A stretch of 64,000 nucleotides of DNA. It comes from Streptomyces marianii (GTDB taxonomy: Bacteria; Actinomycetota; Actinomycetes; Streptomycetales; Streptomycetaceae). Below, one piece after another: positions 1-64,000 of the stretch; within the stretch, counting starts at the first letter, position 1; each line of letters begins with the position of its first letter. The stretch lies in assembly GCF_005795905.1 (NCBI RefSeq), contig NZ_VAWE01000001.1:1-64000 (forward strand). The letters run 5' to 3'. Position numbers and translations under genes: made by a program. The notes below the pieces were generated by a model, which made no database searches, was not told where the DNA came from, and saw only the letters and a list, made by a program, of their open reading frames with translations.

Positions 1-4
1 AGAG

Positions 5-197
5 CGGCCTGCTCCGCAGGCCGTCGGCCACTCCGTGGCCGTGTGCTCCACTCCGTGGAGCACGTTGGTGAGTCGGCGTGATGGGAACCCGATCGCTCCG
101 CGATCTGCTTCTCATCACGCCTCAGCTTGCCTATTTCCCTTCAACAGATCACCTGGTGACGGTTCTTCAGGAAAGTGCCCGCTCTGCGAGCACTTTC
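5..197. repeat. Telomere-like cluster of five hairpins with three-base loops
   Basis: Five palindromes follow one another. Arms 5-12/16-23 have loop TCC; 25-31/35-41 loop TCC; 43-51/55-63 loop TCC. A nested structure has outer arms 76-87/109-120 and an inner hairpin 91-96/100-105 with loop TCC. The last has arms 171-178/190-197 around an inner CGC-TCT-GCG hairpin. Serial palindromes with three-base loops are the known architecture of Streptomyces telomeres, where the 3' overhang folds and is patched by terminal-protein-primed synthesis. The bases differ from the archetypal telomere sequence, so this would be a non-archetypal end. Whether base 1 is the physical end cannot be seen; an internal palindrome cluster is the alternative. 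Confidence 0.6.
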
Positions 198-481
198 AGT
201 GCTGACTGCACGTTCGGGTGGTGCCGACGGTGACAAGGCCCAGGTCCCTCTCTTAGGAAGCAAAAAACTATTCATGTTTATGAGAACTCGTGCCTCTCCT
301 CTCGGCACCGATCCCTGCGCGCCGGAGTCTTGTGACTGTCGGGAGGTTGGAGCTACCCACAGTCGTTCAGATTGCCTTTCTATAGAGGCACTTGACCGGG
401 CATCAGGATGAGTCACCAGCGGGCCGCTTCCGCATGTTCAGAGGATGCGCAGGTCGTCCCACCCCGCCCGGGTCTCGGAGG
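198..481. other. Gene-free stretch beside the hairpins
   Basis: No convincing coding signal. It contains a locally A+T-rich patch near 262-285 and no strong terminator. It separates the telomere-like hairpins from the end of the PIN-domain gene. Confidence 0.4.
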
Positions 482-1378
482 TCAGGGTTCGATGAACGGC
501 AGGGCGACGGCGTGCAGTTTGGTCTGAAGGTTGATGTCGCTGGTGGCGACGTACCAGACGGAGCCGGGATACCGGGACTGCAGGAGCAGCGTCGAGGCGA
601 TGAATCGGTCGTCCGGGACACCCAGGTCGAGCCAGTCGGGCAGCACGTCGGACTTGGGCTCGATGTACTCGAAGACGGCGTGGACGTCGCCAGCGACCCG
701 GACCCCGCGGGTGACGTCACCGTTGGTGCGTAGCCCCTTCAGGCGGCGGTCGGCTTTTTTGGCCGCCTCGCGCAGGACGTCGGTCCGGCCGGCGCGCTTG
801 TTGTCGTCGAGTTCGCGCAATACGACCGGCAGCAGGTGTGCCATGTAGCGGGGACCGACCTGGTCGGTGTAAGCGGCGAGGTCGGGGTTGTCGATCAGCG
901 CGTTGGTGTCGACGGTCAAGCGCACCGGCCACGGGTCCGTCGGCAACAGGTCGGTCAGGCTCCGCAGCTGCTGGACCGATGCCTGCAGGAGGTTCACCGC
1001 CTCCGGCATGTGCTGCGGGACGGTCCAGTCGGACCACGTGCCCTCGCGAACCAGCCAGCGCTCCAGATGCTCCAGGCTCTCCTGGATCTTCTCTTCCGCC
1101 TCGGGAGTCGGGTGCGGGAACAGCAGCCGAAACCGCGGTTCCCAGCCCCGCAGGCGCCGCAGCAGGTCCATCCGCTGGGTCTCCAGGGCCGGGCCGCTCG
1201 GTGCCCAACCCCAGTCCGCCGCGGTCATGATGATGACTTCGTAGCTGCCCGGCCGGTTGGGGTTTACGTACCGGATCTCGGAGGCTTCCAGCACGGCAAG
1301 GTAGTCCAGCTCGATCGCATCGAGCTGCTCCAGGAGGCGCTCTCGGTAGGTCGGCGGGAGGGGCTTTTTCTGTGGCAT
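482..1378 (-). CDS. PIN-domain protein (putative ribonuclease)
   Basis: Protein of about 298 residues. The C-terminal half carries the acidic PIN residues in order: D157 in LTVDTNALID, E189 in VVLRELDD, D256/D257 in GVPDDRF and D281 in ATSDINLQ. PIN domains are Mg-dependent RNA nucleases. The N-terminal 150 residues are helical and not recognised. No small antitoxin gene lies directly upstream, so a classical VapBC module is not supported; a stand-alone nuclease is more likely. ATG at 1378 was chosen because the protein looks native from there; the frame stays open to 1432. It is the most end-proximal gene. Confidence 0.75.
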   Translation of the reverse strand: MPQKKPLPPTYRERLLEQLDAIELDYLAVLEASEIRYVNPNRPGSYEVIIMTAADWGWAPSGPALETQRMDLLRRLRGWEPRFRLLFPHPTPEAEEKIQESLEHLERWLVREGTWSDWTVPQHMPEAVNLLQASVQQLRSLTDLLPTDPWPVRLTVDTNALIDNPDLAAYTDQVGPRYMAHLLPVVLRELDDNKRAGRTDVLREAAKKADRRLKGLRTNGDVTRGVRVAGDVHAVFEYIEPKSDVLPDWLDLGVPDDRFIASTLLLQSRYPGSVWYVATSDINLQTKLHAVALPFIEP

Positions 1379-1720
1379 CCACCGATGATGGCCCATCTGA
1401 CTGACATCCCTCGCCTTGCCGTGTCCTGCCACGGGAAAGCCCGTGCACCAGGGCCCTGTTGGGGGGCGCCTGGGCTCCCGTCATGTACAGCTTGCACCCG
1501 TTGTCCGGGCCTTTCGGGTCGAGGCTTCGGTCCCTGTGCTCTTACACCGGGCATCCTGCCGCGCTGAAACGCGGCCAGCCGTCCACGGTCCTCGCCATCG
1601 GTGGTCGGTCTGGCCTGGATCAACGACCACGCCGGTGCGTGACGCGCTCGCTTGGTCTCCTTCCGTCGCGGGCGGAGTGGCAGTTGCCTGCCCGATGCGC
1701 TGTCCGCGGGCCGGGCGCTG
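1379..1720. other. Intergenic region, nothing recognised
   Basis: Several short frames are open here on both strands but none has a plausible ribosome site or native-looking composition. The region probably holds the promoter of the PIN gene and the terminator of the helicase gene, both read leftward. Confidence 0.35.
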
Positions 1721-4156
1721 TTACTCGGATGCGGGGGAAGTCCAGTCCGTCTGGAGGATCTGCGCCATCAAGTCGTCTTGTTCCTTGGTGAGTTGGCCCG
1801 TGTCGCGCCGGGTGCGGGCCTTGCACAGCCACGGTCCGATCATGATGCGTTCTCCGTCGACGTCGATCCATTCCCGTGCGCTGGGCGGTCGGTCCCAGTG
1901 CTCGACGAAGAGCCGCAGGATCTGCGCGTTGTGTTCGAAGGAACGGCGGGTCCGCTTCGCTGCGGGCCTCGCCGGCTTGGCAGGGGGCAGGGTGGTGGCG
2001 GGGGTCAGCCGCAGGCGGGTGAGGAGATCGCGTTGCGCGGGAGCGAGGCGGTCCCAGGTGGAGAGCTGGCGGTGCAGCCAGCTTCCCATCTTCACGTCGT
2101 CGATCACTGTGCCGCGGTGCAGGGTGTCGAGGCTGTGGCCGGCTTCGATGTGGCGTCGCAGGAGGTGGTACTTGCGGTGCCAGTCGGGGCCGTGCGGGAG
2201 GGTCCAGTGGGGGTCGAGGGCGTCGAGCTGGGCCAGGCGGTCGGGATCGAGACGGTTCTCGCGGGCGAGGGCGCGCTGGGTTACGAGGAAGCGGCCGCCG
2301 GGCTGGTGCTCGGGGATGGCGAGGTGGCCGTGCTCGGCGTGGAAGGCGGTGATGGTGGTGAGGTTGCCCTGCCAGGCGGCTTCGTGGTCGTCCCAGATCA
2401 TGCCGAGTTCATCGAGTTCGGCGATCCAGTCCTCGGTGAGGAGGCCTTGTCTGCGGGCGGTGCGCTGGCCGGTGACGAAGGCGCCGAGCCGGTAGCCGTA
2501 GGCGTCTTCGTAGTCGGTGGGGACGCGCAGGTGGCGGTGTTCGGTGTGGAAGCGGGTGGCGGCCGCCAGGCCGGCGCGGCGGGGGGCGGAGAGGGCGGCG
2601 GCGTTGGCGGGCCAGGCGATCAGGTCCATCGCCCGGGCGATGCTGTCGGGGTCGAGGGTGAAGTCGAAGCGGAAGCGGCGGGCCAGGAGCGTGCGGGTGC
2701 CTTGTTCCAGGCGGCGTTTTGCGGTGGTACGGGGGGCGCGGGCGGCGATGGTCTGGTCGTGGTGGCGCAGGGCTGCTGTGACGAGCCAGAGGGCTTCGTA
2801 GGGGGTGCCGAGGAGGTCGGTGGGGTCGGCGCCGTGAGGGATGTAGGCGGGGACGACGAGGCTGGCGGTCTTTGCGGTCTGGGTGGGGGGTTTGCGTAGG
2901 GCGCGGCCGAGGGCCTGGACGATACGGCGGACGCTGGCGGTGCGGTCGGCGAAGACGACGGCGTCGACGGCCGGCAGGTCGACGCCCTCCCCCAGTACTT
3001 GGGCGTTGGTCAGCACGGCGCGGTCGGCGGTAGCGAAGTCGGTGAGGATGTCGTGGCGCTGGCCGGGACTGTGGGTGCCGTTGATCGACTGGACTACCAG
3101 GTCGCTGGTCCAGGCGGGACGTTGGTCGTCGGTGAGGGTGCGCAGGGTGTGGGGGAACTGGCAGGCGAAGTCGGTGGCGTCGGCGACCTGCTGGAAGTAC
3201 ACGATCACGTGGTGGAGGTCGTGTTCGGTCATCGCTTTGAGGACTGCCAGGTGCAGGGCGGTGGTGCGGCGTGCGGTCGGGCCGAAGCCGGAGTAGGTGT
3301 CGGGGGTGGTGAGGACGGTGCGCAGGTGGGTGTCGGTGATCGTGGGGACGACCAGTTGGTAGTCGGCGAGGACTCCGTCGTCGATGGCATCGGCGTGGCT
3401 GTAGGTGTGCAGGCGGGGGCCGAAGATCTTGGGGTCCGCCATGGAGGCGACGAGGGCGGGGGTGTCCCAGGCGGGGGCGGTGGCTGCGGTGCGTTTGGGC
3501 TGGGGGCGGGTGGTGGGTGCTTCGGTCAGGCGGGGTGGGTCCCATTCGTAGGGGGTGGCGGTCAGGTAGAGGCGGCGGTCGGCTCGGATGCGGGTGTGGT
3601 CGTGCAGGACGGTCCAGTCCTTGTCCCAGCTTCCCGCGGTGCGGTGTGCCTCGTCGACGATCAGGAGGTCGAAGGTCGGCACGGGAGCACGGGTGTGCTG
3701 GGTCTGTTCGATTCTCGGGAGGGAGTCAAGCGTGACGAAGACAGTGGCGTGCTCGTGCCGGGCCAGCCACGTTGCCAGGAACTCTGGGTTGTTGGTGCTG
3801 TGGACGGCTGCTCCGGCCAGGACCGGGTGCTTGGCTGCGGCCAGGGATGAGACGGCCATCATCGGTTCTGGGCGTCCGTCGTTGCGGGCTGCGCTGGCCC
3901 ACTGCGAGATGAGGTCCAGGCTCGGCACGGCGATCAGCAGGTGTCGGGCGTCGAGGGCTTCGGCGGTCCGCAGCGCGGTGAGCGTTTTGCCTGTGCCGCA
4001 AGCCGAGACCATGTGTCCGCGGGTGTGTTCGCGTGCCAGGTGACGTGCCGCGCTGTCGACCGCCCGCTGCTGGTCCGGGCGTAGTGAGAGCCGGGCGGGG
4101 CGGGTGCGGGAAGCGGTGACGGCGGAGATCTCGGCGATGGGCTCCTCAGAGGGCAT
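1721..4156 (-). CDS. DEAD/DEAH helicase with helicase-associated (HA) repeats
   Basis: Superfamily 2 helicase of 811 residues. Walker A is SACGTGKT at 51-58, DEAH at 168-171, and LTATPYEW follows as motif III. Motif VI-like VQALGRALRK lies in the second RecA domain. The C-terminal third has three to four HA repeats of the type W...HG.L.VP...G..LG......R..L......LD.LG..W. This architecture is common next to Streptomyces telomeres, where a helicase-like gene (ttrA type) affects conjugal transfer of linear replicons; that role is inferred. The ATG at 4156 has GAGGA 14 bases upstream; the frame is open to 4282. It is paralogous to the helicase at 5363-7345. Confidence 0.85.
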   Translation of the reverse strand: MPSEEPIAEISAVTASRTRPARLSLRPDQQRAVDSAARHLAREHTRGHMVSACGTGKTLTALRTAEALDARHLLIAVPSLDLISQWASAARNDGRPEPMMAVSSLAAAKHPVLAGAAVHSTNNPEFLATWLARHEHATVFVTLDSLPRIEQTQHTRAPVPTFDLLIVDEAHRTAGSWDKDWTVLHDHTRIRADRRLYLTATPYEWDPPRLTEAPTTRPQPKRTAATAPAWDTPALVASMADPKIFGPRLHTYSHADAIDDGVLADYQLVVPTITDTHLRTVLTTPDTYSGFGPTARRTTALHLAVLKAMTEHDLHHVIVYFQQVADATDFACQFPHTLRTLTDDQRPAWTSDLVVQSINGTHSPGQRHDILTDFATADRAVLTNAQVLGEGVDLPAVDAVVFADRTASVRRIVQALGRALRKPPTQTAKTASLVVPAYIPHGADPTDLLGTPYEALWLVTAALRHHDQTIAARAPRTTAKRRLEQGTRTLLARRFRFDFTLDPDSIARAMDLIAWPANAAALSAPRRAGLAAATRFHTEHRHLRVPTDYEDAYGYRLGAFVTGQRTARRQGLLTEDWIAELDELGMIWDDHEAAWQGNLTTITAFHAEHGHLAIPEHQPGGRFLVTQRALARENRLDPDRLAQLDALDPHWTLPHGPDWHRKYHLLRRHIEAGHSLDTLHRGTVIDDVKMGSWLHRQLSTWDRLAPAQRDLLTRLRLTPATTLPPAKPARPAAKRTRRSFEHNAQILRLFVEHWDRPPSAREWIDVDGERIMIGPWLCKARTRRDTGQLTKEQDDLMAQILQTDWTSPASE

Positions 4157-4313
4157 TGAAACAAGATCCTCAGTGCGCGATGGAGCGGTGGCCGGCGGGA
4201 TCCATCGTGTCAGGTGTCCTTCGCTGAGTGGTGTTGTGAGAGGAGCGGGCCGGGTCGGTGGGTGCGGGTTGTGTCCGTGCAACGTTAGGGGATGGCGTGG
4301 GGCTGGTCTGCGG

Positions 4314-4817
4314 TTAGGCGAACAGGGCTTCTACCAGGACTGCTTGGAGCCTTCCTTCTTTTAGGGCGGTCGTGATTTCGGCTGCGGAGGGGTCTCCAGT
4401 CAGGCCGGTGCACAGGACCGCGCAGGGCGGCTCGTTCTGGGTCATCTTCCACATCGCGTCGGACAGAACGGTGACCGGGACGCGGAAGGTCTGCGTCTCT
4501 TCAAGGGTGGGGCCCTCGTAGTAGATGCCCCTGAAGGTGCGGTCCTGGGTAGCAAAGACGGCCTTCCACTTCTGGTGGGCCTCGGGGATGGTCTCTCCCT
4601 GCCAGGTCGGCCAGATGAAGCGGCTTGGATCGACGTCGGTCTCGGCCAGGTGGGTGGCGGGGCTCACCACGATCACGATCACGTCGGTGCCCAGAGTGAC
4701 TTCGTTGATGAGTTCGGTCAGGCGGTTGACCTGTACCTGTGAGGTGGGGAGTGTGACGTGGGTGAGGCCGATGTTGAAGGCAGGCAGCCGGCCGGGCGAG
4801 TGGGGCGGTGTCGTCAT
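4314..4817 (-). CDS. Hypothetical protein between two HA helicases
   Basis: 167 residues, no family recognised. It begins MTTPPHSPGR and has an alternating hydrophobic segment around residues 42-54 (GTDVIVIVVSP) that looks like a buried beta strand. No signal peptide or clear membrane helix is present. The start is supported by AGGAG ten bases upstream of the ATG. It lies on the same strand between the two helicase genes, with about 160 bases to the upstream gene of the first helicase, so it may be co-transcribed with it. Composition and start signal support a real gene; function is unknown. Confidence 0.6.
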   Translation of the reverse strand: MTTPPHSPGRLPAFNIGLTHVTLPTSQVQVNRLTELINEVTLGTDVIVIVVSPATHLAETDVDPSRFIWPTWQGETIPEAHQKWKAVFATQDRTFRGIYYEGPTLEETQTFRVPVTVLSDAMWKMTQNEPPCAVLCTGLTGDPSAAEITTALKEGRLQAVLVEALFA

Positions 4818-5015
4818 GATGCCGTGCTCCTGGTTGAGGTCGTTCGGTTCTTTCGTGCTTTTGGGCTGCGGTACGTCTGGTGATGTCTGCCGGGCTCGGG
4901 TTCCGGGTCTGTTGGGCGGGTGCGGCGGGCGCTGCCGGGAGGATCCGGTGCAGCCGTTCGTTCGGGGGGGGCGGAGCGCAGGGGCGCGCCCGTGGTCTGC
5001 CGGTTGGTCGGCGGT

Positions 5016-5414
5016 TCAGGGTGTGCGGTGCCGGTGGCGTGAGATCCAGCGCATGTCGAGGGCTTCCAGGGCGTCCAGTTGTTCTCGCGAGAGGGCCTGC
5101 GGAAAACGCCGCTTCTCGGCGAGCCACCTTCCCAAGGCGAAGCCGTCTTCGCAGGTGTAGTTGTAGGGAACGTCCAGGTGTTGGTGGCGGCAGCGGTAGG
5201 CGTAGGCGGCCTTCAACCCTCGGGCGAAGGCCCGTTGGGAAGAGCCTCGCGGGCGGCGCAGCAGGAGGGCCAGGGGGTGCTCGATGGGGAGGTCGCCCAT
5301 GAGGTGGCGCTGGTAGTCCTCGAGCCCGGCGAGGTTGTCGATCTGCTCGGCCAGCCATTGGGTCAGCACAGGGGCGGCGCCGGTGAGTTGGTGCGGGCGT
5401 AGGTGCGTTTCCAT
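5016..5414 (-). CDS. Detached C-terminal HA repeat of the upstream helicase
   Basis: 132 residues ending in a near-perfect HA repeat: HLDVPYNYTCEDGFALGRWL followed by a QLDALEALDMRW-type end. It overlaps the last 52 bases of the helicase gene in the -1 frame. In related helicases the linker after the ..WKRTYAR segment runs straight on into sequence like HQLTGAAPVLTQWLAEQID, which here is in this frame. The piece is therefore most likely the missing C-terminus of the helicase, separated by a one-base frame change near 5385-5405. It could be expressed alone from the ATG at 5414, which has AAAGG about 12 bases upstream. Decay, sequencing error and a split gene are all possible. Confidence 0.6.
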   Translation of the reverse strand: METHLRPHQLTGAAPVLTQWLAEQIDNLAGLEDYQRHLMGDLPIEHPLALLLRRPRGSSQRAFARGLKAAYAYRCRHQHLDVPYNYTCEDGFALGRWLAEKRRFPQALSREQLDALEALDMRWISRHRHRTP

Positions 5415-7345
5415 TCGGCTCTGCCTTTGGTGTTCCACCAGGGGTAGATCTCGTTCAGGGCCCGCTGGTAGCAGTGGGGCAGGCGGCGGGTGTTGGCTTC
5501 CTTTCGGCTGTCGGCGAGCCAGCGGCCCAGGTGCAGGCCTTGGTGGTGTTCGACCCACCGGGGGGCGAGGTGTCCGTGGCGGGTGACGTAGTCGCGGGCG
5601 ATGAGGAGCTTGCGCTCGATGCTGTGCGGAGGGTGCTCCCAGATCATGCCGAGGGTGTCCAGTGCTGCGATGCGTTCGGGTAGGAGCAGGCCGTTCTTGC
5701 GCATGGAGCGCTGTGCGCCGATCCACCAGCCGAGGTAGAAGCGGCCGTCGTGGAGGTAGCGGCTGGGGACGTCGAGGTGGCCGTTTTGGAGGTAGAAGTC
5801 TGTGGCGACCTCGAAGGCGGCCTCCCATACGCGGTTGGGGGCCATGACATCGTTCAGGTCGAGAACGGGGATGATCTCGTCGGCGCGTTCCGGGCGCGGG
5901 GCGATCTGGGGGGTGGCGGTGGGGTCGCTCGGGTACCGGAAGTGGTCGACGAGGTGGAAGGTGTGCTCGTCGTAGACGTCGAGGTCGATGAGAACCCGGT
6001 AGATCAGGTGGAAGGCGGTTTTCTTGACGGCCTCCTCGAGGGTTTCGCCGGGTGCCATGTAGATGGGGATGACGATGGTGGAGATCTTGTTGTCGCCTGG
6101 GGTCTGGCGCAGTGCGCGTCCGATGGACTGGATGATGTCGATGCTGCTGGTCTTGGGGTGGGCGAAGAGCAGGGAGTCGATGGCGGGGATGTCGACGCCT
6201 TCGGCGCAGCAGCGGCAGTTGGTGAGGACGGCCCGGCGGGCCGGCTGCTGTGAGGCGGGGGTGTTGAGGGGCGCGGAGGCGAAGTCGGTGTAATTCTTGT
6301 GGCGTTCGAAGGGACTCTGCCGGGAGCTGACGGTGCCGACCTGCAGGGGCGCGTGGTAGGCCGGGGGCATCAGGGCCGCGGTCTCGTGGAGTGTTTCGGC
6401 GAAGACGTCCGCCGCGGCGATGCAGGGGTGGAAGGTCAGCGTGCGGCGCAGGTCGTAGCGGTGCTGCGCGACCAGCAGGGCCACTTGAGCGGCTGCGGCA
6501 CGCAAGGCTTCGCCGGTCCAGGTGTTCGCGGGAAGCCGGTTCAGGAGGCCCCGCAGGTCTTCGTCTCTGATCACGACGCCGGCGATACGGTAGTCGGCGA
6601 GGAGCCCCTCATCGATCGCCTCTCTCAGGGAGATGCGGTAGACGACGGGCCCGTAGATGCTCACGTCGTCCATGGAGGCGATGACAGTGTCCGCGTTGAT
6701 GCCCTTTTCGCGAGCTTTCTTCTCGTCGAAGACACGGGGCGTCGCGGTCATGTAGAGACGGTGGCGGGCGGGCAGCTTGTCGTCGTGGTGGATGCGGGCC
6801 CAGGGCTTGTCGTAGTCACCGGCGGTGCGGTGGGCTTCGTCGCCGACCACGACGTCCCAGCGGGGCAGATGGAAGTCGCGGTGGGCTTCGACGACCTTGT
6901 CCAGGGAGTCGTAGGTGCAGAACACGTTGAGCGGTCCTGGGGTGTCGGCTGCCTGCCAGGCCAGGTCGTCGGCGGTGCCCACCATGGTGAGGACGTCGGC
7001 CAGGTACGGGTCTGCCGGGTGGCTTGAGGAACAGACACCGAGGTAGCGGCCGGGACGTCCTTCGCTGTGCCATTTCGCGGCGGTCTGCTCAAGCAGTCGC
7101 AGGGAGGGGACTGCCACCAGGGAGGCGCCTTGAGGCGCGGTTTCCTGGACGACGTGCAGGGCCACCAGGGTCTTTCCGGTGCCGGTGGCCATGTAAACGC
7201 TGACACGGCGGTAGCCCTCGATGAAGCTGCTCGCGGCGGTGTCGACGGCGATTTGCTGGCCTCCGCGCAGGCGGGTCTTCAGGCGCGAGGCAGTCGCGGG
7301 GGCGGGGACGGTCGTGTCCGGGCGGATGCGTGTCGTCGTGGCCAT
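5363..7345 (-). CDS. DEAD/DEAH helicase with HA repeats
   Basis: 660 residues. Walker A is ATGTGKT at 53-59, GDEAH at 169-172, then MTATPRVF (motif III). A second RecA domain contains IIQSIGRALRQTPG. Two or more HA repeats follow, for example NGHLDVPSRYLHDGRFYLG. GGGGGAGG lies directly upstream of the ATG at 7345, giving a confident start. The protein stops early with APPLC at 5363 while its expected last HA repeat continues in the -1 frame. It is a paralogue of the helicase at 1721-4156; together they form a telomere-proximal pair. Role in replicon maintenance or transfer is inferred from the family's location in other Streptomyces. Confidence 0.85.
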   Translation of the reverse strand: MATTTRIRPDTTVPAPATASRLKTRLRGGQQIAVDTAASSFIEGYRRVSVYMATGTGKTLVALHVVQETAPQGASLVAVPSLRLLEQTAAKWHSEGRPGRYLGVCSSSHPADPYLADVLTMVGTADDLAWQAADTPGPLNVFCTYDSLDKVVEAHRDFHLPRWDVVVGDEAHRTAGDYDKPWARIHHDDKLPARHRLYMTATPRVFDEKKAREKGINADTVIASMDDVSIYGPVVYRISLREAIDEGLLADYRIAGVVIRDEDLRGLLNRLPANTWTGEALRAAAAQVALLVAQHRYDLRRTLTFHPCIAAADVFAETLHETAALMPPAYHAPLQVGTVSSRQSPFERHKNYTDFASAPLNTPASQQPARRAVLTNCRCCAEGVDIPAIDSLLFAHPKTSSIDIIQSIGRALRQTPGDNKISTIVIPIYMAPGETLEEAVKKTAFHLIYRVLIDLDVYDEHTFHLVDHFRYPSDPTATPQIAPRPERADEIIPVLDLNDVMAPNRVWEAAFEVATDFYLQNGHLDVPSRYLHDGRFYLGWWIGAQRSMRKNGLLLPERIAALDTLGMIWEHPPHSIERKLLIARDYVTRHGHLAPRWVEHHQGLHLGRWLADSRKEANTRRLPHCYQRALNEIYPWWNTKGRAEWKRTYARTNSPAPPLC

Positions 7346-7521
7346 GGTCCTCCCCCGGGTGACGGTGTGCACAGGCACCTGGTTCACAGGGTGGAAGGAG
7401 TGTGCGAGGCCGTGCCTGGGCGTTCGCCTGGGTTCACCTGAACGAGTGTCGGTGCTCTTGACCGCCTGCTGGCGGGCCGGTCACGGTGACCCGTGGTGAC
7501 GGCTTCGGCGGAAGGGCAGCG

Positions 7522-8559
7522 GTGCTGGACGATCCCGGTCTGTACGGGCCTCGCCGGCCGCTGCCGCTGCGTGTGCGGCCGGTGCCGGGTGAGTCGACGG
7601 GGTCGTTCGTGAACCGGCTCGCGCACGCCAACGGCCTGAGCCTGGCGGCGTTCCTCGACCGCGTCGGACAGGGCGAGGCATCCGCGTACACCGAACGGGT
7701 GGAGAAGTACCCGCAGTCCACCGAGATGTACATGAACGAGGCGGGGCTGCGCTATCTGGCTGTCCTTGCTGACCGTGCGTCTGGTCTTCTCCAGCAGGAT
7801 CTGCCCAGCCTGGGCGCGGAGCACCTGCTGCCAGGCGAAGAGGCGGCGCAGTGGTGGTGGCGCTGGGAGCCCGTGGCGGGGCACCTCGTGCGGTACTGCC
7901 CGCTGTGTGCCGATGCCTTGGGTGTCGGCCAGACGGTGTGGCTGATGTCGCCGGACAGCTGGCAGGTCTGTCTGCGGCACGGTTACTGGTCGGACGACTC
8001 CCGCGGCCGTGGTCCGGACTTCGTGCAGCTGGCCGAGCTGCCCGAGACGGTGACGGCGCACCAGGTGCGGCAGCAGCTGGCCGAACGGTGGGGGCCGGCC
8101 GGCGAGGAGTTGTTCGCCGATGCCTTCCAGGTGGCGGTGTACTGGTGGACGCGGATGCCGGACACCGTATGTTGGGTGCGCCGGGCCTGGACGGCTGGGC
8201 TGGACGCGCGGGAGATGCGGGCGGCCCCACTGGTGATCTACTCGGAGGCCGCGGAACTCGCGGGCGCCATGCTGGACTTCGAACGCGCGGGGCGGCGGGA
8301 TACGGCGGACCGGTCCCGATGGCTTGCGGGCGTGGAGCAGTTGATGGCCGGGTGGGGGGTAGACGTGACTGAAGGGCGTCAGGCGCTGCTGATGTGGCTG
8401 GGGCGCCACCGTAGGGGGGTGCCCGCGCCGTCCGGTCCGGCGGGCCGAAGCGGGCTGGTGCTTGGGGCGGGGCACAGCCGGATCGCGTCCCGGACCGGTC
8501 CGGGGAGCCAACGCTCGTGCCTGACCTGGCAGTTGGGCATGGCGGCCGCCGACATGTAG
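7522..8559 (+). CDS. tniQ: TniQ-family protein
   Basis: 345 residues. The N-terminus has the TniQ hallmark PLRVRPVPGESTGSFVNRLA, then a zinc-finger region with CPLC near residue 120 and WQVCLRHGYW soon after. TniQ/TnsD proteins select the target for Tn7-like transposons and pass it to the TnsC ATPase. GGAAGGG six bases before the GTG at 7522 decides the start; the frame is open to 7486. The gene stands alone: its partner genes tnsABC lie 11 kb to the right. It faces an initiator tRNA gene 56 bases beyond its stop codon, across a perfect palindrome. It might direct insertion to that tRNA or be a leftover of another element; neither can be proved here. Confidence 0.85.
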   Translation: MLDDPGLYGPRRPLPLRVRPVPGESTGSFVNRLAHANGLSLAAFLDRVGQGEASAYTERVEKYPQSTEMYMNEAGLRYLAVLADRASGLLQQDLPSLGAEHLLPGEEAAQWWWRWEPVAGHLVRYCPLCADALGVGQTVWLMSPDSWQVCLRHGYWSDDSRGRGPDFVQLAELPETVTAHQVRQQLAERWGPAGEELFADAFQVAVYWWTRMPDTVCWVRRAWTAGLDAREMRAAPLVIYSEAAELAGAMLDFERAGRRDTADRSRWLAGVEQLMAGWGVDVTEGRQALLMWLGRHRRGVPAPSGPAGRSGLVLGAGHSRIASRTGPGSQRSCLTWQLGMAAADM

Positions 8560-8570
8560 GCGTCATAGAG

Positions 8571-8606
8571 TGGAGGGCTCGCAACCGTACGGTTGCGAGC
8601 CCTCCA
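8571..8606. terminator. Perfect 36-bp palindrome between convergent tniQ and tRNA genes
   Basis: Every base from 8571 to 8606 pairs with its mirror, starting TGGAGGGCTCGCAACCGT and ending in its complement. It sits between two genes that converge, so a bidirectional terminator is the simplest reading. No T-run follows on either strand, which is usual in Streptomyces. The length and perfection would also suit a protein-binding site. Confidence 0.65.
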
Positions 8607-8614
8607 CCTTGCAG

Positions 8615-8688
8615 TAGCGGGGACAGGATTTGAACCTGCGACCTCTGGGTTATGAGCCCAGCGAGCTACCGAGCTGCTCCACCCCGCG
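8615..8688 (-). tRNA. Initiator tRNA-fMet (CAT)
   Basis: A complete cloverleaf on the minus strand: acceptor 5' CGCGGGG pairs with CCCCGC at the 3' end, leaving position 1 C unpaired with U72. The anticodon stem-loop CTGGG-CTCATAA-CCCAG has the three G:C pairs that mark initiator tRNA, and the anticodon is CAT. The T arm is CAGGTTCAAATCCTG. CCA is not encoded. The unpaired first base and the GGG:CCC stem separate it from elongator tRNA-Met. An initiator tRNA gene is unusual in an accessory, end-proximal region. Confidence 0.93.
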
Positions 8689-8898
8689 TCGGTGAACACC
8701 ACCGTACGTCATAGCGGCGGGCGCTGGAGACCATTATGGGCCGGGGGTCGTATGTTCCGGATCTTTGTGGCCCTCGAGGTCGGCCTGACCTGGCCGTAGT
8801 TGCGGCGTCCGGCGCGCTGGCCCCGCTCATCGTCCGGGTCTCGTGGCCCATTTGCCGGTCCGGAGCCTGTTGTCCCGGCCGTGGGATACTGGCTCACC

Positions 8899-9663
8899 AT
8901 GACACCGGCTCACGCCGCCACCACCCGGCCCGTCGTGGATGTGGACAGCCCCACCACTTGGCCCGGGCCGCTGGCAGATCTCATCTACAAGATCGCCGAA
9001 GAAGCCGAACTGGACGAGCCGGAGCTGTACGTCGACTTGGAGTTGGAGGACAGGGAGGCGCAGATCCTCGACCTGCTCCGCGGCCACCTTCTGCGGGCGC
9101 AGCACTGCACCAGGCTGCTCGACCACGAGGCCGATGCGATTCGTGCCCATGGCCTGCGCCCCCTGGATGCCGCACTCGTTGACGACCGCCTGAACCAGGC
9201 CCATGAGCGGGGCTATCTGACCGACGCTGAGCGGGAGGCACTGCGCTCCCAGAGCATGGTCGCCCCGGGGAGGCCGAGGATGGGCGGTCGAGAGGGTCAG
9301 GTCTGCCTGACCCTCTCGACCGAGGCCACCACCCACAACATAGGCGGGGCGTGGCGGCTGCTGTCCTTCTGGGGCGGCGAGGCGATCTACTGGCAGCACT
9401 GCGACGACCCTGCCGGTGTTGCTCAGAGGCTGCGTTGCCTAGGCCGCCCCGCACTGGTCACCGCCTACGTGGACCTGGCCAGTCCCGGCAGGCACCTCGT
9501 CTTCAAATCGGTGGTGCACACCTTCGTCGGCAAGGCCATCGGCTACGCCCCCGCCAACGCCGACGTCCTCTACCGCAACGCGATCCCGCCGCAGCACGTC
9601 GAGTCCATCGCCTTCCCCGGCGATCCCGCCTACGACCGGCTTTGGGGCCTGCCCACCGCGTGA
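8899..9663 (+). CDS. Hypothetical protein
   Basis: 254 residues, no family recognised. The N-terminal half is acidic and helical, with LELEDREAQILDLLRGHLL. The C-terminal half looks like a globular alpha/beta domain, with GGAWRLLSFWGGEAIYW and later LVFKSVVHTFVGKAIGYAP. No signal peptide. A GATACT hexamer eight bases before the ATG at 8899 is a plausible -10 element for near-leaderless transcription; the frame is open to 8800. It converges on the tpg-like gene with 65 bases between the stops. Function unknown. Confidence 0.65.
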   Translation: MTPAHAATTRPVVDVDSPTTWPGPLADLIYKIAEEAELDEPELYVDLELEDREAQILDLLRGHLLRAQHCTRLLDHEADAIRAHGLRPLDAALVDDRLNQAHERGYLTDAEREALRSQSMVAPGRPRMGGREGQVCLTLSTEATTHNIGGAWRLLSFWGGEAIYWQHCDDPAGVAQRLRCLGRPALVTAYVDLASPGRHLVFKSVVHTFVGKAIGYAPANADVLYRNAIPPQHVESIAFPGDPAYDRLWGLPTA

Positions 9664-9728
9664 TTGACCGCTCCGATCGCGCCGGTGGAGCGTCCGGCGT
9701 CGGTCCCCTGGGCCGAGAGGGACGGCTT

Positions 9729-10304
9729 CTACGCGGCGAAGCCGATGTTTTTGACGTACTCGTACTGGCCCCACTGGGAGCCCAGATCGGGCAGGACATC
9801 GGCGGTCCAGGCGTCGTCCAGGCCCTGGTGGTCACCGGCCGCCCAGGATCCGACGATCTTGTCCCAGCGGCGCACGTTCATCGTCCGGTGGGCCACCACC
9901 CGCTGGAGCTGGCGCGCCACGCCGGACTGGTCGAGGGGGTGGATCTCCACGCGGGTGCCGCGGCCTGCGCGGTTGAGGCGGGCGGTGAGGTGGCGGGCGA
10001 CGTTGCGGCGCCGCACCGTCTTGTAGGCGGCGTCGATGCGTTCCAGGTTGGCCTTCGAGGGACGGCGGGTGCCCTGCATCCATGCCTTCAGCGTCCGGTC
10101 GCTCACGGTCAGTCCGGCGTCCTTGGCTGCCTGCCAGGCCCTGTCCGACGTCGTCAGGTAGTGCAGGCGGGCCATCAGGCCGCGCCTGGCGGTCACCGGG
10201 GTGGCGATGTGAGCGGCGAGCCGGTCGAGCTGGCGGGCGACGGCTTCGCTGCCCTTGATGCCGCTCGCGCCGAACTTCCCGAAGTCGATGTTCTTCTCCG
10301 GCAT
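9729..10304 (-). CDS. tpg: Tpg-like telomere terminal protein
   Basis: 191 residues, close to the 184-185 of Streptomyces Tpg. Order of features matches Tpg: ARLHYLTTSDRAWQ at 45-58, helix-turn-helix SDRTLKAWMQGTRRPSK at 68-84, a basic helix VRRRNVARHLTARLNRAGRG at 97-116, then the strand TRVEI. Tpg is covalently bound to the 5' ends of linear Streptomyces DNA and primes end patching. Identity to archetypal Tpg looks low and the last 70 residues differ, so this is a divergent member, which fits the non-archetypal hairpins at 5-197. Its ATG follows directly on the TAA of the tap-like gene, with GGAG upstream, so the two are translationally coupled. Confidence 0.72.
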   Translation of the reverse strand: MPEKNIDFGKFGASGIKGSEAVARQLDRLAAHIATPVTARRGLMARLHYLTTSDRAWQAAKDAGLTVSDRTLKAWMQGTRRPSKANLERIDAAYKTVRRRNVARHLTARLNRAGRGTRVEIHPLDQSGVARQLQRVVAHRTMNVRRWDKIVGSWAAGDHQGLDDAWTADVLPDLGSQWGQYEYVKNIGFAA

Positions 10305-11861
10305 TTACTGCTCCTGCCCTGTGCCGGCTTCGGTGCCCCCGGCGGTGTACGTGTCCTTGACCTTCACCTCGGTAACCGAGCGGCCTTCGGGGAAGACACG
10401 GCGCCAGTCTCCGATGACGTGGAGTTCGTCGGTTCCCATCGCCCGCACGACCGTCAGTCCCGCGTCGTGGGCCTTGAGCGCCTTCATCCAGAGGTTGGCG
10501 AATGCCTGGGAGCGGATGATGTGCATCCAGTCCGGGCGGTAGAGCTCCCGGTTGTAGTTCGACTCCCCCATCGTGGACACGAACTTGGAGTACATCGCCT
10601 TCACGTACTCCAGCGTCAGCCCGTCGCCGTCAGCGATCGCGGTGTCGCGGGCATCCTTGAGGGCGATCCGGAACTTCTCCAGGAGGTTCTCGGTGGCGCC
10701 CGAGGTGTACGACTCGTGGATCTGGGGCGGCTCGCACAGGCCGTGCTTCGGTCCGGACAGGCGCAGCAGCAGGCGCAGGGTCGGTTCGGTGACCCACAGG
10801 GGGCCTGGTTCGTCGCGCTGGCCGATCGGGTTGGGCAGCACCGCGTCGTGCTCCCAGTCGGGCGGGGTGATCAGGTGGACTCCGGCGCGGCGCCGGTCGT
10901 GTGCGAAGCCGCTGGAGTGTTCCAGCTGACCGAGCGGGAGGTGGGTCTTGAGTGCGCTCAAATAGGCGCCGTTGATGTCGAGCGCGGTGACGTCGTGCTT
11001 CCCGGGCGGCAGTTCGGGCCGCGTCCACTTGGGGCGGGCCTCCCAGATCTGGTCGGCGCCCTTGGACGTCGGCTTCTTGAGGATGTCGGGGATCCAGGGG
11101 TGGGCGATCACGTCGTAGCGGGCGCCCTTGCGGGTCTCGTCCAGCAGGCGCATCGCGTCCGGGATCGCCTGCTTCAGCAACGCGGCGCTCGCGGCTTCGA
11201 CATCGCCCCCGTGCTCGGCGAGCGCGGCGTGCACCGCTTCGTGAATCAAATCGGCCGGCCCGGACGGCTCCTGGAACGCCCGCCCGCGCGGGGCCGCACC
11301 TTTCCCTCCGACCGGGCGGGACGGGCGTGCTGTGCGCGACTCGTGGACCCGGGCAGACGGCGCGGCGGGCTCGGGTTTCGGGGTTCCGCCAGGGGTCTCC
11401 TGACAGTCGGAGGGGTCGAGGTGCTGAGCGAATCCCGCCACGCGTTGTTCGGCCGGACGGCCGCACAGCACACACGGCTCGGGCACGGCGAGCAGTTCCA
11501 CCTCGTCCTCGTCCTGGCCGACTTCCGGCGAAGACGTAGAGGTGACGGCCGCCGCAGCAGTGCCTGATGCCACAGGCCGCTCCGCAGCCGGCTCCGCCAT
11601 GGTCTTGGTTTCGGTCTCGGTGGCGAGCTTGGCGTTCAGCCCGTCCAGCAGATAGGCGTACTTGGTGCGGACCTCACCGGCCGGGTCCCGGCCGCTCTCC
11701 CATCCGCTGAGGGTGGACGGGCTCACCCCGAGCGCACGGGCCACCTGCGCCTTGGACAGCCGGGCTCGCTCCCGCAGCTCGCGGCGTACCTGGCAGGGCG
11801 GGAGTTCGGCCTGCGGGCCGACGGCGTCGAGGAGCGAGTCGATCGCGTCGAAGTCACTCAC
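10305..11861 (-). CDS. tap: Tap-like telomere-associated protein
   Basis: 518 residues. An XRE-type helix-turn-helix lies at 24-60 (LSKAQVARALGVSPSTLSGW). A possible zinc site follows (C130, C133, H148, C153), then a low-complexity linker. The C-terminal domain contains VTALDINGAYLSAL (D295), KAMYSKFV near 421 and AMGTDELHV (D478). Tap binds telomere 3' overhangs and recruits Tpg. The GTG start at 11861 overlaps the upstream TGA as GTGA and gives the first native-looking residues. The partner gene follows without a gap. The spacing and residues of D295 and D478 resemble motifs A and C of family B polymerases; this is my inference. Confidence 0.7.
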   Translation of the reverse strand: MSDFDAIDSLLDAVGPQAELPPCQVRRELRERARLSKAQVARALGVSPSTLSGWESGRDPAGEVRTKYAYLLDGLNAKLATETETKTMAEPAAERPVASGTAAAAVTSTSSPEVGQDEDEVELLAVPEPCVLCGRPAEQRVAGFAQHLDPSDCQETPGGTPKPEPAAPSARVHESRTARPSRPVGGKGAAPRGRAFQEPSGPADLIHEAVHAALAEHGGDVEAASAALLKQAIPDAMRLLDETRKGARYDVIAHPWIPDILKKPTSKGADQIWEARPKWTRPELPPGKHDVTALDINGAYLSALKTHLPLGQLEHSSGFAHDRRRAGVHLITPPDWEHDAVLPNPIGQRDEPGPLWVTEPTLRLLLRLSGPKHGLCEPPQIHESYTSGATENLLEKFRIALKDARDTAIADGDGLTLEYVKAMYSKFVSTMGESNYNRELYRPDWMHIIRSQAFANLWMKALKAHDAGLTVVRAMGTDELHVIGDWRRVFPEGRSVTEVKVKDTYTAGGTEAGTGQEQ

Positions 11862-12145
11862 CGGCTCGCCCCCTTCGTCTCGGCCCGGACGGAACGGCGC
11901 CGGTCGGCGTGTAGCGCCTCGCATGCTCTGGTCGGACCCGCAAGCAAGTCCAGGGCGCCGATGCCGTAATGCTCGGCCAGGACATCCACGTCGCGCAGGC
12001 TCCACGAAACGGCACCCGACTGCCGGCGCGACACCTGCGTCTGCGTCAGCCCCAGAACTGCCGCCACCGACCGCTGCGAGTCACCCGTCACCTGCATCAA
12101 CGCGGCCACCGTCAACCGCAGCGACTCTTCCAAGGTCAATCCCAC
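11858..12145 (-). CDS. Small XRE-family DNA-binding regulator, first gene of tap-tpg operon
   Basis: 95 residues with a helix-turn-helix DSQRSVAAVLGLTQTQVSRR and a second conserved stretch GAVSWSLRDVDVLAEHYGI. Such proteins usually repress their own operon. GTG at 12145 was chosen because a -10-like TACAAT ends six bases earlier, which predicts a leaderless message starting at this codon; upstream residues in the open frame look non-native. Its TGA overlaps the GTG of the tap-like gene by four bases, so regulator, Tap and Tpg are likely made from one transcript and the regulator may set telomere-protein dosage. No binding site is obvious. Confidence 0.7.
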   Translation of the reverse strand: MGLTLEESLRLTVAALMQVTGDSQRSVAAVLGLTQTQVSRRQSGAVSWSLRDVDVLAEHYGIGALDLLAGPTRACEALHADRRRSVRAETKGASR

Positions 12146-12151
12146 GCCCTC

Positions 12152-12157
12152 ATTGTA
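12152..12157 (-). promoter_or_regulatory. Candidate -10 element of the tap-tpg operon
   Basis: TACAAT on the minus strand, with six bases to the GTG of the XRE gene, the usual distance from -10 to start point. The surrounding 12150-12245 is clearly A+T-richer than the window. No good -35 is visible. Confidence 0.5.
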
Positions 12158-12276
12158 TCCGAGTCGATGCAAATTCCGCATGGATATCAGCCAATTGCTT
12201 TCAATGATGCACAGAAGCTTCATCATCATGATCTGCGCGGGCCCTTGCTATGGCAGTCTCTGCTCAGGCCTGCAAG

Positions 12277-12678
12277 TCAGCGATGAGGACCGTCTTGTTC
12301 ACGCGGAATCCGGCGGGCCGCGCGCCGGGCGTCCCGCTTCGCCTGGCGTGCCTCTTCAACCGCCCGGTCGGACAGACACCGTGGGCACACGAGGTCCAGG
12401 ACACGGCGGCGCAGGGCCCGGCGCAGTCGGGGCCCGGGAGGCATCGACCAACCGCGGCAGTAACGGTGCACCGTACGCGCGCGGGTGCCCAAGAGCGCGG
12501 CAACCGCGGAGGCGTTGCGGGTGTAGGCGGCCAGGAGGAATGCCATCTGCGCCTGGTGGCTGGCCGGGAACCGTGCGGCCAGCTCGGCCTGCTCCTCCGG
12601 ATGGAGGAGGGCATCGTGGCGCTCGCAGCGCGGCGCCTTCCTGTTGTTGCGGGCGGGGCCCGGCGAGCTAGTGTTCAT
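12277..12678 (-). CDS. Small basic protein with HTH-like segment
   Basis: 133 residues. The N-terminal part reads CERHDALLHPEEQAELAARF and the middle contains a helix-turn-helix-like run AYTRNASAVAALLGTRARTV. The tail is strongly basic (RRAARRIPREQDGPHR) and has a CPRC pair. DNA binding is plausible but the family is not recognised. The ATG at 12678 is the only start in a region of native composition; the Shine-Dalgarno sequence is weak. It lies just upstream of the tap-tpg operon on the same strand, 130 bases from the XRE start, and may share its regulation. Confidence 0.5.
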   Translation of the reverse strand: MNTSSPGPARNNRKAPRCERHDALLHPEEQAELAARFPASHQAQMAFLLAAYTRNASAVAALLGTRARTVHRYCRGWSMPPGPRLRRALRRRVLDLVCPRCLSDRAVEEARQAKRDARRAARRIPREQDGPHR

Positions 12679-13143
12679 GGCTTCAGGAGCCTGCCCCGGG
12701 CCGTCTGTGGACAGCGGCCGGCCTGAAGGCCTACGGCAGTTCTCGGCAGACCACTCCGCCCAAGCCCCCCTCCCGCCCGCCGTCGTTCGGGCAGCGCGTC
12801 GAGCCTGTCCGCCGTACCGCTTCAGCCGGCGCCCCGGTTGCGGAGAACGCCGCGTACGCCACGCTCTCCCTGGTTTCCGCAACGGGCCGGTTCTGCAACG
12901 GGCGACGAGGGGAAGCGGCCTCCAAGGGGACGTCAGTCTACGGACCATGCTCCAGAACTGTGGCTGGCCTGTGTAAACACGCATCCTTCAGAGGGCTCGC
13001 GCAAGAAAGGTCGCATCCGGCAGCGGCCATCAACGACGACAGCTCGTCACCATCGGCCGGGAAGCGATCACCTTTGCTGAGGTCCTTCCGCGCCCGCGCT
13101 TCGGTTCACTCGCACCGACGGCTCCCGTTCTGCCGCAGGGCGG
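12679..13143. other. 465-bp gene-poor region
   Basis: Only short open frames with poor codon bias are seen on both strands. I find no RNA gene, IS end or long repeat. It probably holds the promoter of the gene at 12277-12678 and the end of the helicase operon. Confidence 0.35.
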
Positions 13144-14613
13144 TCAGCGTGCCGGCGGGTTTCCGTCGGGGTGCTCGTGGATCCAGGAGAGGCCGCCGAG
13201 GTCGAGGCGCCGGCGGGTGCGGGTGACGGCGACATAGGCGAGACGGGCTTCGCTGTCGCTGATCGGTCCGGGGACGGGGCGGCCGGTGTCGTCGTGCTTG
13301 TCGGTGTCCTTCGGCGGGGTGAAGTCGTCGGCGACCTTCACGCAGGGCCATTCACGGCCTTTGGCCTTGTGGGCCGTTGACACGGTCACCTCGGCCTGTT
13401 GCTCCGGAGTGAGGTGAGCGAGGGCGGCCAGGATGGCGTCGGTGCCGTGGGTGTCGACGAGGTCGACCAGCGGCTGCAGGTCACGTCCGGCCGGGTCGTG
13501 GGCTGCGTAGTCCTGCAGTTCGCCCCAGGAGGGGAACAGCACCAGCTCGGGGTGGGAGGTGCGGCGGCCCTCCTTGAGGTCACGGGCGGCCAGGGCCAGG
13601 GCGCGCAGGCTGTCCCCTCCCCCGGCCAGTCCCACGCGGTATCCGGCGGCCAGCAGGTCCATGACGTGGGCCATGGCGCCGACGTTGGTGCGGCACAGCA
13701 CGGCGTCGGGCCGGACGAGGTGCCCGAGTTCGGTAGGCACGGCGGGGGTGCCGGTCAGGCGGATCGGTGCCTCCGCGATGGAAAGCCAGCGGTTGGCCTC
13801 CTGGGCCAGGTGGGGGCCGAAGCGGAAGGACTGCGACAGGACGAGCTGAGTGCCCTCGAAGCCTGTCATGACGTCTTTGGCGCCGCGCCACTGGTAGATG
13901 GCCTGGGCGGAGTCGCCGACCATCACCAGCTGAGCGTGGCCGCGCTGCTCGAGAAAGATCTGTTCGACGACGGGGTTGGTGTCCTGGGCCTCGTCCAGCA
14001 GCAGGAAGTCGGCGTCGATCTTCGGCTGACTGAGAGCCCAGATCTTCAGGTAGTGGTCGTGGTCGAAGCGCACGGCCCCGTCGTCGGGGTGCTGCAGGTC
14101 GGCCCAGGCTTTGCGGGCGAACGGCACGATGTGGGCGGCGAGTTGGGTGTGCAGGTCCTTGTCTTCCAGACCGCGCAGGCGGGGGACGTGATGGCGGGTG
14201 ATCGTCTCGTCGGCGGTGTGGCAGAAGCCGGCCACGGTGCGCAGCGTGGCGTTGGAGAGGGTCTTTTGTGAGATGTCGCGGTCGCCGATGCGGATCGGCT
14301 TGGTGATGCCGAGGGCCTGTCCGGTCTGCCAGGCCGGGCGGCGGGGGGCGTTCAGGCGGCGGGTGTAGCGGTGGCCGACGGCGGCGTAGGCCAGGGCGTG
14401 GGCGGTCTTGCACTGCACGGTGTCGGGGAAGCGGGTGCGTGCGTCCTGGGCGATGGCCCGGTTGTAGGCGAGGTAGCGGCCGCGGCGTTTGGTGGTGCGG
14501 GCGAGCAGGGTCAGGGTGGTGGTCTTGCCGGTACCCGCGCCGGCCTGCAGGGCGAGGTGGTGGCCGGCGTGGAAGGCGTCGGCCGCGGCCGTCTGTTCGT
14601 CGGTCGGGTTCAT
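13144..14613 (-). CDS. UvrD/Rep-type superfamily 1 helicase
   Basis: 489 residues. Walker A is AGAGTGKT at 24-31, then DEAQDTN (motif II), GDSAQAIYQWRGA (III), SQSFRFG (IV), STAHKAKGREW (V) and YVAVTRTRRRLDLG (VI). All catalytic motifs are present. It is much shorter than housekeeping UvrD and lacks the 1B/2B insertions' full size and any C-terminal nuclease. The helicase at 50584-52974 is a close paralogue with the same motif wording plus a nuclease tail. Its ATG overlaps the TGA of the upstream gene (ATGA), so it is the last gene of a three-gene operon running from 15937. Repair, recombination or replicon maintenance is possible. Confidence 0.85.
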   Translation of the reverse strand: MNPTDEQTAAADAFHAGHHLALQAGAGTGKTTTLTLLARTTKRRGRYLAYNRAIAQDARTRFPDTVQCKTAHALAYAAVGHRYTRRLNAPRRPAWQTGQALGITKPIRIGDRDISQKTLSNATLRTVAGFCHTADETITRHHVPRLRGLEDKDLHTQLAAHIVPFARKAWADLQHPDDGAVRFDHDHYLKIWALSQPKIDADFLLLDEAQDTNPVVEQIFLEQRGHAQLVMVGDSAQAIYQWRGAKDVMTGFEGTQLVLSQSFRFGPHLAQEANRWLSIAEAPIRLTGTPAVPTELGHLVRPDAVLCRTNVGAMAHVMDLLAAGYRVGLAGGGDSLRALALAARDLKEGRRTSHPELVLFPSWGELQDYAAHDPAGRDLQPLVDLVDTHGTDAILAALAHLTPEQQAEVTVSTAHKAKGREWPCVKVADDFTPPKDTDKHDDTGRPVPGPISDSEARLAYVAVTRTRRRLDLGGLSWIHEHPDGNPPAR

Positions 14614-15086
14614 GCGGGGGCTGCTCCGGGGGTGCGGGTCAGGGCGTGGCCGACGGCTGCCAGGAGGTGTGCGGCCGTGGTGCCGGCGAGCAGGTGCTGC
14701 ACGGCCCGGTCGAGCCGGTCGGCCTCGTCGCTGGCGTGCTGGGCCAGTGCGCGGTGCAGGGCCAGCTTCACGAAGAGTTCCGGGCTCTGCCCCGTTTCAT
14801 GGGCGGCGTGGCGGATCGTGGCGTGGACGGCGGGCGGGAAGGCGAGGTTGAGCAGGACCTGCCCTGCGGCGTCCGGGTAGTGGGTGGTGATCACGTCCAC
14901 GGGGAGCCGAGTGGCGAGGTGCTGGCGCAGCCGGTGTGCGGCGCGGCCGGGGGTTTTGGCGCGTACGAGGGTCATGAGGCGGGTGGTGTCGTGGTTGGTC
15001 GCGAGCGGCAGCACGCGGGCGGCGTCACGGAGCTCCGCCGGGACCAGCGGGCGCGTCAGGAGGATTTCCAGGGCGTGGTGCGGCAT
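14610..15086 (-). CDS. Hypothetical protein, middle gene of helicase operon
   Basis: 158 residues, no recognised domain; helical throughout, with LEILLTRPLVPAELRDAARV at the start and NLAFPPAVHATIRHAAHETG in the middle. The latter resembles the ribbon-helix-helix-like helices of plasmid partition or regulator proteins, but this is weak. AGAGAGG precedes the ATG at 15086, overlapping the end of the upstream gene by spacing of two bases. Its stop overlaps the helicase start by four bases. Tight coupling suggests a helper of the helicase. Confidence 0.6.
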   Translation of the reverse strand: MPHHALEILLTRPLVPAELRDAARVLPLATNHDTTRLMTLVRAKTPGRAAHRLRQHLATRLPVDVITTHYPDAAGQVLLNLAFPPAVHATIRHAAHETGQSPELFVKLALHRALAQHASDEADRLDRAVQHLLAGTTAAHLLAAVGHALTRTPGAAPA

Positions 15087-15088
15087 TG

Positions 15089-15937
15089 TCACCTCTCTTT
15101 GCTGCCGGGTGCCGGTGGGTATGGCAGACCGGTACGCAGGTGCTGGGCGTGCAGGAGGGGATCGAAGACCTGCCATCCGGCCAGGGCCAGGTCGGCGGCG
15201 CCGTGGGTGGTGGCGTGCGCGGGGCAGCGCTGGATACGCCAGCGCCGTTGTTCGGCATGGGGCAGCTGGCTGAGGTCGTAGACGGCCGTCACCTGTTCGG
15301 ACAGGGCGAGTTGGCCGCGTTGGGTGCCGACAGGCAGCAGTCTCCAGGATCCGGGCGGGGCGTCCGGGGCCAGAACGGGACGGGGGCAGCGGGTTCGGTG
15401 GCTCGTCTGGGCTACGCAGCGGATGGCCTCCACGGGGCCGTCGGCGAGGTAGTAGCCCAGCAGCATCCGTACGAGAGGGCGGTCGGGGCCGTCAGGCGCT
15501 GCGCTGGTGGGGGCAGCCGTGGGGATGAAGACACCGGTGTCGATCAGGCGACGGGTTCGTACGGCGAGTTGGCGGCGCACCGACGTGAGGGACGGGTTGA
15601 TCCGGCAGAGGGGAGTGCGCTGCGGGCAGAGCACGGCGTGCGGAATGCGGCACCAGGCGCTGCCGTCGCCGTGCGGGTGAGCGATGCCGGAGCTCAGGTG
15701 CCAGTGGCAGGAGGCAGGGGCGTGGGCGGTGGCCAGTTCGGCGGGATGCAGGGCGATGGGACGCCCGTCGGCACGCGGGTAGAGGTCGATGCGGTTGCCG
15801 CAGTGGCGGCAGCGGCCGCTCTGGCCGGCGCGCAGCAGGCGGCTGGGACTGGTGGCGGCCACCCGCAGGGGACGGCGCGCCGGGGCGGTGCGAGGGCTGC
15901 CGTCCCAGTGGCAGCCGGGGATGGAGTGGGGGCGCAT
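15089..15937 (-). CDS. DUF6083-like protein with zinc-ribbon segment
   Basis: 282 residues. It starts MRPHSIPGCHWDGS, then SPSRLLRAGQSGRCRHCGNR, IALHPAELATAHAPASCHWH and SSGIAHPHGDGSAWCRIPHA. I recognise this wording from the Streptomyces-specific DUF6083 family, from memory. The CRHCGNR pair and later Cys/His suggest zinc binding. No catalytic function is known. ATG at 15937 is where family similarity begins; the frame is open to 16198. It leads the operon with the small helical gene and the UvrD-type helicase (gaps of 2 and -4 bases). Confidence 0.65.
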   Translation of the reverse strand: MRPHSIPGCHWDGSPRTAPARRPLRVAATSPSRLLRAGQSGRCRHCGNRIDLYPRADGRPIALHPAELATAHAPASCHWHLSSGIAHPHGDGSAWCRIPHAVLCPQRTPLCRINPSLTSVRRQLAVRTRRLIDTGVFIPTAAPTSAAPDGPDRPLVRMLLGYYLADGPVEAIRCVAQTSHRTRCPRPVLAPDAPPGSWRLLPVGTQRGQLALSEQVTAVYDLSQLPHAEQRRWRIQRCPAHATTHGAADLALAGWQVFDPLLHAQHLRTGLPYPPAPGSKER

Positions 15938-16106
15938 GGCGAGTACCGTGCCAGGTGACACGCCCGGAGGGCGGGGATGGCGGACGGGCAGTCCCCCGGG
16001 CGGCCCAGCCCTGTCGAACGGCAATGCGAGTCGGCGGGTGTGCGTTCTATGCATGCTCGCCGGTTCGGGTGATTTGCGCGGCGCGCCAGGCCTGACGCGG
16101 CCGGAG

Positions 16107-16370
16107 TCAGGCGCCCTTGGATCCGGGCGGGGCGTGGTCGTCGCAGAGCGAGCCGAGCAGCTGCTCGATGGGGACATCGAAGGCGTGCGCGAGGGCATGC
16201 CAGGTGGTGACGGTGCCTGCGGCCCGGCCGTGTTCGAGGTCGATCAGCGTGCGCCGGGCCAAGCCGCTGCGGCCGGCGAGTTCGTCGAAGGTCCACTCGC
16301 GCGCGTTCCTCAGCCGCGCCAGCGTCACACGCAGGGCGTCGCGGTCCGGGTCGGGCGGCAAGATCGTCAC
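16107..16370 (-). CDS. XRE-family transcriptional regulator
   Basis: 87 residues, essentially one helix-turn-helix domain: LARLRNAREWTFDELAGRSG then LARRTLIDLEHGRAAGTVTTW. GTG at 16370 has GGTGGG just upstream; the frame is open to 16661 but the extra residues look non-native and cover the operator array. It is divergent from the gene at 16562. The palindromes between them (16416-16488) are good candidates for its own binding sites, which implies autoregulation and control of the neighbour. Confidence 0.75.
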   Translation of the reverse strand: MTILPPDPDRDALRVTLARLRNAREWTFDELAGRSGLARRTLIDLEHGRAAGTVTTWHALAHAFDVPIEQLLGSLCDDHAPPGSKGA

Positions 16371-16415
16371 CCCACCATCCGACGGTGCAGACACCTGCCC
16401 TGTCAGTGCGGATTT

Positions 16416-16488
16416 CTGCACTATCAGTGCAGGTGAGCGCGCCCTGCACTCGCACTGCGTGAGTGCAGGTATCTGCACTACGGTGCGG
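16416..16488. promoter_or_regulatory. Array of three related inverted repeats, probable operators
   Basis: CTGCACT-ATC-AGTGCAG is a perfect palindrome at 16416-16432. CCTGCACTC at 16443-16451 pairs perfectly with GAGTGCAGG at 16461-16469. CTGCAC-TACG-GTGCGG at 16473-16488 is a one-mismatch third copy. All share the half-site CTGCAC. They lie between the divergent XRE gene and the gene at 16562, the expected place for XRE repressor sites. A further half site, GTCAGTGCGG, lies near 16402. Confidence 0.65.
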
Positions 16489-16561
16489 GCGGCTCCCACG
16501 TACGTACCGGGAGGCCACCGCGCGAGGCCGACGCGGACCAGAACGGAGGGACAACGAGCCG

Positions 16562-17608
16562 ATGCGGCTTGCCAGTACACACGCTGCGGTGCAGCGCATC
16601 TGGACGGTGCACCTGCGCCCGCAGACTGGCGGGCCGGCCCTGACCTGTCCCCGCTGCGCACACAGCCCCGTCCTGCCGGCCGCCTCCGCCCGCTCGGCCG
16701 CCCTCACCCATCTGGCCCGCCACGCCCGCGCCGACACGCTGCCCGGGTACCTGCGCATCTGCCAGTGCCGGGCACTGGGCTGCCACTGGCACCCCCGCCA
16801 CCGCGGCTGCGCGGGACCCGTCCTGCTCGCCCTGACCTGCGACCGCGGCGGCCGTGCGTGGCGGCTGGCTGATGCCTGCGCCGCCTGCGCGGCGGCGATG
16901 AGCCGCACCGCCGTCGTGCCGCCCACCCTGCTCGGCACCGGCCGCGCCCAGCCGGCCGCCGGCATGGCGCGCCCTGCGCGCACCACGCCTCCGTTCGGCC
17001 CGGCAGAGCAGCAGCGCGTACGCGAAATGCTCACCTACCTCGCCACAGCGCTGCCCCGCTTCTCCTCCCCCGCAGCCCGGCTGCTCGCCCTGCAGTGCGC
17101 GTTGCGCGCCGACCATCACGGGCAGATCCGCCTGCCCCACGGGTTCCTGCGCGGCATGCGGCTGCACGGCCGCGCGGAGCTGTGGCTCGAACTGGAGCAC
17201 GCCGGCTGGCTGCACCGCCTCAGCCGCAGATGCTCGCCCGTCCAGGCACAGCTGCTCGACGCCGCCGTCCTGCACCAGGCCCCCGGACGCACCGCGCGCA
17301 TCCGCGCCGCCCAATGGGCGCTGCGCCCCGCCCCGCTGGCCGCCTCGCCCGGCCTGCCCTGCGCCCTGCGGCTGACCGCACTCGCCCTGGCCGCCCACAG
17401 TACCGCCGGGGCGGGCGGGGGCGAGCTCGATGCCCTCGCCCGCCAGTGCGGACAGCCGCCCCAGCAGCTGGAAGACCTCCTCGACCAACTGGTCCGCGCC
17501 CGCCTCGTCACGGCCTGGCACCATCATCACGACAGCGGCGAGGTCCGGTGGGAGCTGCCCGCGCACTCGCCGCCCAGCGAAGACGCCGCCAGAGAGGCTG
17601 GCGCGTAA
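16562..17608 (+). CDS. Hypothetical protein with Cys/His-rich N-terminus
   Basis: 348 residues. The first 115 contain several Cys pairs (TCPRCAHSP, RICQCRALGCHWHPRH, ACAACAAA), suggesting zinc binding. The C-terminal half is helical; LDALARQCGQPPQQLEDLLD followed by LVRARLVTAWHHHH looks like a winged-helix DNA-binding fold. GGAGG ten bases before the ATG at 16562 gives a confident start. It is driven away from the XRE gene across the operator array, so it is probably the XRE target. No known family is recognised; DNA-binding accessory protein is an inference. Confidence 0.65.
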   Translation: MRLASTHAAVQRIWTVHLRPQTGGPALTCPRCAHSPVLPAASARSAALTHLARHARADTLPGYLRICQCRALGCHWHPRHRGCAGPVLLALTCDRGGRAWRLADACAACAAAMSRTAVVPPTLLGTGRAQPAAGMARPARTTPPFGPAEQQRVREMLTYLATALPRFSSPAARLLALQCALRADHHGQIRLPHGFLRGMRLHGRAELWLELEHAGWLHRLSRRCSPVQAQLLDAAVLHQAPGRTARIRAAQWALRPAPLAASPGLPCALRLTALALAAHSTAGAGGGELDALARQCGQPPQQLEDLLDQLVRARLVTAWHHHHDSGEVRWELPAHSPPSEDAAREAGA

Positions 17609-17697
17609 AGGCAGCACTGTGGCCCGTTTGCCGGGCCCCGGTCATCCTGCCGCTGCGCGTGCCGGAGGGGCACCACACCGCTTGCTTCGCTGCTGTC

Positions 17698-19118
17698 TCA
17701 GCGGTGTGCCCGGCGCAGGTACATCGGAAGGACGGTGCGCATGATCTGTTCGCCGCGGGTGGTGATGGCCTCGAGGTCGCTGCGGGTCATGGCTGCGAAG
17801 TTGGTCGGGTAGGAGGCGACCGCGCTGCGCGGGACGAGGTCGGCGGGCGGTGTGGGCAGCCAGTTGTCCTTCATGCCGAGGTAGGCGAGGGCGAAGCCGT
17901 CGATGCGTCCGCTCGCGGCCCACTCGTGCAGGCGGGAGCGGGCGGAGTCCTGGGCTTTGCGGTGGACGGTGGCGAAGGAGCGGTTGAGTCGTCCGGGCAT
18001 GAAGTGCGGTGCTTTCAGGGCGAGTTCGCCCAGGCCGGCGTCGCAGGAGATGATAAAGGGCACGTCGTAGACATGCTGGGTGTGGTGCGGTGAGCGTCCG
18101 GGCTCGAGGACGGACAGGCCGAGGTTGTCGTAGACGCCGCCGTCGGTGAGCAGCACGGTGTGCTGCTGGTTGTGTCCGCCCGGGTGCTGGAAGGTGAAGG
18201 TGCGTTCCAGGGCGGGCAGGAGCGCGGGGTAGGCGGCGGAGGCGGCCACGGCGGTGGCGACGTGGATGGGCTCGGTGATGGTGCCGTAGCGGGAGCAGCC
18301 GCTGCGGGTGCTGCCGAAGCGCACGGCGTTGGTGGTGGCCAGATCGGTGGCGGTGAGAACGACGTCGAGGCCCGGGTGGGTGACATCGGCCATGGTCTGG
18401 GGGCCGAACGCCTTGTGGGTGAGGACGGCGGCCAGGGCGTCGGTGCGGTTGGCGGGGCGGGCGACGCTGACGTCGCTGTGGCGGGAGAACAGTTGGCGGG
18501 TGCTTGCGCGGGCGGCTGCGGTGAGGTTGCGCGCGGCCGCGGAGGGCTTGAACGCCTGGCGTGCGATGTCCAGTTGGAGGCCGCGGCGCAGGAGGTCGGT
18601 GGTGCGGATGTCGAAGTCGGCGAAGTCGGACGGTCCGTAGGCCCACAGGGCGGCGAGGAGGGAGCCACCGGAGATGCCGGAGACGACGCGGATGCGGTCG
18701 AGGAGATCGCGGTCGTGAAGGGCGCGCAGGCAGCCGAGGTGGAAGGCTGCGGCGCGGGAGCCGCCGCCGGACAGGGGCCCATCAGCCGGGCGATGCGGCG
18801 CCGCAGCTTGCCGCGCGGGGTCTTCTTCGCCTCATCGATGAGGAAGTTCTTGATCGACGTGAGGAACAGCCGCTCCAGTGAGGCGTCGTCGGCGGCCAGG
18901 GCGAAGCAGCTGGTCACGAAGTGCTGCCCGGCGCCCTCGCGGGTCAGCATGGCCGTGATCACGTCGTAGGCCGCGTCGTCATTCCACTCTGCGTACCCCT
19001 CGGGCGGCGGGAATCCGGACGACTGGCGGACCTGATGAACCAGACGTCGCAGCATTTCGAACGTCTCCGGCCCCAACTGGCCCGTATGTGACAGTTCTTC
19101 GTACGCTCCACCCGCCAC
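17698..19118 (-). CDS. Patatin-like phospholipase fused to N-terminal helical domain by a -1 frame change
   Basis: Two frames make one protein of about 473 residues. The upstream frame (19118 to about 18774) encodes a helical domain (AYDVITAMLTREGAGQHFVT, SIKNFLIDEAKKTPRGKLRR) and then runs on as low-complexity nonsense. The patatin domain begins in the -1 frame at once: LSGGGSRAAAFHLG (oxyanion motif), VSGISGGSLLAAL (GxSxG nucleophile) and LTDGGVYDNLG (DGG). In that frame a stop lies about 50 bases upstream and no ATG, GTG or TTG occurs before the active-site motifs, so it cannot start alone. The switch point is a GGGCCCC heptamer in the correct phase. GTG at 19118 is the likely start. Programmed frameshift, decay or base-calling error are all open. 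Confidence 0.65.
18755..18780 (-). promoter_or_regulatory. Candidate -1 frameshift site: slippery heptamer and hairpin
   Basis: On the minus strand G-GGC-CCC (18780-18774) lies in frame with the upstream domain and fits X-XXY-YYZ. Six bases on, GCGGCG can pair with CGCCGC across a seven-base loop. A -1 slip here gives ..RLMGP-LSGGGS.., which joins the helical domain exactly to the patatin motif. The four C residues also make it a likely homopolymer error site. Confidence 0.45.
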
Positions 19119-19761
19119 CAGCTCACCACCCCCGACCCGCCTGGAACGGACGGTCCCAGGCTTCCTGCCTGCATACACCTGCCGTCTCAGGCCCGCCAGG
19201 CAACACGCCCGAAGGCGCGAACCGCGAGCCTGTTCGTCACGCGGACCGTCCCCGCGGATCGCCGTGGTGCGGACACCGCTCGTCGGCCGGAGGCGCAGAC
19301 GGTCTGGTGCGTCCTGGCCCGGCAGCTGCCGGATACCCGTCGCCCCGGACGCGGGGTGCCGGGGCCGGTTGGCGGCGCCAGGGTCCTTCCCCCACCGGTG
19401 ATCGGATCCCGGCGGGCCACGGTGGGTCTCCTCGCTCCCTCCCCTTCCTGGGACTGATCGATGCAGCGGATGTTCAGCGGGCCGAACCGGGCCGCGTGGC
19501 GGGCGAGTTCAACAGCCAAGGCGGCGCGCAGGACGCCCTGGTCCGCACGGGAAGGGGGTGCCCGACTTCCTTGTCACCACCGTATTCACCCTTTCAGGCG
19601 TATCCGGCGGGTGGGGAAGTTCTCGCGGCGCGGCGCACAGCAGCATGGGGGTACCGGGCTGCGGTGTGGGCCGGCTGGGCGCACGGCCAGGGACCGAAGA
19701 TGCAGGAGTTGACGGGCGGACAGGTCTGCGGGGCCGTGCGGCGGCACGGCAGGGGGTGGGC
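19119..19761. other. 643-bp region upstream of tnsA, probable transposon end zone
   Basis: No convincing gene on either strand. One rightward frame ends at 19765 and overlaps the tnsA ATG as ATGA; its last 45 residues (from about LAARRTAAWGYRAAVWAG) could be a tiny coupled gene but have no family. By analogy with Tn7-like elements the left transposon end and TnsB-binding repeats might lie here; I could not see clear repeats. Confidence 0.3.
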
Positions 19762-20520
19762 ATGAGTGCGGTGGAGGTCGCCGGCGGACTGCTGGAAGGC
19801 GAGGCCGTGCCGAAGGCGGGCCAGGGTGTCGTGGCTTTGTACCGCGAGCCGTACGGGCCGGTGTACTCGTGCACCGCGGACGGGCTTCAGGGCGTGGTGC
19901 TGGAGGAGTTCGGGCCGGTGAGCGAGCCGGTGCCCTATCGGGGCCGCAGGGGCATCATCACCTACTGGCCGGTGGCGACGCGGGAGCAGACCGTGGTGTG
20001 CGGCAGCCTGCGGCAGTGGCGGCTGGCGGTGGAGCTGGACTTCGAGCCGGCCTGGGCGGCGTTCAGTGCCGGCCCGGTGGAACTGCGGTGGCGGGCAGGA
20101 GGCCGCCTTCGCCGCTGGCGCCCCGATTTCCTGGCGCGCACGGCCGATGGTGTACGTGAGGTGCTGGTGCTGAAGCCGTCCGGCCAGGAGAGCCTGACCG
20201 CGGCGCGGCTTCAGGTGCTTGAGGAGGTAGCCCGGTCGGCAGGGTGGCGGGTGCGGCAGGTCCGCGAGCCGTCGGGGGTGCGCGCGCGCAATCTCGGGTG
20301 GCTGGCGGGCTACCGCTTCCCCGCAGGCGACGAGGAGGGCCAAGGACAGGCGCTGCTGGAGGCGTTCAGGCAGCCGACGGGTCTGCGGGCGGGGGTGGCG
20401 GCGAGCGGGCTGGACGAGCTGACGGGGCTGGACCTTGCCTACCGGATGCTCTGGCAGCGGCGGCTGCTGTTCGATACCGCGTATCCGCTGCTGCCCGATG
20501 CCATGGCCTGGACGGCCTGA
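19762..20520 (+). CDS. tnsA: TnsA-like transposon endonuclease
   Basis: 252 residues. A PD-(D/E)xK core is seen: E91 in AVELDFEPAW, D122 in RRWRPDFLAR and K138 in VLVLKPSG. TnsA cuts the 5' transposon ends in Tn7 and allows cut-and-paste movement. The residue two before the lysine, usually Q or E, is V136 here. GGGGGTGGGC precedes the ATG at 19762; the frame is open to 19558 but upstream residues look non-native. tnsB follows 17 bases later and tnsC 96 bases after that, all on one strand. Confidence 0.82.
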   Translation: MSAVEVAGGLLEGEAVPKAGQGVVALYREPYGPVYSCTADGLQGVVLEEFGPVSEPVPYRGRRGIITYWPVATREQTVVCGSLRQWRLAVELDFEPAWAAFSAGPVELRWRAGGRLRRWRPDFLARTADGVREVLVLKPSGQESLTAARLQVLEEVARSAGWRVRQVREPSGVRARNLGWLAGYRFPAGDEEGQGQALLEAFRQPTGLRAGVAASGLDELTGLDLAYRMLWQRRLLFDTAYPLLPDAMAWTA

Positions 20521-20537
20521 ACGACCGGGAGGAGCGC

Positions 20538-22892
20538 ATGGCGGGAGCAGATGAGGGCCGGTCTGCGGGACCGCTGTCCATCGGGGCGCTGGTGCGCTGG
20601 CACCAGCGCGAGTGGGAGGTGGCGGAGTGGCAGGGGCCGCTGGTCACGCTGGTGCCGCAGGACGGCGCGGAGGCGCCCCGGGCGGTGTCCTTCCGGTGGC
20701 TGGTGGGCGCGGAGGATTTCGCTGTTCTCAGCGGGGGTGCGGCACCGGCCGCGGGCGGGGCGGCACTTGAGGGGCGAGGGCGGCTGGAGGGGCAGGAGGA
20801 GGAGGCCGAGCTGTGGCAGGCCCGCATGGTGGAGATCGATACCGGTCTGGCGCCGGGCCGAAGCGAGCATGCGCGGGGATTCGGGCCGGACACGACGCTG
20901 GCCCAGCGGTGCGCCGCGATGTCGGCGCGGCTGGCCGCCGACGGCATCCGCTGCTCCGCTCACACCCTCGCCGACAAGCGGCGCAAGTGGAAAGCGGCCG
21001 GGGAGAACCCGGTTGTGCTGCTGCCCGCAGGGCGGGAGAAACGGCCGGGTGGCTTCACCGATCCGCGGTGCCTGTTCGCCATGCAGGAGGTGGCGGCCCG
21101 GCGGGCCCACGCGTCGGATGTGACCATCGACGTGATCCGCGAGGAAGTCGAGGACCTGCTGCACTCGCGGTACGCCAAGGAACTCGGCTCGGCTGGCGTG
21201 GCGGCTCTGCTGCCCTCCCGTTCCACCTTCTACCTGCGGATGAAGGAGTCCGGCCTGGCCGATGCCCTGAGCAAGCCGACACGGTCCCGGGCCGCCCTGG
21301 CCTCCACCCCGCCGCTGCCCCATGGCGGGCGCGAGGTCGTGCTGCGGCCGGGACAGGTGACCCAGACCGACACCACGCCGCTGCGGATCCTGGCCCGCGG
21401 CGACGACGGCCGGCCCACCGCAACGGAGCTGACCTCGCTCATCGATGTGGCCAACCACACCGTGTGCGCGTTGATGATCACGCCCAGCCGCCCCCGGGAC
21501 GCCGAGAGCGGGCAGGCGGGCCAGGCGACCCGGGCGATCGACCTGACCCTGATGCTGGCCCAGGCATTCGCGCCCTGGCCGGTGATGCCCGGCTGGGACC
21601 CGCTCAGTGCGGCCGCCGCCTCCAGTCTGCCGTTCGGGGCGCTGCGGGCCGCGGACGAGCGGTTCACCGAGGCCACCGCCGCCCGCCCGGTCATCCGCCC
21701 CGAGCTGATCATCTACGACCAGGGCAGCCCCTATGTGAGCGAGCACTTCACCGAGGTCTGCGACCGGCTGCGCATCGCCCGCCGCCCGGCGCGCAAGAAG
21801 ACCCCGACCGACAAACCGCTCCCCGAACACTTCTTCGTCACCCTCGCGCACCGCTTCAGTCAGCACGTGACGCACGGCTGGCAGGGCCGCAGCCACAAGA
21901 AACGCGGCCGCGGCATCGACCGGATGCCGCTGTACACGATTGCCGAGCTCCAGCAGATGGCCCAGGAGTGGGTGGCGCTCGAGTACCAGCAGACCCCCGA
22001 CGCGGGGCTGCGTGACCCGTTCCGTCCCCACGTCGTGCTGTCGCCCAACGAGATGTATGCGGTCCAGGTGGCCCGCAGCGGCTACCGGGCGGTGCCGCTC
22101 TCCCCTGCCGAGAACCGCTCCTTCCTGCTGCGGCAGTGGGTCCGCCCCGGCAAGGGCGGCTTCATGATCGATTATCGGATCTATCAGCCCATCGCGCAGG
22201 ACGCCGGTCACTACCGCGAGATCCTTCTGCGCGGCGGCTCGAAACTGCCCGGCCGAGGCGACCAGTGGGAATGCCGCTTCAACCCGTACCACCCCGAGCG
22301 GGTGTGGCTGTACGACCACACCGCCGGCACCTGGGTGACCTGCGACTTCCGGCTGCGGCACCTGCTGCACGATCCGTGGACCGCAGACATGTGGCAGGAA
22401 CACGCAGAGCGGCACCTGGCGGCCGGCGGCAGCAAGCAGGACGAGGAGGCGATCGCCCTGTCCCTGGCGCAGCGCGACCGGCGTCGTCGCAGTCGCAGGC
22501 CGCCGCCCAAGCGCACCGGGGCCGAACCGCCCTTCCAGGGGCTGGAGTTGGAGACGGAGCAGCCGTCCCAGGACCCGTACGCGGGTCTGGAGGAGTTCGA
22601 CCTGTCGACCCTGCGGCCCTACCCGGCGCTGCCCATCTCCCCCATGGCACCCCCCTCAGCACCCGCCACGTCGTTGCTGCCCGCAGGCAGCAACGACGTG
22701 GGGCCGACTTCGGGCAGCGGGCTGGCTCCGCATCCGCTCGCAGCGCTCTTCCCCGACGACGGCGACGGCAGCGGGCCGCAGGCCCTCACGGCCGAAGCAC
22801 CGGCATCTGTAGACGAGGTCGTCGACGCAGAGCTCCTCGACGACCCCAATCCGGACGATGACGAGGCCGAGAACGACGTATGGGATGTGTAG
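20538..22892 (+). CDS. tnsB: TnsB-like DDE transposase
   Basis: 784 residues. The integrase core has D278 (VTQTDTTPLRIL), D394 (IIYDQGSPYVSEHF) and E430 (DKPLPEHFFVTL); 35 residues separate the second D and the E, the classic DD35E spacing. A helix-turn-helix-like segment lies at 118-150, and a Mu-type beta-barrel region follows the core. The last 150 residues are acidic and proline-rich (for example EVVDAELLDDPNPDDDEAEN), a likely flexible contact with TnsC. GGAGGAG precedes the ATG at 20538. Catalytic residues are all present, so the transposase looks intact. Confidence 0.9.
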   Translation: MAGADEGRSAGPLSIGALVRWHQREWEVAEWQGPLVTLVPQDGAEAPRAVSFRWLVGAEDFAVLSGGAAPAAGGAALEGRGRLEGQEEEAELWQARMVEIDTGLAPGRSEHARGFGPDTTLAQRCAAMSARLAADGIRCSAHTLADKRRKWKAAGENPVVLLPAGREKRPGGFTDPRCLFAMQEVAARRAHASDVTIDVIREEVEDLLHSRYAKELGSAGVAALLPSRSTFYLRMKESGLADALSKPTRSRAALASTPPLPHGGREVVLRPGQVTQTDTTPLRILARGDDGRPTATELTSLIDVANHTVCALMITPSRPRDAESGQAGQATRAIDLTLMLAQAFAPWPVMPGWDPLSAAAASSLPFGALRAADERFTEATAARPVIRPELIIYDQGSPYVSEHFTEVCDRLRIARRPARKKTPTDKPLPEHFFVTLAHRFSQHVTHGWQGRSHKKRGRGIDRMPLYTIAELQQMAQEWVALEYQQTPDAGLRDPFRPHVVLSPNEMYAVQVARSGYRAVPLSPAENRSFLLRQWVRPGKGGFMIDYRIYQPIAQDAGHYREILLRGGSKLPGRGDQWECRFNPYHPERVWLYDHTAGTWVTCDFRLRHLLHDPWTADMWQEHAERHLAAGGSKQDEEAIALSLAQRDRRRRSRRPPPKRTGAEPPFQGLELETEQPSQDPYAGLEEFDLSTLRPYPALPISPMAPPSAPATSLLPAGSNDVGPTSGSGLAPHPLAALFPDDGDGSGPQALTAEAPASVDEVVDAELLDDPNPDDDEAENDVWDV

Positions 22893-22988
22893 GCGACCTG
22901 GGGCAGGGGCCGTGAACGACGCAGCCGCATCCGGCCCGGGGCCGGTCCGGCGGTGTCGAGGCAGGAACCGTGATGAGGGAGAAGCGTG

Positions 22989-24140
22989 ATGAAGGCATCC
23001 GTCGAACTGCGTGACAAGCGTGAAGCCCGCCTGCGCCAGCAGCTGAGGGACACCCCGATGCGGCCTCTGCCGCTGTTCCAGCTCACCGGCTGGACCCACT
23101 TCGTCGACGAGGAGGTGAACCCGCCCGTCCTGGCGGCAGGCACCAGTCCCACCGAGGACAGGAAGACGGACGAACAGGCCATCGCCTACCACCGGCACCT
23201 GCGGATGGTGCCCACCGGCGCGATGACGCACATGCAGAAGACGGTCGTCGAGGCGGTCCACCGCAACAGCGGGAGCCGTGAGGGCCTGATGGACCATGTC
23301 ATCGACGGGCCCGCGGGCACTGGCAAGACCTGCCTGCTGCGGGCGATCGGACGCACCGCCCAGCAGGAGATCGAAGTCGCCACGAACGGCCGGCAGCCCA
23401 ACACGATCCCGGTGGTGCACATCACCACCCCCGCGGACCCGGAGCCGAGGGTGAACTGGATCTGGGAGATCGGCTCCTACCTGGGTCTCAACCCCGAGCC
23501 GAAGAGCCTCACGGAAGTCCTGGAGATGCGCAGGCACCAGGATGTGACCCTGTCGGTCAACTACGTCCTGGAGACGGCGCAGACCCGTCTGCTGCTCGTC
23601 GACGACATCGACCGGTCCTCGCCACAGCAACTGGCCAACGTGCTGCCCTACTTCGACTACCTGCGCGACAAGCTGGGCATCTCGCTCATCTTCTGCGGCA
23701 CCGGCGCCAGCCACCTCCTGCACCAGGCCCGCATCCTGGCCCAGGACCTGACCCGGGTCAGCGCGGAGAACCGGGTACGGCTCGAACAGGCGGGCCGCCC
23801 GGCGGATCCCGTCTCGCCCTCCCCCACCGCGCTGCTGCCCGTGACCTGGCTGCACCCCCTGCCCCTGGGCCCCAAGGCCGAGGAACAGGAGATGTTCCGG
23901 CGCGTACTGGCTAGCTTCGAGGCTGACTTGAGCCTGTACCGGCTCGAGGAAAACGCCCTCAGCAAGCACGCCGCCCAACTGCACCAGCTCACCGGCGGCT
24001 ACTTCAAAGCCCTCACCTACGTCATCTCCACCGCCGCCGTCATCGCGATCCACAGCGGCAGCGAGAACATCACCGAGAAAGAGCTCAAAGCAGCGACAGC
24101 CCAGCTCGGCCCCTGGCAACCAGCCGCAGGCGAGCGGTGA
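22989..24140 (+). CDS. tnsC: TnsC/TniB-like AAA ATPase
   Basis: 383 residues. Walker A GPAGTGKT at 107-114 and Walker B LLLVDDID at 201-208 in an AAA+ domain. The C-terminus has LTGGYFKALTYVISTAAVIA. TnsC assembles on target DNA, activates the transposase and confers target immunity. GTG at 22986 directly precedes the ATG at 22989; GAGGGAGAAG upstream serves either. It ends the tnsABC cluster; no tniQ follows, and the nearest one is at 7522. Downstream, 24151-24240 repeats part of its 3' end. Confidence 0.88.
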   Translation: MKASVELRDKREARLRQQLRDTPMRPLPLFQLTGWTHFVDEEVNPPVLAAGTSPTEDRKTDEQAIAYHRHLRMVPTGAMTHMQKTVVEAVHRNSGSREGLMDHVIDGPAGTGKTCLLRAIGRTAQQEIEVATNGRQPNTIPVVHITTPADPEPRVNWIWEIGSYLGLNPEPKSLTEVLEMRRHQDVTLSVNYVLETAQTRLLLVDDIDRSSPQQLANVLPYFDYLRDKLGISLIFCGTGASHLLHQARILAQDLTRVSAENRVRLEQAGRPADPVSPSPTALLPVTWLHPLPLGPKAEEQEMFRRVLASFEADLSLYRLEENALSKHAAQLHQLTGGYFKALTYVISTAAVIAIHSGSENITEKELKAATAQLGPWQPAAGER

Positions 24141-24180
24141 AGCCGGCCGGCCTCCACCGCCGCCACCGTCATCGCGATCC
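24028..24180 (+). repeat. Short duplicated piece of the tnsC 3' end
   Basis: TCCACCGCCGCC-GTCATCGCGATCC at 24027-24051 recurs at 24153-24180 with three extra bases (ACC). The second copy translates as STAATVIAIRKRCG and runs on as LRIALEEIDAATEP, like an alternative TnsC C-terminus. It may be a scar of recombination between two tnsC-like genes. Confidence 0.5.
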
Positions 24181-24290
24181 GAAAGCGTTGCGGCTGCTTG
24201 CGGATCGCGCTGGAGGAGATCGACGCCGCAACGGAACCCGCTCGACCCTGAAACATGGCGGGCAGCGGGCCGTTCGCCTCGTGTCATGAA

Positions 24291-25355
24291 CTACCCGGTG
24301 GATCCGGTTTCGCCGTCGCCCGCACGAGCGCCGTCTGCCGGCACGTTGGCGTAGTCGACCCCGGGAAAGAGCCTAATGCGGCTCTCATCGACGCGGACCC
24401 TGGCCGGCCGCGGAGCGTCGTCCGAGAGGCGGCACAGCACGTCCGCTTCACGGCGGCCGTCCCTGGTGGTGTGCCAGGATCGCAACTGGCCGAAGCGGCG
24501 TTTCCCGTCGGCGGTCTCTACGAACACGGGCGGGTCCGGTGCGCGTCCCGGTCCCTCGGTGACCTGGGCGAAGAAGCCTTCCTGGCGCAGCCGGGTGCAC
24601 AGGTCCACCAGAGAGGATGCCTGGGTTCTTCCCAGTTCCATGCCGATCTCGAAGTGCTCTTGAAGACCGAGGGAGGACAGGTTCGCGCTGCCGAAGTAGC
24701 CGGTGGCGCGGTCGGCGACCACGAACTTGGCGTGCATGATGCCGGGGTTGGCCCCGGTCCACCAGTACAAGGACGTTCTTCCGTAGTCGGCGCAGTCTTT
24801 GACGAGGTCGGTCAGGGGTTGGGCCCGGCTGCTCGGGTCGTGGGCGTAGAAGTGGACGGCGACCTGGCGCTCGGCGACGGCGGGCAGCAGGACCTCGCGC
24901 AGTAGGTCGCAGCCATGGCGGTTCCAGAAGGGGCCGCCGATGTGGAGTTCGCTGTTGGCTCCGGCGATGACGTCCTGGACTAGCAGGTCCAGGCGTCGGA
25001 CGGGGGGCGCTACGAGGTGGGCGGCGGCTCGGGGGGTGGTGAACACCAGGGGGCGCTCGGATGGTGGTGCTGCGGGCGGTGGGTCAAGGCCGTCCAGGAC
25101 GTCCAGGAGCACCTGGAGTTGGGAGAGGCGGGCAGGGACGAGCCCTGCGTGCCGGCCTGAGCCCAGTAGGCCGCACTCGGCGGCGAGCTGGCGTACGGCG
25201 GTAGCGTGATCGTCTGCGACCCCGTGGACGCGGAGGGCGTCAAGGGTGTCGGCTCTGGCGATCTCCCGTGTCCATTCGGCGGCTGCCGCGTAGCTGCCCG
25301 CGAGGCGCTCCAGGAGCTGGGCGAGCGGGACCAGCGGTCGCAGTTCGTCGGTCAT
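24291..25355 (-). CDS. drmC: DISARM-type phospholipase D-like protein DrmC
   Basis: 354 residues with one HKD motif: H208, K210 and D215 in IMHAKFVVADRATGYFGSAN. A second, degenerate half lies earlier (ANSELHIGGPFW). DrmC is the PLD-fold component of DISARM, a defence system that restricts incoming unmethylated phage DNA; in studied systems it is the least essential core gene. Its ATG at 25355 overlaps the drmB TGA as ATGA. It is the last gene of the leftward operon drmE-drmA-drmB-drmC. Confidence 0.85.
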   Translation of the reverse strand: MTDELRPLVPLAQLLERLAGSYAAAAEWTREIARADTLDALRVHGVADDHATAVRQLAAECGLLGSGRHAGLVPARLSQLQVLLDVLDGLDPPPAAPPSERPLVFTTPRAAAHLVAPPVRRLDLLVQDVIAGANSELHIGGPFWNRHGCDLLREVLLPAVAERQVAVHFYAHDPSSRAQPLTDLVKDCADYGRTSLYWWTGANPGIMHAKFVVADRATGYFGSANLSSLGLQEHFEIGMELGRTQASSLVDLCTRLRQEGFFAQVTEGPGRAPDPPVFVETADGKRRFGQLRSWHTTRDGRREADVLCRLSDDAPRPARVRVDESRIRLFPGVDYANVPADGARAGDGETGSTG

Positions 25356-27166
25356 GTGTGGCTCGAGGCGGCGGTGTGGCGGAGGAACTCTGCGGCGAGG
25401 CCCCGGTCGAGGTCGTCGTTGAACAGCTGGCAGCCGAAGGTGAGGTAGACGCAGCGTTCGCAGCATCGTGGTGAGGACTGATGGCACAGCGGGTCGTTCT
25501 CGCAGCTGAGCACGGAGTCGGCGGTGCTCTCCAGCCAGCTGAGCACGCGGTTGCTGAGCAGGGTCCACAGTGATCCGAGGGTGAATTCACGGACGTTGTC
25601 GGCGTAGATGGCGACGGTGAGTGCCTTCGTGACGACCCATTCGGCGAGCGTGTTCTCGGCCAGTCCTACTTGGCCGTCGTCCAGGGAGCGAAGCAGGAGG
25701 TGGCCGAGGGTGTGGATGACCGTGTGCACGGTTGCTGCCGCGCGGGCGGCTTCCGGGTCGTCCTGGTCCGTGAACAGTTCCAGCAGCCGCCGGCGGGCCG
25801 CCGATTCGTCTTCGGCCACCCCGGCGGTGAGTCCTTTGGCGTCCAGGAAAGACAGGACGGAACGTGCGGAGAAGGTGACCAGGAGGGCTTCGGTGTCTGA
25901 TGCTGCGACGTAGACCGGGTACTTTCCGTCGTGGTGGTACTTGTTGTGGAAGCCGGTCAGGACGCCCCGTTCGGGCTCGTGCTCTTCTCTGGTGTAGCCG
26001 AAGGCGACTCGGGCTACGGGGAACTCCCAGGTGACGGCGATCTCCGCGATCCCCAGGGTGCGGGCCTGCTCGCGGGCGCGTTCCGTGGTCTGCTGGGCCA
26101 GCCGGTCCTGGAGCTCGGCGAAGCGTGCACACTGGTCGTCGAGGGTAATGCGCTGGATCTGGGCGGGGTCGAAGACGGCTGCGCGTTCCACGAAGGGGCG
26201 GTCTGCACCGAGCAGTTCCCACCGCGCGTTGTCGGCGTCCGTACTGGGCAGAGCAGCCAGGCCGCTCTCCTCCGGGCCCATCATTCTGCGGATCTGCTCG
26301 ATTGCCTCCTCCCCCATGTTGATCTGGCGCAGTTGTTGTTCTTTTTGCTGCCATTCCTGCGGGGACAGGCGTGGCACCGTGACGGTCTGGGCGGCGTCGC
26401 CGAGGCCCTGGGCCGTGGAGTCGATCAGGTTGAGGTAGTGGGCGGCCGCGATCCGGCCGCGCTGGGGGTGGCGTTGGTACTGCCGGAACTCGGAGTTGTC
26501 GATGTTGACGAGTTGGAGGGCGTGGACCTGGTAGGCGCGGGTGTCGTTGAACGTCCTTGCCCGCATCATGGCTCGGCCGGCGGCGTCCTTCCATTCGCAG
26601 CCGCAGGGGGACTGCGAGGTGCCCTGGAGCTTCGCGCCGCCGCAGCCTGGGCCGACGCAGCGCCAGAGGGCGGTGACGAAGCTTCCCGTGTTCTCAAACA
26701 CGATGTGGTCGTAGCCGTGCGCGGGAACACGGCACTTGGGCACGTACATGGGGCGGATGCGTCCGCAGTTGTGCGCGTTGAAGTACGGGAGTTGCCGCAG
26801 CGGTGCGCTGCAGGTGCGGCACCGGGGGTCGGCCGCGAGTTGCTGGGCCTTCGCGTAGGTGCGCACGCGGCGGCAGGAGCGGCGGACGCATTCGAGGACG
26901 AGCGGGAACACCTCGAAGCGGACGAGGTCGGGACTGACCAGGACGAAATTCTGCCGCAGTCGGCCCTGCGGCACGGGCAGGGCGGCTCTGGCGTCTTCGC
27001 TCCAGCGCTCCAGGTAGCGGGAGATTTCGTCATAGATGACGTCTTCGTTGAGTTTTTTGACCACGTCCCCGTCGACTGCCTGGACCCTGCCTCGCAGCCG
27101 CTGTTCGTGGCGGAAGACCGCACCGGGCAGGAAGGCGGTCATGGCCTGGCTACGGCTGCGGTTCAT
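25352..27166 (-). CDS. drmB: DISARM DUF1998-domain protein DrmB
   Basis: 604 residues. The C-terminal DUF1998 zone contains TVHTVIHTLGHLLL and the Cys cluster SPRCCERCVYLTFGCQLF ending in NDDLDRG. The N-terminal part has zinc-finger-like pairs (CRTCSAP, CGCEWKD). In DISARM, DrmB binds DrmA and together they sense and act on DNA. The ATG at 27166 has GGGCGAGG immediately upstream and was preferred over 27208. It overlaps the end of drmA by 17 bases and drmC by four. Confidence 0.85.
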   Translation of the reverse strand: MNRSRSQAMTAFLPGAVFRHEQRLRGRVQAVDGDVVKKLNEDVIYDEISRYLERWSEDARAALPVPQGRLRQNFVLVSPDLVRFEVFPLVLECVRRSCRRVRTYAKAQQLAADPRCRTCSAPLRQLPYFNAHNCGRIRPMYVPKCRVPAHGYDHIVFENTGSFVTALWRCVGPGCGGAKLQGTSQSPCGCEWKDAAGRAMMRARTFNDTRAYQVHALQLVNIDNSEFRQYQRHPQRGRIAAAHYLNLIDSTAQGLGDAAQTVTVPRLSPQEWQQKEQQLRQINMGEEAIEQIRRMMGPEESGLAALPSTDADNARWELLGADRPFVERAAVFDPAQIQRITLDDQCARFAELQDRLAQQTTERAREQARTLGIAEIAVTWEFPVARVAFGYTREEHEPERGVLTGFHNKYHHDGKYPVYVAASDTEALLVTFSARSVLSFLDAKGLTAGVAEDESAARRRLLELFTDQDDPEAARAAATVHTVIHTLGHLLLRSLDDGQVGLAENTLAEWVVTKALTVAIYADNVREFTLGSLWTLLSNRVLSWLESTADSVLSCENDPLCHQSSPRCCERCVYLTFGCQLFNDDLDRGLAAEFLRHTAASSHT

Positions 27167-30100
27167 CCTCGCCCCCCTTGCTGTCGGCAGTGTTGGTGGC
27201 GAGCGCATTGAAGGCGTCCTGGCTGCTGGTCAGTGACTGGAACGCTGTGCTCTTGTCGATGTCGCGGAAGCTGGTGAGCGGCTGTTGGAGGAACAGGTAG
27301 GCGGTGCGCTTTTCCTCTGCGCCCTTGTTGAGGTTGGGGCGTTCCTCCTGCCGCCAGGTGTCCATGATCCGCGCAACGAGGTCGTTCTCCAGGCCGCGCC
27401 CGTTGACGCCCTCCACACGCTCGCGGTAGCAGGCTGGGATGCGTCGTTCCAGCCAGGGGTCGAGAAGTGGTCGTTGGGCGCTCCACCAGCGCTTGAAGTC
27501 TTTGGAGTAGTCGGCTCCTTCCGGTGGTGGCTTCAGCGCGGGGTCACGGGCGGCGTCGTGAAGCAGCGCCAGCACGATGCCAGGCAGGGTGCGTCGCGCT
27601 GCGAAGTAGGCGTACTTGTTGACGGGCACGGGGGTGACCATGCGGTCGAGCAGGCGGTGGTAGCTCAGGAAGTTGGAGAACATGGAGCGTTCGCGGCGCG
27701 AGACGGGGTCGTAGACGGTGACGACGAGGCCTGCGTGGGTTCGCCCGGCCCGGGCGGTGACCTGGATGTAGTCGGCGGCGGTCGGCGGCATGCCGGCCAG
27801 GACCAGGAGGTTGAGGCGCTCGAGGTCCACCCCGTGGCTGAGCACGCTGGTGCCGACCAGGGCACGCAGCCGCTCTCCTCGCGGGGTGTCCAAGTGCTCG
27901 CGTTGGACCCGGGCGATGGCCGCGGCCAGGTCGGGGACCGGGACTTCGCCGGTGAGCACCGCATGCTCGACGCGGTCGAGTCCGGCGTGCTGCAGGTCGT
28001 CGGAGAGCTGGCCGAGCTCCTCGTCGAGCTGGGTGCCGTGCTGCTTGCTGTTCACATAGGCCAAGGAGACCTCGTAGGGGAAGAGGAGCCGTGGGAGGTC
28101 CGAGTCGGGCAGCCCGTGCAGGGCGAGGCGCTCGCGCAGGGCCTTGGGCTCCTCCTGGAGCCGGGCGATCTCGGTGAGGAGCTCGCCCTGCACGATCGCG
28201 GCGACGTCGGCTTTGCGGCGCTTGTGCGGGAGCACTCCGATGTGAACGCGCCGGAAGTCGGGCCGGGTCGTGGTGTAGAAGCTCTCGCCGAGTGTCCATC
28301 CCGGTGCGGGGAAGGCGCGGGGACGGCGGCCGTAGAGCTGGCGGAGCTGGTCCTGGTACTGCTCGATGGTGGCGGAGGCGCCCAGTACCTTGCTGGGCAG
28401 GCCGCTGCCTGCTCCTGACTGGAGTTCGGCGATCATGCCTTCGTAGTGCGCGTTGAACGCGCCGAGCTCCTCCTTGAGGAGGTGCATCTCGTCCTGCACC
28501 GTCAGTGCCGGTACCGGGTCCTTGATCGGGCGGGCCGCCGGGTAGCCGCCCTTCGGCGCGGTGCAGTGGTCCGGCCCGGCCGAGCAGACTCCGAAACGCG
28601 GGAAGGAGAAGTAGCCGTGCTCGGCGCAGCGGTGCTTCGGTCCGTGCTGGAACGCGGTGAACTCGGGGAACCAGCTGTGCCCGGTGAGCTTGTCGACGGT
28701 GGAGATGACGATCGCCGGCAGGGTGCGGTAGACCTCGACGTCGCTCACGTGCAGAGGCAGGATCCGCTGGCAGGCGGCGCACTCGTGATGCAGGCGGACC
28801 GCATCGATGTCCAGGCGCAGCCGTACGCTGTCGCGCTCGCAGTAGGGGCAGGTGATCACGAGCCGGTCGCGCAGGTGGTCTTCGGCGAAGGTCCCCGCCC
28901 GGGTGGCGGCGGCCTCGGTCTCCCAACCGCGCCACCAACCCCCATCCCAGTGGAGATCGTTGGGGCTGCCCGTGCCGCCGGCGAGGTAGCCGAGCGCGAA
29001 CGGGTCGTCGTGGGGGGATCCGATCCGGCGTTCGACGCGGAGCTCCTCGGCGGCGATCAGCATGCGCAGGGTGCGGTCGAGTTGCTGCACGCTGAGCATG
29101 CGCAGCGGGAAGCGCAGCCAGGCGGTGACCCCTGCGTGCTTGCCTCGCAGCCGGTCGTAGAACAGGGCGGTGAGGATCAGTCCCAGGTACGCCTCGGTCT
29201 TCCCCCCGCCCGCGGGGAACCACAGCACGTCGGTGTGGTCGAGTTCAGCGCGCAGGTCCGTCCGCTGCGGGTGCTCGCGCACGGCGAGGGCCGGCAGGTG
29301 GGAGACGATGTAGACCAGTTGGAAGAGCCGCCAACTGTCGTACGGGCGGCCGTCGTTGACGCGGGCGAAGACCTCGTTGGCGAGCCGGAAGGCATGCTTG
29401 AGGTCCGGGTCCAGGTCCAGGCACTCGCGGCCGAGGCCGAACCGCCTGGCCTCGTCGTCGAACTGGGCGCGGTCGGTTCGATGGCCTTGTGGTGCGGCAG
29501 CTGCTGGGCGGCACGGCAGGCGGCGGCGAACTCCCGGGCGTAGCGGGCCATCGCGACCTCGACGGAGTCCAGGATCGGGGTCGGATCGTCGGCCAGCTCA
29601 CGCCACCGCGGGTGTCGCACCCCGGCTTGGCGGGGTACGACGGTGCGTTGGACATGGATGGGCAGGGTCTCGGTCCGCAGACCGCTGCCGTGGGGAACGG
29701 CTGCGCAGCCGGTGCCGCGACCGATCACCTCCGCCAGCTCCTCCAGGCGGTAATCGCGGGGGGCGAGGTGGAAGCGCTGGGGCACGATGCTGATGCCGTC
29801 TCCGGGGAAGACCGCGAAGCGGCAGTCGTACACGGAGAGGTCCTGCCAGTCGCTCTGCGCCGTGTCGCTTTGGTTGTGCAGGGAGACGCGTATGAGGTGG
29901 TCGCCGCCGTCCAGGGCCTGGGCGTGCGCGGACAGCACCAGTTGAGGTGCGCAGGGGGCAGTGTCGCGGTCCAGCAGTGCCGCGACGTGGCGGTGGAATG
30001 CCTCCTCGTCGGCCATGGCCTCCGCGGGGAGCACATTGCGCCGGCGCCGCCCCTGGCGGCTCTGCGGCCCCGCGGTGAGCGGGCGACGGGCCTCGGGGCG

Positions 30101-30709
30101 GGCGAAGTGCGCGTCCACCGCTCGGCGGACCGCACGGTCCAGCACCTGCTGGGCCTCGCTGAGCGCGTGCGGATCGAGGTCGCCTTCCCCGAGCGGCACT
30201 TCGATGACCAGGTCGGGCACGTGGACGTCATGGCGGCGCCAGACGCCCAGCAGCTCTCCCGGCCGGGCCTGTGCGCCGGAGGGGTCTTCGTCGCCGCGCA
30301 GGTACTCCATGTGCTCGGCGTAGCTGGCGATGTCCTCCAGGTACAGGGCGAATCGGCAGTGGACGGCGAGTTGTGCGGTCCCGCGGCCGGGGGCGATGCC
30401 CACCCGGAAGTCGAGTGCCAGGACCGGGGGCGCCTGTGTGCCGCGCAGGGATTCGACGGGCCGGCGGCCCGGGTCAGCCGTCGCCTCGTCTGGTGCCGGG
30501 GGCTGTTGCGGCGGGACCGCGACGGCGGGCAGCACGCCGACGACGACGTGGTCGCGTGGTGTCCACGGGGGCTTGTGCGGCGCTCCGCTACGGTCGGCGA
30601 GCCTGTCGGCGAGGACCTGCGTCAGGTGGTCGATCAGCACCGTCTCCCGCTGGTTGTCCGCAGCGCTGTCGGGGTGCGGCGCCAGCGGGTTGTTGCGGGC
30701 ATCGTTCAC
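27150..30709 (-). CDS. drmA: DISARM helicase DrmA, split by a -1 frame change
   Basis: About 1186 residues across two frames. Part one (30709 to about 29470) starts at a GTG with GGAGG six bases upstream and ends native-looking at CRAAQQLPHHKAIEP. Part two continues in the -1 frame as RAQFDDEARRFGLGRECLDL and reaches the Walker A PAGGGKTEAYLGL, the form typical of DrmA, then VQDEMHLLKEE (DEAH-like), LGASATIEQY and VTARAGRTHAG. DrmA is the superfamily 2 translocase of DISARM. The change lies within 29460-29490; I see no canonical slippery heptamer there. As written the system would lack its motor; a base deletion in the assembly is equally likely. The GTG overlaps drmE as GTGA. Confidence 0.8.
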
Positions 30710-33204
30710 GGCGCCTCCTGTGGTGAGCTGCTTGCGCTGCGGGGGCCTGGCACGCGGCCCAGGGCGGTTGTGGACACGCTCTTCTGGCCGCCGACGCTGC
30801 GGACGACGACCAGGTCGAACTCCTCGAGGACCTCCGAGACGTCGATCCCGGAGCACAGTGTCTTCAGCTGGCGCAGCGCGGGGCCTTCCGTGCCCCGTGC
30901 GGCCTCGGTCATCGCCGCCGCCGCGGTGTGGCCCAGCGCCCGGTGTAAGCGGCGTAGTTCCTCCGCCATGCGGGCCAGGCGCTGCCAGGTGCCTCCTGCG
31001 GTCAGGCGGGTGTCCCGGGCCAGCAGGGCAACCCGGTGGATGTCTTGCGGGTCCTCCGGGGCAATGACGCTGCCGTCGGCCCATTTGCTCACCGCCTGCC
31101 ATGACGAGACCTCGCTCCCGAGGTTCTTCAGGGCGGTGAGCACGTTTGGCCACGACCCTCGTTGCTCGTGCACGGTGGTGATGGCCTGGCGGAAGAAGCC
31201 GATCATCGTGTCCATGGCGGTCACTTCGGCGCTGTCGTGCATCACCATGACGAGCCGGTCGTGGAGTCTGGACTGCCCGTCGCCGCGTGCGCGCAGGAGC
31301 CGGCTGCCGGGGGTGAGTGCGGTCACGGGCACCCTGGCGTAGCGCTGGCCGATGAGGACGTCGACCTGCTCGTCGCTGCGCAGCCAGAGCACTGTCCCTT
31401 CGGGTTCGGTGAGCACGGCCGTGGCCGGCACCGGGTCGTCCGCGGCCGCCACCGCTGTGGCGCTGCGGCCGGGGTCCGCCGAGGTGCCGATGGCCCTGGC
31501 CGGGGCGTCGTAGTCCTCGAAGAGCGCTGAGAGGTCGAGGGCGAGCCGACTGTCGTGCTGGGGCGGCTCTTCTGGTGCGGTGGACGGTCTGGAGAGGTCG
31601 ACGGGGCCGTACGCGACGGGCAGCGGGGGCGTCACCCGCTCTGGTACCTCGCCCAGCCTCAGCACCGCGGCGGTCTGGCGTATCTGCTCGTGCCAGCCGT
31701 GCAGCGCCCGGTCGGCTGAACGTTCCAGCCAGGTGTACTCGCTTTGCTCTACAACGACGAGGTGTTCATCGGCAGCACCGGAGAACAGCACGCCGGTGCG
31801 TGAGGCCGCGGGGACACCGAGGTGGAGCTCGAGCCTCGGCGAGGCGTCCCAGGGCAGGCGTTCTGTATAGGGCATCACATGCAGCGTTCCGGCTCCCCTG
31901 CTGGCGGCGGGCCCGGGCCGGGGAGCGAGCAGCAGGGAGTCGGCGTCACCGCCGAGCGTGTCGGCCAGCTCCTCGGCGACAGCGGCGGCGGCAGAGCGGG
32001 AGCGGGTGCGGACGAGAACGGGGACGTCTGCCCGGTCGGCCCGTGCCCAGGCGATCAGCGCAAGCAGCAGGTCCCGGCGGGGGTTGTCGTCGTAGAGCAG
32101 TTCATACAGGTCCAGCACGCTGCGCCGGAGGTCGGGCCATTGGGTTTCGCGGAACAGCCCCCACGGCCCGGCCCGGCCCTCCAATGTCCCGCGGGACACC
32201 GACCGGGCCAGCGCCCGTGCGCCGCTGCCGCGCCCCATCAGCACCTGCCAGGCGTCTTGCTTTCCGATCGAACCCCAGCTGCACCACAGCAGGTTGAGCA
32301 GGCGCACGGCGTCGGCGACCGGCTGCGGCCAGGGCTCCGACGTGTGGATACGCCGTGCTGCAACCACACCCGCCACGACGGTCCGGTACAGCTCGGCGAG
32401 CTGCTCGTGGCGGTATACCGCCACGCTTGGTGCGGCTGCCGGGCGATGGGCGAGGAGGGCGTTGCTGGTCAGGGGGCCGTATGCGGAGCGGTGTCCGAGG
32501 GTGTGCCGCACGTCGGTGCGCAGCGCGGGAGTCCACGGCCATTGGGTCCAGGCCCTGCTGCTGCCCGGCTGGGTGCCCAGGTCGGCGACGCCTACGACGC
32601 GAGCGGCGTCGTGCTCGCTCGCCCAGGCCAACGCGCGCTCCCAGGACTGGTCGTTGGCCATGCTGGTGCGGTCGATGACGACGGTGCCGACGCTGCTCCC
32701 CAGTGAGGGCCTGCCGAGCGCGGTGTTGAGGTAGAACAGTCCCGAGGGCGAATCGACAGCCCTGGTGATCCTTCCTTGGAGGTCAACAACCCGCCCGTCA
32801 CCGCGGATTCTCTGCATGCGCAGGGCTCGCGAGAGGTTCTGTCGGCCAATCGCGAGCTGTGCCAGCCGTACGGTGACGTTGGTGCGCAATCCGACGACAA
32901 CCACCGGTCCGTCAGGGACCGGACAGGGCGATCCGCCGGTCAGCTCTGCGCCGCGCCGTATGAGCTGGAGGTAGATCCCGATCAGCACGGCCAGGTCGTG
33001 CCGCCCGCGCGGGAGTCCCAGGTACACGCTGTGTTGGTCGCTCGATAAGGCGCGGGACAGCAGGGTCAGGGTGGCGCGGTCCAGTGGACCGAGATCGACG
33101 GTGCGGCCGCGGTCCGTCATGCGAAGGGCCTGCACGCGCTCGAAGAAGTCGGCCGGGTCTGCGTCGGGAGGGACGAGACAGTCCAGATATGTCACGCGTG
33201 CCAT
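30706..33204 (-). CDS. drmE: DrmE-like DISARM protein
   Basis: 832 residues with no catalytic motif I can name. It begins ARVTYLDCLVPPDADPADFF and contains YLGLPRGRHDLAVLIGIYLQ. A C-terminal region runs from VLIGQRYARVPVTALTPGSR through LHDRLVMVMHDS. Position decides the call: it is the first gene of the operon, directly before drmA (GTGA overlap), and has the size of DrmE, the class 2 DISARM subunit. The identification rests on context and remembered similarity, so it is less sure than drmABC. A GTG (33207) directly precedes the ATG (33204); AGGTGG lies upstream. Confidence 0.65.
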   Translation of the reverse strand: MARVTYLDCLVPPDADPADFFERVQALRMTDRGRTVDLGPLDRATLTLLSRALSSDQHSVYLGLPRGRHDLAVLIGIYLQLIRRGAELTGGSPCPVPDGPVVVVGLRTNVTVRLAQLAIGRQNLSRALRMQRIRGDGRVVDLQGRITRAVDSPSGLFYLNTALGRPSLGSSVGTVVIDRTSMANDQSWERALAWASEHDAARVVGVADLGTQPGSSRAWTQWPWTPALRTDVRHTLGHRSAYGPLTSNALLAHRPAAAPSVAVYRHEQLAELYRTVVAGVVAARRIHTSEPWPQPVADAVRLLNLLWCSWGSIGKQDAWQVLMGRGSGARALARSVSRGTLEGRAGPWGLFRETQWPDLRRSVLDLYELLYDDNPRRDLLLALIAWARADRADVPVLVRTRSRSAAAAVAEELADTLGGDADSLLLAPRPGPAASRGAGTLHVMPYTERLPWDASPRLELHLGVPAASRTGVLFSGAADEHLVVVEQSEYTWLERSADRALHGWHEQIRQTAAVLRLGEVPERVTPPLPVAYGPVDLSRPSTAPEEPPQHDSRLALDLSALFEDYDAPARAIGTSADPGRSATAVAAADDPVPATAVLTEPEGTVLWLRSDEQVDVLIGQRYARVPVTALTPGSRLLRARGDGQSRLHDRLVMVMHDSAEVTAMDTMIGFFRQAITTVHEQRGSWPNVLTALKNLGSEVSSWQAVSKWADGSVIAPEDPQDIHRVALLARDTRLTAGGTWQRLARMAEELRRLHRALGHTAAAAMTEAARGTEGPALRQLKTLCSGIDVSEVLEEFDLVVVRSVGGQKSVSTTALGRVPGPRSASSSPQEAP

Positions 33205-33207
33205 CAC

Positions 33208-33323
33208 CCACCTGGTATCCCCCCACTACCTGCCGTTACAGTAACGCACGTTGACAGGCCGTCACCTGCTCCTGCCCAATCCGAGGGCGGTGGATCCGGG
33301 TTCGGACCACCGGGGGCGTACAC
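33208..33323. promoter_or_regulatory. Divergent promoter region between drmE and the methyltransferase
   Basis: CGTTAC-A-GTAACG is a perfect 13-bp palindrome at 33234-33246, a likely operator. TTGACA at 33251-33256 is a consensus -35 for the rightward gene; CCCAAT 18 bases later is a weak -10. One palindrome could co-regulate methylase and restriction-like genes, which would let protection precede attack. GGGGG lies eight bases before the methylase ATG. Confidence 0.55.
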
Positions 33324-35411
33324 ATGAACGAGAAGCCAGGGGCGGGCCTTCCCCCGGTGTCACTTCTCGAGGCCGGGCCGGCGCCAGTGGAGTGGAGCCG
33401 GATCGCCGAGCACGAGTCGTGGCGCAAGGAGGTGCACCGGCCCGCGACCTACGTGCACAAGTGGTGGGCGAGGCGCCTGGGCAGCGTCGCACGCCACTTA
33501 CTGTTGGCTGCGGTGTCCGGGCCGGACGACTCTGTTGCGGACGCCGCGGCCAGGCTGCGGGGGCTCGTCGTCTATGATCCATTCGCCGGATCGGGCACCA
33601 CCCTCGTCGAGGCGGCCAAACTCGGGGCCGCCGTTGTCGGTCGCGACATCAACCCCGTCGCGACGCTCACCCAGCGGCAGGCGCTGCAACCATGGGATCT
33701 AGAGGTGCTCGCGGACCTCTTCGGGCAGGTCGTCAGGAAGTGCGCCCGTCCCGTCCAGGAATTGCACCGCACCGCCTCCAACGAACCGGTCCTGCACTAC
33801 TTCTGGGTCGCCCTCGCGTACTGCCCGGAGTGCGGCGAGGACGTGGAGCTCTTCACCACCCGAGTGTTCGCCCGCCATGCATACCCGCGCCGATTCCCGC
33901 GCGCCCAGGCTGTATGCCCGGGCTGCCGGGGCGTCTGCGTCACCGACCTGAGCAAGGACGAGAGGGGGCACTGTCCCGCCTGCGGCATGGCCTTCTCGTT
34001 CCAAGGGGCCGCCCGTGGACGATTCATGACGTGCCGTCACGGTCACCGCACCCCTGTCATTGCCGCGCTGAACGGCGCCGTCCCGGAGCGGCGCATGTAC
34101 GCGAAGCTGGTGCTGCGCGCCGACGGCCAGCGTGAGTACCGGGCGATCGACGACTTCGACCTCTGCCTGTACGACAAGGCAGCGAAGTCCCTCGCCGACA
34201 CATCCCCCGATGAGCTCGTACGCCCGCTCGGCGCGCTGGAGGAAGGCGTCAGCACCATCCAGGCGCTGCGCTGGGGGTACGACTCCTGGGAGCGGTTCTT
34301 CAACGAGCGCCAGCGCTACAGCCTGGGACTGATCGGCGCGGCGCTGCGCGATCTCCCCGGGGCGTCCGCGGAACGCGAGGCGCTCATCGCATCGTTCGGC
34401 AGAACCGTCGAACACCACAACCTGTTCTGCTCTTACAAGGGGGAGGGCACCGGCCCGGTCCGCTCGGTCTTCCACAACCACGTACTGCGACCGGAGCGGT
34501 GCAGCGTCGAAGGAGACCCCTGGGGCGCCCAGGGGGGATCGGCCGGGTTCTCCGGGGTGCTCACCCGGCTGCACAAAGCAGCCCAGTACAAGGGCACCCC
34601 GTTGGACTTCAGGGCCGAGGCCGGCCGGATCCTCGCCGTCGACCAGTCCTCGCTGCCCGTCGCCCGCCCCCTGAGCACGACGTGGCAGCAGTTCGTGCGG
34701 AATCCCGCAACGGCCTACACCACCACCGGCGACGCCTCACAGACGGATCTCCCCGACAACAGCGTGGACCTCATCGTCACCGACCCCCCCTACGTCGACA
34801 ACGTCCACTACTCGGAACTGGCCGACTTCTTCCACGCGTGGCTCAGCGCCATGCGCCCCTACCAGGGCTACCCGGACATGCCCAGCACCCGGGCCGTCCA
34901 GGAAGTACAGAACGCCGCCCCTGATGGATTCCAAGCCACCGCAGCCCGTGTCTGGCGCGAGTGCCGGCGCGTCCTCAAGCCCGGCGGCTGCCTCCTGTTC
35001 AGCTTCCACCAGTCGCAGACCACGGGCTGGTGCGCTCTTATGCGGTCGCTGTCCGACGCTGGCTTCACCGTTACCACGACCCGCGCCGTGATCGCCGAAG
35101 TGGCGACCAGTCTCTCCAAGACCGCAGCGGCGGAGCCCAACCGCATCGACGTCATCGTGCTGTGCCGGGACGCCGCGGGCACGTCTGCCGGGGCAGCCCC
35201 CGACCTCGACCAGGCCGCCGCGCAGGCGCTGTCGGAAATCCAGGGTCTTAGGGGAGCTGGGCTGCGGGTGGGTCCCGGCGATGTCCGCACCGCCGTACGC
35301 GCCGCGGTCTTGGCGACAGGAACACGCCAGGTGGCCGCCGACTGGGAGACCCTGCAAGCAGAGGCAGACCAGCGAGCCACGGCGGCGGTAGCGGAGTTCA
35401 GCACCACCTGA
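33324..35411 (+). CDS. Zinc-ribbon amino-methyltransferase (COG1743/DUF1156-like), DISARM partner
   Basis: 695 residues. Motif I DPFAGSGTTLVEA at 85-97 and catalytic motif DPPYVDN near 485 mark an N6-adenine or N4-cytosine DNA methyltransferase. Between them are Cys pairs CPECGED, CPGCRGVC and CPACGMAF, the zinc ribbons of COG1743. N-terminal VHRPATYVHKWWARRLGSVA is typical of that family. Placed divergent to drmE-A-B-C, it most likely marks self DNA for the DISARM-like system. Class 2 DISARM usually carries a C5-cytosine methylase (DrmMII) and class 1 a different adenine methylase (DrmMI), so this pairing is atypical. Confidence 0.83.
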   Translation: MNEKPGAGLPPVSLLEAGPAPVEWSRIAEHESWRKEVHRPATYVHKWWARRLGSVARHLLLAAVSGPDDSVADAAARLRGLVVYDPFAGSGTTLVEAAKLGAAVVGRDINPVATLTQRQALQPWDLEVLADLFGQVVRKCARPVQELHRTASNEPVLHYFWVALAYCPECGEDVELFTTRVFARHAYPRRFPRAQAVCPGCRGVCVTDLSKDERGHCPACGMAFSFQGAARGRFMTCRHGHRTPVIAALNGAVPERRMYAKLVLRADGQREYRAIDDFDLCLYDKAAKSLADTSPDELVRPLGALEEGVSTIQALRWGYDSWERFFNERQRYSLGLIGAALRDLPGASAEREALIASFGRTVEHHNLFCSYKGEGTGPVRSVFHNHVLRPERCSVEGDPWGAQGGSAGFSGVLTRLHKAAQYKGTPLDFRAEAGRILAVDQSSLPVARPLSTTWQQFVRNPATAYTTTGDASQTDLPDNSVDLIVTDPPYVDNVHYSELADFFHAWLSAMRPYQGYPDMPSTRAVQEVQNAAPDGFQATAARVWRECRRVLKPGGCLLFSFHQSQTTGWCALMRSLSDAGFTVTTTRAVIAEVATSLSKTAAAEPNRIDVIVLCRDAAGTSAGAAPDLDQAAAQALSEIQGLRGAGLRVGPGDVRTAVRAAVLATGTRQVAADWETLQAEADQRATAAVAEFSTT

Positions 35412-35586
35412 CTCCCCCGGTGCCGGTGCCTGCCACATCCCGGCCTGGCCCAAGCCAGCCAGGAGGACCGGGGACGGCCCCAGCACGCGGACCGCCCGCC
35501 GGCGACTGCCCTCGCACTGCTGCCAGTCGCCTGCCCAGGAACAGCGGGCCGCGTCGCACTGCTCACGACCGGCACTGTGGTCCGGC

Positions 35587-36987
35587 TCAGAGCCCGAGGC
35601 GGTCCTGCGGCGGCGTTGCGCGGAAGAAGGCACGCAGGGGTTCATCGATAGCGCGTTCGCGGCCGGTGCCGGCAGCAGCAGCGTCGAGGAGGGGGGCGAG
35701 GTCTTCAGTGTCGCAAGGGGTGAGGACGAGCCAGCGCAGAACAACCTGCCGCACGATCAGCCTGAGGTCACGCAGGGCGGCCAGTTTCTCGCTCTCCTCC
35801 TGGTCCTTGAGGACGTCCCCGTGCACGTACTTGGAGCGCGCGCTGTACGCCTCCTGCACAATTGTCTCGACCTGCTGGCGCAGGGACGGGGTAAGGAACA
35901 GGGCGGCTGCACGGGACCGGATCCTTTCGCTGACGCCCTCGTGCTTGTCGTCGGGGCTAGCCATCAGGGCTTCCAGCGTGATGACGTAGTCCAGGTGCAG
36001 CTCGTCGGCCTCCTGCTCCCACACGCCGTAGTCGCTGTGAGTGCGCTGGTGGGCCTGCAGCAGGTGCCGGGCCGCGCGCTCCAAGCGCAGGGCGCGCCTC
36101 CTGGGCAGCCTTCGGCTGCTGGTGGCGCCGTCCATGACAGCGTCGATCTTTGCGGTCACGGCGGCGCAGAAGGCTTGCAGGCGCGGGAGTTGCGCCTGGG
36201 TGACGTGGAAGGTGCCGGTCTCGCGGACCTCGACTTCCTCCTGCCTGCCGTCATGGTCCTCGTAGATCTGGAGGGTGGTGGGCACGTGGTTTGGGTGCAG
36301 CCCGAACTCGCGGCCGCGCTCAACATCGAACACCGCGTTGACATGCAGGAGTTCGGGACTCCACAGGATCAGCGGCAGCAGCGCCCTCCAGTGCCGGGCC
36401 TCCGGCCGCGGGCCGGTGAAATCGAACCAGGGCGCGCCACTGCGGTCCGAGGCACGGTCCGGATCGGGGGCGTGGACGAACGGCGCACCAGCCAGGAGAC
36501 GGAGGTCGAGCCCGCCCGGCTGAAGGCCGTGGAGGGCCGACATCGGACCCAACTGCCTCAGCTCGTCAGCGGTGAAAGTCTGCAGGGTGTACCGGCCCAG
36601 CGGGATCCGTGTCCCCTCGGGGAGTTCGCCGCTCAGCAACAGCCAGTCCTCCACTGCCGGCGCGGGCGCCGTACAGAAAGCGACGAAGCTGTCCGCAACC
36701 TCTTCCACCGGCACCGTCGCCCCCTGGGCAACCAGACGGGTCGCGTCCCCGAGCCCTGATCCGCCCAGGAGCGTGGACCATCGGGGCACCCAGTCACCAT
36801 CGGCCTTGCCGTACAGGTCGCGGTGTTCGGATTTCGGCGCGGCGCCCACCACCGCGTTGACCACGGCATCGAACTCCGGCTGCGTCGACAGCGCTACATC
36901 GGTGATCGCCTCGGGTATCGAGGGCAGGTCCCGTGCCTGTTCAAGCCAGGCGAGGACGGCCTGACGCAGCGGGAAAGTGTCTTCCAT
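35587..36987 (-). CDS. Apea-like HEPN domain protein (putative abortive-infection RNase)
   Basis: 466 residues. The C-terminal domain DYVITLEALMASPDDKHEGV then ARSKYVHGDV contains the RxxxxH motif (R384, H389) of HEPN ribonucleases and the acidic helix seen in Apea-like members. The N-terminal 250 residues are not recognised. HEPN proteins act as toxins in many phage-defence systems. ATG at 36987 lies eight bases after a TATTTT -10-like hexamer, suggesting near-leaderless expression. It converges with the methylase, 175 bases apart. Being next to DISARM-like genes it may be an added effector or an independent system. Confidence 0.72.
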   Translation of the reverse strand: MEDTFPLRQAVLAWLEQARDLPSIPEAITDVALSTQPEFDAVVNAVVGAAPKSEHRDLYGKADGDWVPRWSTLLGGSGLGDATRLVAQGATVPVEEVADSFVAFCTAPAPAVEDWLLLSGELPEGTRIPLGRYTLQTFTADELRQLGPMSALHGLQPGGLDLRLLAGAPFVHAPDPDRASDRSGAPWFDFTGPRPEARHWRALLPLILWSPELLHVNAVFDVERGREFGLHPNHVPTTLQIYEDHDGRQEEVEVRETGTFHVTQAQLPRLQAFCAAVTAKIDAVMDGATSSRRLPRRRALRLERAARHLLQAHQRTHSDYGVWEQEADELHLDYVITLEALMASPDDKHEGVSERIRSRAAALFLTPSLRQQVETIVQEAYSARSKYVHGDVLKDQEESEKLAALRDLRLIVRQVVLRWLVLTPCDTEDLAPLLDAAAAGTGRERAIDEPLRAFFRATPPQDRLGL

Positions 36988-37134
36988 ATGGTACGAAAAT
37001 AGCGCACCCTTGCCGCCCGCCACACCCAACCACCAGGCCACAGCTCCCGGCCTGAGCGGCCGTTCCCGCGTTGTTCGAGCATCGAACTCCGGGGCACCCG
37101 TCCGCCAGTGGCCCTACCTGTAGTACGCCCTCAC

Positions 37135-37524
37135 TCAGCAGTCGTAGCTCTTGAGCGTCTTCGAGGCACCGGTGGCTGACTTCAAGTAGTCGTTCTCCGA
37201 CTTCAGGCTCTCATTCTCCGCCGTCGACTCCGCCAACTGCACGACCAGTCCGGCAGCCATGGACAGGAGCCCCTCGTGCTTCGCCTGGAGCTCCTCATGC
37301 TCTTCCTGAAGCCCCTTGTACTTCCAGGTAAGGACCCCGATGGTGGTGGCGGCCAGAACGCTGGCGCCGACCTTAACCGCGACCCTGACTTTGCCGAACT
37401 TACCTCCGGCTGGCCCGGCACCGTCCTTGCCGATGCAAACGTGGCCCGTCTGGTGCGAGTGCTGTTGCGCCTCGCCGAGATGGTCGCTCTGATACGAGCA
37501 AGATCCGCATTGGTAACGGGTCAT
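37135..37524 (-). CDS. Small membrane-anchored protein with C2H2-like finger and coiled coil
   Basis: 129 residues in three clear parts. First a C2H2-type finger, YQCGSCSYQSDHLGEAQQHS then HQTGH. Next a single membrane helix at about 55-73 (VGASVLAATTIGVLTW). Last a heptad-rich coiled coil KGLQEEHEELQAKHEGL to ENESLKSENDYL. GAGAGG ten bases before ATG 37524 supports the start. It follows the HEPN gene on the same strand with about 147 bases between. No family is recognised; a membrane-tethered sensor or scaffold is only a guess. Confidence 0.6.
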   Translation of the reverse strand: MTRYQCGSCSYQSDHLGEAQQHSHQTGHVCIGKDGAGPAGGKFGKVRVAVKVGASVLAATTIGVLTWKYKGLQEEHEELQAKHEGLLSMAAGLVVQLAESTAENESLKSENDYLKSATGASKTLKSYDC

Positions 37525-37670
37525 CAGTCGTTCCTCTCCCCCAGGGAGATGAGCCTGCCACAGGTCACGTGCCTCCGGCGGCCACTTCGTGATCCTCCGT
37601 ACGCCCACCCACGCTGAGGGAAGGACGCGCACCTGCACGGGTGGCGCGCCCCTGGTTGTGGGCTAAGCCG

Positions 37671-37952
37671 TCAACCTTCGCAGGAGGGCCCATGGCGCGC
37701 CACGGGTACCTTGTTCAGGTCTCTGGCCAGCGAGATGCGTCGGTTCCAGGCCGAGGAGGTCAGGAAATGGAGCTGACGCAGGTCCAGGTAGCAGCGCAGC
37801 CGAAGGCCGAGCTCGCCCGCGTCCCGGGTCGTGTGCTCCGCTGTTCGCCGTCGCCCACCGGTCGGCAAGCAGCTGCTGGAAGGCGAGCGCGGTGGCGTCG
37901 TCGGCGGCCGCGACGTCGACCAGGCCAACCGGCTTACGTGCACTTCGTTCAT
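37671..37952 (-). pseudogene. Broken DUF6207-family gene
   Basis: The Streptomyces DUF6207 family reads MNE.HV...L.VVDV.AADD.TALAFQQLLA.RWATA..ERTTRD.G..G.RLRCYLDLRQ. All parts are here but in two frames: MNEVHVSR, then in another frame PVGLVDVAAADDATALAFQQ and LLADRWATANS, then back to the first frame for EHTTRDAGELGLRLRCYLDL. Two compensating indels near 37930 and 37855 break the gene. The frame runs on to 37671 beyond the usual end. Confidence 0.7.
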
Positions 37953-38224
37953 GTACGGCACTACGCCGGGTGTCCACGGGAGGGTTCCGCCGCAGTGCGT
38001 CTTCACTCGGCTGAGTGGCAGGCCCTCGGGGCCGTCGACGCCCCGGTCCAGCCGCGCAGACACAAGGAAATCCCACGCCGATCACTGAACTCGCACTTCA
38101 GGACCTCTCCAGCTCCTGCAGCTCCACAAGCCCCCAGTCCAAAGCCGCGCCACACCACAGCCAAATCCGGAAATGATTACTAGATCCCCAGGCCAGCGTT
38201 TTGCTCATGGAACCGACGAGGAGA

Positions 38225-38256
38225 CCCGCCCCGCCGCAAGGCGGAGGCGGGGCGGG
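38225..38256. terminator. Strong GC hairpin, 11-bp perfect stem
   Basis: CCCGCCCCGCC (38225-38235) pairs perfectly with GGCGGGGCGGG (38246-38256) around a ten-base loop. It lies between the DUF6207 remnant and the end of the hydrolase remnant, where a factor-independent terminator is expected for the leftward gene. No T-run follows. Confidence 0.6.
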
Positions 38257-38386
38257 CAGATGGCGCAACCCTGCCGAAGCAGCGGCAGGAGGAAGCGAGA
38301 GACCGTACTCAAACCGAAGCTCTCACGCTTTGCTGTTGTGACGGATCTTCCGGGCCGGAATGCCCGGTGCTGAGAGCCGCTGAGGC

Positions 38387-38953
38387 TCAGAGCAACGGCT
38401 TGCGGCACCCTCTGTGAGGCTCAACCGCCGCCGCGTGCAGCAGTGTTCGCCCAGGCGGCCGTCTCCGTGCGGTCCGGCCCTCGAGGCGCACCCGTCTGCA
38501 CCTGCCCTGGTGGCATTGCGCGGTGGTGGTGCGCACGATGAGGTCGGCGAGCGGCTGCTTCTCGAGGTAGCGCACGGCAGTATGCGGATCGGTGATGCCG
38601 TTGCGGACGAGTTCGTCACGGACGGCCGGAGCGACGGCCCCCAGTCCGCTCTGGGCGACCAGGTCACCGGCAGCGTGGAGGTTCAGCCAGTCGATGCCGT
38701 CGGGCAGTTCGAGGGCGCCGTCCTGGCCCAGCGAATGACGGATGGTGGGCCAGGCCAGGGGAGATCCGCAGGTGACGAGGGCGGTCAGGCCGTCGGGGCC
38801 GGGGCCGGTGTCCTCGCGGGTGAGCATGTCGAAGGCGATGACGCTGCCCAGGGAGTGCGCGATGACCAAGCGGGGTCCGGGGCGGTGCAGTTCGGTGCGG
38901 ACCTCGGCGCGGATGCGCTCACCGATGTCGTGGTGCAGGTAGTCTCGCTGTGA
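38387..38953 (-). pseudogene. Alpha/beta hydrolase remnant, N-terminus missing
   Basis: The frame holds the C-terminal two thirds of a hydrolase: LVIAHSLGSVIAFDML (GxSxG nucleophile elbow), LTALVTCGSPLAW, HAAGDLVAQSGLG and ITDPHTAVRYLEKQPLADLI. Upstream only about 27 residues remain (QRDYLHHDIGERIRAEV) before a TGA at 38954-38956, with no ATG or GTG in between; only a TTG at 38869 is available. The first 150 or so residues are lost. The end beyond about residue 110 also looks non-native. The break is at the same point where the rightward NACHT gene begins. Confidence 0.7.
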
Positions 38954-41900
38954 TCACCAGCGGTGATTTCGAGCAGGAGCCGCACCGGGGCGAGTTCACG
39001 CAGCTGCTGAAGCTGGCGCTGGACAAGGCCAGGGATGAGTCGGCCGGCTTCACCGCGCCCCATCTGTCGTTCGAGGAATGGGAGAAGCTCCTCAACACGG
39101 TCGGGGATGAGAACCCCGCCCTTCTGCGGGCGCTGTGGGTGTGGCCGGACTCGCGCCGCGACGAGCCGAGCCTGTGCCTGCCCAACCCGCGCTATCAGCC
39201 GCAGGAACAGGTCGTGGAGGCGTCCCGGCAGCCGGTGTCGCTGTCGGCATCCACCCTGGCGCAGTACTGGCTGGCCCGCGCCTCGGGCCGTACCGATGAC
39301 GATGATCCGGGCTGGTATTTCAGCGGGCGCCAGACGCTGATGCAGGCGCTGGTGGAGTTCGTTCATGCCGGGGCGGGGGTGCTAGTGGTGACCGGGGCGG
39401 CCGGCTCGGGCAAGTCGGCGTTGCTGGCCCGGCTGGTCACGCTGAGCGATCCGTTGTTCGTTACCCGGTTCGCGGACATGGTGGAGGCGGTTCCCGCACC
39501 GCTGCGGCCGCGGCAGCGTGCGGTGGACGCGGCCGTGCTGGCGCGGGGAAAGTCGTCGCTGGCATTGATCGAGGATCTGCTGGCCGCCCTCGGCACCGAG
39601 AGAGTCGGGGGCGAGCCACACGTGCAGGCACTGCTGGACCGGGTGGCCGCAGTCTGCGCGGAGGTGCGGGAGCCGATAACACTCGTGGTCGACGGTCTGG
39701 ATGAGGCGCAGGAACCGACCGCCTGCCTGTCCGACGTGATCGCCCCGCTGGCCCGGCTGCGGAGTGCGGACGGGGAACCGGCGGTGCGGTTGGTACTGGG
39801 AATGCGTAGTTCGGCCCAGGACGTCGAGGGCGGCAAGCTGCAGGATGCGGCGGCCGACCAGCTGCTGGGTTTCCTGTACACCGTGCTGCAGGCGGGGATG
39901 GGCGAGAGCAGCGTGCCGCTGGACCTGCTGCGCACGGACGGGGCCCAGACCGCCGCCGACATCACCGCCTATGTAGAGATGGTGCTGCAGGCGGCTGCGG
40001 ACAGCCCGTATGCCGGCCACGCCGCGGCGGCTGCCGAGGTGGCCTCGGTGATCGCGCAGGCCGTGAAGCCGTCGTTCCTCGATGCCAGGCTGGCCGCCGC
40101 CCAGCTGAGGTCCGCGATCGGCTGGCAGGACGTGCACGATCCCCTTTGGCGTGGCCGGCTGCTGGCCGGGACGACGGCGCTGCTGGCCAGCGATGTGCGG
40201 CAGGCAGCCAGGGACCAGGACATCAGCCTGCCGATGCTGCTGGCGGTGCTGCGGGCCACCGCCTTCGCCCAAGGCGCGGGGCTGCCGTGGGCGGAAGTGT
40301 GGCCGGCGGTGGCCGCCGCGGTCCTCGGCCCGGCTGCACCGCCCGCCGACGAGATCGATGCGGTGATCCGCACGGTCCGCCACAGCCGCCTGGTCGGCTA
40401 CCTCGCCGCCGGTGAGGAGGACGGCCGAGTCACCTACCGGCCCGTCCACCAGCGGGTGGCCGAGGTGCTGTTGACCGAGCCGGGCCTGCTGATCGGGGAG
40501 CCCCTTGAGGGCCTTCCTGCCGAATGGGCTGCTGAGATGGAAGGCCTGCGGCCCGTGCCGCAGGTCCACCGTGCCATCGCCGAGGCCTGCGCCCACCTGG
40601 CCGAGCAGGGCGGCCGCCTGGCACCGCATCCTTATGTGCGCCGCCACACGGTGGCCCATGCCGAGCTGGGCCACGCTCTGGACGATTCGATCATGCCGGT
40701 GGAACTGGCGGTCTGGGAGAGCTCAAGGTCGCTGCGCGGACGGCTGGGCCTGCCGCTGCCGGTGGGTGACCCCCAGCGTCGGGTGCTCACATCGGCCGGG
40801 CTGATCGAGCCGTACCTGGATGAGTCGGTGGATGCCCCGTCCCGCTTCAGCAGCCTCTCCTTCCAGCTGGCGACACAGGGGGAGGAAGAGGGCAAGGACT
40901 TGCTGCCGGCATCGCCGACTCCCGCCCGTTCCTTCGGCCCGCGGCTGCGCACCCAGTGGGGGCACTGGCAGGCGCGGACCAACGTGGTGGCGTCCCCCAT
41001 GGGCCGGGTGCACGCCCTGTGCTCGCTGGCGACGGTGGGCGGCCGCCAACTGCTCGCCGCCAGCACCCGTCACGGCATCGGTGTCTGGGACAGCACAACC
41101 GGCCAGCAGCTCACCCACATCGACACCGGTGTGGCTCATGGCCTGACGGTCGCGAAGGGGACCAGCGGGCGTCCTTTCCTGGTGGCGGCCGGGCCCCGCA
41201 GCGCGGCGGTGTTCGATCCGCTTTCGGGCCGCCGACTGGCGGGCCTGGAACAGCTCAGTGTGCGCACGGTGGTGGTGGCGCAGGATGGCGCCGACCGGTG
41301 GACGATGGTGTTGGCCAGCGGGCGGGACGAACTGGCCCTGTGGAAGCCGTCAGAGGACGTGGTCCAGCTGGTCCGTCTGCCTGACGATCTTCGCCTGCCG
41401 GAGCGGCTGACCTGGGTCCGTGACCGGCGGGGCCGGGGCTACCACCTGTGTAAACGGCACCGCGCTGGGTGGGTGCTGTTCAATCCCCTGACCGGCGACG
41501 TCCTGCCCCTGCACCTGCCGTTCTCCACTGCCCGGTCCATGGCCGCCGTGCAAGGGCCGGAAGGCGATCTACTGGCCGTGCTGCGCGGCGGCCCGGACGA
41601 GCCGGTCTGGCTGTTCAACCCCTTCCAGATCACCGCCCGCAAGAGCGAGCTCTTCCCCACCGATGCCCTCCAGGCGGGCGAGGTGGTCGGCCGGTTGCCC
41701 ACTCAGGGTCAGCGGCTCGTGGCGCTGGCTGCTCCCGGCGGCGCCAGTGTGGCCGGCATCGTGACGGACGACGCCATCGAGGTGTGGGATACATCCCGGC
41801 CCGAGCCGCAGCATATTGGGACGTACCCGGCGTCGCCGCGAGCGATGTTCGCCGGCATTCCCAGCCCGGACAAGGCATGGAAGGTTGCCATCACCGGTGA

Positions 41901-42981
41901 CGAGGGCATCCAACTCCACGGTCCCCGCCCTGCGGTGCAGCGGGGCTCCCGCCCATCACCCTCGCCACGGCCCCGGCAGGCGGCCAAGCCGCAGCGGGTC
42001 GCGCGGGCAGCGCACCTGATGGCCGCCCTGCCGTCCGCGACGGGTACGCAACGGCTGGCCGTCCCCACCGGCTCCCAGGTGGAGATCCTGGACGTCGCCA
42101 CCGGGCAGTGTCTCGACCACTACGAGCAGTTCTCCCCCGTGACCTTCCTGGAAGCCCTGCCCATCCGGGGCGGCTCAGCAGCCGTGGCCGTAGGCGACAC
42201 CAAGGGCATCCGTCTGTGGAACACCAGAGATGATGTCGCCCGGCCACTGATGAACGGCTCGTTCGAGCAAGCCCGCTGCTGCGCCGTGCAGCTCCCGGAT
42301 GGGCAACCCGCTCTCGTGGTGGCCGACCGCAGCGGGACGATCATTGTGGATGCCGTTACCGGCGAGGTAAGACCGCTCCCCGGCACCGGGCCGGTCAGCG
42401 CGCTGCTGGCGCTGCCGTCCCCCGCCGGCCGCTGCCTGGTGGCGGGGGCGGTGCGCTCCCGGCTGCTGGTGTGGGATGCGGCCGGTGGCGAACTCGTCGA
42501 GGAACGCACGCTGCCCTACCGCAACACAGTCACCGCCTTGTGCCTCGTCCCCCTACCCGAAAATCGTGTCGTGGTGGCCATCGCCACACCTCATGAGATC
42601 GCGTTCTGGGATCCGCAGGGGTGGAGCCGGATGGGCCGTATCGACACCCCGTACACCGCTGTGATGACCGCACTCCCCCAGCCCTCGGGGTCATGGCTGC
42701 TGGCAGCCGGCAACGGCACCGGCATGCGGCTGTGGGACCCTCTCACCGGACGCCTCGTTCATAGCCTGCTCACCGCGGCACCGGTCACCAACATCGTGCA
42801 CACTGCCGGCGATACGCAGCATGTGCACATTGCCGGGCCGGCAGGACTTGCCACCCTGGACTGGCCGCTGAAGGCAGAACCGTCGTACCTGCGTTCGACA
42901 GAAGTCGGTTCGCCTAGAGATGCAAAGTGGGCCATGACCTGCAGCTTCATCGCCTCACGCCCGAATTGCCCGTGTCTCTAG
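38950..42981 (+). CDS. NACHT-type NTPase with C-terminal beta-propeller, 5'-truncated
   Basis: 1343 residues. P-loop GAAGSGKSALLARL near 147-160 and Walker B PITLVVDGLDEAQEP near 247 mark a STAND/NACHT NTPase. From about 690 on, WD40/beta-propeller repeats occur (LLAASTRHGIGVWDSTTGQQ, AVAVGDTKGIRLWNTRDD). Before the P-loop, GDFEQEPHRGEFTQLLKLAL and SRRDEPSLCLPNPRYQPQEQ look like the tail of a protease or caspase-like effector domain that such proteins carry, but its start is absent. The GTG at 38950 has no ribosome site. The last 23 codons come from an inserted MITE. Family members sense phage proteins and trigger an effector; here the effector is lost. Confidence 0.72.
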   Translation: MITSGDFEQEPHRGEFTQLLKLALDKARDESAGFTAPHLSFEEWEKLLNTVGDENPALLRALWVWPDSRRDEPSLCLPNPRYQPQEQVVEASRQPVSLSASTLAQYWLARASGRTDDDDPGWYFSGRQTLMQALVEFVHAGAGVLVVTGAAGSGKSALLARLVTLSDPLFVTRFADMVEAVPAPLRPRQRAVDAAVLARGKSSLALIEDLLAALGTERVGGEPHVQALLDRVAAVCAEVREPITLVVDGLDEAQEPTACLSDVIAPLARLRSADGEPAVRLVLGMRSSAQDVEGGKLQDAAADQLLGFLYTVLQAGMGESSVPLDLLRTDGAQTAADITAYVEMVLQAAADSPYAGHAAAAAEVASVIAQAVKPSFLDARLAAAQLRSAIGWQDVHDPLWRGRLLAGTTALLASDVRQAARDQDISLPMLLAVLRATAFAQGAGLPWAEVWPAVAAAVLGPAAPPADEIDAVIRTVRHSRLVGYLAAGEEDGRVTYRPVHQRVAEVLLTEPGLLIGEPLEGLPAEWAAEMEGLRPVPQVHRAIAEACAHLAEQGGRLAPHPYVRRHTVAHAELGHALDDSIMPVELAVWESSRSLRGRLGLPLPVGDPQRRVLTSAGLIEPYLDESVDAPSRFSSLSFQLATQGEEEGKDLLPASPTPARSFGPRLRTQWGHWQARTNVVASPMGRVHALCSLATVGGRQLLAASTRHGIGVWDSTTGQQLTHIDTGVAHGLTVAKGTSGRPFLVAAGPRSAAVFDPLSGRRLAGLEQLSVRTVVVAQDGADRWTMVLASGRDELALWKPSEDVVQLVRLPDDLRLPERLTWVRDRRGRGYHLCKRHRAGWVLFNPLTGDVLPLHLPFSTARSMAAVQGPEGDLLAVLRGGPDEPVWLFNPFQITARKSELFPTDALQAGEVVGRLPTQGQRLVALAAPGGASVAGIVTDDAIEVWDTSRPEPQHIGTYPASPRAMFAGIPSPDKAWKVAITGDEGIQLHGPRPAVQRGSRPSPSPRPRQAAKPQRVARAAHLMAALPSATGTQRLAVPTGSQVEILDVATGQCLDHYEQFSPVTFLEALPIRGGSAAVAVGDTKGIRLWNTRDDVARPLMNGSFEQARCCAVQLPDGQPALVVADRSGTIIVDAVTGEVRPLPGTGPVSALLALPSPAGRCLVAGAVRSRLLVWDAAGGELVEERTLPYRNTVTALCLVPLPENRVVVAIATPHEIAFWDPQGWSRMGRIDTPYTAVMTALPQPSGSWLLAAGNGTGMRLWDPLTGRLVHSLLTAAPVTNIVHTAGDTQHVHIAGPAGLATLDWPLKAEPSYLRSTEVGSPRDAKWAMTCSFIASRPNCPCL

Positions 42982-43279
42982 GCGCTGACATTCCCGCTGG
43001 TCAAGGAGTTGGCGAGAGAGGCGTGATTCTCTGACAATGCCACAAGATCCGAGGGTGATTCATCACCTTTCGCCACTTTTGCGGGCTTGCCTCGGCGCAG
43101 CGCGATGGGGCTAGAAACCCGCTATGTGATCGGATAGCGTGGTTGCAACGCCCCAGCATCAAGGGGCCCTTGGCGGTCATCACCGCGCTGACCAGCAAGA
43201 ATGTCAGAGCCTAGAGACACGCCCCCTCTCCATGACCTAGTGCATCCTCCCTGGTCAGACCTCATCTTGTGACTCTAGG
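42913..43279. mobile_element. MITE related to the IS1634-family element at 46908
   Basis: 367 bp from CCTAGAGATGCAAAG to TTGTGACTCTAGG, with no gene. The right 90 bp match the right end of the IS at 46908-48789 (CTGACCAGCA.GAA..., CCTAGAGA.ACGCC, GGTCAGACC.CA, GTGACTCTAGG). The left 95 bp are an imperfect inverted copy of the right end, including GTGTCTCTAGGCGCTGACAT near 42972 against its complement near 43195-43216. It is non-autonomous and could be moved by that transposase. It replaces the native end of the NACHT gene. No clear target duplication is seen. Confidence 0.75.
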
Positions 43280-43558
43280 TGATGGGAATTCTGTCGAACC
43301 CAGGTCGTAGGGACGCTGATGGCCCGCTGATGACGTGTCACCGCCGATGGCCCGCGGGCCGGGCCCCACGCGCTTGGGCAGCAATGCCTCGTCGAAGGCT
43401 CGAGATCCGGTCCGCTCGTGTCCTGGCGCCGCTGCGGGCCTGGGCAAGACATGCACGGTCAGCACATCCTCGAGCGGGGCGTTCGTGGCGCAGGCGCCCG
43501 CCGGTTTGCCGGGATGCGCCACCGGGCCGTGGACAGCGCGGATAGTCTCCGATGCGTG

Positions 43559-46450
43559 ATGAACGACGGTCTCAGGCATACCACCAGCCGCCTCTTCGAC
43601 GCCTTCTGGGCAGCGGGAATCTCCAGTCCGCTGGAGATCGTGGAGCAGATATCCCACCTCCTCTATCTCCGCGAGCTGGACGCCGTCCAGGAACACTGGG
43701 AGCGGGAGACTGTTCGGCAGGAATCCCCACAGCAGCAGCCAGTCTTCACTCAGGATGAGCAGCATCTGCGCTGGTCCCAACTGATCCGCCTGACACCTCA
43801 ACGCATGTACACGTCGATGACCGACGAGGTGTTTCCCTGGCTGCGTCGCCGCACTTTCGCCGGAGTGGGCTATTCGCAGCTCGTCAAGGATGCTCGTTTC
43901 ACGATCCCGACCCCCAGTCTCCTCGCCAGGGTTGTGGGCCTGCTGGAAGAGACGCTCTCGGCGGGGGATGCCATCGCGGGCGCTCTGTATGAGCACCTGC
44001 TCGCCCGGATCGCCACGGCCGGTCCCTATGGTGCTTTCCGTACGCCTCCTCATCTGGCGGCTCTGATGGCAGCGATGGCTGAGCCCGGAGCTGACGAGGA
44101 GGTGTGCGATCCAACCTGCGGCATGGGCGGTCTCCTCGCTGCCGCTGCTCAGTTCGTCCACCGGTCCCGCCGGGAGACCGCGCAGCAAAGCGCAGCGGAG
44201 GTGAGCGGCAGGATCCACGGGTTTGACTTCGACACGACCATGCTGCGGTTGAGCAGCATGCGGCTGGCTCTTCAGGGCTACGAAGGTGCTGATCTGCGCT
44301 ACCGGGACAATCTGGCGGAGGGCACCGGGACGGAGCGTGAGCGCTACTCAGTCGTCCTGGCCCATCCCCCGTTCGCGGGCAGCGTCGACTACGAGGCCGT
44401 CGCACCCGAGTTGCTCGCAATGGTACGTACGAAGAAGACCGAGCTTCTTCATCTCGCCATGATTCTGGAGCTGTTGAAGCCGAAGGGACGCGCGGCTGTG
44501 ATCGTCCCCGCCGGTCTGCTGTTCAGCTCGACTTCTGCACACATCGAACTTCGGCGCCTGCTGGTGGACGTGCACGGGCTGGAGGCTGTGGTCCAGCTGC
44601 CCGGCGGCACCTTCAAGCCGTATGCGGGGGTATCGACGGCGATCCTGTTCTTCACCAAGGACGCCGGACAGAACGACAGCGTGTGGTTCTACGATCTCAC
44701 GGCGGACGGCTTCAGCCTGGACGACCGGCGTGAGCCGCTGCTGGCGCAAGATAAGCTCGGGCTGGCTCCCGACAGCGTTCTGGATGCCGTCGATCACACG
44801 CGCAACAACCTCCCGGATCTCATGCGGCGTTGGCGGCTGCGGCGCAGCAGCGAGCGCCGGCGTGCACGGTCCGAGCAGAGCTTCTGCGTGACAGCCGCGG
44901 ACATCGCCGCGGAGGACTACAACCTGTCACTGGAGCGATTCCGTCAGATCCATGAGATGCAGCGGGCCGCGCAGGAAGGCATCCGTCTGGGGGACTTCGC
45001 TGAAATCTTTCCCGGGTCCGTACGCAAAGCCGATCTGGACGAAGAACCGGATGCGACGGACACGGACGGGCAACGGCGGGTTCTGACACCCACCCTGCTG
45101 ACCAGCACGCTACCGGACGTGGCAGACCTGCCCCTGCGCGCGGACCAGCGCGAACCCCGCCGCCGGTTGCGGCAGGGCGACATCATCGGACGGGATCTCG
45201 CCGGGACCCGCCACTGGACGTGCGTGCCGAGCCACTACGACGGCGTGCAGCCCGGCCAGGGCCTGATCGTCATCCGGCTCACCGAGGAGCCTTTGCCCCA
45301 CGAGTACGTGATCGCCTACCTGTCCAGCGCTCTGGCCGAGCAGCAGCTGCCGAAGTACGGAGTCATCCCGCACATCAAGGCCCGCGAAATGGCCGACATC
45401 TGGATCCCACGGTGTGACGGCAGCCTCTCGGAAATCCGCGCCGCCCTCGCCATGCTCGACGAAGGAGAACGGGAAGCCGCACGCATCCAGGACGATCTCC
45501 ACCGCAAACGGATGCAGATTTTCGAAAGCGGAACCGGTTCGGCCCGGCGCGGGCGGCTCGATGACGCCGCCGCGATCAGCTCCTTGACCGCGCAGAACCT
45601 GCGCCGACACAACGAGCCCTACAAGCTGTTCCAGGATTCGTACCCCTACGCCGTAGCCCGCGCGGTCCGCAAGTTCCGCCACGCCCTGTCCCTGGCCGAA
45701 AAGCACGAGGCAGCCATCCAGTGCACCGAGTCCTTGATCCTTTCTCTGGGCATCATGGCCCTTGCCCTGGCCACCGACCGCGGCCGTCAGGATCTGCCGG
45801 CCATCGCCCAGTGGAGCCAGTCCGTTGAGCGGGGCGGTGTCTCTCTCGGCCACTGGGTGGGGGTGGTCAGGGCAGTAGCCGACGACGCCCGCCAGCACGG
45901 AGACCCAGCCGCCGGCCTCGTCGAGGCAACAGCTCGCAAGAAGGGCAAAAAGGGCCTGTTCGCCGACCTTGACCAATTGGTCGAGCTCCGCAACAAGATC
46001 CGTCACGGCGCAGGCCCCCGGACACGAGCCGAGCTGGAGAGGAGCCTTGGACGCATCGAACCGCTGATGCTCAGCAGCCTTTCGGGATGCGCATTCCTTG
46101 CGCACACCCGATGGGTACACACCGACCGGCTTCAATGGATGCCCGACGCCGGGAAGTTCCGCGTATCAGGCCTGGCCCTGATGGGCGATCACCCCGACTT
46201 CGCAACGGTCTCCTTCGACACGGCACACCCTCTGGCAGACGACCAGCTGTACCTCATCCCCCCACACGACGAACCCCTCCCCCTCTCGCCGTTCTGCCTC
46301 CTGAGCGACTGCCCCACGTGCCTGGCACCCGAGCTGTACTACCCCGACCGCATGACGAGTTCCACGGCTCTCCTCAAGAGCCTGGATCGAGGCCACGAGC
46401 TGGACAGCGACTCCGTTTTCAAGGCACTGCGCGAGTGGAGCACCCCGTGA
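43559..46450 (+). CDS. HsdM-like N6-adenine methylase with specificity-like region and HEPN-like tail
   Basis: 963 residues. Residues 10-120 match the HsdM N-terminal helical domain, followed by YGAFRTPPHLAALM and motif I DPTCGMGG at 184-191. Motif IV is AHPPF at 268-272 where NPPF is the rule. Residues 510-640 resemble a target-recognition unit (RRLRQGDIIGRDLAG, YVIAYLSSALAEQQLPKYGV). A C-terminal helical domain with LVELRNKIRHGAGP (R811, H816) fits a HEPN RxxxxH. No hsdR or hsdS gene is near. -10-like GATAGT at 43541 predicts a start at 43556/43559. It may be a self-contained defence protein rather than a modification enzyme. Confidence 0.72.
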   Translation: MNDGLRHTTSRLFDAFWAAGISSPLEIVEQISHLLYLRELDAVQEHWERETVRQESPQQQPVFTQDEQHLRWSQLIRLTPQRMYTSMTDEVFPWLRRRTFAGVGYSQLVKDARFTIPTPSLLARVVGLLEETLSAGDAIAGALYEHLLARIATAGPYGAFRTPPHLAALMAAMAEPGADEEVCDPTCGMGGLLAAAAQFVHRSRRETAQQSAAEVSGRIHGFDFDTTMLRLSSMRLALQGYEGADLRYRDNLAEGTGTERERYSVVLAHPPFAGSVDYEAVAPELLAMVRTKKTELLHLAMILELLKPKGRAAVIVPAGLLFSSTSAHIELRRLLVDVHGLEAVVQLPGGTFKPYAGVSTAILFFTKDAGQNDSVWFYDLTADGFSLDDRREPLLAQDKLGLAPDSVLDAVDHTRNNLPDLMRRWRLRRSSERRRARSEQSFCVTAADIAAEDYNLSLERFRQIHEMQRAAQEGIRLGDFAEIFPGSVRKADLDEEPDATDTDGQRRVLTPTLLTSTLPDVADLPLRADQREPRRRLRQGDIIGRDLAGTRHWTCVPSHYDGVQPGQGLIVIRLTEEPLPHEYVIAYLSSALAEQQLPKYGVIPHIKAREMADIWIPRCDGSLSEIRAALAMLDEGEREAARIQDDLHRKRMQIFESGTGSARRGRLDDAAAISSLTAQNLRRHNEPYKLFQDSYPYAVARAVRKFRHALSLAEKHEAAIQCTESLILSLGIMALALATDRGRQDLPAIAQWSQSVERGGVSLGHWVGVVRAVADDARQHGDPAAGLVEATARKKGKKGLFADLDQLVELRNKIRHGAGPRTRAELERSLGRIEPLMLSSLSGCAFLAHTRWVHTDRLQWMPDAGKFRVSGLALMGDHPDFATVSFDTAHPLADDQLYLIPPHDEPLPLSPFCLLSDCPTCLAPELYYPDRMTSSTALLKSLDRGHELDSDSVFKALREWSTP

Positions 46451-46907
46451 ACGTTGCAGCCACACATGAGGGCGCGAGCAGATGAGCGAGAGGAGATCGG
46501 AGAGGACGTGAGGTGCCCCGGCGCGTCACGATCCTCACAGCCTGCGCAGGGACAGATCAACTCGCCTGCCGGGCGGCACTCGTGACGGCCCCGGGGTGCC
46601 CGTGCTCCAGACGGGCCGTTTCCAGCAGGCGTCGCCAGGAGATCGATGGGCGCAAGTAGTGGTTCACTGCCTCCGTACGCTGGCTGCTGGCAGCCCAAGA
46701 CGGGTTGGCCCTCTTACCGGCGAGCCTGACAGGATTGCCTACTCCTGGCAGACACGCGTCCTTCTGAGCCCGACAGCCTCGACAACCAAGGGCATTACGG
46801 TTCTGGACTCCCAGCCCTGCGTTCCGCGTAATTCGGGGGTTCTGGAGTCCCTACCGGGCTGAAGGTGCAGGTCAGTGGGCTGGAGGCTGGTGACGCGGGC
46901 AGATTCG
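46451..46907. other. 457-bp spacer between methylase gene and IS
   Basis: Short open frames only. Two near-copies of TTCTGGACTCC lie at 46801 and 46840. CCTGCGTTCCGCGTAATTC at 46816-46834 is repeated inverted at 48795-48813 on the far side of the IS, so the IS sits inside an older inverted-repeat structure. Confidence 0.5.
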
Positions 46908-48789
46908 CCTAGAGACGCGATTCTGCGGATTCGCCTGCGCTGACCTCGAGTTGCTCCGTAGGGTCTGGAGTCGTGTATGTGAAGACGACGAAGCGGGAGA
47001 ACAAGTCCGGCACGGTCCGGTACCTGCACCTGGCCCACAACGAGTGGGATCCGGTAAAGGGCCGGGCGGTCCCGAAGGTGCTGTTCACGTTCGGCCGTGA
47101 GGACGACCTCGACCGGGACGCAGTGAGGCGCCTGGTCGCGTCTCTATCGAGGCTGCTGGAGCCGGGTGAGGCACTGGCGTCGACGGCGGCGGGTGACCTG
47201 GAGTTCGTCTCGTCGGTCCCGTTCGGCGGCACCTATGTCCTCGATCATCTCTGGCGTCGGCTGAGGATCGACAGGATCGTCGGGCAGGTCGGGCAGCCCA
47301 AACGGGGCCGGCGCCGGGACATGTCGATGACCGAGCGGGTGCTGTTCTCCCTGGTCGCGAACCGGGCCCTGGCTCCGTCGTCCAAGCTGGCCGCCGCGGA
47401 CTGGGTCACGCACGACGTGCATGTCGAGGGCCTGCCGGCCATCGACGACGACGCCTGCTACCGGGCGATGGACTGGCTCCACGAGGTGACCGACGACCTG
47501 GAGAAGCGGGTGTTCGACGAGGTCGCGAACCTCCTCAACCTCGAGGTCGACCTGCTGTTCTTCGACACCACCAGCACCTACTTCGAACTGGAGGAGGCCG
47601 ACGGACCCGTCGCCCGCGACGACAAGGGCCGCCTCCTGACGGACGACCGCCCACCCGCTGAAGAGGACGGCGAGAGCGCGGATCAGGCCGGGTTCCGTGC
47701 CTTCGGCAAGTCGAAGGACTCCCGCGACGACCTGCCGCAGATCGTGATCGGGATGGCCGTCACGAGGGACGGGATCCCGGTCCGCGTCTGGTCCTGGCCC
47801 GGCAACACCGGTGACAGCAAGCTGATCCGGCAGGTCAAGGACGACATGCGGGACTGGACCCTCAGCAAGATCGTGTGGGTCACCGACCGGGGATTCTCCA
47901 GCGAACGCAACCGCCGCTACCTCCGCCAGGGCGACAACGCCTACATCGTCGGCGAGAAACTCCGCTCAGGCAGCCCGGAGGTGAAGGCCGCCCTGTCCCG
48001 CCAGGGCCGCTACGGCGAGATCGCCCAGAACATGCGGGTCAAGGAGGTGCGGATCTCCGACACCGAACGGTTCGTGATCTGCCACAACCCCGAAGCCGCC
48101 ACCCGTGACCAGCACATACGCGAACAACTCGTCTCCCAGCTCACGACCCTGATCGAAGACACCGACAAGCTCAGCGACTTCAAGCGTGGCGAACTCCGCG
48201 GCAAGATCGCCGACAAGCCCGGCCTCAACCGCTACCTCCGCACCACCCCGTCCGGCAAGCTCCGCATCGACACCGCGAAGATCAAGACCGAGGAGAACCT
48301 CGACGGCAAGTACCTGCTGCGATGCTCCGACCCGGGCCTGTCCGCCGAGGACATCGCACTCGGATACAAGCAGCTCCTCGAAGTCGAGCGGGGCTGGCGG
48401 GACATGAAGCAGATCATCGACCTGCGGCCCGTCTATCACCGGCTCGAGGAACGCATACGCGCACACGTCGTCCTCTGCTGGCTCGCCCTCCTGTTGATCC
48501 GCATCATCGAGACCAGCGCCGACGCGACCTGGACGACCGTCCGCCGCGAGCTCGACCGGCTCCACCTCGGTACGTTCACCGGCCCTACCGGCCTGTTCCG
48601 CCAGGTCACCGCCCTCACCAAGCCCCAGAGGGACCTGCTGGCCAAGCTCAACATCCCCGCACCGAAGCAGATCATCGCGCTCGAACCCGCACCCCGCTGA
48701 CCAGCACGAACACCAGCGCCTAGAGAAACGCCTCTCAGGCGCCCTCACCCATGTCCGCGCAGGTCAGACCCCAGATTCGTGACTCTAGG
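46908..48789 (+). mobile_element. IS1634-family insertion sequence
   Basis: 1882 bp bounded by CCTAGAGACGCGATTCTG on the left and the inverse of CCTAGAGTCACGAATCTG on the right, imperfect terminal inverted repeats of about 20 bp. It carries one transposase gene. No direct target duplication could be identified (ATTCG left, ACGCT right). Ends match the MITE at 42913-43279. Confidence 0.83.
46973..48700 (+). CDS. IS1634-family transposase
   Basis: 575 residues, full length for the family. DDE residues lie in LLFFDTTSTYFEL, KIVWVTDRGFSSERN and ALGYKQLLEVERGWRDMKQI (the YREK-like glutamate region of the IS4 superfamily). GTG at 46973 has GGAG two bases upstream; a second GTG at 46979 has better spacing. 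No stop or frame change is seen, so the element may be active and may mobilise the related MITE nearby. Confidence 0.87.
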   Translation: MYVKTTKRENKSGTVRYLHLAHNEWDPVKGRAVPKVLFTFGREDDLDRDAVRRLVASLSRLLEPGEALASTAAGDLEFVSSVPFGGTYVLDHLWRRLRIDRIVGQVGQPKRGRRRDMSMTERVLFSLVANRALAPSSKLAAADWVTHDVHVEGLPAIDDDACYRAMDWLHEVTDDLEKRVFDEVANLLNLEVDLLFFDTTSTYFELEEADGPVARDDKGRLLTDDRPPAEEDGESADQAGFRAFGKSKDSRDDLPQIVIGMAVTRDGIPVRVWSWPGNTGDSKLIRQVKDDMRDWTLSKIVWVTDRGFSSERNRRYLRQGDNAYIVGEKLRSGSPEVKAALSRQGRYGEIAQNMRVKEVRISDTERFVICHNPEAATRDQHIREQLVSQLTTLIEDTDKLSDFKRGELRGKIADKPGLNRYLRTTPSGKLRIDTAKIKTEENLDGKYLLRCSDPGLSAEDIALGYKQLLEVERGWRDMKQIIDLRPVYHRLEERIRAHVVLCWLALLLIRIIETSADATWTTVRRELDRLHLGTFTGPTGLFRQVTALTKPQRDLLAKLNIPAPKQIIALEPAPR

Positions 48790-48856
48790 ACGCTGAATTA
48801 CGCGGAACGCAGGCCAGCGGCCCGGCCCCGTCACGAGCGAGGATCTGGCTAGCGCG

Positions 48857-49054
48857 TTAGCGGGGCCGCCAGGTGCGGATTTCCAGGTGAGTGATGTGCG
48901 CGGCGGGGTCGATGCGGCCGGTTACCACCAGCCACTGGTGGATGGCGGCGGAGAACTCATCGATGCGTTGGCACAGGCCGCAGGCACCACCGCAGTCGCC
49001 CGGCTTCTTGAGACAGGCCTGACAGACGACGTCTCCATCGGCAGCAGCTACCAC
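48857..49054 (-). CDS. Small cysteine-rich protein
   Basis: 65 residues. Two Cys pairs, CQACLKKPGDCGGACGLCQR, suggest a zinc knuckle; the rest (IDEFSAAIHQWLVVTGRIDP) looks native. GTG start without a clear ribosome site. It could be the end of a larger damaged gene. No family recognised. Confidence 0.35.
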   Translation of the reverse strand: MVAAADGDVVCQACLKKPGDCGGACGLCQRIDEFSAAIHQWLVVTGRIDPAAHITHLEIRTWRPR

Positions 49055-49458
49055 GTGGGAGCACTGTCCAAGACGCTGCGGGTCTCTGGAAGAGCGAGGA
49101 AAGCAGCGCCACTATTCGGCGCAGCGAGTTCGGCAGGCGGGGAGCCTCTGCAGGCCTGCCTGTCCAGCGCGTACACGGCCCACTCCCCTGGCCTGTGGCC
49201 GTGCTTCTCTTCAGTAGTCGACCACAGACGCGATTTGCCAAATGCGCCCCTGACCAGCACATACCTGACTCTCCGCACCACGCAGCTGTATAAAATCTCG
49301 TGCCGATCACTACATTCCTAGACGATCACTAGACCTGCACTTCGGAGCCTCTTCAGGTCTCAGAGCTGTCAGAAAGACCCAGCTCAGAACTGCACTGCGC
49401 CACTGCCGAGAATCCGGGGTCGATCACTATATTCCAAGGTCAACGCATCATCCATCTA
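49055..49458. other. Gene-poor, A+T-richer region with GATCACT repeats
   Basis: No native gene. CTGACT at 49267 and TATAAA at 49290 with about 18 bases between make a candidate rightward promoter. Repeats are listed in the next entry. The truncated coiled-coil gene begins right after. Confidence 0.4.
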
Positions 49459-49467
49459 GTGATCACT
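49304..49467. repeat. Repeats of CGATCACTA
   Basis: CGATCACTACATTCC at 49304-49318 and CGATCACTATATTCC at 49421-49435 are direct repeats differing at one base. CGATCACTAGACC starts at 49323. AGTGATCACT, a perfect palindrome, lies at 49458-49467, exactly where the truncated gene frame opens. The set could be regulator sites, plasmid iterons or an eroded IS end. Confidence 0.55.
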
Positions 49468-50361
49468 GGCGGATTTGTCAAATGCGGTCAGAGCCACGAC
49501 GGCGTCGAAGACCGGCGCGAGCAGCAGATCGCCGCAGCCCGTGCGAAGGTGGACCGGCTCCTGCTCAGACTGCGGAGCCTTCAGGAGGCATCGGCTGCCG
49601 CCGCCGACCAGGCCGCCGAGGCGGATACGGCGGCCGCGGCCGCGCTCACCGCCCGCGACGCCTACGACGAGGGCCATCTCCAGCCCGCCCGCAAGGCCGC
49701 GCAACAGGCCGAGAAGGAGGCCCACGGCCTGAGCCGCGACGTCGCCCAGCTCAAGGAACGCCTGGAGTCGGCCGACTACATCAGCGCCCAGGAGCAGGTC
49801 ATCCAGGCGGCCAAGGAACAGATGGAGACGGCGCAGGCCGCCCGGGATGCCGCGGTCACCGCCCACGACGTGCGCCGCAAGGAAGTCACCGGCCGCTGGT
49901 CGGAGTTCTTCCTTGCCCGGCTGAAGCAGATCAACCCCGACGTCGAGACCGCCCACATCGACCCCGCCGACTTCACCACCCGCGTCAAGGAACGGCACAC
50001 CGCCGACAAGACCTTCGCCGAGAGCTCGGTCGCCGGAAGCCCCAAGGTGGCCACCAACGTCGCGCTGCTGCTGGCCCTGCGCGATCTCGGCCGCGTCGAC
50101 CGCGGCGTCCGAGTGCCGCCGCTGATGGTCATCGACTCGCCGCTGGCCGGCCTCGGAGCCAAGGGCCTGGACCACGACACCGGCCTGCGCCTGATCGACA
50201 CCCTCATCGACATCGCCGACGACCCCTCCCCCGACGGCTACGCCTGCCAGGTCATCGCCGCCACCAACGACCCCCTCCCCCGCCCCTATCCCGGCGTGCG
50301 AGAAATCCGCATCGACACCGACAACCGCTTCTTCGACCACGCCCCACGCCGCGACAACTGA
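49459..50361 (+). pseudogene. C-terminal half of a coiled-coil ABC-type (SMC-like) ATPase
   Basis: 300 residues. Residues 22-140 are a long coiled coil rich in A, E and K. The rest looks like the end of an ABC/SMC-type ATPase head: a signature-like ESSVAGSPKVATNVALLLAL and a Walker B PPLMVIDSPLAGL, then QVIAATNDPLP. The P-loop half and first coil are missing. The first 20 residues (GGFVKCGQSHDG) are not native and begin at the AGTGATCACT palindrome, so the gene is 5'-truncated, probably by an insertion or deletion ending there. Such proteins occur in DNA-repair and defence systems. Confidence 0.65.
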
Positions 50362-50583
50362 CCCTCTGTGCCCCGCACTTTCGTAGAAGAGCCCAGGGCG
50401 GCCGCCAGCCGTCGCCACGCCCGGACGGCCGACGCCCGCAGCTGCGCCACCGCCTGGAAAGGTGCAGCCGGGGCCCGCCATGGGGCCCTCACCGGCATCG
50501 CGGACGTACAACGAGGTCGGCCACCCTTCCCGCCCCGCTCGGCTGAAAGACGGTTGACGGAACTGATCAGCCCGCCGTGGCTT

Positions 50584-52974
50584 TCAGCGGCGGGCTGCCT
50601 CGTGCAGGTGCCGGCGCAGCTGTGCGCGCAGCTGCGGCAGAGGGGCGCTCGCGCCGAGCCTCCGCAGGAAGTCGGCTCCGTCCCAGGTGATCAGGCCGCC
50701 CTGGCGGGAGAGGTACAGGCCCACCTGGTCGATGCCGAACTCGTCGTCGTAGTCCAGCAGGAGGTATCCGGCGAGTTGATATATCTCCTCGCGGCCCAGG
50801 CGGCGGGGGTCCTTGGTGGCTTTGCAGTCCAGCAGCAGGCCGCCGAGGATGAAGTCGGCGTCGGCGATGTCGCCGCTGCCGGCGAAGACCGGACCGCACA
50901 CGCGGGCCCTTTGCGGTAGAGCCCGGAAGGCGGCGAACGGACCCTCGGCGAGCCGCATCTGCTGGCCGATGTCGGTCACAACGTACTCGGGGACCGCCGC
51001 GGAGAGGTCGGCCAGGGTCGTGGCGGGGGTGGCGGAGCTGAGCATGCTGAAGCGGCGGATCTCACCGGTGCGGGCGATGTCCTCGAAGAAGCCGGCCACG
51101 AAGCACAGCCGGATGAGCGCGTTCTCGTCCAGGCTGCCGGGGTCGGCGAGGTAGGCATCGACGGTGGCCAGCAGTTCGCGGCCTGCCGTGTGCAGGGCCG
51201 CTCGGGCCCCACGCGCCGGTGCGCCGCGCAGCGGTCCGGTCTCGTCAAGGAACATGACGCCGGCGACAACGGCCAGTCCGAGCCGCCCGCCGAGGCTGAG
51301 ACGGAGGCGGTAGTCGACGGCGTGGCCGAGGGCCGACCAGTTCGGGTACTGCACGTCGATCGGCTGCACCGGGTGAGGGAGGCCGACGATGCGCGCCTGA
51401 TAGTCGCCCACCAGGTTCTGGCTGTACGGGAGGTGGGCGGCCATGAACTGCGAGATCGGTGAGGAGTCGTACTTCAGCTGCCCGGTCAGACTGAGCTCGA
51501 TCATCGGCCGCCCGGCTACCGTGCCGTCCCGGCCGGCGCCGGCCATGGTCTTTTCGTACGCGTCGATCCAGGCGATGCCCTCGGTGTCCAGCAGATGGCG
51601 GGCGCGGGTGACCGCGACGTAGATCAGGCGGGCCTCGCTCGCGTTCAGCGCGCGCTGCAGGCCGTGGTCGTCCACCGACGGGGCCATGAAGCCCTTGCCG
51701 ATGCGTACCGACGGCCACTCCCGTCCCTTGGCCTTGTGCGCGGTGGAGACGGTGACCTGCGCCTTCTCCTCCGGGGACAGACGGTCCACCGCGGCGATGA
51801 TCTGGTCGGGGCCGTAGGTGTCGACCAGCTGCATGATCGCTTTGAGGTCCTGGCCGGCCTTGTCCTGCTCGGCGTACTCCTGCACCTCGCCCCAGGAGGA
51901 GAACAAGAACAGCTCCGGGTGGCTGGTGCGCTGCCCGGCCTTGAGCTCGAGTGCGGCCTTGGCGATGCGCTGCAGCGCGCTGCCTCCGCCGGTCAGCGCC
52001 ACCGGGATGCCGAGCTCCAGGTAGGACAGGACCTCGCTCATCGCGTCCACGTTGCCCCGGCACAGCACCGCCTCGGGCTGCGCCGCCTCACCCACGCGGG
52101 AGCCGGGTCCGTGGCCGGTCAGCTGCATCTCCGACTCGGCGTGTCCCAGCCACCGGTTGGCCACCTCGGCGATGGCCGGGCCGAAGCGGAAGGACTGGGT
52201 CAGGCGTAGCTGTTCGGCGGGGAAGCCGGTCATCACATCGCGCGCGTTGCGCCAGCCGTAGATCTGCTGGGCGGGATCCCCGACGCACACCCGCTGCGCG
52301 TCCTGGGCGAGGAAGACCTCCTCCAGGACGGGGTTGGTGTCCTGGGCCTCGTCCAGCAGGACGAAGTCCGCCCCGAGCTGCGGGGAGGTCATCGCCCACA
52401 GCTTCATGTAGTGGTCGTGCTCGAACCGCAGCCGGCCCGCGGGCGAGCAGATGTCCTCCCACGCACGGTGCGCGTAGGGCAGCAGGGTCCGGGCGAGATA
52501 GTCCTGGCCGAGGCCGTCGAGGCCGTTGACCGGCTCCATGTGGCGGGCCATGACCTGCCGGTCGGTGGTGTAGCAGAACTTGCGGACCACGCCCATCACC
52601 AGGCGCGCGGCGTGAGTGACCTTGATCTGGCGGGAGCCCACGTCAAGGTCACGGGTGATGCCGAGCAGGCGGGCGGTGTGCTTGGCGGGCATTCGCGCCG
52701 AGGCATCCAGACGCTCACGGTAGTGGTGGCCGACAGCCCTGAAGGCCAGGGAGTGCGCGGTACGGCACTCCACGTTCGGCCCGAATCGCCCGCGGGCGTC
52801 GTCGGCGATCGCCCGGTTGAACGCCACACACAGCCCGCGTTTGCGGGTCGCGGCGCCCATCAGGATCAGCGTGGACGTCTTGCCCGTCCCCGCTCCGGCG
52901 ACCAGGGCCAGGTCCCGGCCGGAGGCGAACACCTCACGGGCAGCCTGCTGCTCCTTCGTCGGCTCCATGGCCAT
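50584..52974 (-). CDS. UvrD-type helicase with C-terminal PD-(D/E)xK-like nuclease
   Basis: 796 residues. AGAGTGKT at 26-33, DEAQDTN, GDPAQQIYGWRNA, TQSFRFGPA, STAHKAKGREW and YVAVTRARHLLDTEG are the superfamily 1 motifs. The last 250 residues contain DIADADFILGGLLLDCKATK, which fits the D...D.K core of a PD-(D/E)xK nuclease, then QLAGYLLLDYDDEFG. AGAGAGG precedes the ATG at 52974. Apart from the nuclease tail it is a close paralogue of the helicase at 13144-14613. A DNA-end processing or defence role is likely; it sits inside the defence island. Confidence 0.83.
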   Translation of the reverse strand: MAMEPTKEQQAAREVFASGRDLALVAGAGTGKTSTLILMGAATRKRGLCVAFNRAIADDARGRFGPNVECRTAHSLAFRAVGHHYRERLDASARMPAKHTARLLGITRDLDVGSRQIKVTHAARLVMGVVRKFCYTTDRQVMARHMEPVNGLDGLGQDYLARTLLPYAHRAWEDICSPAGRLRFEHDHYMKLWAMTSPQLGADFVLLDEAQDTNPVLEEVFLAQDAQRVCVGDPAQQIYGWRNARDVMTGFPAEQLRLTQSFRFGPAIAEVANRWLGHAESEMQLTGHGPGSRVGEAAQPEAVLCRGNVDAMSEVLSYLELGIPVALTGGGSALQRIAKAALELKAGQRTSHPELFLFSSWGEVQEYAEQDKAGQDLKAIMQLVDTYGPDQIIAAVDRLSPEEKAQVTVSTAHKAKGREWPSVRIGKGFMAPSVDDHGLQRALNASEARLIYVAVTRARHLLDTEGIAWIDAYEKTMAGAGRDGTVAGRPMIELSLTGQLKYDSSPISQFMAAHLPYSQNLVGDYQARIVGLPHPVQPIDVQYPNWSALGHAVDYRLRLSLGGRLGLAVVAGVMFLDETGPLRGAPARGARAALHTAGRELLATVDAYLADPGSLDENALIRLCFVAGFFEDIARTGEIRRFSMLSSATPATTLADLSAAVPEYVVTDIGQQMRLAEGPFAAFRALPQRARVCGPVFAGSGDIADADFILGGLLLDCKATKDPRRLGREEIYQLAGYLLLDYDDEFGIDQVGLYLSRQGGLITWDGADFLRRLGASAPLPQLRAQLRRHLHEAARR

Positions 52975-53264
52975 GGATTCCTCTCTGGGAAGCGCGGCTT
53001 CATGTACCGCAACCCCAGAGGCTGAAGTAGCCGATGACCAACCGTCAATACAGTCATACGTTCGGTAGCCAGTTTCGGCCGAACCGGGGCAGCCTGCAAG
53101 GCAGCACCGCGAGCCTGTTGTGCTGCCGGTTTCCCCCTCCCCCGCCTCCTGGCGAAGCATCCCCGTCGGCGCAATCGAGACAACGAACTTCCCTGATTCC
53201 GGCAAGAGTTGTCAGTCCTGGTTTCTATGCTGCCGCAGGTTGGGGACCGCTGGGCACCGCGTTG

Positions 53265-54670
53265 ATGCCCGGCCGTGTGAGCAGATGGGAGGTGCGGGAT
53301 GGCGACGTGTACCCGCCGGGCCAAGTCGACCCGCGCTTATGCCGCCGGGAGGCCGCCGAGTGGCCCCGCTACGACGATCTCCCCGCCCCCGTGGCGGCGT
53401 GCGCCAGCCACCTCACGCCGGCGGAATGGGCCGCCTGCCAGGAAGCCCGCGCCCGGGCAAACGCCGAGTACGCCGCCCGCCGGGCAGCGGAGGCGGCCGC
53501 ACGCGAAGAACAGGGCGAACAGGCGCAGCCGGCACCGGCCATGGCACGCTATGTCCCCCGGCCGTGCACCGGCCAGTGCGTCTCCCAGGAACGTGCCTGG
53601 GGCCGCGACGCCGACAGCGCCTCCAGCCTGTGCGCGACCTGCGACGGCTACGTGTGCCTGGCCTGCGGCAAGGCCGAAGTCGACGGCATCTTCGACTTCT
53701 GCGGCCGGTGCGCGGCGTTCGAATCGGAGATGGACCAGGAGCCGGACGCGGTCTGGGGCGATGAGATCGACACCGGGCCCCACCCGCGCATGCGGCTGAC
53801 CGCGATGGTGCACCAGCTCGTCGCGGCCACCGGCGCCACACACCGCGACGTCAACGCCCGCATCAACCGGACCATCGGGGTACACACCCGCGTCGGAGCC
53901 GACGAGCAGGTGATCCGCCGCGCCGCCTGGGCCGCCCGCGACTGGCTCGACCACCTCCTCCCAAGCCCGCAGACGGACACCACCGCCCCACCCGACGCGC
54001 CCGATCCCGGCGCAGTGACAGTGACCACCGAGCACGTCGAGCCCGCTGCACGGGTCGAAGGCGCTGCGCTCGCGGGCGGCCGGGTACTACGGTCAGCGCC
54101 CATGGACACCCCAGCACCACACCCCGCCGACGACGCCGTGGGCGAGCACGCCGAGCTGACCGTGACCATCCGCCTGACCGGCCAGAGCGCCAGGCGCCTG
54201 CGCCGCGCGGCCGACATCCAGCAGCGGCCCATCGAGGAGGTCGCGGCCGAGAGCATCAGCGACGAGATGCACCGGGACGTGCACGAGGCGCTGTACAGCG
54301 GCAGCGACACGTACGCGGCCACCCTCGACGGCCTCGCCAAGCGCCTCGCACTCATCGTCCGCGAACTGGGCGCCCTGCCCTCCGGCGCCGCCGCACACGT
54401 GATCGCCCAGGCAGCCGCCGAGAAACACGGGCCCCTGCCCGAGGAATGGCACCAGCGCATGCTCGAACAGCTCACCGAGATGTGGACCGGCCGCGCCACC
54501 GAGTCGGCGCGCGTCCCGACGGCTCCGTCGGCCCGCTGGAGGACATCAAGGTCCACGCGATGGTCACCCCCGCGCAGTGGGACGCCCTGGCCCGCATCGG
54601 CGCACCCGGCAGCATCGCACTGGGCACGCAAAAGGCCCTCGAAGCCGGGATCACCGCCCTCGACCGATAG
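53265..54670 (+). CDS. Cys-rich hypothetical protein, frame change near its end
   Basis: About 468 residues once two frames are joined. Cys-rich middle: RPCTGQCVSQERAWGRDADS, LCATCDGYVCLACGKAEVDG, FCGRCAAF, probably zinc binding. The C-terminal part is helical (LTVTIRLTGQSARRLRRAAD, like a ribbon-helix-helix). At GGCGCGCG (54506-54513) native sequence moves to the -1 frame and goes on as RPDGSVGPLEDIKVHAMVTP to GTQKALEAGITALDR. Removing one GC from the GC repeat would restore one frame, so a dinucleotide slip is likely. Start at 53265 is tentative (GTG 53277 is an alternative). It is divergent from the helicase-nuclease gene. Confidence 0.55.
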
Positions 54671-54734
54671 CCGGCCCGGCCGCGCCCCGGACGGGGGCTA
54701 GCATGGCGCGCTCCCTCACGAGAAGAAGGAGCCG

Positions 54735-54863
54735 ATGCAGCCCGAACACTGCCCTTTCCACCACCGCGAGGCCATCTGTGCGGCCACCGCCCGGCTACTG
54801 GTCCAAGCCGGCCTGCTCGACCCCGCCCCGCACGCGCCCGCCGCCGGCGCAACGACGGTGTGA
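54735..54863 (+). CDS. Very small protein
   Basis: 42 residues, MQPEHCPFHHREAICAATAR onward. AGAAGGAG with a three-base gap to ATG is one of the better ribosome sites in the window. CPFHHREAIC may bind metal. It follows the Cys-rich gene by 64 bases on the same strand and may be co-transcribed. No family recognised. Confidence 0.5.
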   Translation: MQPEHCPFHHREAICAATARLLVQAGLLDPAPHAPAAGATTV

Positions 54864-54867
54864 ACGG

Positions 54868-55506
54868 TCACGTAATTTCGTGATCGCTCACAGACGGTGG
54901 ACGTTCCCCCATCCCACCGCGTCCCGTCACGCTCGCCTGATCACTGAGCACGTCAACGCCTGGGGCCGCGTCGTCATCGACCCCACCCTCCCGCACGCCG
55001 ACATCACCACGCTGGAGGAACGGTCCCTCGTGGAGGCCGTGAGTCGCCCCCGCGCCGTCCACCCGGATGAGGATCTTCGCGGTGGAGGCACCGGTGAAAA
55101 CCGGCGGGCGCTTGTCCATGTGGCTGCGAACCAGCGCCTGCTCGTCCAGGTCGGCGAGCGCGCGGCGGGTCGTGGAGTCCGACACCGCCGGCCCGAACAG
55201 GCCCTGGTGGTGGGCCTGCAGGGCCTCCGCCTCGCTCAGGTTCCGTGCCCCCATCACGATCGCCACCGCGAGTTGCACCAGCACCGCGCCCCGATCGCGC
55301 CAGCCGTGGCCGCCCGCCCCGGGCAGCGCGGCCGCCAGCGCGGCCGTCAGTCCCGTACGGTCCGCCAGCCGGCGCAGCAGCACCGCACCCGCATACCCGA
55401 TCAGCCCCTTCCCGTCGGCAGCCACGGACAGCGCCGGTCCCACCCGGTAGTCTCCGTCACCAGAATGGTGCCCCTGATCTCTCGAACGCTGCGAACTCGA
55501 CCACAT
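54868..55506 (-). pseudogene. IS1380-family transposase remnant
   Basis: The N-terminal part matches IS1380 transposases: GLIGYAGAVLLRRLADRTGL, ARNLSEAEALQAHHQGLFGP, SDSTTRRALADLDEQAL. The next piece, AKILIRVDGAGATH, is the second-aspartate region that normally comes about 100 residues later, so the middle with the first catalytic D is deleted. After it the frame is non-native. No active transposase remains. Confidence 0.75.
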
Positions 55507-55575
55507 CGTTCCAGCTCAGGCGGCACCTTTCGCTGTCGATCAGTCAGATCGACCTATTCCGCTGAATACCCAGGG

Positions 55576-56877
55576 TCAAACAGCGGCCGCCGCGGGTAGC
55601 TGCGGCTGCTGCTGGGCGAGTTCCAGCTGCGTCGCCCGGTCGAAGCCGCACCGGTCGTACAGACGCGACACCACCAGCCCGACCAAGAACGCCCCGACCG
55701 CGTAAATGACGAGCACCGCCCAAGCCCGGCCCAGACCGGACCCCAGCCCGTCGAAGAAGAGCAGCGAGCGGATCCCCTCCGTGACGTGCCGAGCTGGGAG
55801 TAGCTCACCCATCGACGCGGCGAACCCCGGCTGGGCCTCCACCGGAATCGTTGCACCGGACAGCGGGACGCCGAGTAGTGTCACCGTCAGTAGCGCGAGC
55901 AATTGACCTGCCATGCCGAAGACGGCGAACAGCGCCAGCGTCAGCTGCGTGATCGCCGCGCACGCCATGCCGGCGAACATCCAGAGCTGTAGCGGCTGGT
56001 CTGGTTCCACGTCCAGTCCCCACACCGCGACGGCAATCACTGCGCTGCCCGCAGCAAATCCGGTGGCCGCGCCGATTCCCGCCTTCGCCGCGAAGGTCGA
56101 GGTACGGGCGATGCGAACGAGGGGCCGCAGAGTGCGGCGCGGCCCTATTTCCCATGCGCCGTAGCCGAGCGCGGCGTCGACCACCATCGTGAGCAGCATC
56201 GCGGGCAGCAGTCCGGCCAGCAGCACGGCGATCGTCAGATAGAGGGTCATGGACCCTCCCGCCGCGGCACCGGAGGCCGTCTGACCGGGCTCGGTGAGCG
56301 TGCGGACCGGGTCCTGGAGCAGCAGGAGCCGGGCGGCGTCGGGCCTGGCGGTGGCCGTGGTGGCCTGCATGCGCTCCGTGAGTTGTGTGCCGAGGCTGGC
56401 GGAGGTCTCCGCGGCGGTCTGCCGGGCGGCCTTCTCGGCCATCGAGGAGGCCACTCCTCCGGCGCCCTCGTTGGTGAGAACCGTCATCGTGGGACGTTCC
56501 GGCCGTCCGTCCGGCGTGACGAGGGACATCGCCTTTCGGCTGAAGTCGCGCGGAAGGACGAGTCCGGCGTAGGCCTCGTCCCGCGCGAGCAGTTGCTCGG
56601 CTGCTTGCAGGGAGCCGACGGTCCGCCAGGCGACCCGGCCGTCGCGATGCGCGGTCTGTTCGATCTGGGTGCTGATGTCGCTGCCCAGCCGCACGCGGGA
56701 GTCTCCCGCGCGCACTCCCTCGTCGGCGTTGACAAGGACCAGGGGGAGGTCCCGGACGTTCGCCTGCGGATCGGATGCCGGTCCGATGTAGGCCATGGTG
56801 ATCACTGCCGCGAGCAGGCTGCCGACGATCACTGCCAGCCAGCCGCGAGGTTGCTTCCACAGGGCCGTTGCCCGCAC
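55576..56877 (-). CDS. DUF3533/YhgE-type membrane transport protein
   Basis: 433 residues with the ABC-2-like topology of the YhgE/Pip and DUF3533 families. One N-terminal membrane helix (WLAVIVGSLLAAVITMAYIG, about 13-32) is followed by a large external domain to about 205 and then five helices: 210-235, 260-290, 300-325, 330-352 and 378-405. It probably exports a hydrophobic compound or lipid. GTG at 56877 with AAGGCGG upstream. Last gene of the six-gene operon from 61935, 46 bases after the first monooxygenase; likely exporter for the substrate or product of the operon. Confidence 0.78.
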   Translation of the reverse strand: MRATALWKQPRGWLAVIVGSLLAAVITMAYIGPASDPQANVRDLPLVLVNADEGVRAGDSRVRLGSDISTQIEQTAHRDGRVAWRTVGSLQAAEQLLARDEAYAGLVLPRDFSRKAMSLVTPDGRPERPTMTVLTNEGAGGVASSMAEKAARQTAAETSASLGTQLTERMQATTATARPDAARLLLLQDPVRTLTEPGQTASGAAAGGSMTLYLTIAVLLAGLLPAMLLTMVVDAALGYGAWEIGPRRTLRPLVRIARTSTFAAKAGIGAATGFAAGSAVIAVAVWGLDVEPDQPLQLWMFAGMACAAITQLTLALFAVFGMAGQLLALLTVTLLGVPLSGATIPVEAQPGFAASMGELLPARHVTEGIRSLLFFDGLGSGLGRAWAVLVIYAVGAFLVGLVVSRLYDRCGFDRATQLELAQQQPQLPAAAAV

Positions 56878-56923
56878 GAGGGCCGCCTTTCAGTACTTCG
56901 TATTCGTAAGTGGGTAGGCCTGT

Positions 56924-57763
56924 TCAGGCGGCGGGTCCATGGGGCGCTGCGATCGGGCGTTCCAGTCCGAGCCGGGCCCGAAGCTGCCGGGGGTTCGCCG
57001 TCCGCTCGGGCAGCAGGGCGCGGTCCCGCAGTATCGGCACGATCTCGTGTGCGAAGCGGAGCAATCCCGCGCTGCCGCCGGGGAAGCGGAGCAGGAGGCC
57101 GTCGGTGCGGCCGTCGGCGAGCGCGGCCGCGAGCCTCTGGGCCACCGCCTCGCCCGGTTCGAGGGCCACGGTGAATGTCTTGAGGGCGAGGCCGGATGGG
57201 GCCGGCGGGCCCACGGTGTCGTCGGCCTGGCGGGTCGCCGAGGGGCTGTGGGGCCACGAGGTGAGGACGAGCGGGCGTCGCCCTTTCCAGTGCTCGCCGA
57301 CCTCGTCGATGAATGCTTCGGCGGGCCCGTACTTCGGTCCGGACTGCCCGTCGGATGCAGGCACGAACTGGCCGTCGAGTTCAGGTCCGAACTGCCCCTC
57401 GGGTTCCGGGACGAGCCAGCCCGCGCGGCCGCCGCTGATGGTGTCGAGTGAGGCGAGCTCCCCTGCCAACCGCTCGGGTTCACCCGAGGAACTGGGCACC
57501 TCGGCGACGAGGCCGAGGCGGTAGGTGCGGGGTGCGAGGCCCGCGAGTACGACGACGGGGTCCAGGACGGGTTCTTGGAGACCGGCACCGTGCTCGACTA
57601 CGAGGGCGTCGATTCCGGCTTGCTCGGCGGCGACGGCAGCCTCGGTCAGCGGCCGCTGCCACGGCACGTTGTCCCTGGCGGGGCGTACGGCCGGCAGCGC
57701 GGCGAAGAGGAGCGGGACGTGGGGCGTCTTCAGTTCGGTCATGGGCGTCAGCAGTTCAGGCAT
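56924..57763 (-). CDS. LLM-class flavin-dependent monooxygenase, short
   Basis: 279 residues of the luciferase-like fold: VPLLFAALPAVRPARDNVPW, GIDALVVEHGAG, LDPVVVLAGLAPRT, LGLVAEVPSSSGEPERLAGE then LASLDTISGGRAGW, the usual cofactor-pocket signature. C-terminal LLRFAHEIVPILRDRALLPE matches NtaA/DszA-like enzymes. It is shorter than the usual 340-450 residues. ATG at 57763 overlaps the stop of the next LLM gene by eight bases, so the two may be made in equal amounts and pair as heterodimer. Confidence 0.8.
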   Translation of the reverse strand: MPELLTPMTELKTPHVPLLFAALPAVRPARDNVPWQRPLTEAAVAAEQAGIDALVVEHGAGLQEPVLDPVVVLAGLAPRTYRLGLVAEVPSSSGEPERLAGELASLDTISGGRAGWLVPEPEGQFGPELDGQFVPASDGQSGPKYGPAEAFIDEVGEHWKGRRPLVLTSWPHSPSATRQADDTVGPPAPSGLALKTFTVALEPGEAVAQRLAAALADGRTDGLLLRFPGGSAGLLRFAHEIVPILRDRALLPERTANPRQLRARLGLERPIAAPHGPAA

Positions 57764-58769
57764 GGATGCCTTCCGTGGCCGGGGCGTACGACCGCAGGCC
57801 GAGGTTCTGCCGCAGCGTGCGGCTCTCGTAGTCGCTGGGGAACAGGCCGCGCCGCCACAATTCGGGGATCACGTGGTCCACGAAGTCGACGAGCGGTCCG
57901 GGCAGGGAGGGGAAGGACAGGGCGAAGCCGTCACAGGCCCGCAGCTCGAACCACTGCTCGATCTGGTCGGCGATCTGCGCGGGCGTGCCCGCGAGTACCT
58001 CACCGTCCGGTTTCCCCCGCGCCGGATCCCAGTGGTGCACGACAAGGGGCGTCAGCTCCGCCCAGACGACCAGCTGCTCGGGCTGCCTGCCGTGGGTCGC
58101 GGCTTCGGCCTTGATCTCGGCGTAGCGGGCGCGGGCCGCCTCCAGGGGCAGCCGGCCAGCGAGGACGACGTCGGCGTGACGGGTGGCCAGGGCGCGGTCG
58201 GGGGCGGTGTCGGCAGTCTGGAAGAGCACCGGACGGCCCTGCGGAACCGGGGCTGGGCTGGAGGGGCGGTCTTGCTTCGCGGCGGCCCAGAGGCCGTGGA
58301 CCTCGTCGAGGAGTTCTCCGGTGATCTTGCGGCGCAGTTCGCCGTCCTCGGTCTCCTCTGCCAGGGCGTCCGGGTCTGATGAGGGAGCGGGCTGCCAACC
58401 GGATCTGCCCGCCGACAGTACGTCCAGCGAGGCGAACCTGCGGGCGATGGCCTCGGCCCGCCCGGGGGTCGCCGTGGTCGCGGCGGCGATGCCTATTCGG
58501 TCGGTGGCTCCGGCGAGGCCGGCGAGCAAGGTGGTGGCCTCGAACTCCTGGCCTGCGGCACTGTCCTGTGCGTCACCCGGAAGCCGGAGCACTTCCGGTA
58601 CGAGCAGGGTGTCCAGGCGTCCCCGCTCCAGCTCCAGGGCCAGGAATTCGAGGAACGGGTAGTCGTACGGGTCGGGCGGCGCGGGCGGGACCTGCAGGCC
58701 CATGGCCCTCTTCTCCCCTCCGTGCAGCCGCACTCCGAGTGAAAGCCGTCTGGCGGCTCCGCTGTGCAT
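57756..58769 (-). CDS. LLM-class flavin-dependent monooxygenase (NtaA/SnaA/DszA-like)
   Basis: 337 residues. YPFLEFLALELERGRLDTLL, FEATTLLAGLAGATDRIGIA, RRFASLDVLSAGRSGWQPAP and the C-terminal PLVDFVDHVIPELWRRGLFP then ESRTLRQNLGL are typical of the nitrilotriacetate monooxygenase group, which use FMNH2 and O2. GGGGGAG five bases before ATG 58769 fixes the start. It overlaps the smaller LLM gene. With aldehyde dehydrogenase upstream, an oxidative breakdown giving an aldehyde is a reasonable inference; the substrate is unknown. Confidence 0.85.
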   Translation of the reverse strand: MHSGAARRLSLGVRLHGGEKRAMGLQVPPAPPDPYDYPFLEFLALELERGRLDTLLVPEVLRLPGDAQDSAAGQEFEATTLLAGLAGATDRIGIAAATTATPGRAEAIARRFASLDVLSAGRSGWQPAPSSDPDALAEETEDGELRRKITGELLDEVHGLWAAAKQDRPSSPAPVPQGRPVLFQTADTAPDRALATRHADVVLAGRLPLEAARARYAEIKAEAATHGRQPEQLVVWAELTPLVVHHWDPARGKPDGEVLAGTPAQIADQIEQWFELRACDGFALSFPSLPGPLVDFVDHVIPELWRRGLFPSDYESRTLRQNLGLRSYAPATEGIHA

Positions 58770-58811
58770 GTGTTCTCCCCCTGGGATCTGCGGTTGGTGC
58801 GGCTGGACCGT

Positions 58812-60290
58812 TCAGCGGGATCCGAAGAGCCGGACGATGTGCTCCAGCCGCGCGATGTCCTTGGCACCGCGGGCGTACGTCGAGATGGCCAGCGGCGCCT
58901 GGAAGCGGCGGCGGGTCACGGCGTGCGGGACCGTGAACTCCCGCAAGCCGTCAGTTCCATGGATGCGGCCGAAGCCCGAGGCGCCCACTCCGCCGAACGG
59001 CAGAGACGGCACGCCGGGAAAGGCCATGACGTCGTTGACGCTGACCATCCCGGAGCGCAAGGTACGGGCAAGGGCGGTGGTTCCGCGGCACGCGAAGAGT
59101 GACGCCCCCAGCCCGTACGCGGAGTCGTTGGCTCGGCGTACGCCGTCCTCGGCGTCCCGGACCCGGTTGACGACCAGGACGGGGCCGAAGGTCTCCTCGC
59201 GCAGGGCGGCGGAGTCCTCCGGGACGTCGGTGAGGACGACGGGGCCGAGCACATAGGGCGGGCTGACGGACTCGGGGCCGCCGACGAGCGCGCGGCCGCC
59301 GCGTTCGAGCGCGTCGTCGATGTGGCGGCGGATGATCTCGAGCTGTGCGGGCATGGTGATCGGGCCGAAGTCCTCGCGTGCGCGTATCTGGCGCGCCCGT
59401 CCGGTCAGCCGGGCGACGAACCGCTCGTAGACGGCGTCGGCGACATATACCCGCTCGATTCCCGTGCACGACTGGCCCGCATTGGCGCAGCCGCCCCACA
59501 GAGCCGCTTCGACCGCCGCATCGACATCGCCGTCCTCGGCGACGACGAGGGCGTCCTTGCCGCCGAGTTCAAGGAGGACCGGGGTGAGGGAGGGGGCGCA
59601 GGCGGCGAGTATGCGGGAGCCGGTGGCGCGGGAGCCAGTGAAGGCGATCTTGTCCACGCCTGAGGTGCACAGTGCTGCGCCGGTGGGGCCCGCCCCGGTG
59701 GCGAGCTGGAGGACGGGGTGTTCCGGCACGGCCTCGGCGAAGGTGTCGACGAGCCAGCTCCCGCAGGCGGGGGTGAATTCACTGGGCTTGAAGACGACGG
59801 CGTTGCCTGCAGCCAGGGCGTAGGCGAGGGAACCGACCGGGGTGAACACCGGGTAGTTCCAGGGGCCGATGACTCCGACGACTCCGTAGGGCTTGTACTC
59901 CAGGGATGCGGCCTGGTTGAACATCAGGGGTCCGGTGGGCATCCGCTTACGGCCGAGCACCCTGCGGGCGTGCCGGGCCGCCCAGTCGACGTGGGTGAGG
60001 GTAACGGAGAGCTCGATGACGGCGTCCGCGCGGACCTTTCCGTTCTCGCGTCGCAGCAGGTCGATGATCTCCGCGCGACGGCGTGTCATGACGCGCTTCC
60101 AGGTCAGCAGTCGGGTCCGGCGGCCGTCGTGGCCGAGAGCGTCCCACCAGGCGGCGGCCTCGCGGGCCCGCTGGATCTTGCGCCGTACGGCTGTCTCGTC
60201 CTCGGAGGGGAACGTGCCGACCGCCTCCCCGGACGCCGGGTTCAGGGAGGTGAACTCCGCTGTTGCCGTGTCGATCTGGGTGTCTGTCAC
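58812..60290 (-). CDS. Aldehyde dehydrogenase
   Basis: 492 residues, full length for the NAD(P)-dependent aldehyde dehydrogenase superfamily. Catalytic C275 (CANAGQSCTGIER), general base E241 (LLELGGKDAL), binding motif IGPWNYPVFT and FTGSRATG are present. The C-terminal PFGGVGASGFGRIHG is also typical. AAGGAG six bases before the GTG at 60290 decides the start. Eleven bases separate it from the thioesterase gene. It probably oxidises the aldehyde made by the LLM enzymes. Confidence 0.9.
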   Translation of the reverse strand: MTDTQIDTATAEFTSLNPASGEAVGTFPSEDETAVRRKIQRAREAAAWWDALGHDGRRTRLLTWKRVMTRRRAEIIDLLRRENGKVRADAVIELSVTLTHVDWAARHARRVLGRKRMPTGPLMFNQAASLEYKPYGVVGVIGPWNYPVFTPVGSLAYALAAGNAVVFKPSEFTPACGSWLVDTFAEAVPEHPVLQLATGAGPTGAALCTSGVDKIAFTGSRATGSRILAACAPSLTPVLLELGGKDALVVAEDGDVDAAVEAALWGGCANAGQSCTGIERVYVADAVYERFVARLTGRARQIRAREDFGPITMPAQLEIIRRHIDDALERGGRALVGGPESVSPPYVLGPVVLTDVPEDSAALREETFGPVLVVNRVRDAEDGVRRANDSAYGLGASLFACRGTTALARTLRSGMVSVNDVMAFPGVPSLPFGGVGASGFGRIHGTDGLREFTVPHAVTRRRFQAPLAISTYARGAKDIARLEHIVRLFGSR

Positions 60291-60301
60291 GTCGTTCTCC
60301 T

Positions 60302-61078
60302 TCACGGTAGGGCGTTGCACGTGCCGTGGTCCGAGGCGATGTCCCTGGCGAGGGAGGCGATCAAGTCGGGGACGGTGTCGTCCCGCCAGGGGAAGAAGTG
60401 GCCGCCGTCCAGGACACGCATCCCTCGCCAGCGCTCCGCGAACGGCTCCCAGGAGGCGACGGTGTGCGGCGGGTACACGTCATCGGACCGTCCGCTCAGC
60501 GCGAGGACGGCCACGGAAGCGGGGACCGGGTCCGCCGGGTCGGGGAAAGCGGCGAGGAGCCCGAGGTCGGCCCGCATGGTGCGCAGGACGAGTTCACGCA
60601 TCGCGGGTGTACGCAGCACTTCTGGTGGGGTGGCGCCGAGTTCCCGTACGTGGTCTAGGAGCGCGACGGGGTCACCGGTCAGTGCCCGGCAAGCCGCCCG
60701 GTCCACCAGGTGGGCAGGAGACATGGCCGAGAGCACAAGTGCGGCGGGAGGAGTGCCGAGTTCGGTCATGGCGCGGCAGAGCTCATGGGCGAGCAGGGCG
60801 CCCATGCTGTGCCCGAAGAGGATGGTGGGCGGTCCTGGGCGGGCCGCGAGTGGGATCAGGGTTTCGACGATCTCGGTGACGTCGGCTGCGGGGGTCTCGG
60901 TCAGCCGCCTGCCGTGGCCCGGCAACTCCACGGCGTGGAGTTCGGTTCCGGCGGGCATGGCCGGGCCCCAGTGCCGGTAGCTGCCCGCGCCGCCTCCGGC
61001 GTAGGGCAGGCACAGGATCCGGGCGGTTGTCGTGCCGTCAGGTGCGGGCGGCGACCACTGCTGGAGCCACGCCATCAC
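60302..61078 (-). CDS. Type II thioesterase
   Basis: 258 residues. GHSMG with S91 in ILFGHSMGALLAHEL, a conserved LPYAGGGAGSYRHW near the start and GGHFFPW near the end are diagnostic of type II thioesterases, which release stalled acyl groups from carrier proteins or hydrolyse acyl-CoA. GTG at 61078 and ATG at 61075 are both possible; TGA of the upstream hydrolase overlaps them. No synthase lies in view, so in this operon it may act on a free acyl-CoA. Confidence 0.85.
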   Translation of the reverse strand: MMAWLQQWSPPAPDGTTTARILCLPYAGGGAGSYRHWGPAMPAGTELHAVELPGHGRRLTETPAADVTEIVETLIPLAARPGPPTILFGHSMGALLAHELCRAMTELGTPPAALVLSAMSPAHLVDRAACRALTGDPVALLDHVRELGATPPEVLRTPAMRELVLRTMRADLGLLAAFPDPADPVPASVAVLALSGRSDDVYPPHTVASWEPFAERWRGMRVLDGGHFFPWRDDTVPDLIASLARDIASDHGTCNALP

Positions 61079-61935
61079 CGGGACGTCCCCTCGGGCCCGG
61101 TGGTGAAGGCGTCGGGCCGGGCTCCGGACAGGAGCTCGTATCCGCGTTCGACGATTCCGGCGAAGGCGGCCGGATCGCTGATCGACATGTCGTGTGCGCC
61201 CGGCACGTGGAACAGCCTGGCGTATCCGCCGGTGGCGCGGACCGCGCGGAGGAACTCGCGCTCCTGGGCGCGGAAGAGCCGGTCGCTCCGGGCGTTGACG
61301 AAGAGCACGGGGAGCCGGCAGCGCCCCGCGACGTTGAGGAAGTCACGCCGTGTGAGGTCCTCGACGACTTCGACGAAGGCGTGCATGGTGAGGCCGCCGG
61401 CCATGACGGCCCGGTAGCTGTCGGGGGGCAGCCGGCGCTGGAGTGCCCGGTCGTTGAGGCGGGCGGCGCGAGCCGGGCCGAGTCCCCAAATGGCGCGGGC
61501 GATTGTGCGGTAGACGAAGCCGGTCATCCGGTCGGGCCGGGCGGTGGAGCCCTGCGCCAGGACGGCGGCGGCCCGGACCGGGTGCGCGGCGCCGTAGGCG
61601 AGGGCGACGTATCCACCGAGGGAGCCACCGGCCACCAGAGGGCGGCGGCCGGTGGCCAGAGCTGCCTCGTCCACGGCGAGCCCGACCCGCTCGACCGCCT
61701 CCTCCAGGTTGAAGGGACGGTCGCGTTGCGTCCCGTGCCCCGGCAAATCAGGGGCCGTGATGCGGAATCGGGGGGCCAGCCGGTGGGCATGCGGGTTCCA
61801 CATCCGGGCGGAGACCCGGATGCCATGGACCAGCACCAGGGGAATACCCTCGGCGGGTCCAGCGGTCCAGATGCCGGGCCGGTCGGGGGCCGGAGTCAGT
61901 CCGGTAACTGGATCTCCCAGTCCGTCAGCACGCAT
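61075..61935 (-). CDS. Alpha/beta hydrolase
   Basis: 286 residues. LVLVHGIRVSARMW (oxyanion HG), GGSLGG with S105, LFVNARSDRLF (acid) and VPGAHDM (His) give a complete triad. Similar to esterases and epoxide or ester hydrolases. AGGGGAATCG before ATG 61935 supports the start. First gene of the six-gene leftward operon; its promoter lies in the operator region shared with tetR. Confidence 0.86.
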   Translation of the reverse strand: MRADGLGDPVTGLTPAPDRPGIWTAGPAEGIPLVLVHGIRVSARMWNPHAHRLAPRFRITAPDLPGHGTQRDRPFNLEEAVERVGLAVDEAALATGRRPLVAGGSLGGYVALAYGAAHPVRAAAVLAQGSTARPDRMTGFVYRTIARAIWGLGPARAARLNDRALQRRLPPDSYRAVMAGGLTMHAFVEVVEDLTRRDFLNVAGRCRLPVLFVNARSDRLFRAQEREFLRAVRATGGYARLFHVPGAHDMSISDPAAFAGIVERGYELLSGARPDAFTTGPEGTSR

Positions 61936-61983
61936 CGATTCCCCTGCCAGGCGTGGTGCGCCCGCGGACGGGCGGCAACCTAG

Positions 61984-62045
61984 AACGCAACGTTGCGTTG
62001 CATACTAGAGGCCGGACCCGCCAAATGCAACGCCACGTTGCGTTG
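61984..62045. promoter_or_regulatory. Two palindromic TetR operators between divergent genes
   Basis: AACGCAACGTTGCGTT at 61984-61999 is a perfect 16-bp palindrome. CAACGCCACGTTGCGTTG at 62028-62045 is a second copy with one mismatched pair. They sit 28 bases apart between the hydrolase operon and tetR, so TetR probably represses both directions. GTAGAC at 62048 is a possible -10 for tetR. Confidence 0.8.
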
Positions 62046-62084
62046 TTGTAGACTCGGCGCCCGCACAGACGAAGGGCGTGAGCA

Positions 62085-62693
62085 GTGAAGGACAGGCGGG
62101 ACTTGGAGGCCGGCGGACCGCGACGCAAGGCCGAGATCTTTACTGCCGCGCTGGACCTGCTGGGCGGTCTGGGATACGACTCCCTGACGATCGAGGGCGT
62201 GGCCCAGCGCTCCGGGGTGAACAAGACCACCATCTACCGCTGGTGGCCCTCGAAGTCCGAGCTGCTGCGCGACGCGCTGCTGCACTCGCATCTCCTGCAG
62301 TTCGAGCTTGCCGACACCGGCAGCCTGCACGGCGATCTGACCGCGCTCGCCGAGCGGGTACTGGCTCTGCTGGACGACGAGCACCGACGGGCCGTCATCG
62401 AGGCGGCCCTGGTCGGCGCGGTGCGCCATCAGGCGATGCGCGAGCTCGTCGTCTCGTTCCTCGACGACCGGCTCGGACGGCACCAGCCGGTCTTCGAACG
62501 CGCGGTGGCGCGCGGCGAGCTGCCGCCCGACGCCGATCCGGCGCCCCTCGTAGACGCCATGGCCGGGGCGCTGTGGCTGCGCATCCTGGTACGCCGGGGC
62601 GAGGTCACCGGGACGTACACCCGCGACCTCATCGGACTGCTGATGGAGGGAGTCACGCGGACCGCGCCGACTCCTGGCGCACCTGCTCCGTGA
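62085..62693 (+). CDS. TetR/AcrR-family regulator
   Basis: 202 residues. N-terminal helix-turn-helix LTIEGVAQRSGVNKTTIYRW at about 34-53, preceded by RKAEIFTAALDLLGGLGYDS. The ligand domain has the TetR_C form (RRAVIEAALVGAVRHQAMRE). GTG start with GAAGGG eight bases upstream. Probably represses itself and the divergent operon until an inducer, perhaps the operon's substrate, binds. Its last 41 bases overlap the end of the convergent desaturase gene. Confidence 0.88.
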   Translation: MKDRRDLEAGGPRRKAEIFTAALDLLGGLGYDSLTIEGVAQRSGVNKTTIYRWWPSKSELLRDALLHSHLLQFELADTGSLHGDLTALAERVLALLDDEHRRAVIEAALVGAVRHQAMRELVVSFLDDRLGRHQPVFERAVARGELPPDADPAPLVDAMAGALWLRILVRRGEVTGTYTRDLIGLLMEGVTRTAPTPGAPAP

Positions 62694-63260
62694 CCTGGCG
62701 CAGGTGCGCCAGGACCTCGACGTACGAGCGGGTCGCCGAGACCTCGTAGTACGGCAGGTCCTGCGTGGCGCAGTGCGCCCGCGTCAGCGGACGCACCTTG
62801 CGCAGGTTGGGCCGCGGCATGGTGGGGAAGAGGTGGTGCTCAATCTGGTAGTTGAGCCCGCCGTAGAGGAAGTCATGGACCCGCGAGCTGCGGATGTTCC
62901 GGGAGGTGAGCACCTGCCGGCTCAGCCAGTCGGGCTCAGAGTCGCCGTCGCGGACCGGCATCCCCTTGTGATTGGGGGCGAAGACGCAGCCGAGGTACAC
63001 GCCGAACAAGCCCTGATGGACGGCGATGAACGCGACCGCGAGAAGGGGGCCGAGCAGGGAGAAGACCACCACCGCATAGGCGAGCGCGTGCAGCGCGAGC
63101 AGGACCGATTCGGTCCGCGGTCGCCGGACCACTCCGCGCCGGATGGCGATCACGGACCCGACGCGCAGGCCGACCGCCTCCAGGTTGAGCAGCGGGAAGA
63201 AGAGCGGTGCCTGATGGCGTATCACGAAGGTCCGCAGCCGGTTGACGCCCTGAGAAGCCA
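62653..63260 (-). pseudogene. Fatty acid desaturase, C-terminal half, cut by IS
   Basis: About 200 native residues: LRTFVIRHQAPLFFPLLNLE, GVYLGCVFAPNHKGMPVRDG, SRQVLTSRNIRSSRVHDFLY and the third histidine box LNYQIEHHLFPTMP. This is the acyl-lipid or linoleoyl-CoA desaturase family. The first two histidine boxes and first membrane helices are missing. Beyond about 63260 the frame runs into the antisense strand of an IS5-family element. The gene cannot make an active enzyme. Confidence 0.8.
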
Positions 63261-64000
63261 TCCGCTTTCCGATCAGTGGGTTTGTCGGTCGAACAAGGGT
63301 CTTGATCGGGTGATCGCGGTGGGGTCGGTGCATGAAGGCAGGGCCTCGCGGTAGCTCGGGGTTGTCGAAGCCAACGAGCACCGGGAGGCCCTGTTGCTGC
63401 AGTCTGTCGCGCTTGCGTCTGTGGAGTCCAACGAGCCATCTCCGGCGTGTGACTGTCTCGCGCACAGGTTCGGCAACGCGGCGGACGGACCGGACCGCGT
63501 CCCGTGTTACGGCTCCGACCTGACGGAGGCGGAATGGCAGGTCATCCGGCCGCTGCTGCCGGTCCCCGCGTGGCTTCAGGGGCGGGGCGGCAGGCCGGAG
63601 GGCTATTGCCACCGCGTCATGCTTGATGCGGTCCGCTATGTCGTCGACAACGGCGTCAAGTGGGTCAACCTGCCCTGTGACTTCCCGCCGTACCGACGAG
63701 TGCACGCGTTCGCCCGACGCTGGCAGGTGACGGGCCTGCTCACCGAGCTCCACGACCGGCTGCGCGACAAGGTCCGCCAGAAGGAAGGCCGTTCGTCGGA
63801 CCCGACGGCCGCCATCGTGGACTCGCAGTCACTGCGGGCGGCGACGAACATCCCGCGCTCGACGTCCGGGTGGGACGGCGGGAAGAAGGTGGGCGGCCGC
63901 AAGCGGCACCTGGTCGTGGACTGCCTCGGCCTGGTCCTGGCCGTTGCGGTGACCGCGGCAAGCGTGCAGGACCGCGACGCCGCCGTCCCGCTGCTCGAGC
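63250..64000 (+). mobile_element. IS5-family element, left part, runs off the window
   Basis: The element interrupts the desaturase gene somewhere between 63237 and 63300. The right end is beyond the window, so terminal repeats and target duplication cannot be judged. Confidence 0.6.
63421..64000 (+). CDS. IS5-family transposase, partial at right edge
   Basis: At least 193 residues, no stop before the window ends. CYGSDLTEAEWQVIRPLLPV, RVMLDAVRYVVDNGVKWVNL and the first catalytic D in TAAIVDSQSLRAA are typical of the IS5/IS1031-type transposases of Streptomyces; GGKKVGGRKRHLVVDCLGL follows. A stop in this frame lies near 63353, so translation starts after it; GTG at 63421 is the first reasonable choice, and the conserved part starts near 63500. 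Confidence 0.82.
   Translation, partial: MESNEPSPACDCLAHRFGNAADGPDRVPCYGSDLTEAEWQVIRPLLPVPAWLQGRGGRPEGYCHRVMLDAVRYVVDNGVKWVNLPCDFPPYRRVHAFARRWQVTGLLTELHDRLRDKVRQKEGRSSDPTAAIVDSQSLRAATNIPRSTSGWDGGKKVGGRKRHLVVDCLGLVLAVAVTAASVQDRDAAVPLLE

Follow-up and report, generated by a model that had tools for sequence, protein, structure and literature searches.

A DISARM-type locus of Streptomyces marianii pairing a DrmE-like protein with a zinc-ribbon amino-methyltransferase

In the PADLOC scheme, DISARM type I comprises DrmA, DrmB, DrmC, DrmD and DrmMI, and type II comprises DrmA, DrmB, DrmC, DrmE and DrmMII (PMC9252829). Serratia DrmAB was described as autoinhibited and as preferring unmodified DNA with a 5′ overhang, DrmC of the same system was described as dispensable, and the Serratia class 1 operon was reported to carry both an N6A and a C5 methylase (PMC9142583); thus, the mixing of methylase types is not new as such. 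Section 11 of that 2022 paper still called for studies of DrmD and DrmE. According to a survey of YprA helicases, many DISARM-like classes are uncharacterised, and the words DrmE and DUF1156 are absent from its main text (PMC12458937). The lineage described here probably falls inside that uncharacterised set. A note on the DISARM methylome of C. acnes (PMC7365801) has no bearing on this system. Among the literature matches listed, from a search scope that leaves out most subscription papers, the present gene set is named nowhere, and none of the matches listed for DrmE alone dealt with DISARM.

The window analysed here, a stretch of 64,000 nt, is the start of an 8.4-Mb contig in a 9.0-Mb genome. 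We consider it likely that five of its genes form a phage-defence operon of the DISARM type, belonging to a separate actinobacterial lineage placed on the DrmE-bearing side, in which a zinc-ribbon exocyclic-amine methyltransferase would act as the self-marker instead of a C5-cytosine methylase. The explanation is based on which genes are present, how well the set is conserved, the DrmA tree, fold predictions and the motifs that DrmE has lost; defence itself we infer.

Gene content of the locus

The genes drmE, drmA, drmB and drmC follow one another in this order on the minus strand (24.3-33.2 kb), and the methyltransferase gene lies on the plus strand, divergent from drmE. The features are as follows:

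30706..33204, minus strand: drmE-like gene, 832 aa from ATG; Pfam DrmE_C, predicted SF2 two-RecA core
27150..30709, minus strand: drmA, helicase of the SF2/YprA family; PADLOC DrmA, frame-broken near 29.5 kb
25352..27166, minus strand: drmB, DUF1998-type partner of DrmA; PADLOC DrmB, start as in the annotated relative
24291..25355, minus strand: drmC, phospholipase-D-type nuclease candidate; PADLOC DrmC, Pfam PLDc_2
33324..35411, plus strand: zinc-ribbon amino-methyltransferase; Pfam N6_N4_Mtase, DPFAGSGT, zinc knuckles and DPPY
33205..33323, no strand: divergent intergenic region between drmE and the methyltransferase gene, 119 bp, from sequence

All five genes sit where a first-pass annotation of this DNA had placed them, and the family matches in Pfam and PADLOC agree with it. 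The drm genes overlap, as it had also claimed, by 4, 17 and 4 bases when starts are taken from the annotated S. cellulosae relative. The 119-bp gap between drmE and the methyltransferase gene may be a shared promoter region.

The naming of the first gene as drmE was borne out by a match of its C-terminal domain to Pfam DrmE_C above the cut-off (E 1.6e-13, 51.2 bits, cut-off 27); the protein scored 22 bits against the cut-off of 80 for NCBIfam DrmE_fam and had no DrmE match among the PADLOC models. The helicase part of DrmA matched PADLOC DrmA at 4.2e-86 (the N-terminal part at 0.014) and the DrmA of PDB entry 7s9v at 9.4e-41, with 275 bits for NCBIfam DrmAS, under the cut-off of 950. DrmB, encoded directly after drmA, matched its PADLOC model at 1.5e-40 and NCBIfam DrmB_fam with 28 bits (cut-off 240); a cysteine-rich tail of the DUF1998 type is visible in the protein, and MZB was not matched in a Pfam scan of it. 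The PLD-type DrmC, in which HxKxxxxD is visible, matched PADLOC at 6.7e-12 and Pfam PLDc_2 at 1.2e-6, and reached 52 bits of the 133 required by NCBIfam. As no NCBIfam cut-off was reached by any of the four Drm proteins, the set appears to be a diverged one. The gene set matches neither PADLOC type I nor type II and is therefore a variant, and the combination recurs in distant Actinobacteria; in the Nocardioides and Mycobacteroides loci (L022, L023) no drmC was found. Judging from the PADLOC and NCBIfam scores, this type of DISARM would probably be overlooked or wrongly assigned by detection models.

The helicase gene with the PAGGGKTEAYLGL motif, which lies in the helicase part of DrmA, is present as first annotated, but drmA is not one intact gene, and its frame break had been overlooked. 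The gene is split over two ORFs, with the N-terminal part at 31153..29177 and the helicase part at 29282..27150, and the codon-position GC statistics switch where the frame changes, near 29.5 kb. The break is a one-base frame change at a site outside any run of identical bases. Comparison with nine other Streptomyces copies (L010, L012, L013, L014, L017, L018, L019, L021 and L035) showed that the two parts share one open frame in eight of them; in the remaining one, that of S. rugosispiralis (L019), drmA is broken too, at another site. Because drmA is frame-broken, the window's own strain probably lacks a working system, unless the break is an assembly error. We give even chances to the view that the window's copy is a decaying remnant, in which the break kills the system and the other genes are coasting, a view compatible with the lineage explanation. 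The one-base change relative to eight open relatives, the lack of an identical-base run and the separate break in S. rugosispiralis speak for decay, whereas the four other genes are open and their proteins are 99.4-100% identical to those of S. panaciradicis, whose locus shares 99.5% identity with the window across 18 kb. Assembly error or programmed frameshifting is, moreover, a possible alternative cause of the break.

The methyltransferase and its link to the drm genes

The methyltransferase matched Pfam N6_N4_Mtase at 1.2e-15. Motif I (DPFAGSGT) lies near its N-terminus and is followed by a long zinc-knuckle insert and by motif IV (DPPY) at residues 487-490; within the insert, C167, C170, C198, C201, C217, C237 and H241 are invariant in 33 aligned sequences, the query included. 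No C5 methylase domain (PF00145) was found in this protein or in the window; the genome's seven PF00145 matches are all on C1, none of them before 1.04 Mb. The top match among the PADLOC models was PglX/PglXI (8.9e-23, across the DPPY half), and DrmMI was absent among the best 25 of 64 PADLOC families. The nearest solved folds are the tRNA methylases Trm14 and Trm11, which act on guanine N2. Both of these matches would fit an enzyme that serves as an attack component in the manner of Pgl/BREX, either modifying the DNA of phages or acting on nucleic acid at positions other than N6A/N4C, rather than marking self. We regard this as very unlikely, since the fold match is limited to about 180 residues of a common Rossmann core, relatives of the enzyme have a PD-(D/E)XK-like partner, the arrangement of classical restriction-modification, and DISARM methylases have been proposed as host-marking (PMC9142583). 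The self mark would be N6A or N4C; with matches confined to the common core, the solved folds favour neither.

Since the loci other than the window were gathered via DrmE or DrmA, conservation of the methyltransferase provides an independent test of its association with the drm genes. A family member lies beside the drm genes in all 17 loci with the needed flank, from Streptomyces to Rubrobacter, namely the window, G675, G709, G589, G573, S. panaciradicis, S. sp. Ag109_O5-1, S. rugosispiralis, S. poonensis, one S. cellulosae plasmid, Nocardioides speluncae, Mycobacteroides chelonae, Kineosporia babensis, Serinicoccus, G118, G382 and Rubrobacter tropicus. Outside the 17 are L024, a 4.4-kb contig starting within drmE, L020, a duplicate of L014, and three more S. 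cellulosae plasmids. In a comparison set of 14 plasmid loci, taken from 85 records with a DrmA match, single-sequence and profile searches found the methyltransferase in one locus, that of Rubrobacter, which belongs to both sets. The first gene thus matches DrmE and the methyltransferase is conserved beside the other four genes, the two points on which the first-pass annotation had made its reading depend.

DNA homology to the window in the Streptomyces genomes G709, G589 and G573 comprises the five genes and little else (24.21-35.65 kb at its widest), as if the five had moved as a block; in G709 it additionally includes a 123-bp tnsC remnant and weak matches (69-75%) to window 2-7 kb. The position of the methyltransferase gene varies among loci, being divergent upstream, co-directional upstream or downstream, and in most loci it lies on the opposite strand.

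The relatives of the enzyme were placed in a tree of 43 rows, which took in 28 of the at least 120 homologues listed and in which 15 rows were labelled DISARM-linked, five of these by inference only. Eleven of the 15 fell in one 23-row clade alongside 12 rows without assigned context. Since such rows are interleaved, the DISARM label is not significantly clustered over the whole tree (it needs 11 changes, compared with a mean of 12.5 after shuffling). The sister clade consists of four enzymes of the same genus from genomes without drm genes nearby (G419, G428, G474 and G524), three of which have a partner gene of roughly 270 aa with a conserved PDx(10)ExK pattern, a motif read by eye; a Pfam search with two partner proteins (L053, L055) found no family. 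The two-gene restriction-modification systems of G428, G474 and G524 resemble the locus in their sister-clade methylase, at 47-49% identity, but differ from it in having the nuclease-like partner and no drm genes within about 8-10 kb. The same pair occurs in the Serinicoccus drm locus, where the methylase falls in this second, restriction-modification clade and has its PD-(D/E)XK-like partner directly upstream. Most simply, Serinicoccus would have swapped its DISARM methylase for a restriction-modification pair, which suggests exchange between the two kinds of system. At E <= 1e-60, the methylase was found in eight of 246 genomes of the genus (the window's own included): three of the eight enzymes lie in drm loci, four belong to the second clade and one is distant. 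For G118, G382 and Rubrobacter, methylase identity is only 26-29% and the branches are long, so that a single methylase ancestor for the lineage is unsupported; these three could be separate recruitments.

Taken together, these observations bear on whether the methyltransferase is an independent neighbour, that is, an orphan or a restriction-modification remnant next to a DISARM core that works without it or with another methylase. The Streptomyces homologues away from drm genes (three out of the four have a nuclease-like partner), the Serinicoccus pair and the variable, mostly opposite-strand placement are in keeping with such independence. We nevertheless judge it improbable, as a family member is kept at each of the 17 assessable loci, the five genes recur as a homologous block in three Streptomyces genomes that have little else nearby in common, and 13 of the 14 comparison loci are without this methylase. 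On the strength of these sequence comparisons, the methyltransferase belongs to the DISARM-type system.

A Tn7-like neighbour

Three genes resembling tnsABC run towards drmC:

19558-20520, plus strand: tnsA-like gene; no Pfam match, homologous S. cellulosae gene annotated TnsA
20244-22892, plus strand: tnsB-like gene; Pfam rve
22986-24140, plus strand: tnsC-like gene; Pfam TniB/AAA

The DISARM block had been proposed as possible cargo of this Tn7-like set. As a neighbour the set is well attested, its close relatives adjoining drmC in seven of ten Streptomyces loci (the window, L010, L017, L018, L019, L021 and L035). A repeat search near tnsA and at 35.4-38.2 kb yielded no convincing transposon ends, and the other three copies (G709, G589 and G573) have the five genes without that tns set, the fragment in G709 being retained. 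Direct repeat pairs numbered 11, against 6 and 4 in two shuffles, and inverted pairs numbered 13, the shuffle comparison covering direct pairs only. No tns genes were found on the drmC side in G589 or in G573 (3.5 kb flank only); the methylase side of the G589 locus carries a distant tns set, and a TniQ gene adjoins the Mycobacteroides locus. The window's single TniQ lies at 7.5 kb by a tRNA-Met gene and has no tie to the block. Carriage of the DISARM block as Tn7-like cargo is plausible.

DrmE, the DrmA tree and the DISARM classes

Phylogenetic analysis of the DrmA helicase was performed with 23 rows and a midpoint root; Polaromonas, Allocoleopsis and Deinococcus form long rows, and the tree omits S. 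rugosispiralis (broken drmA), five near-identical Streptomyces rows and a Burkholderia locus (L040). The 11 rows that combine DrmE with the amino-methylase form one branch with 100/100 support. A second branch, also 100/100, joins them with haloarchaeal, cyanobacterial and proteobacterial loci, apart from two DrmD (class 1) rows, and both other rows of the NCBI-named DrmE family (Halomicrobium and Haloplanus) lie on the amino-methylase lineage's side. Roseomonas, Allocoleopsis and DL31 were labelled C5 on the basis of an annotated cytosine methylase within about 9 kb. C5 methylases are annotated on the class 1 side too, next to DrmD in Nocardioides JS614 and in the Deinococcus locus, so that methylase type does not track the two sides cleanly. 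No SNF2 domain (PF00176) was matched in the window, and four were matched elsewhere in the genome. Most simply, the lineage would derive from the class 2 side, its methylase having changed and its core not.

The DrmA tree thus points to a class-2-derived lineage rather than the class 1/class 2 mixed type proposed at first pass, and this tree and the lack of SNF2 in the window exclude a hybrid of the two classes. An ordinary class 2 system is excluded as well, the window being without a C5 methylase. The locus is like class 2 (type II) in its DrmE_C protein, its DrmA, DrmB and DrmC, the order E-A-B-C and the grouping of its DrmA with DrmE-bearing loci, but it has an amino-methyltransferase in place of the C5 methylase DrmMII and a DrmE that the PADLOC models miss. 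With class 1 (type I) it shares an amino-type methylase beside the DrmABC core; it differs in having no SNF2 DrmD, in the absence of DrmMI from the PADLOC families given above and in a DrmA that lies across a 100/100 branch. The DISARM-like locus of Polaromonas plasmid pPNAP03 also combines DrmA, DrmB and a PLD protein with an upstream amino-methylase, of the Eco57I type, but that methylase is of another family, extra methylase and HsdS genes lie alongside, and the DrmA is distant.

DrmE was predicted to be an SF2 helicase-like protein that has lost its ATPase motifs. The predicted fold combines the DrmE_C domain with an SF2 two-RecA core that spans roughly residues 14-574 and in which the motifs are degenerate; the model has intermediate confidence, the Foldseek matches listed for it have low TM-scores (0.22-0.30) and the underlying alignment holds few effective sequences (Neff 2.5). 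The alignment profile matched the Halomicrobium and Allocoleopsis proteins weakly and the Rubrobacter protein in the C-terminal domain only, and a PDB sequence search with it gave no match. DrmE of this type is rare: with the window's own genome counted each time, it occurs in 5 of the 392 genomes searched from the genus and in 3 of the 396 searched from the phylum. Viral carriage was considered and rejected: viral contigs scanned with the DrmE alignment yielded 44 pattern matches and no relatives.

In the proposed working of the system, the zinc-ribbon insert of the methyltransferase would recognise a motif at which the enzyme marks host DNA, and DrmA with DrmB would form a helicase/translocase that loads on unmarked, free-ended DNA, as the published work on Serratia DrmAB suggests. 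DrmE may be a non-catalytic DNA-binding or regulatory subunit in place of the class 1 SNF2 helicase DrmD, and DrmC would be an auxiliary nuclease that is sometimes missing. A bolder reading, which we hold tentatively and at somewhat less than even chances, is that the actinobacterial DrmE lineage constitutes a third DISARM class, in which the amino-methylase was recruited from, and is still exchanged with, PD-(D/E)XK restriction-modification systems, and a catalytically dead SF2 helicase, DrmE, stands in DrmD's place. If that reading is true, DrmAB is accompanied in either DISARM class by another helicase-like protein, whether active or inactive. C5 methylases had been published as the partners of DrmE, a pairing that fails for a whole lineage. 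DrmE gains a testable identity as a dead helicase, and the findings suggest that DISARM can exchange its methylase as the component that sets specificity.

Methylase arrangements and broken or possibly broken drm genes in related loci

In a DISARM locus of a Serinicoccus, a two-gene restriction-modification pair (L026, 19209-22153), consisting of a PD-(D/E)XK-like partner and a zinc-ribbon methylase, stood in for the usual divergent methylase. In the Polaromonas plasmid locus (L039, 2614-17844), a DISARM-like core was accompanied by an Eco57I-type methylase, another methylase and an HsdS gene. The drmA gene of S. rugosispiralis (L019, 12484-13724) was found to be frame-broken too, elsewhere in the gene than the break in the window's drmA. 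In the drm locus of genome G118 (L015), matches to drmE (11340-13714) fell in two different frames, suggesting that this drmE may be split or broken as well.

Tn7-like genes and other neighbours

Analysis of G419, a genome of the same genus as the window, showed a distant tnsABC set and, a few kb away, a related methylase that falls in the second clade, sister to the one holding most of the DISARM-linked enzymes (L054, 1427-5410 and 8916-11078). This proximity suggests that methylases of this kind have been carried repeatedly near Tn7-like genes. Within the window, a TniQ-family gene and a tRNA-Met gene were immediate neighbours (7486-8688), as if the tRNA were the target used by a Tn7-like element:

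7486-8559, + strand, TniQ-family gene
8614-8688, - strand, tRNA-Met gene

Additional defence-type genes were observed downstream in the window:

38950-42981, + strand, STAND-type NTPase with WD40-like repeats
43418-46450, + strand, HsdM-type N6 methylase

Proximity to contig or replicon ends

Several copies, namely those of the window, the Streptomyces genomes G709 (L012/L059) and G589 (L013/L060), and the S. cellulosae linear plasmid (L035), were separated by ~13-38 kb from one end of the contig or replicon, a position that hints at subtelomeric or linear-plasmid exchange.
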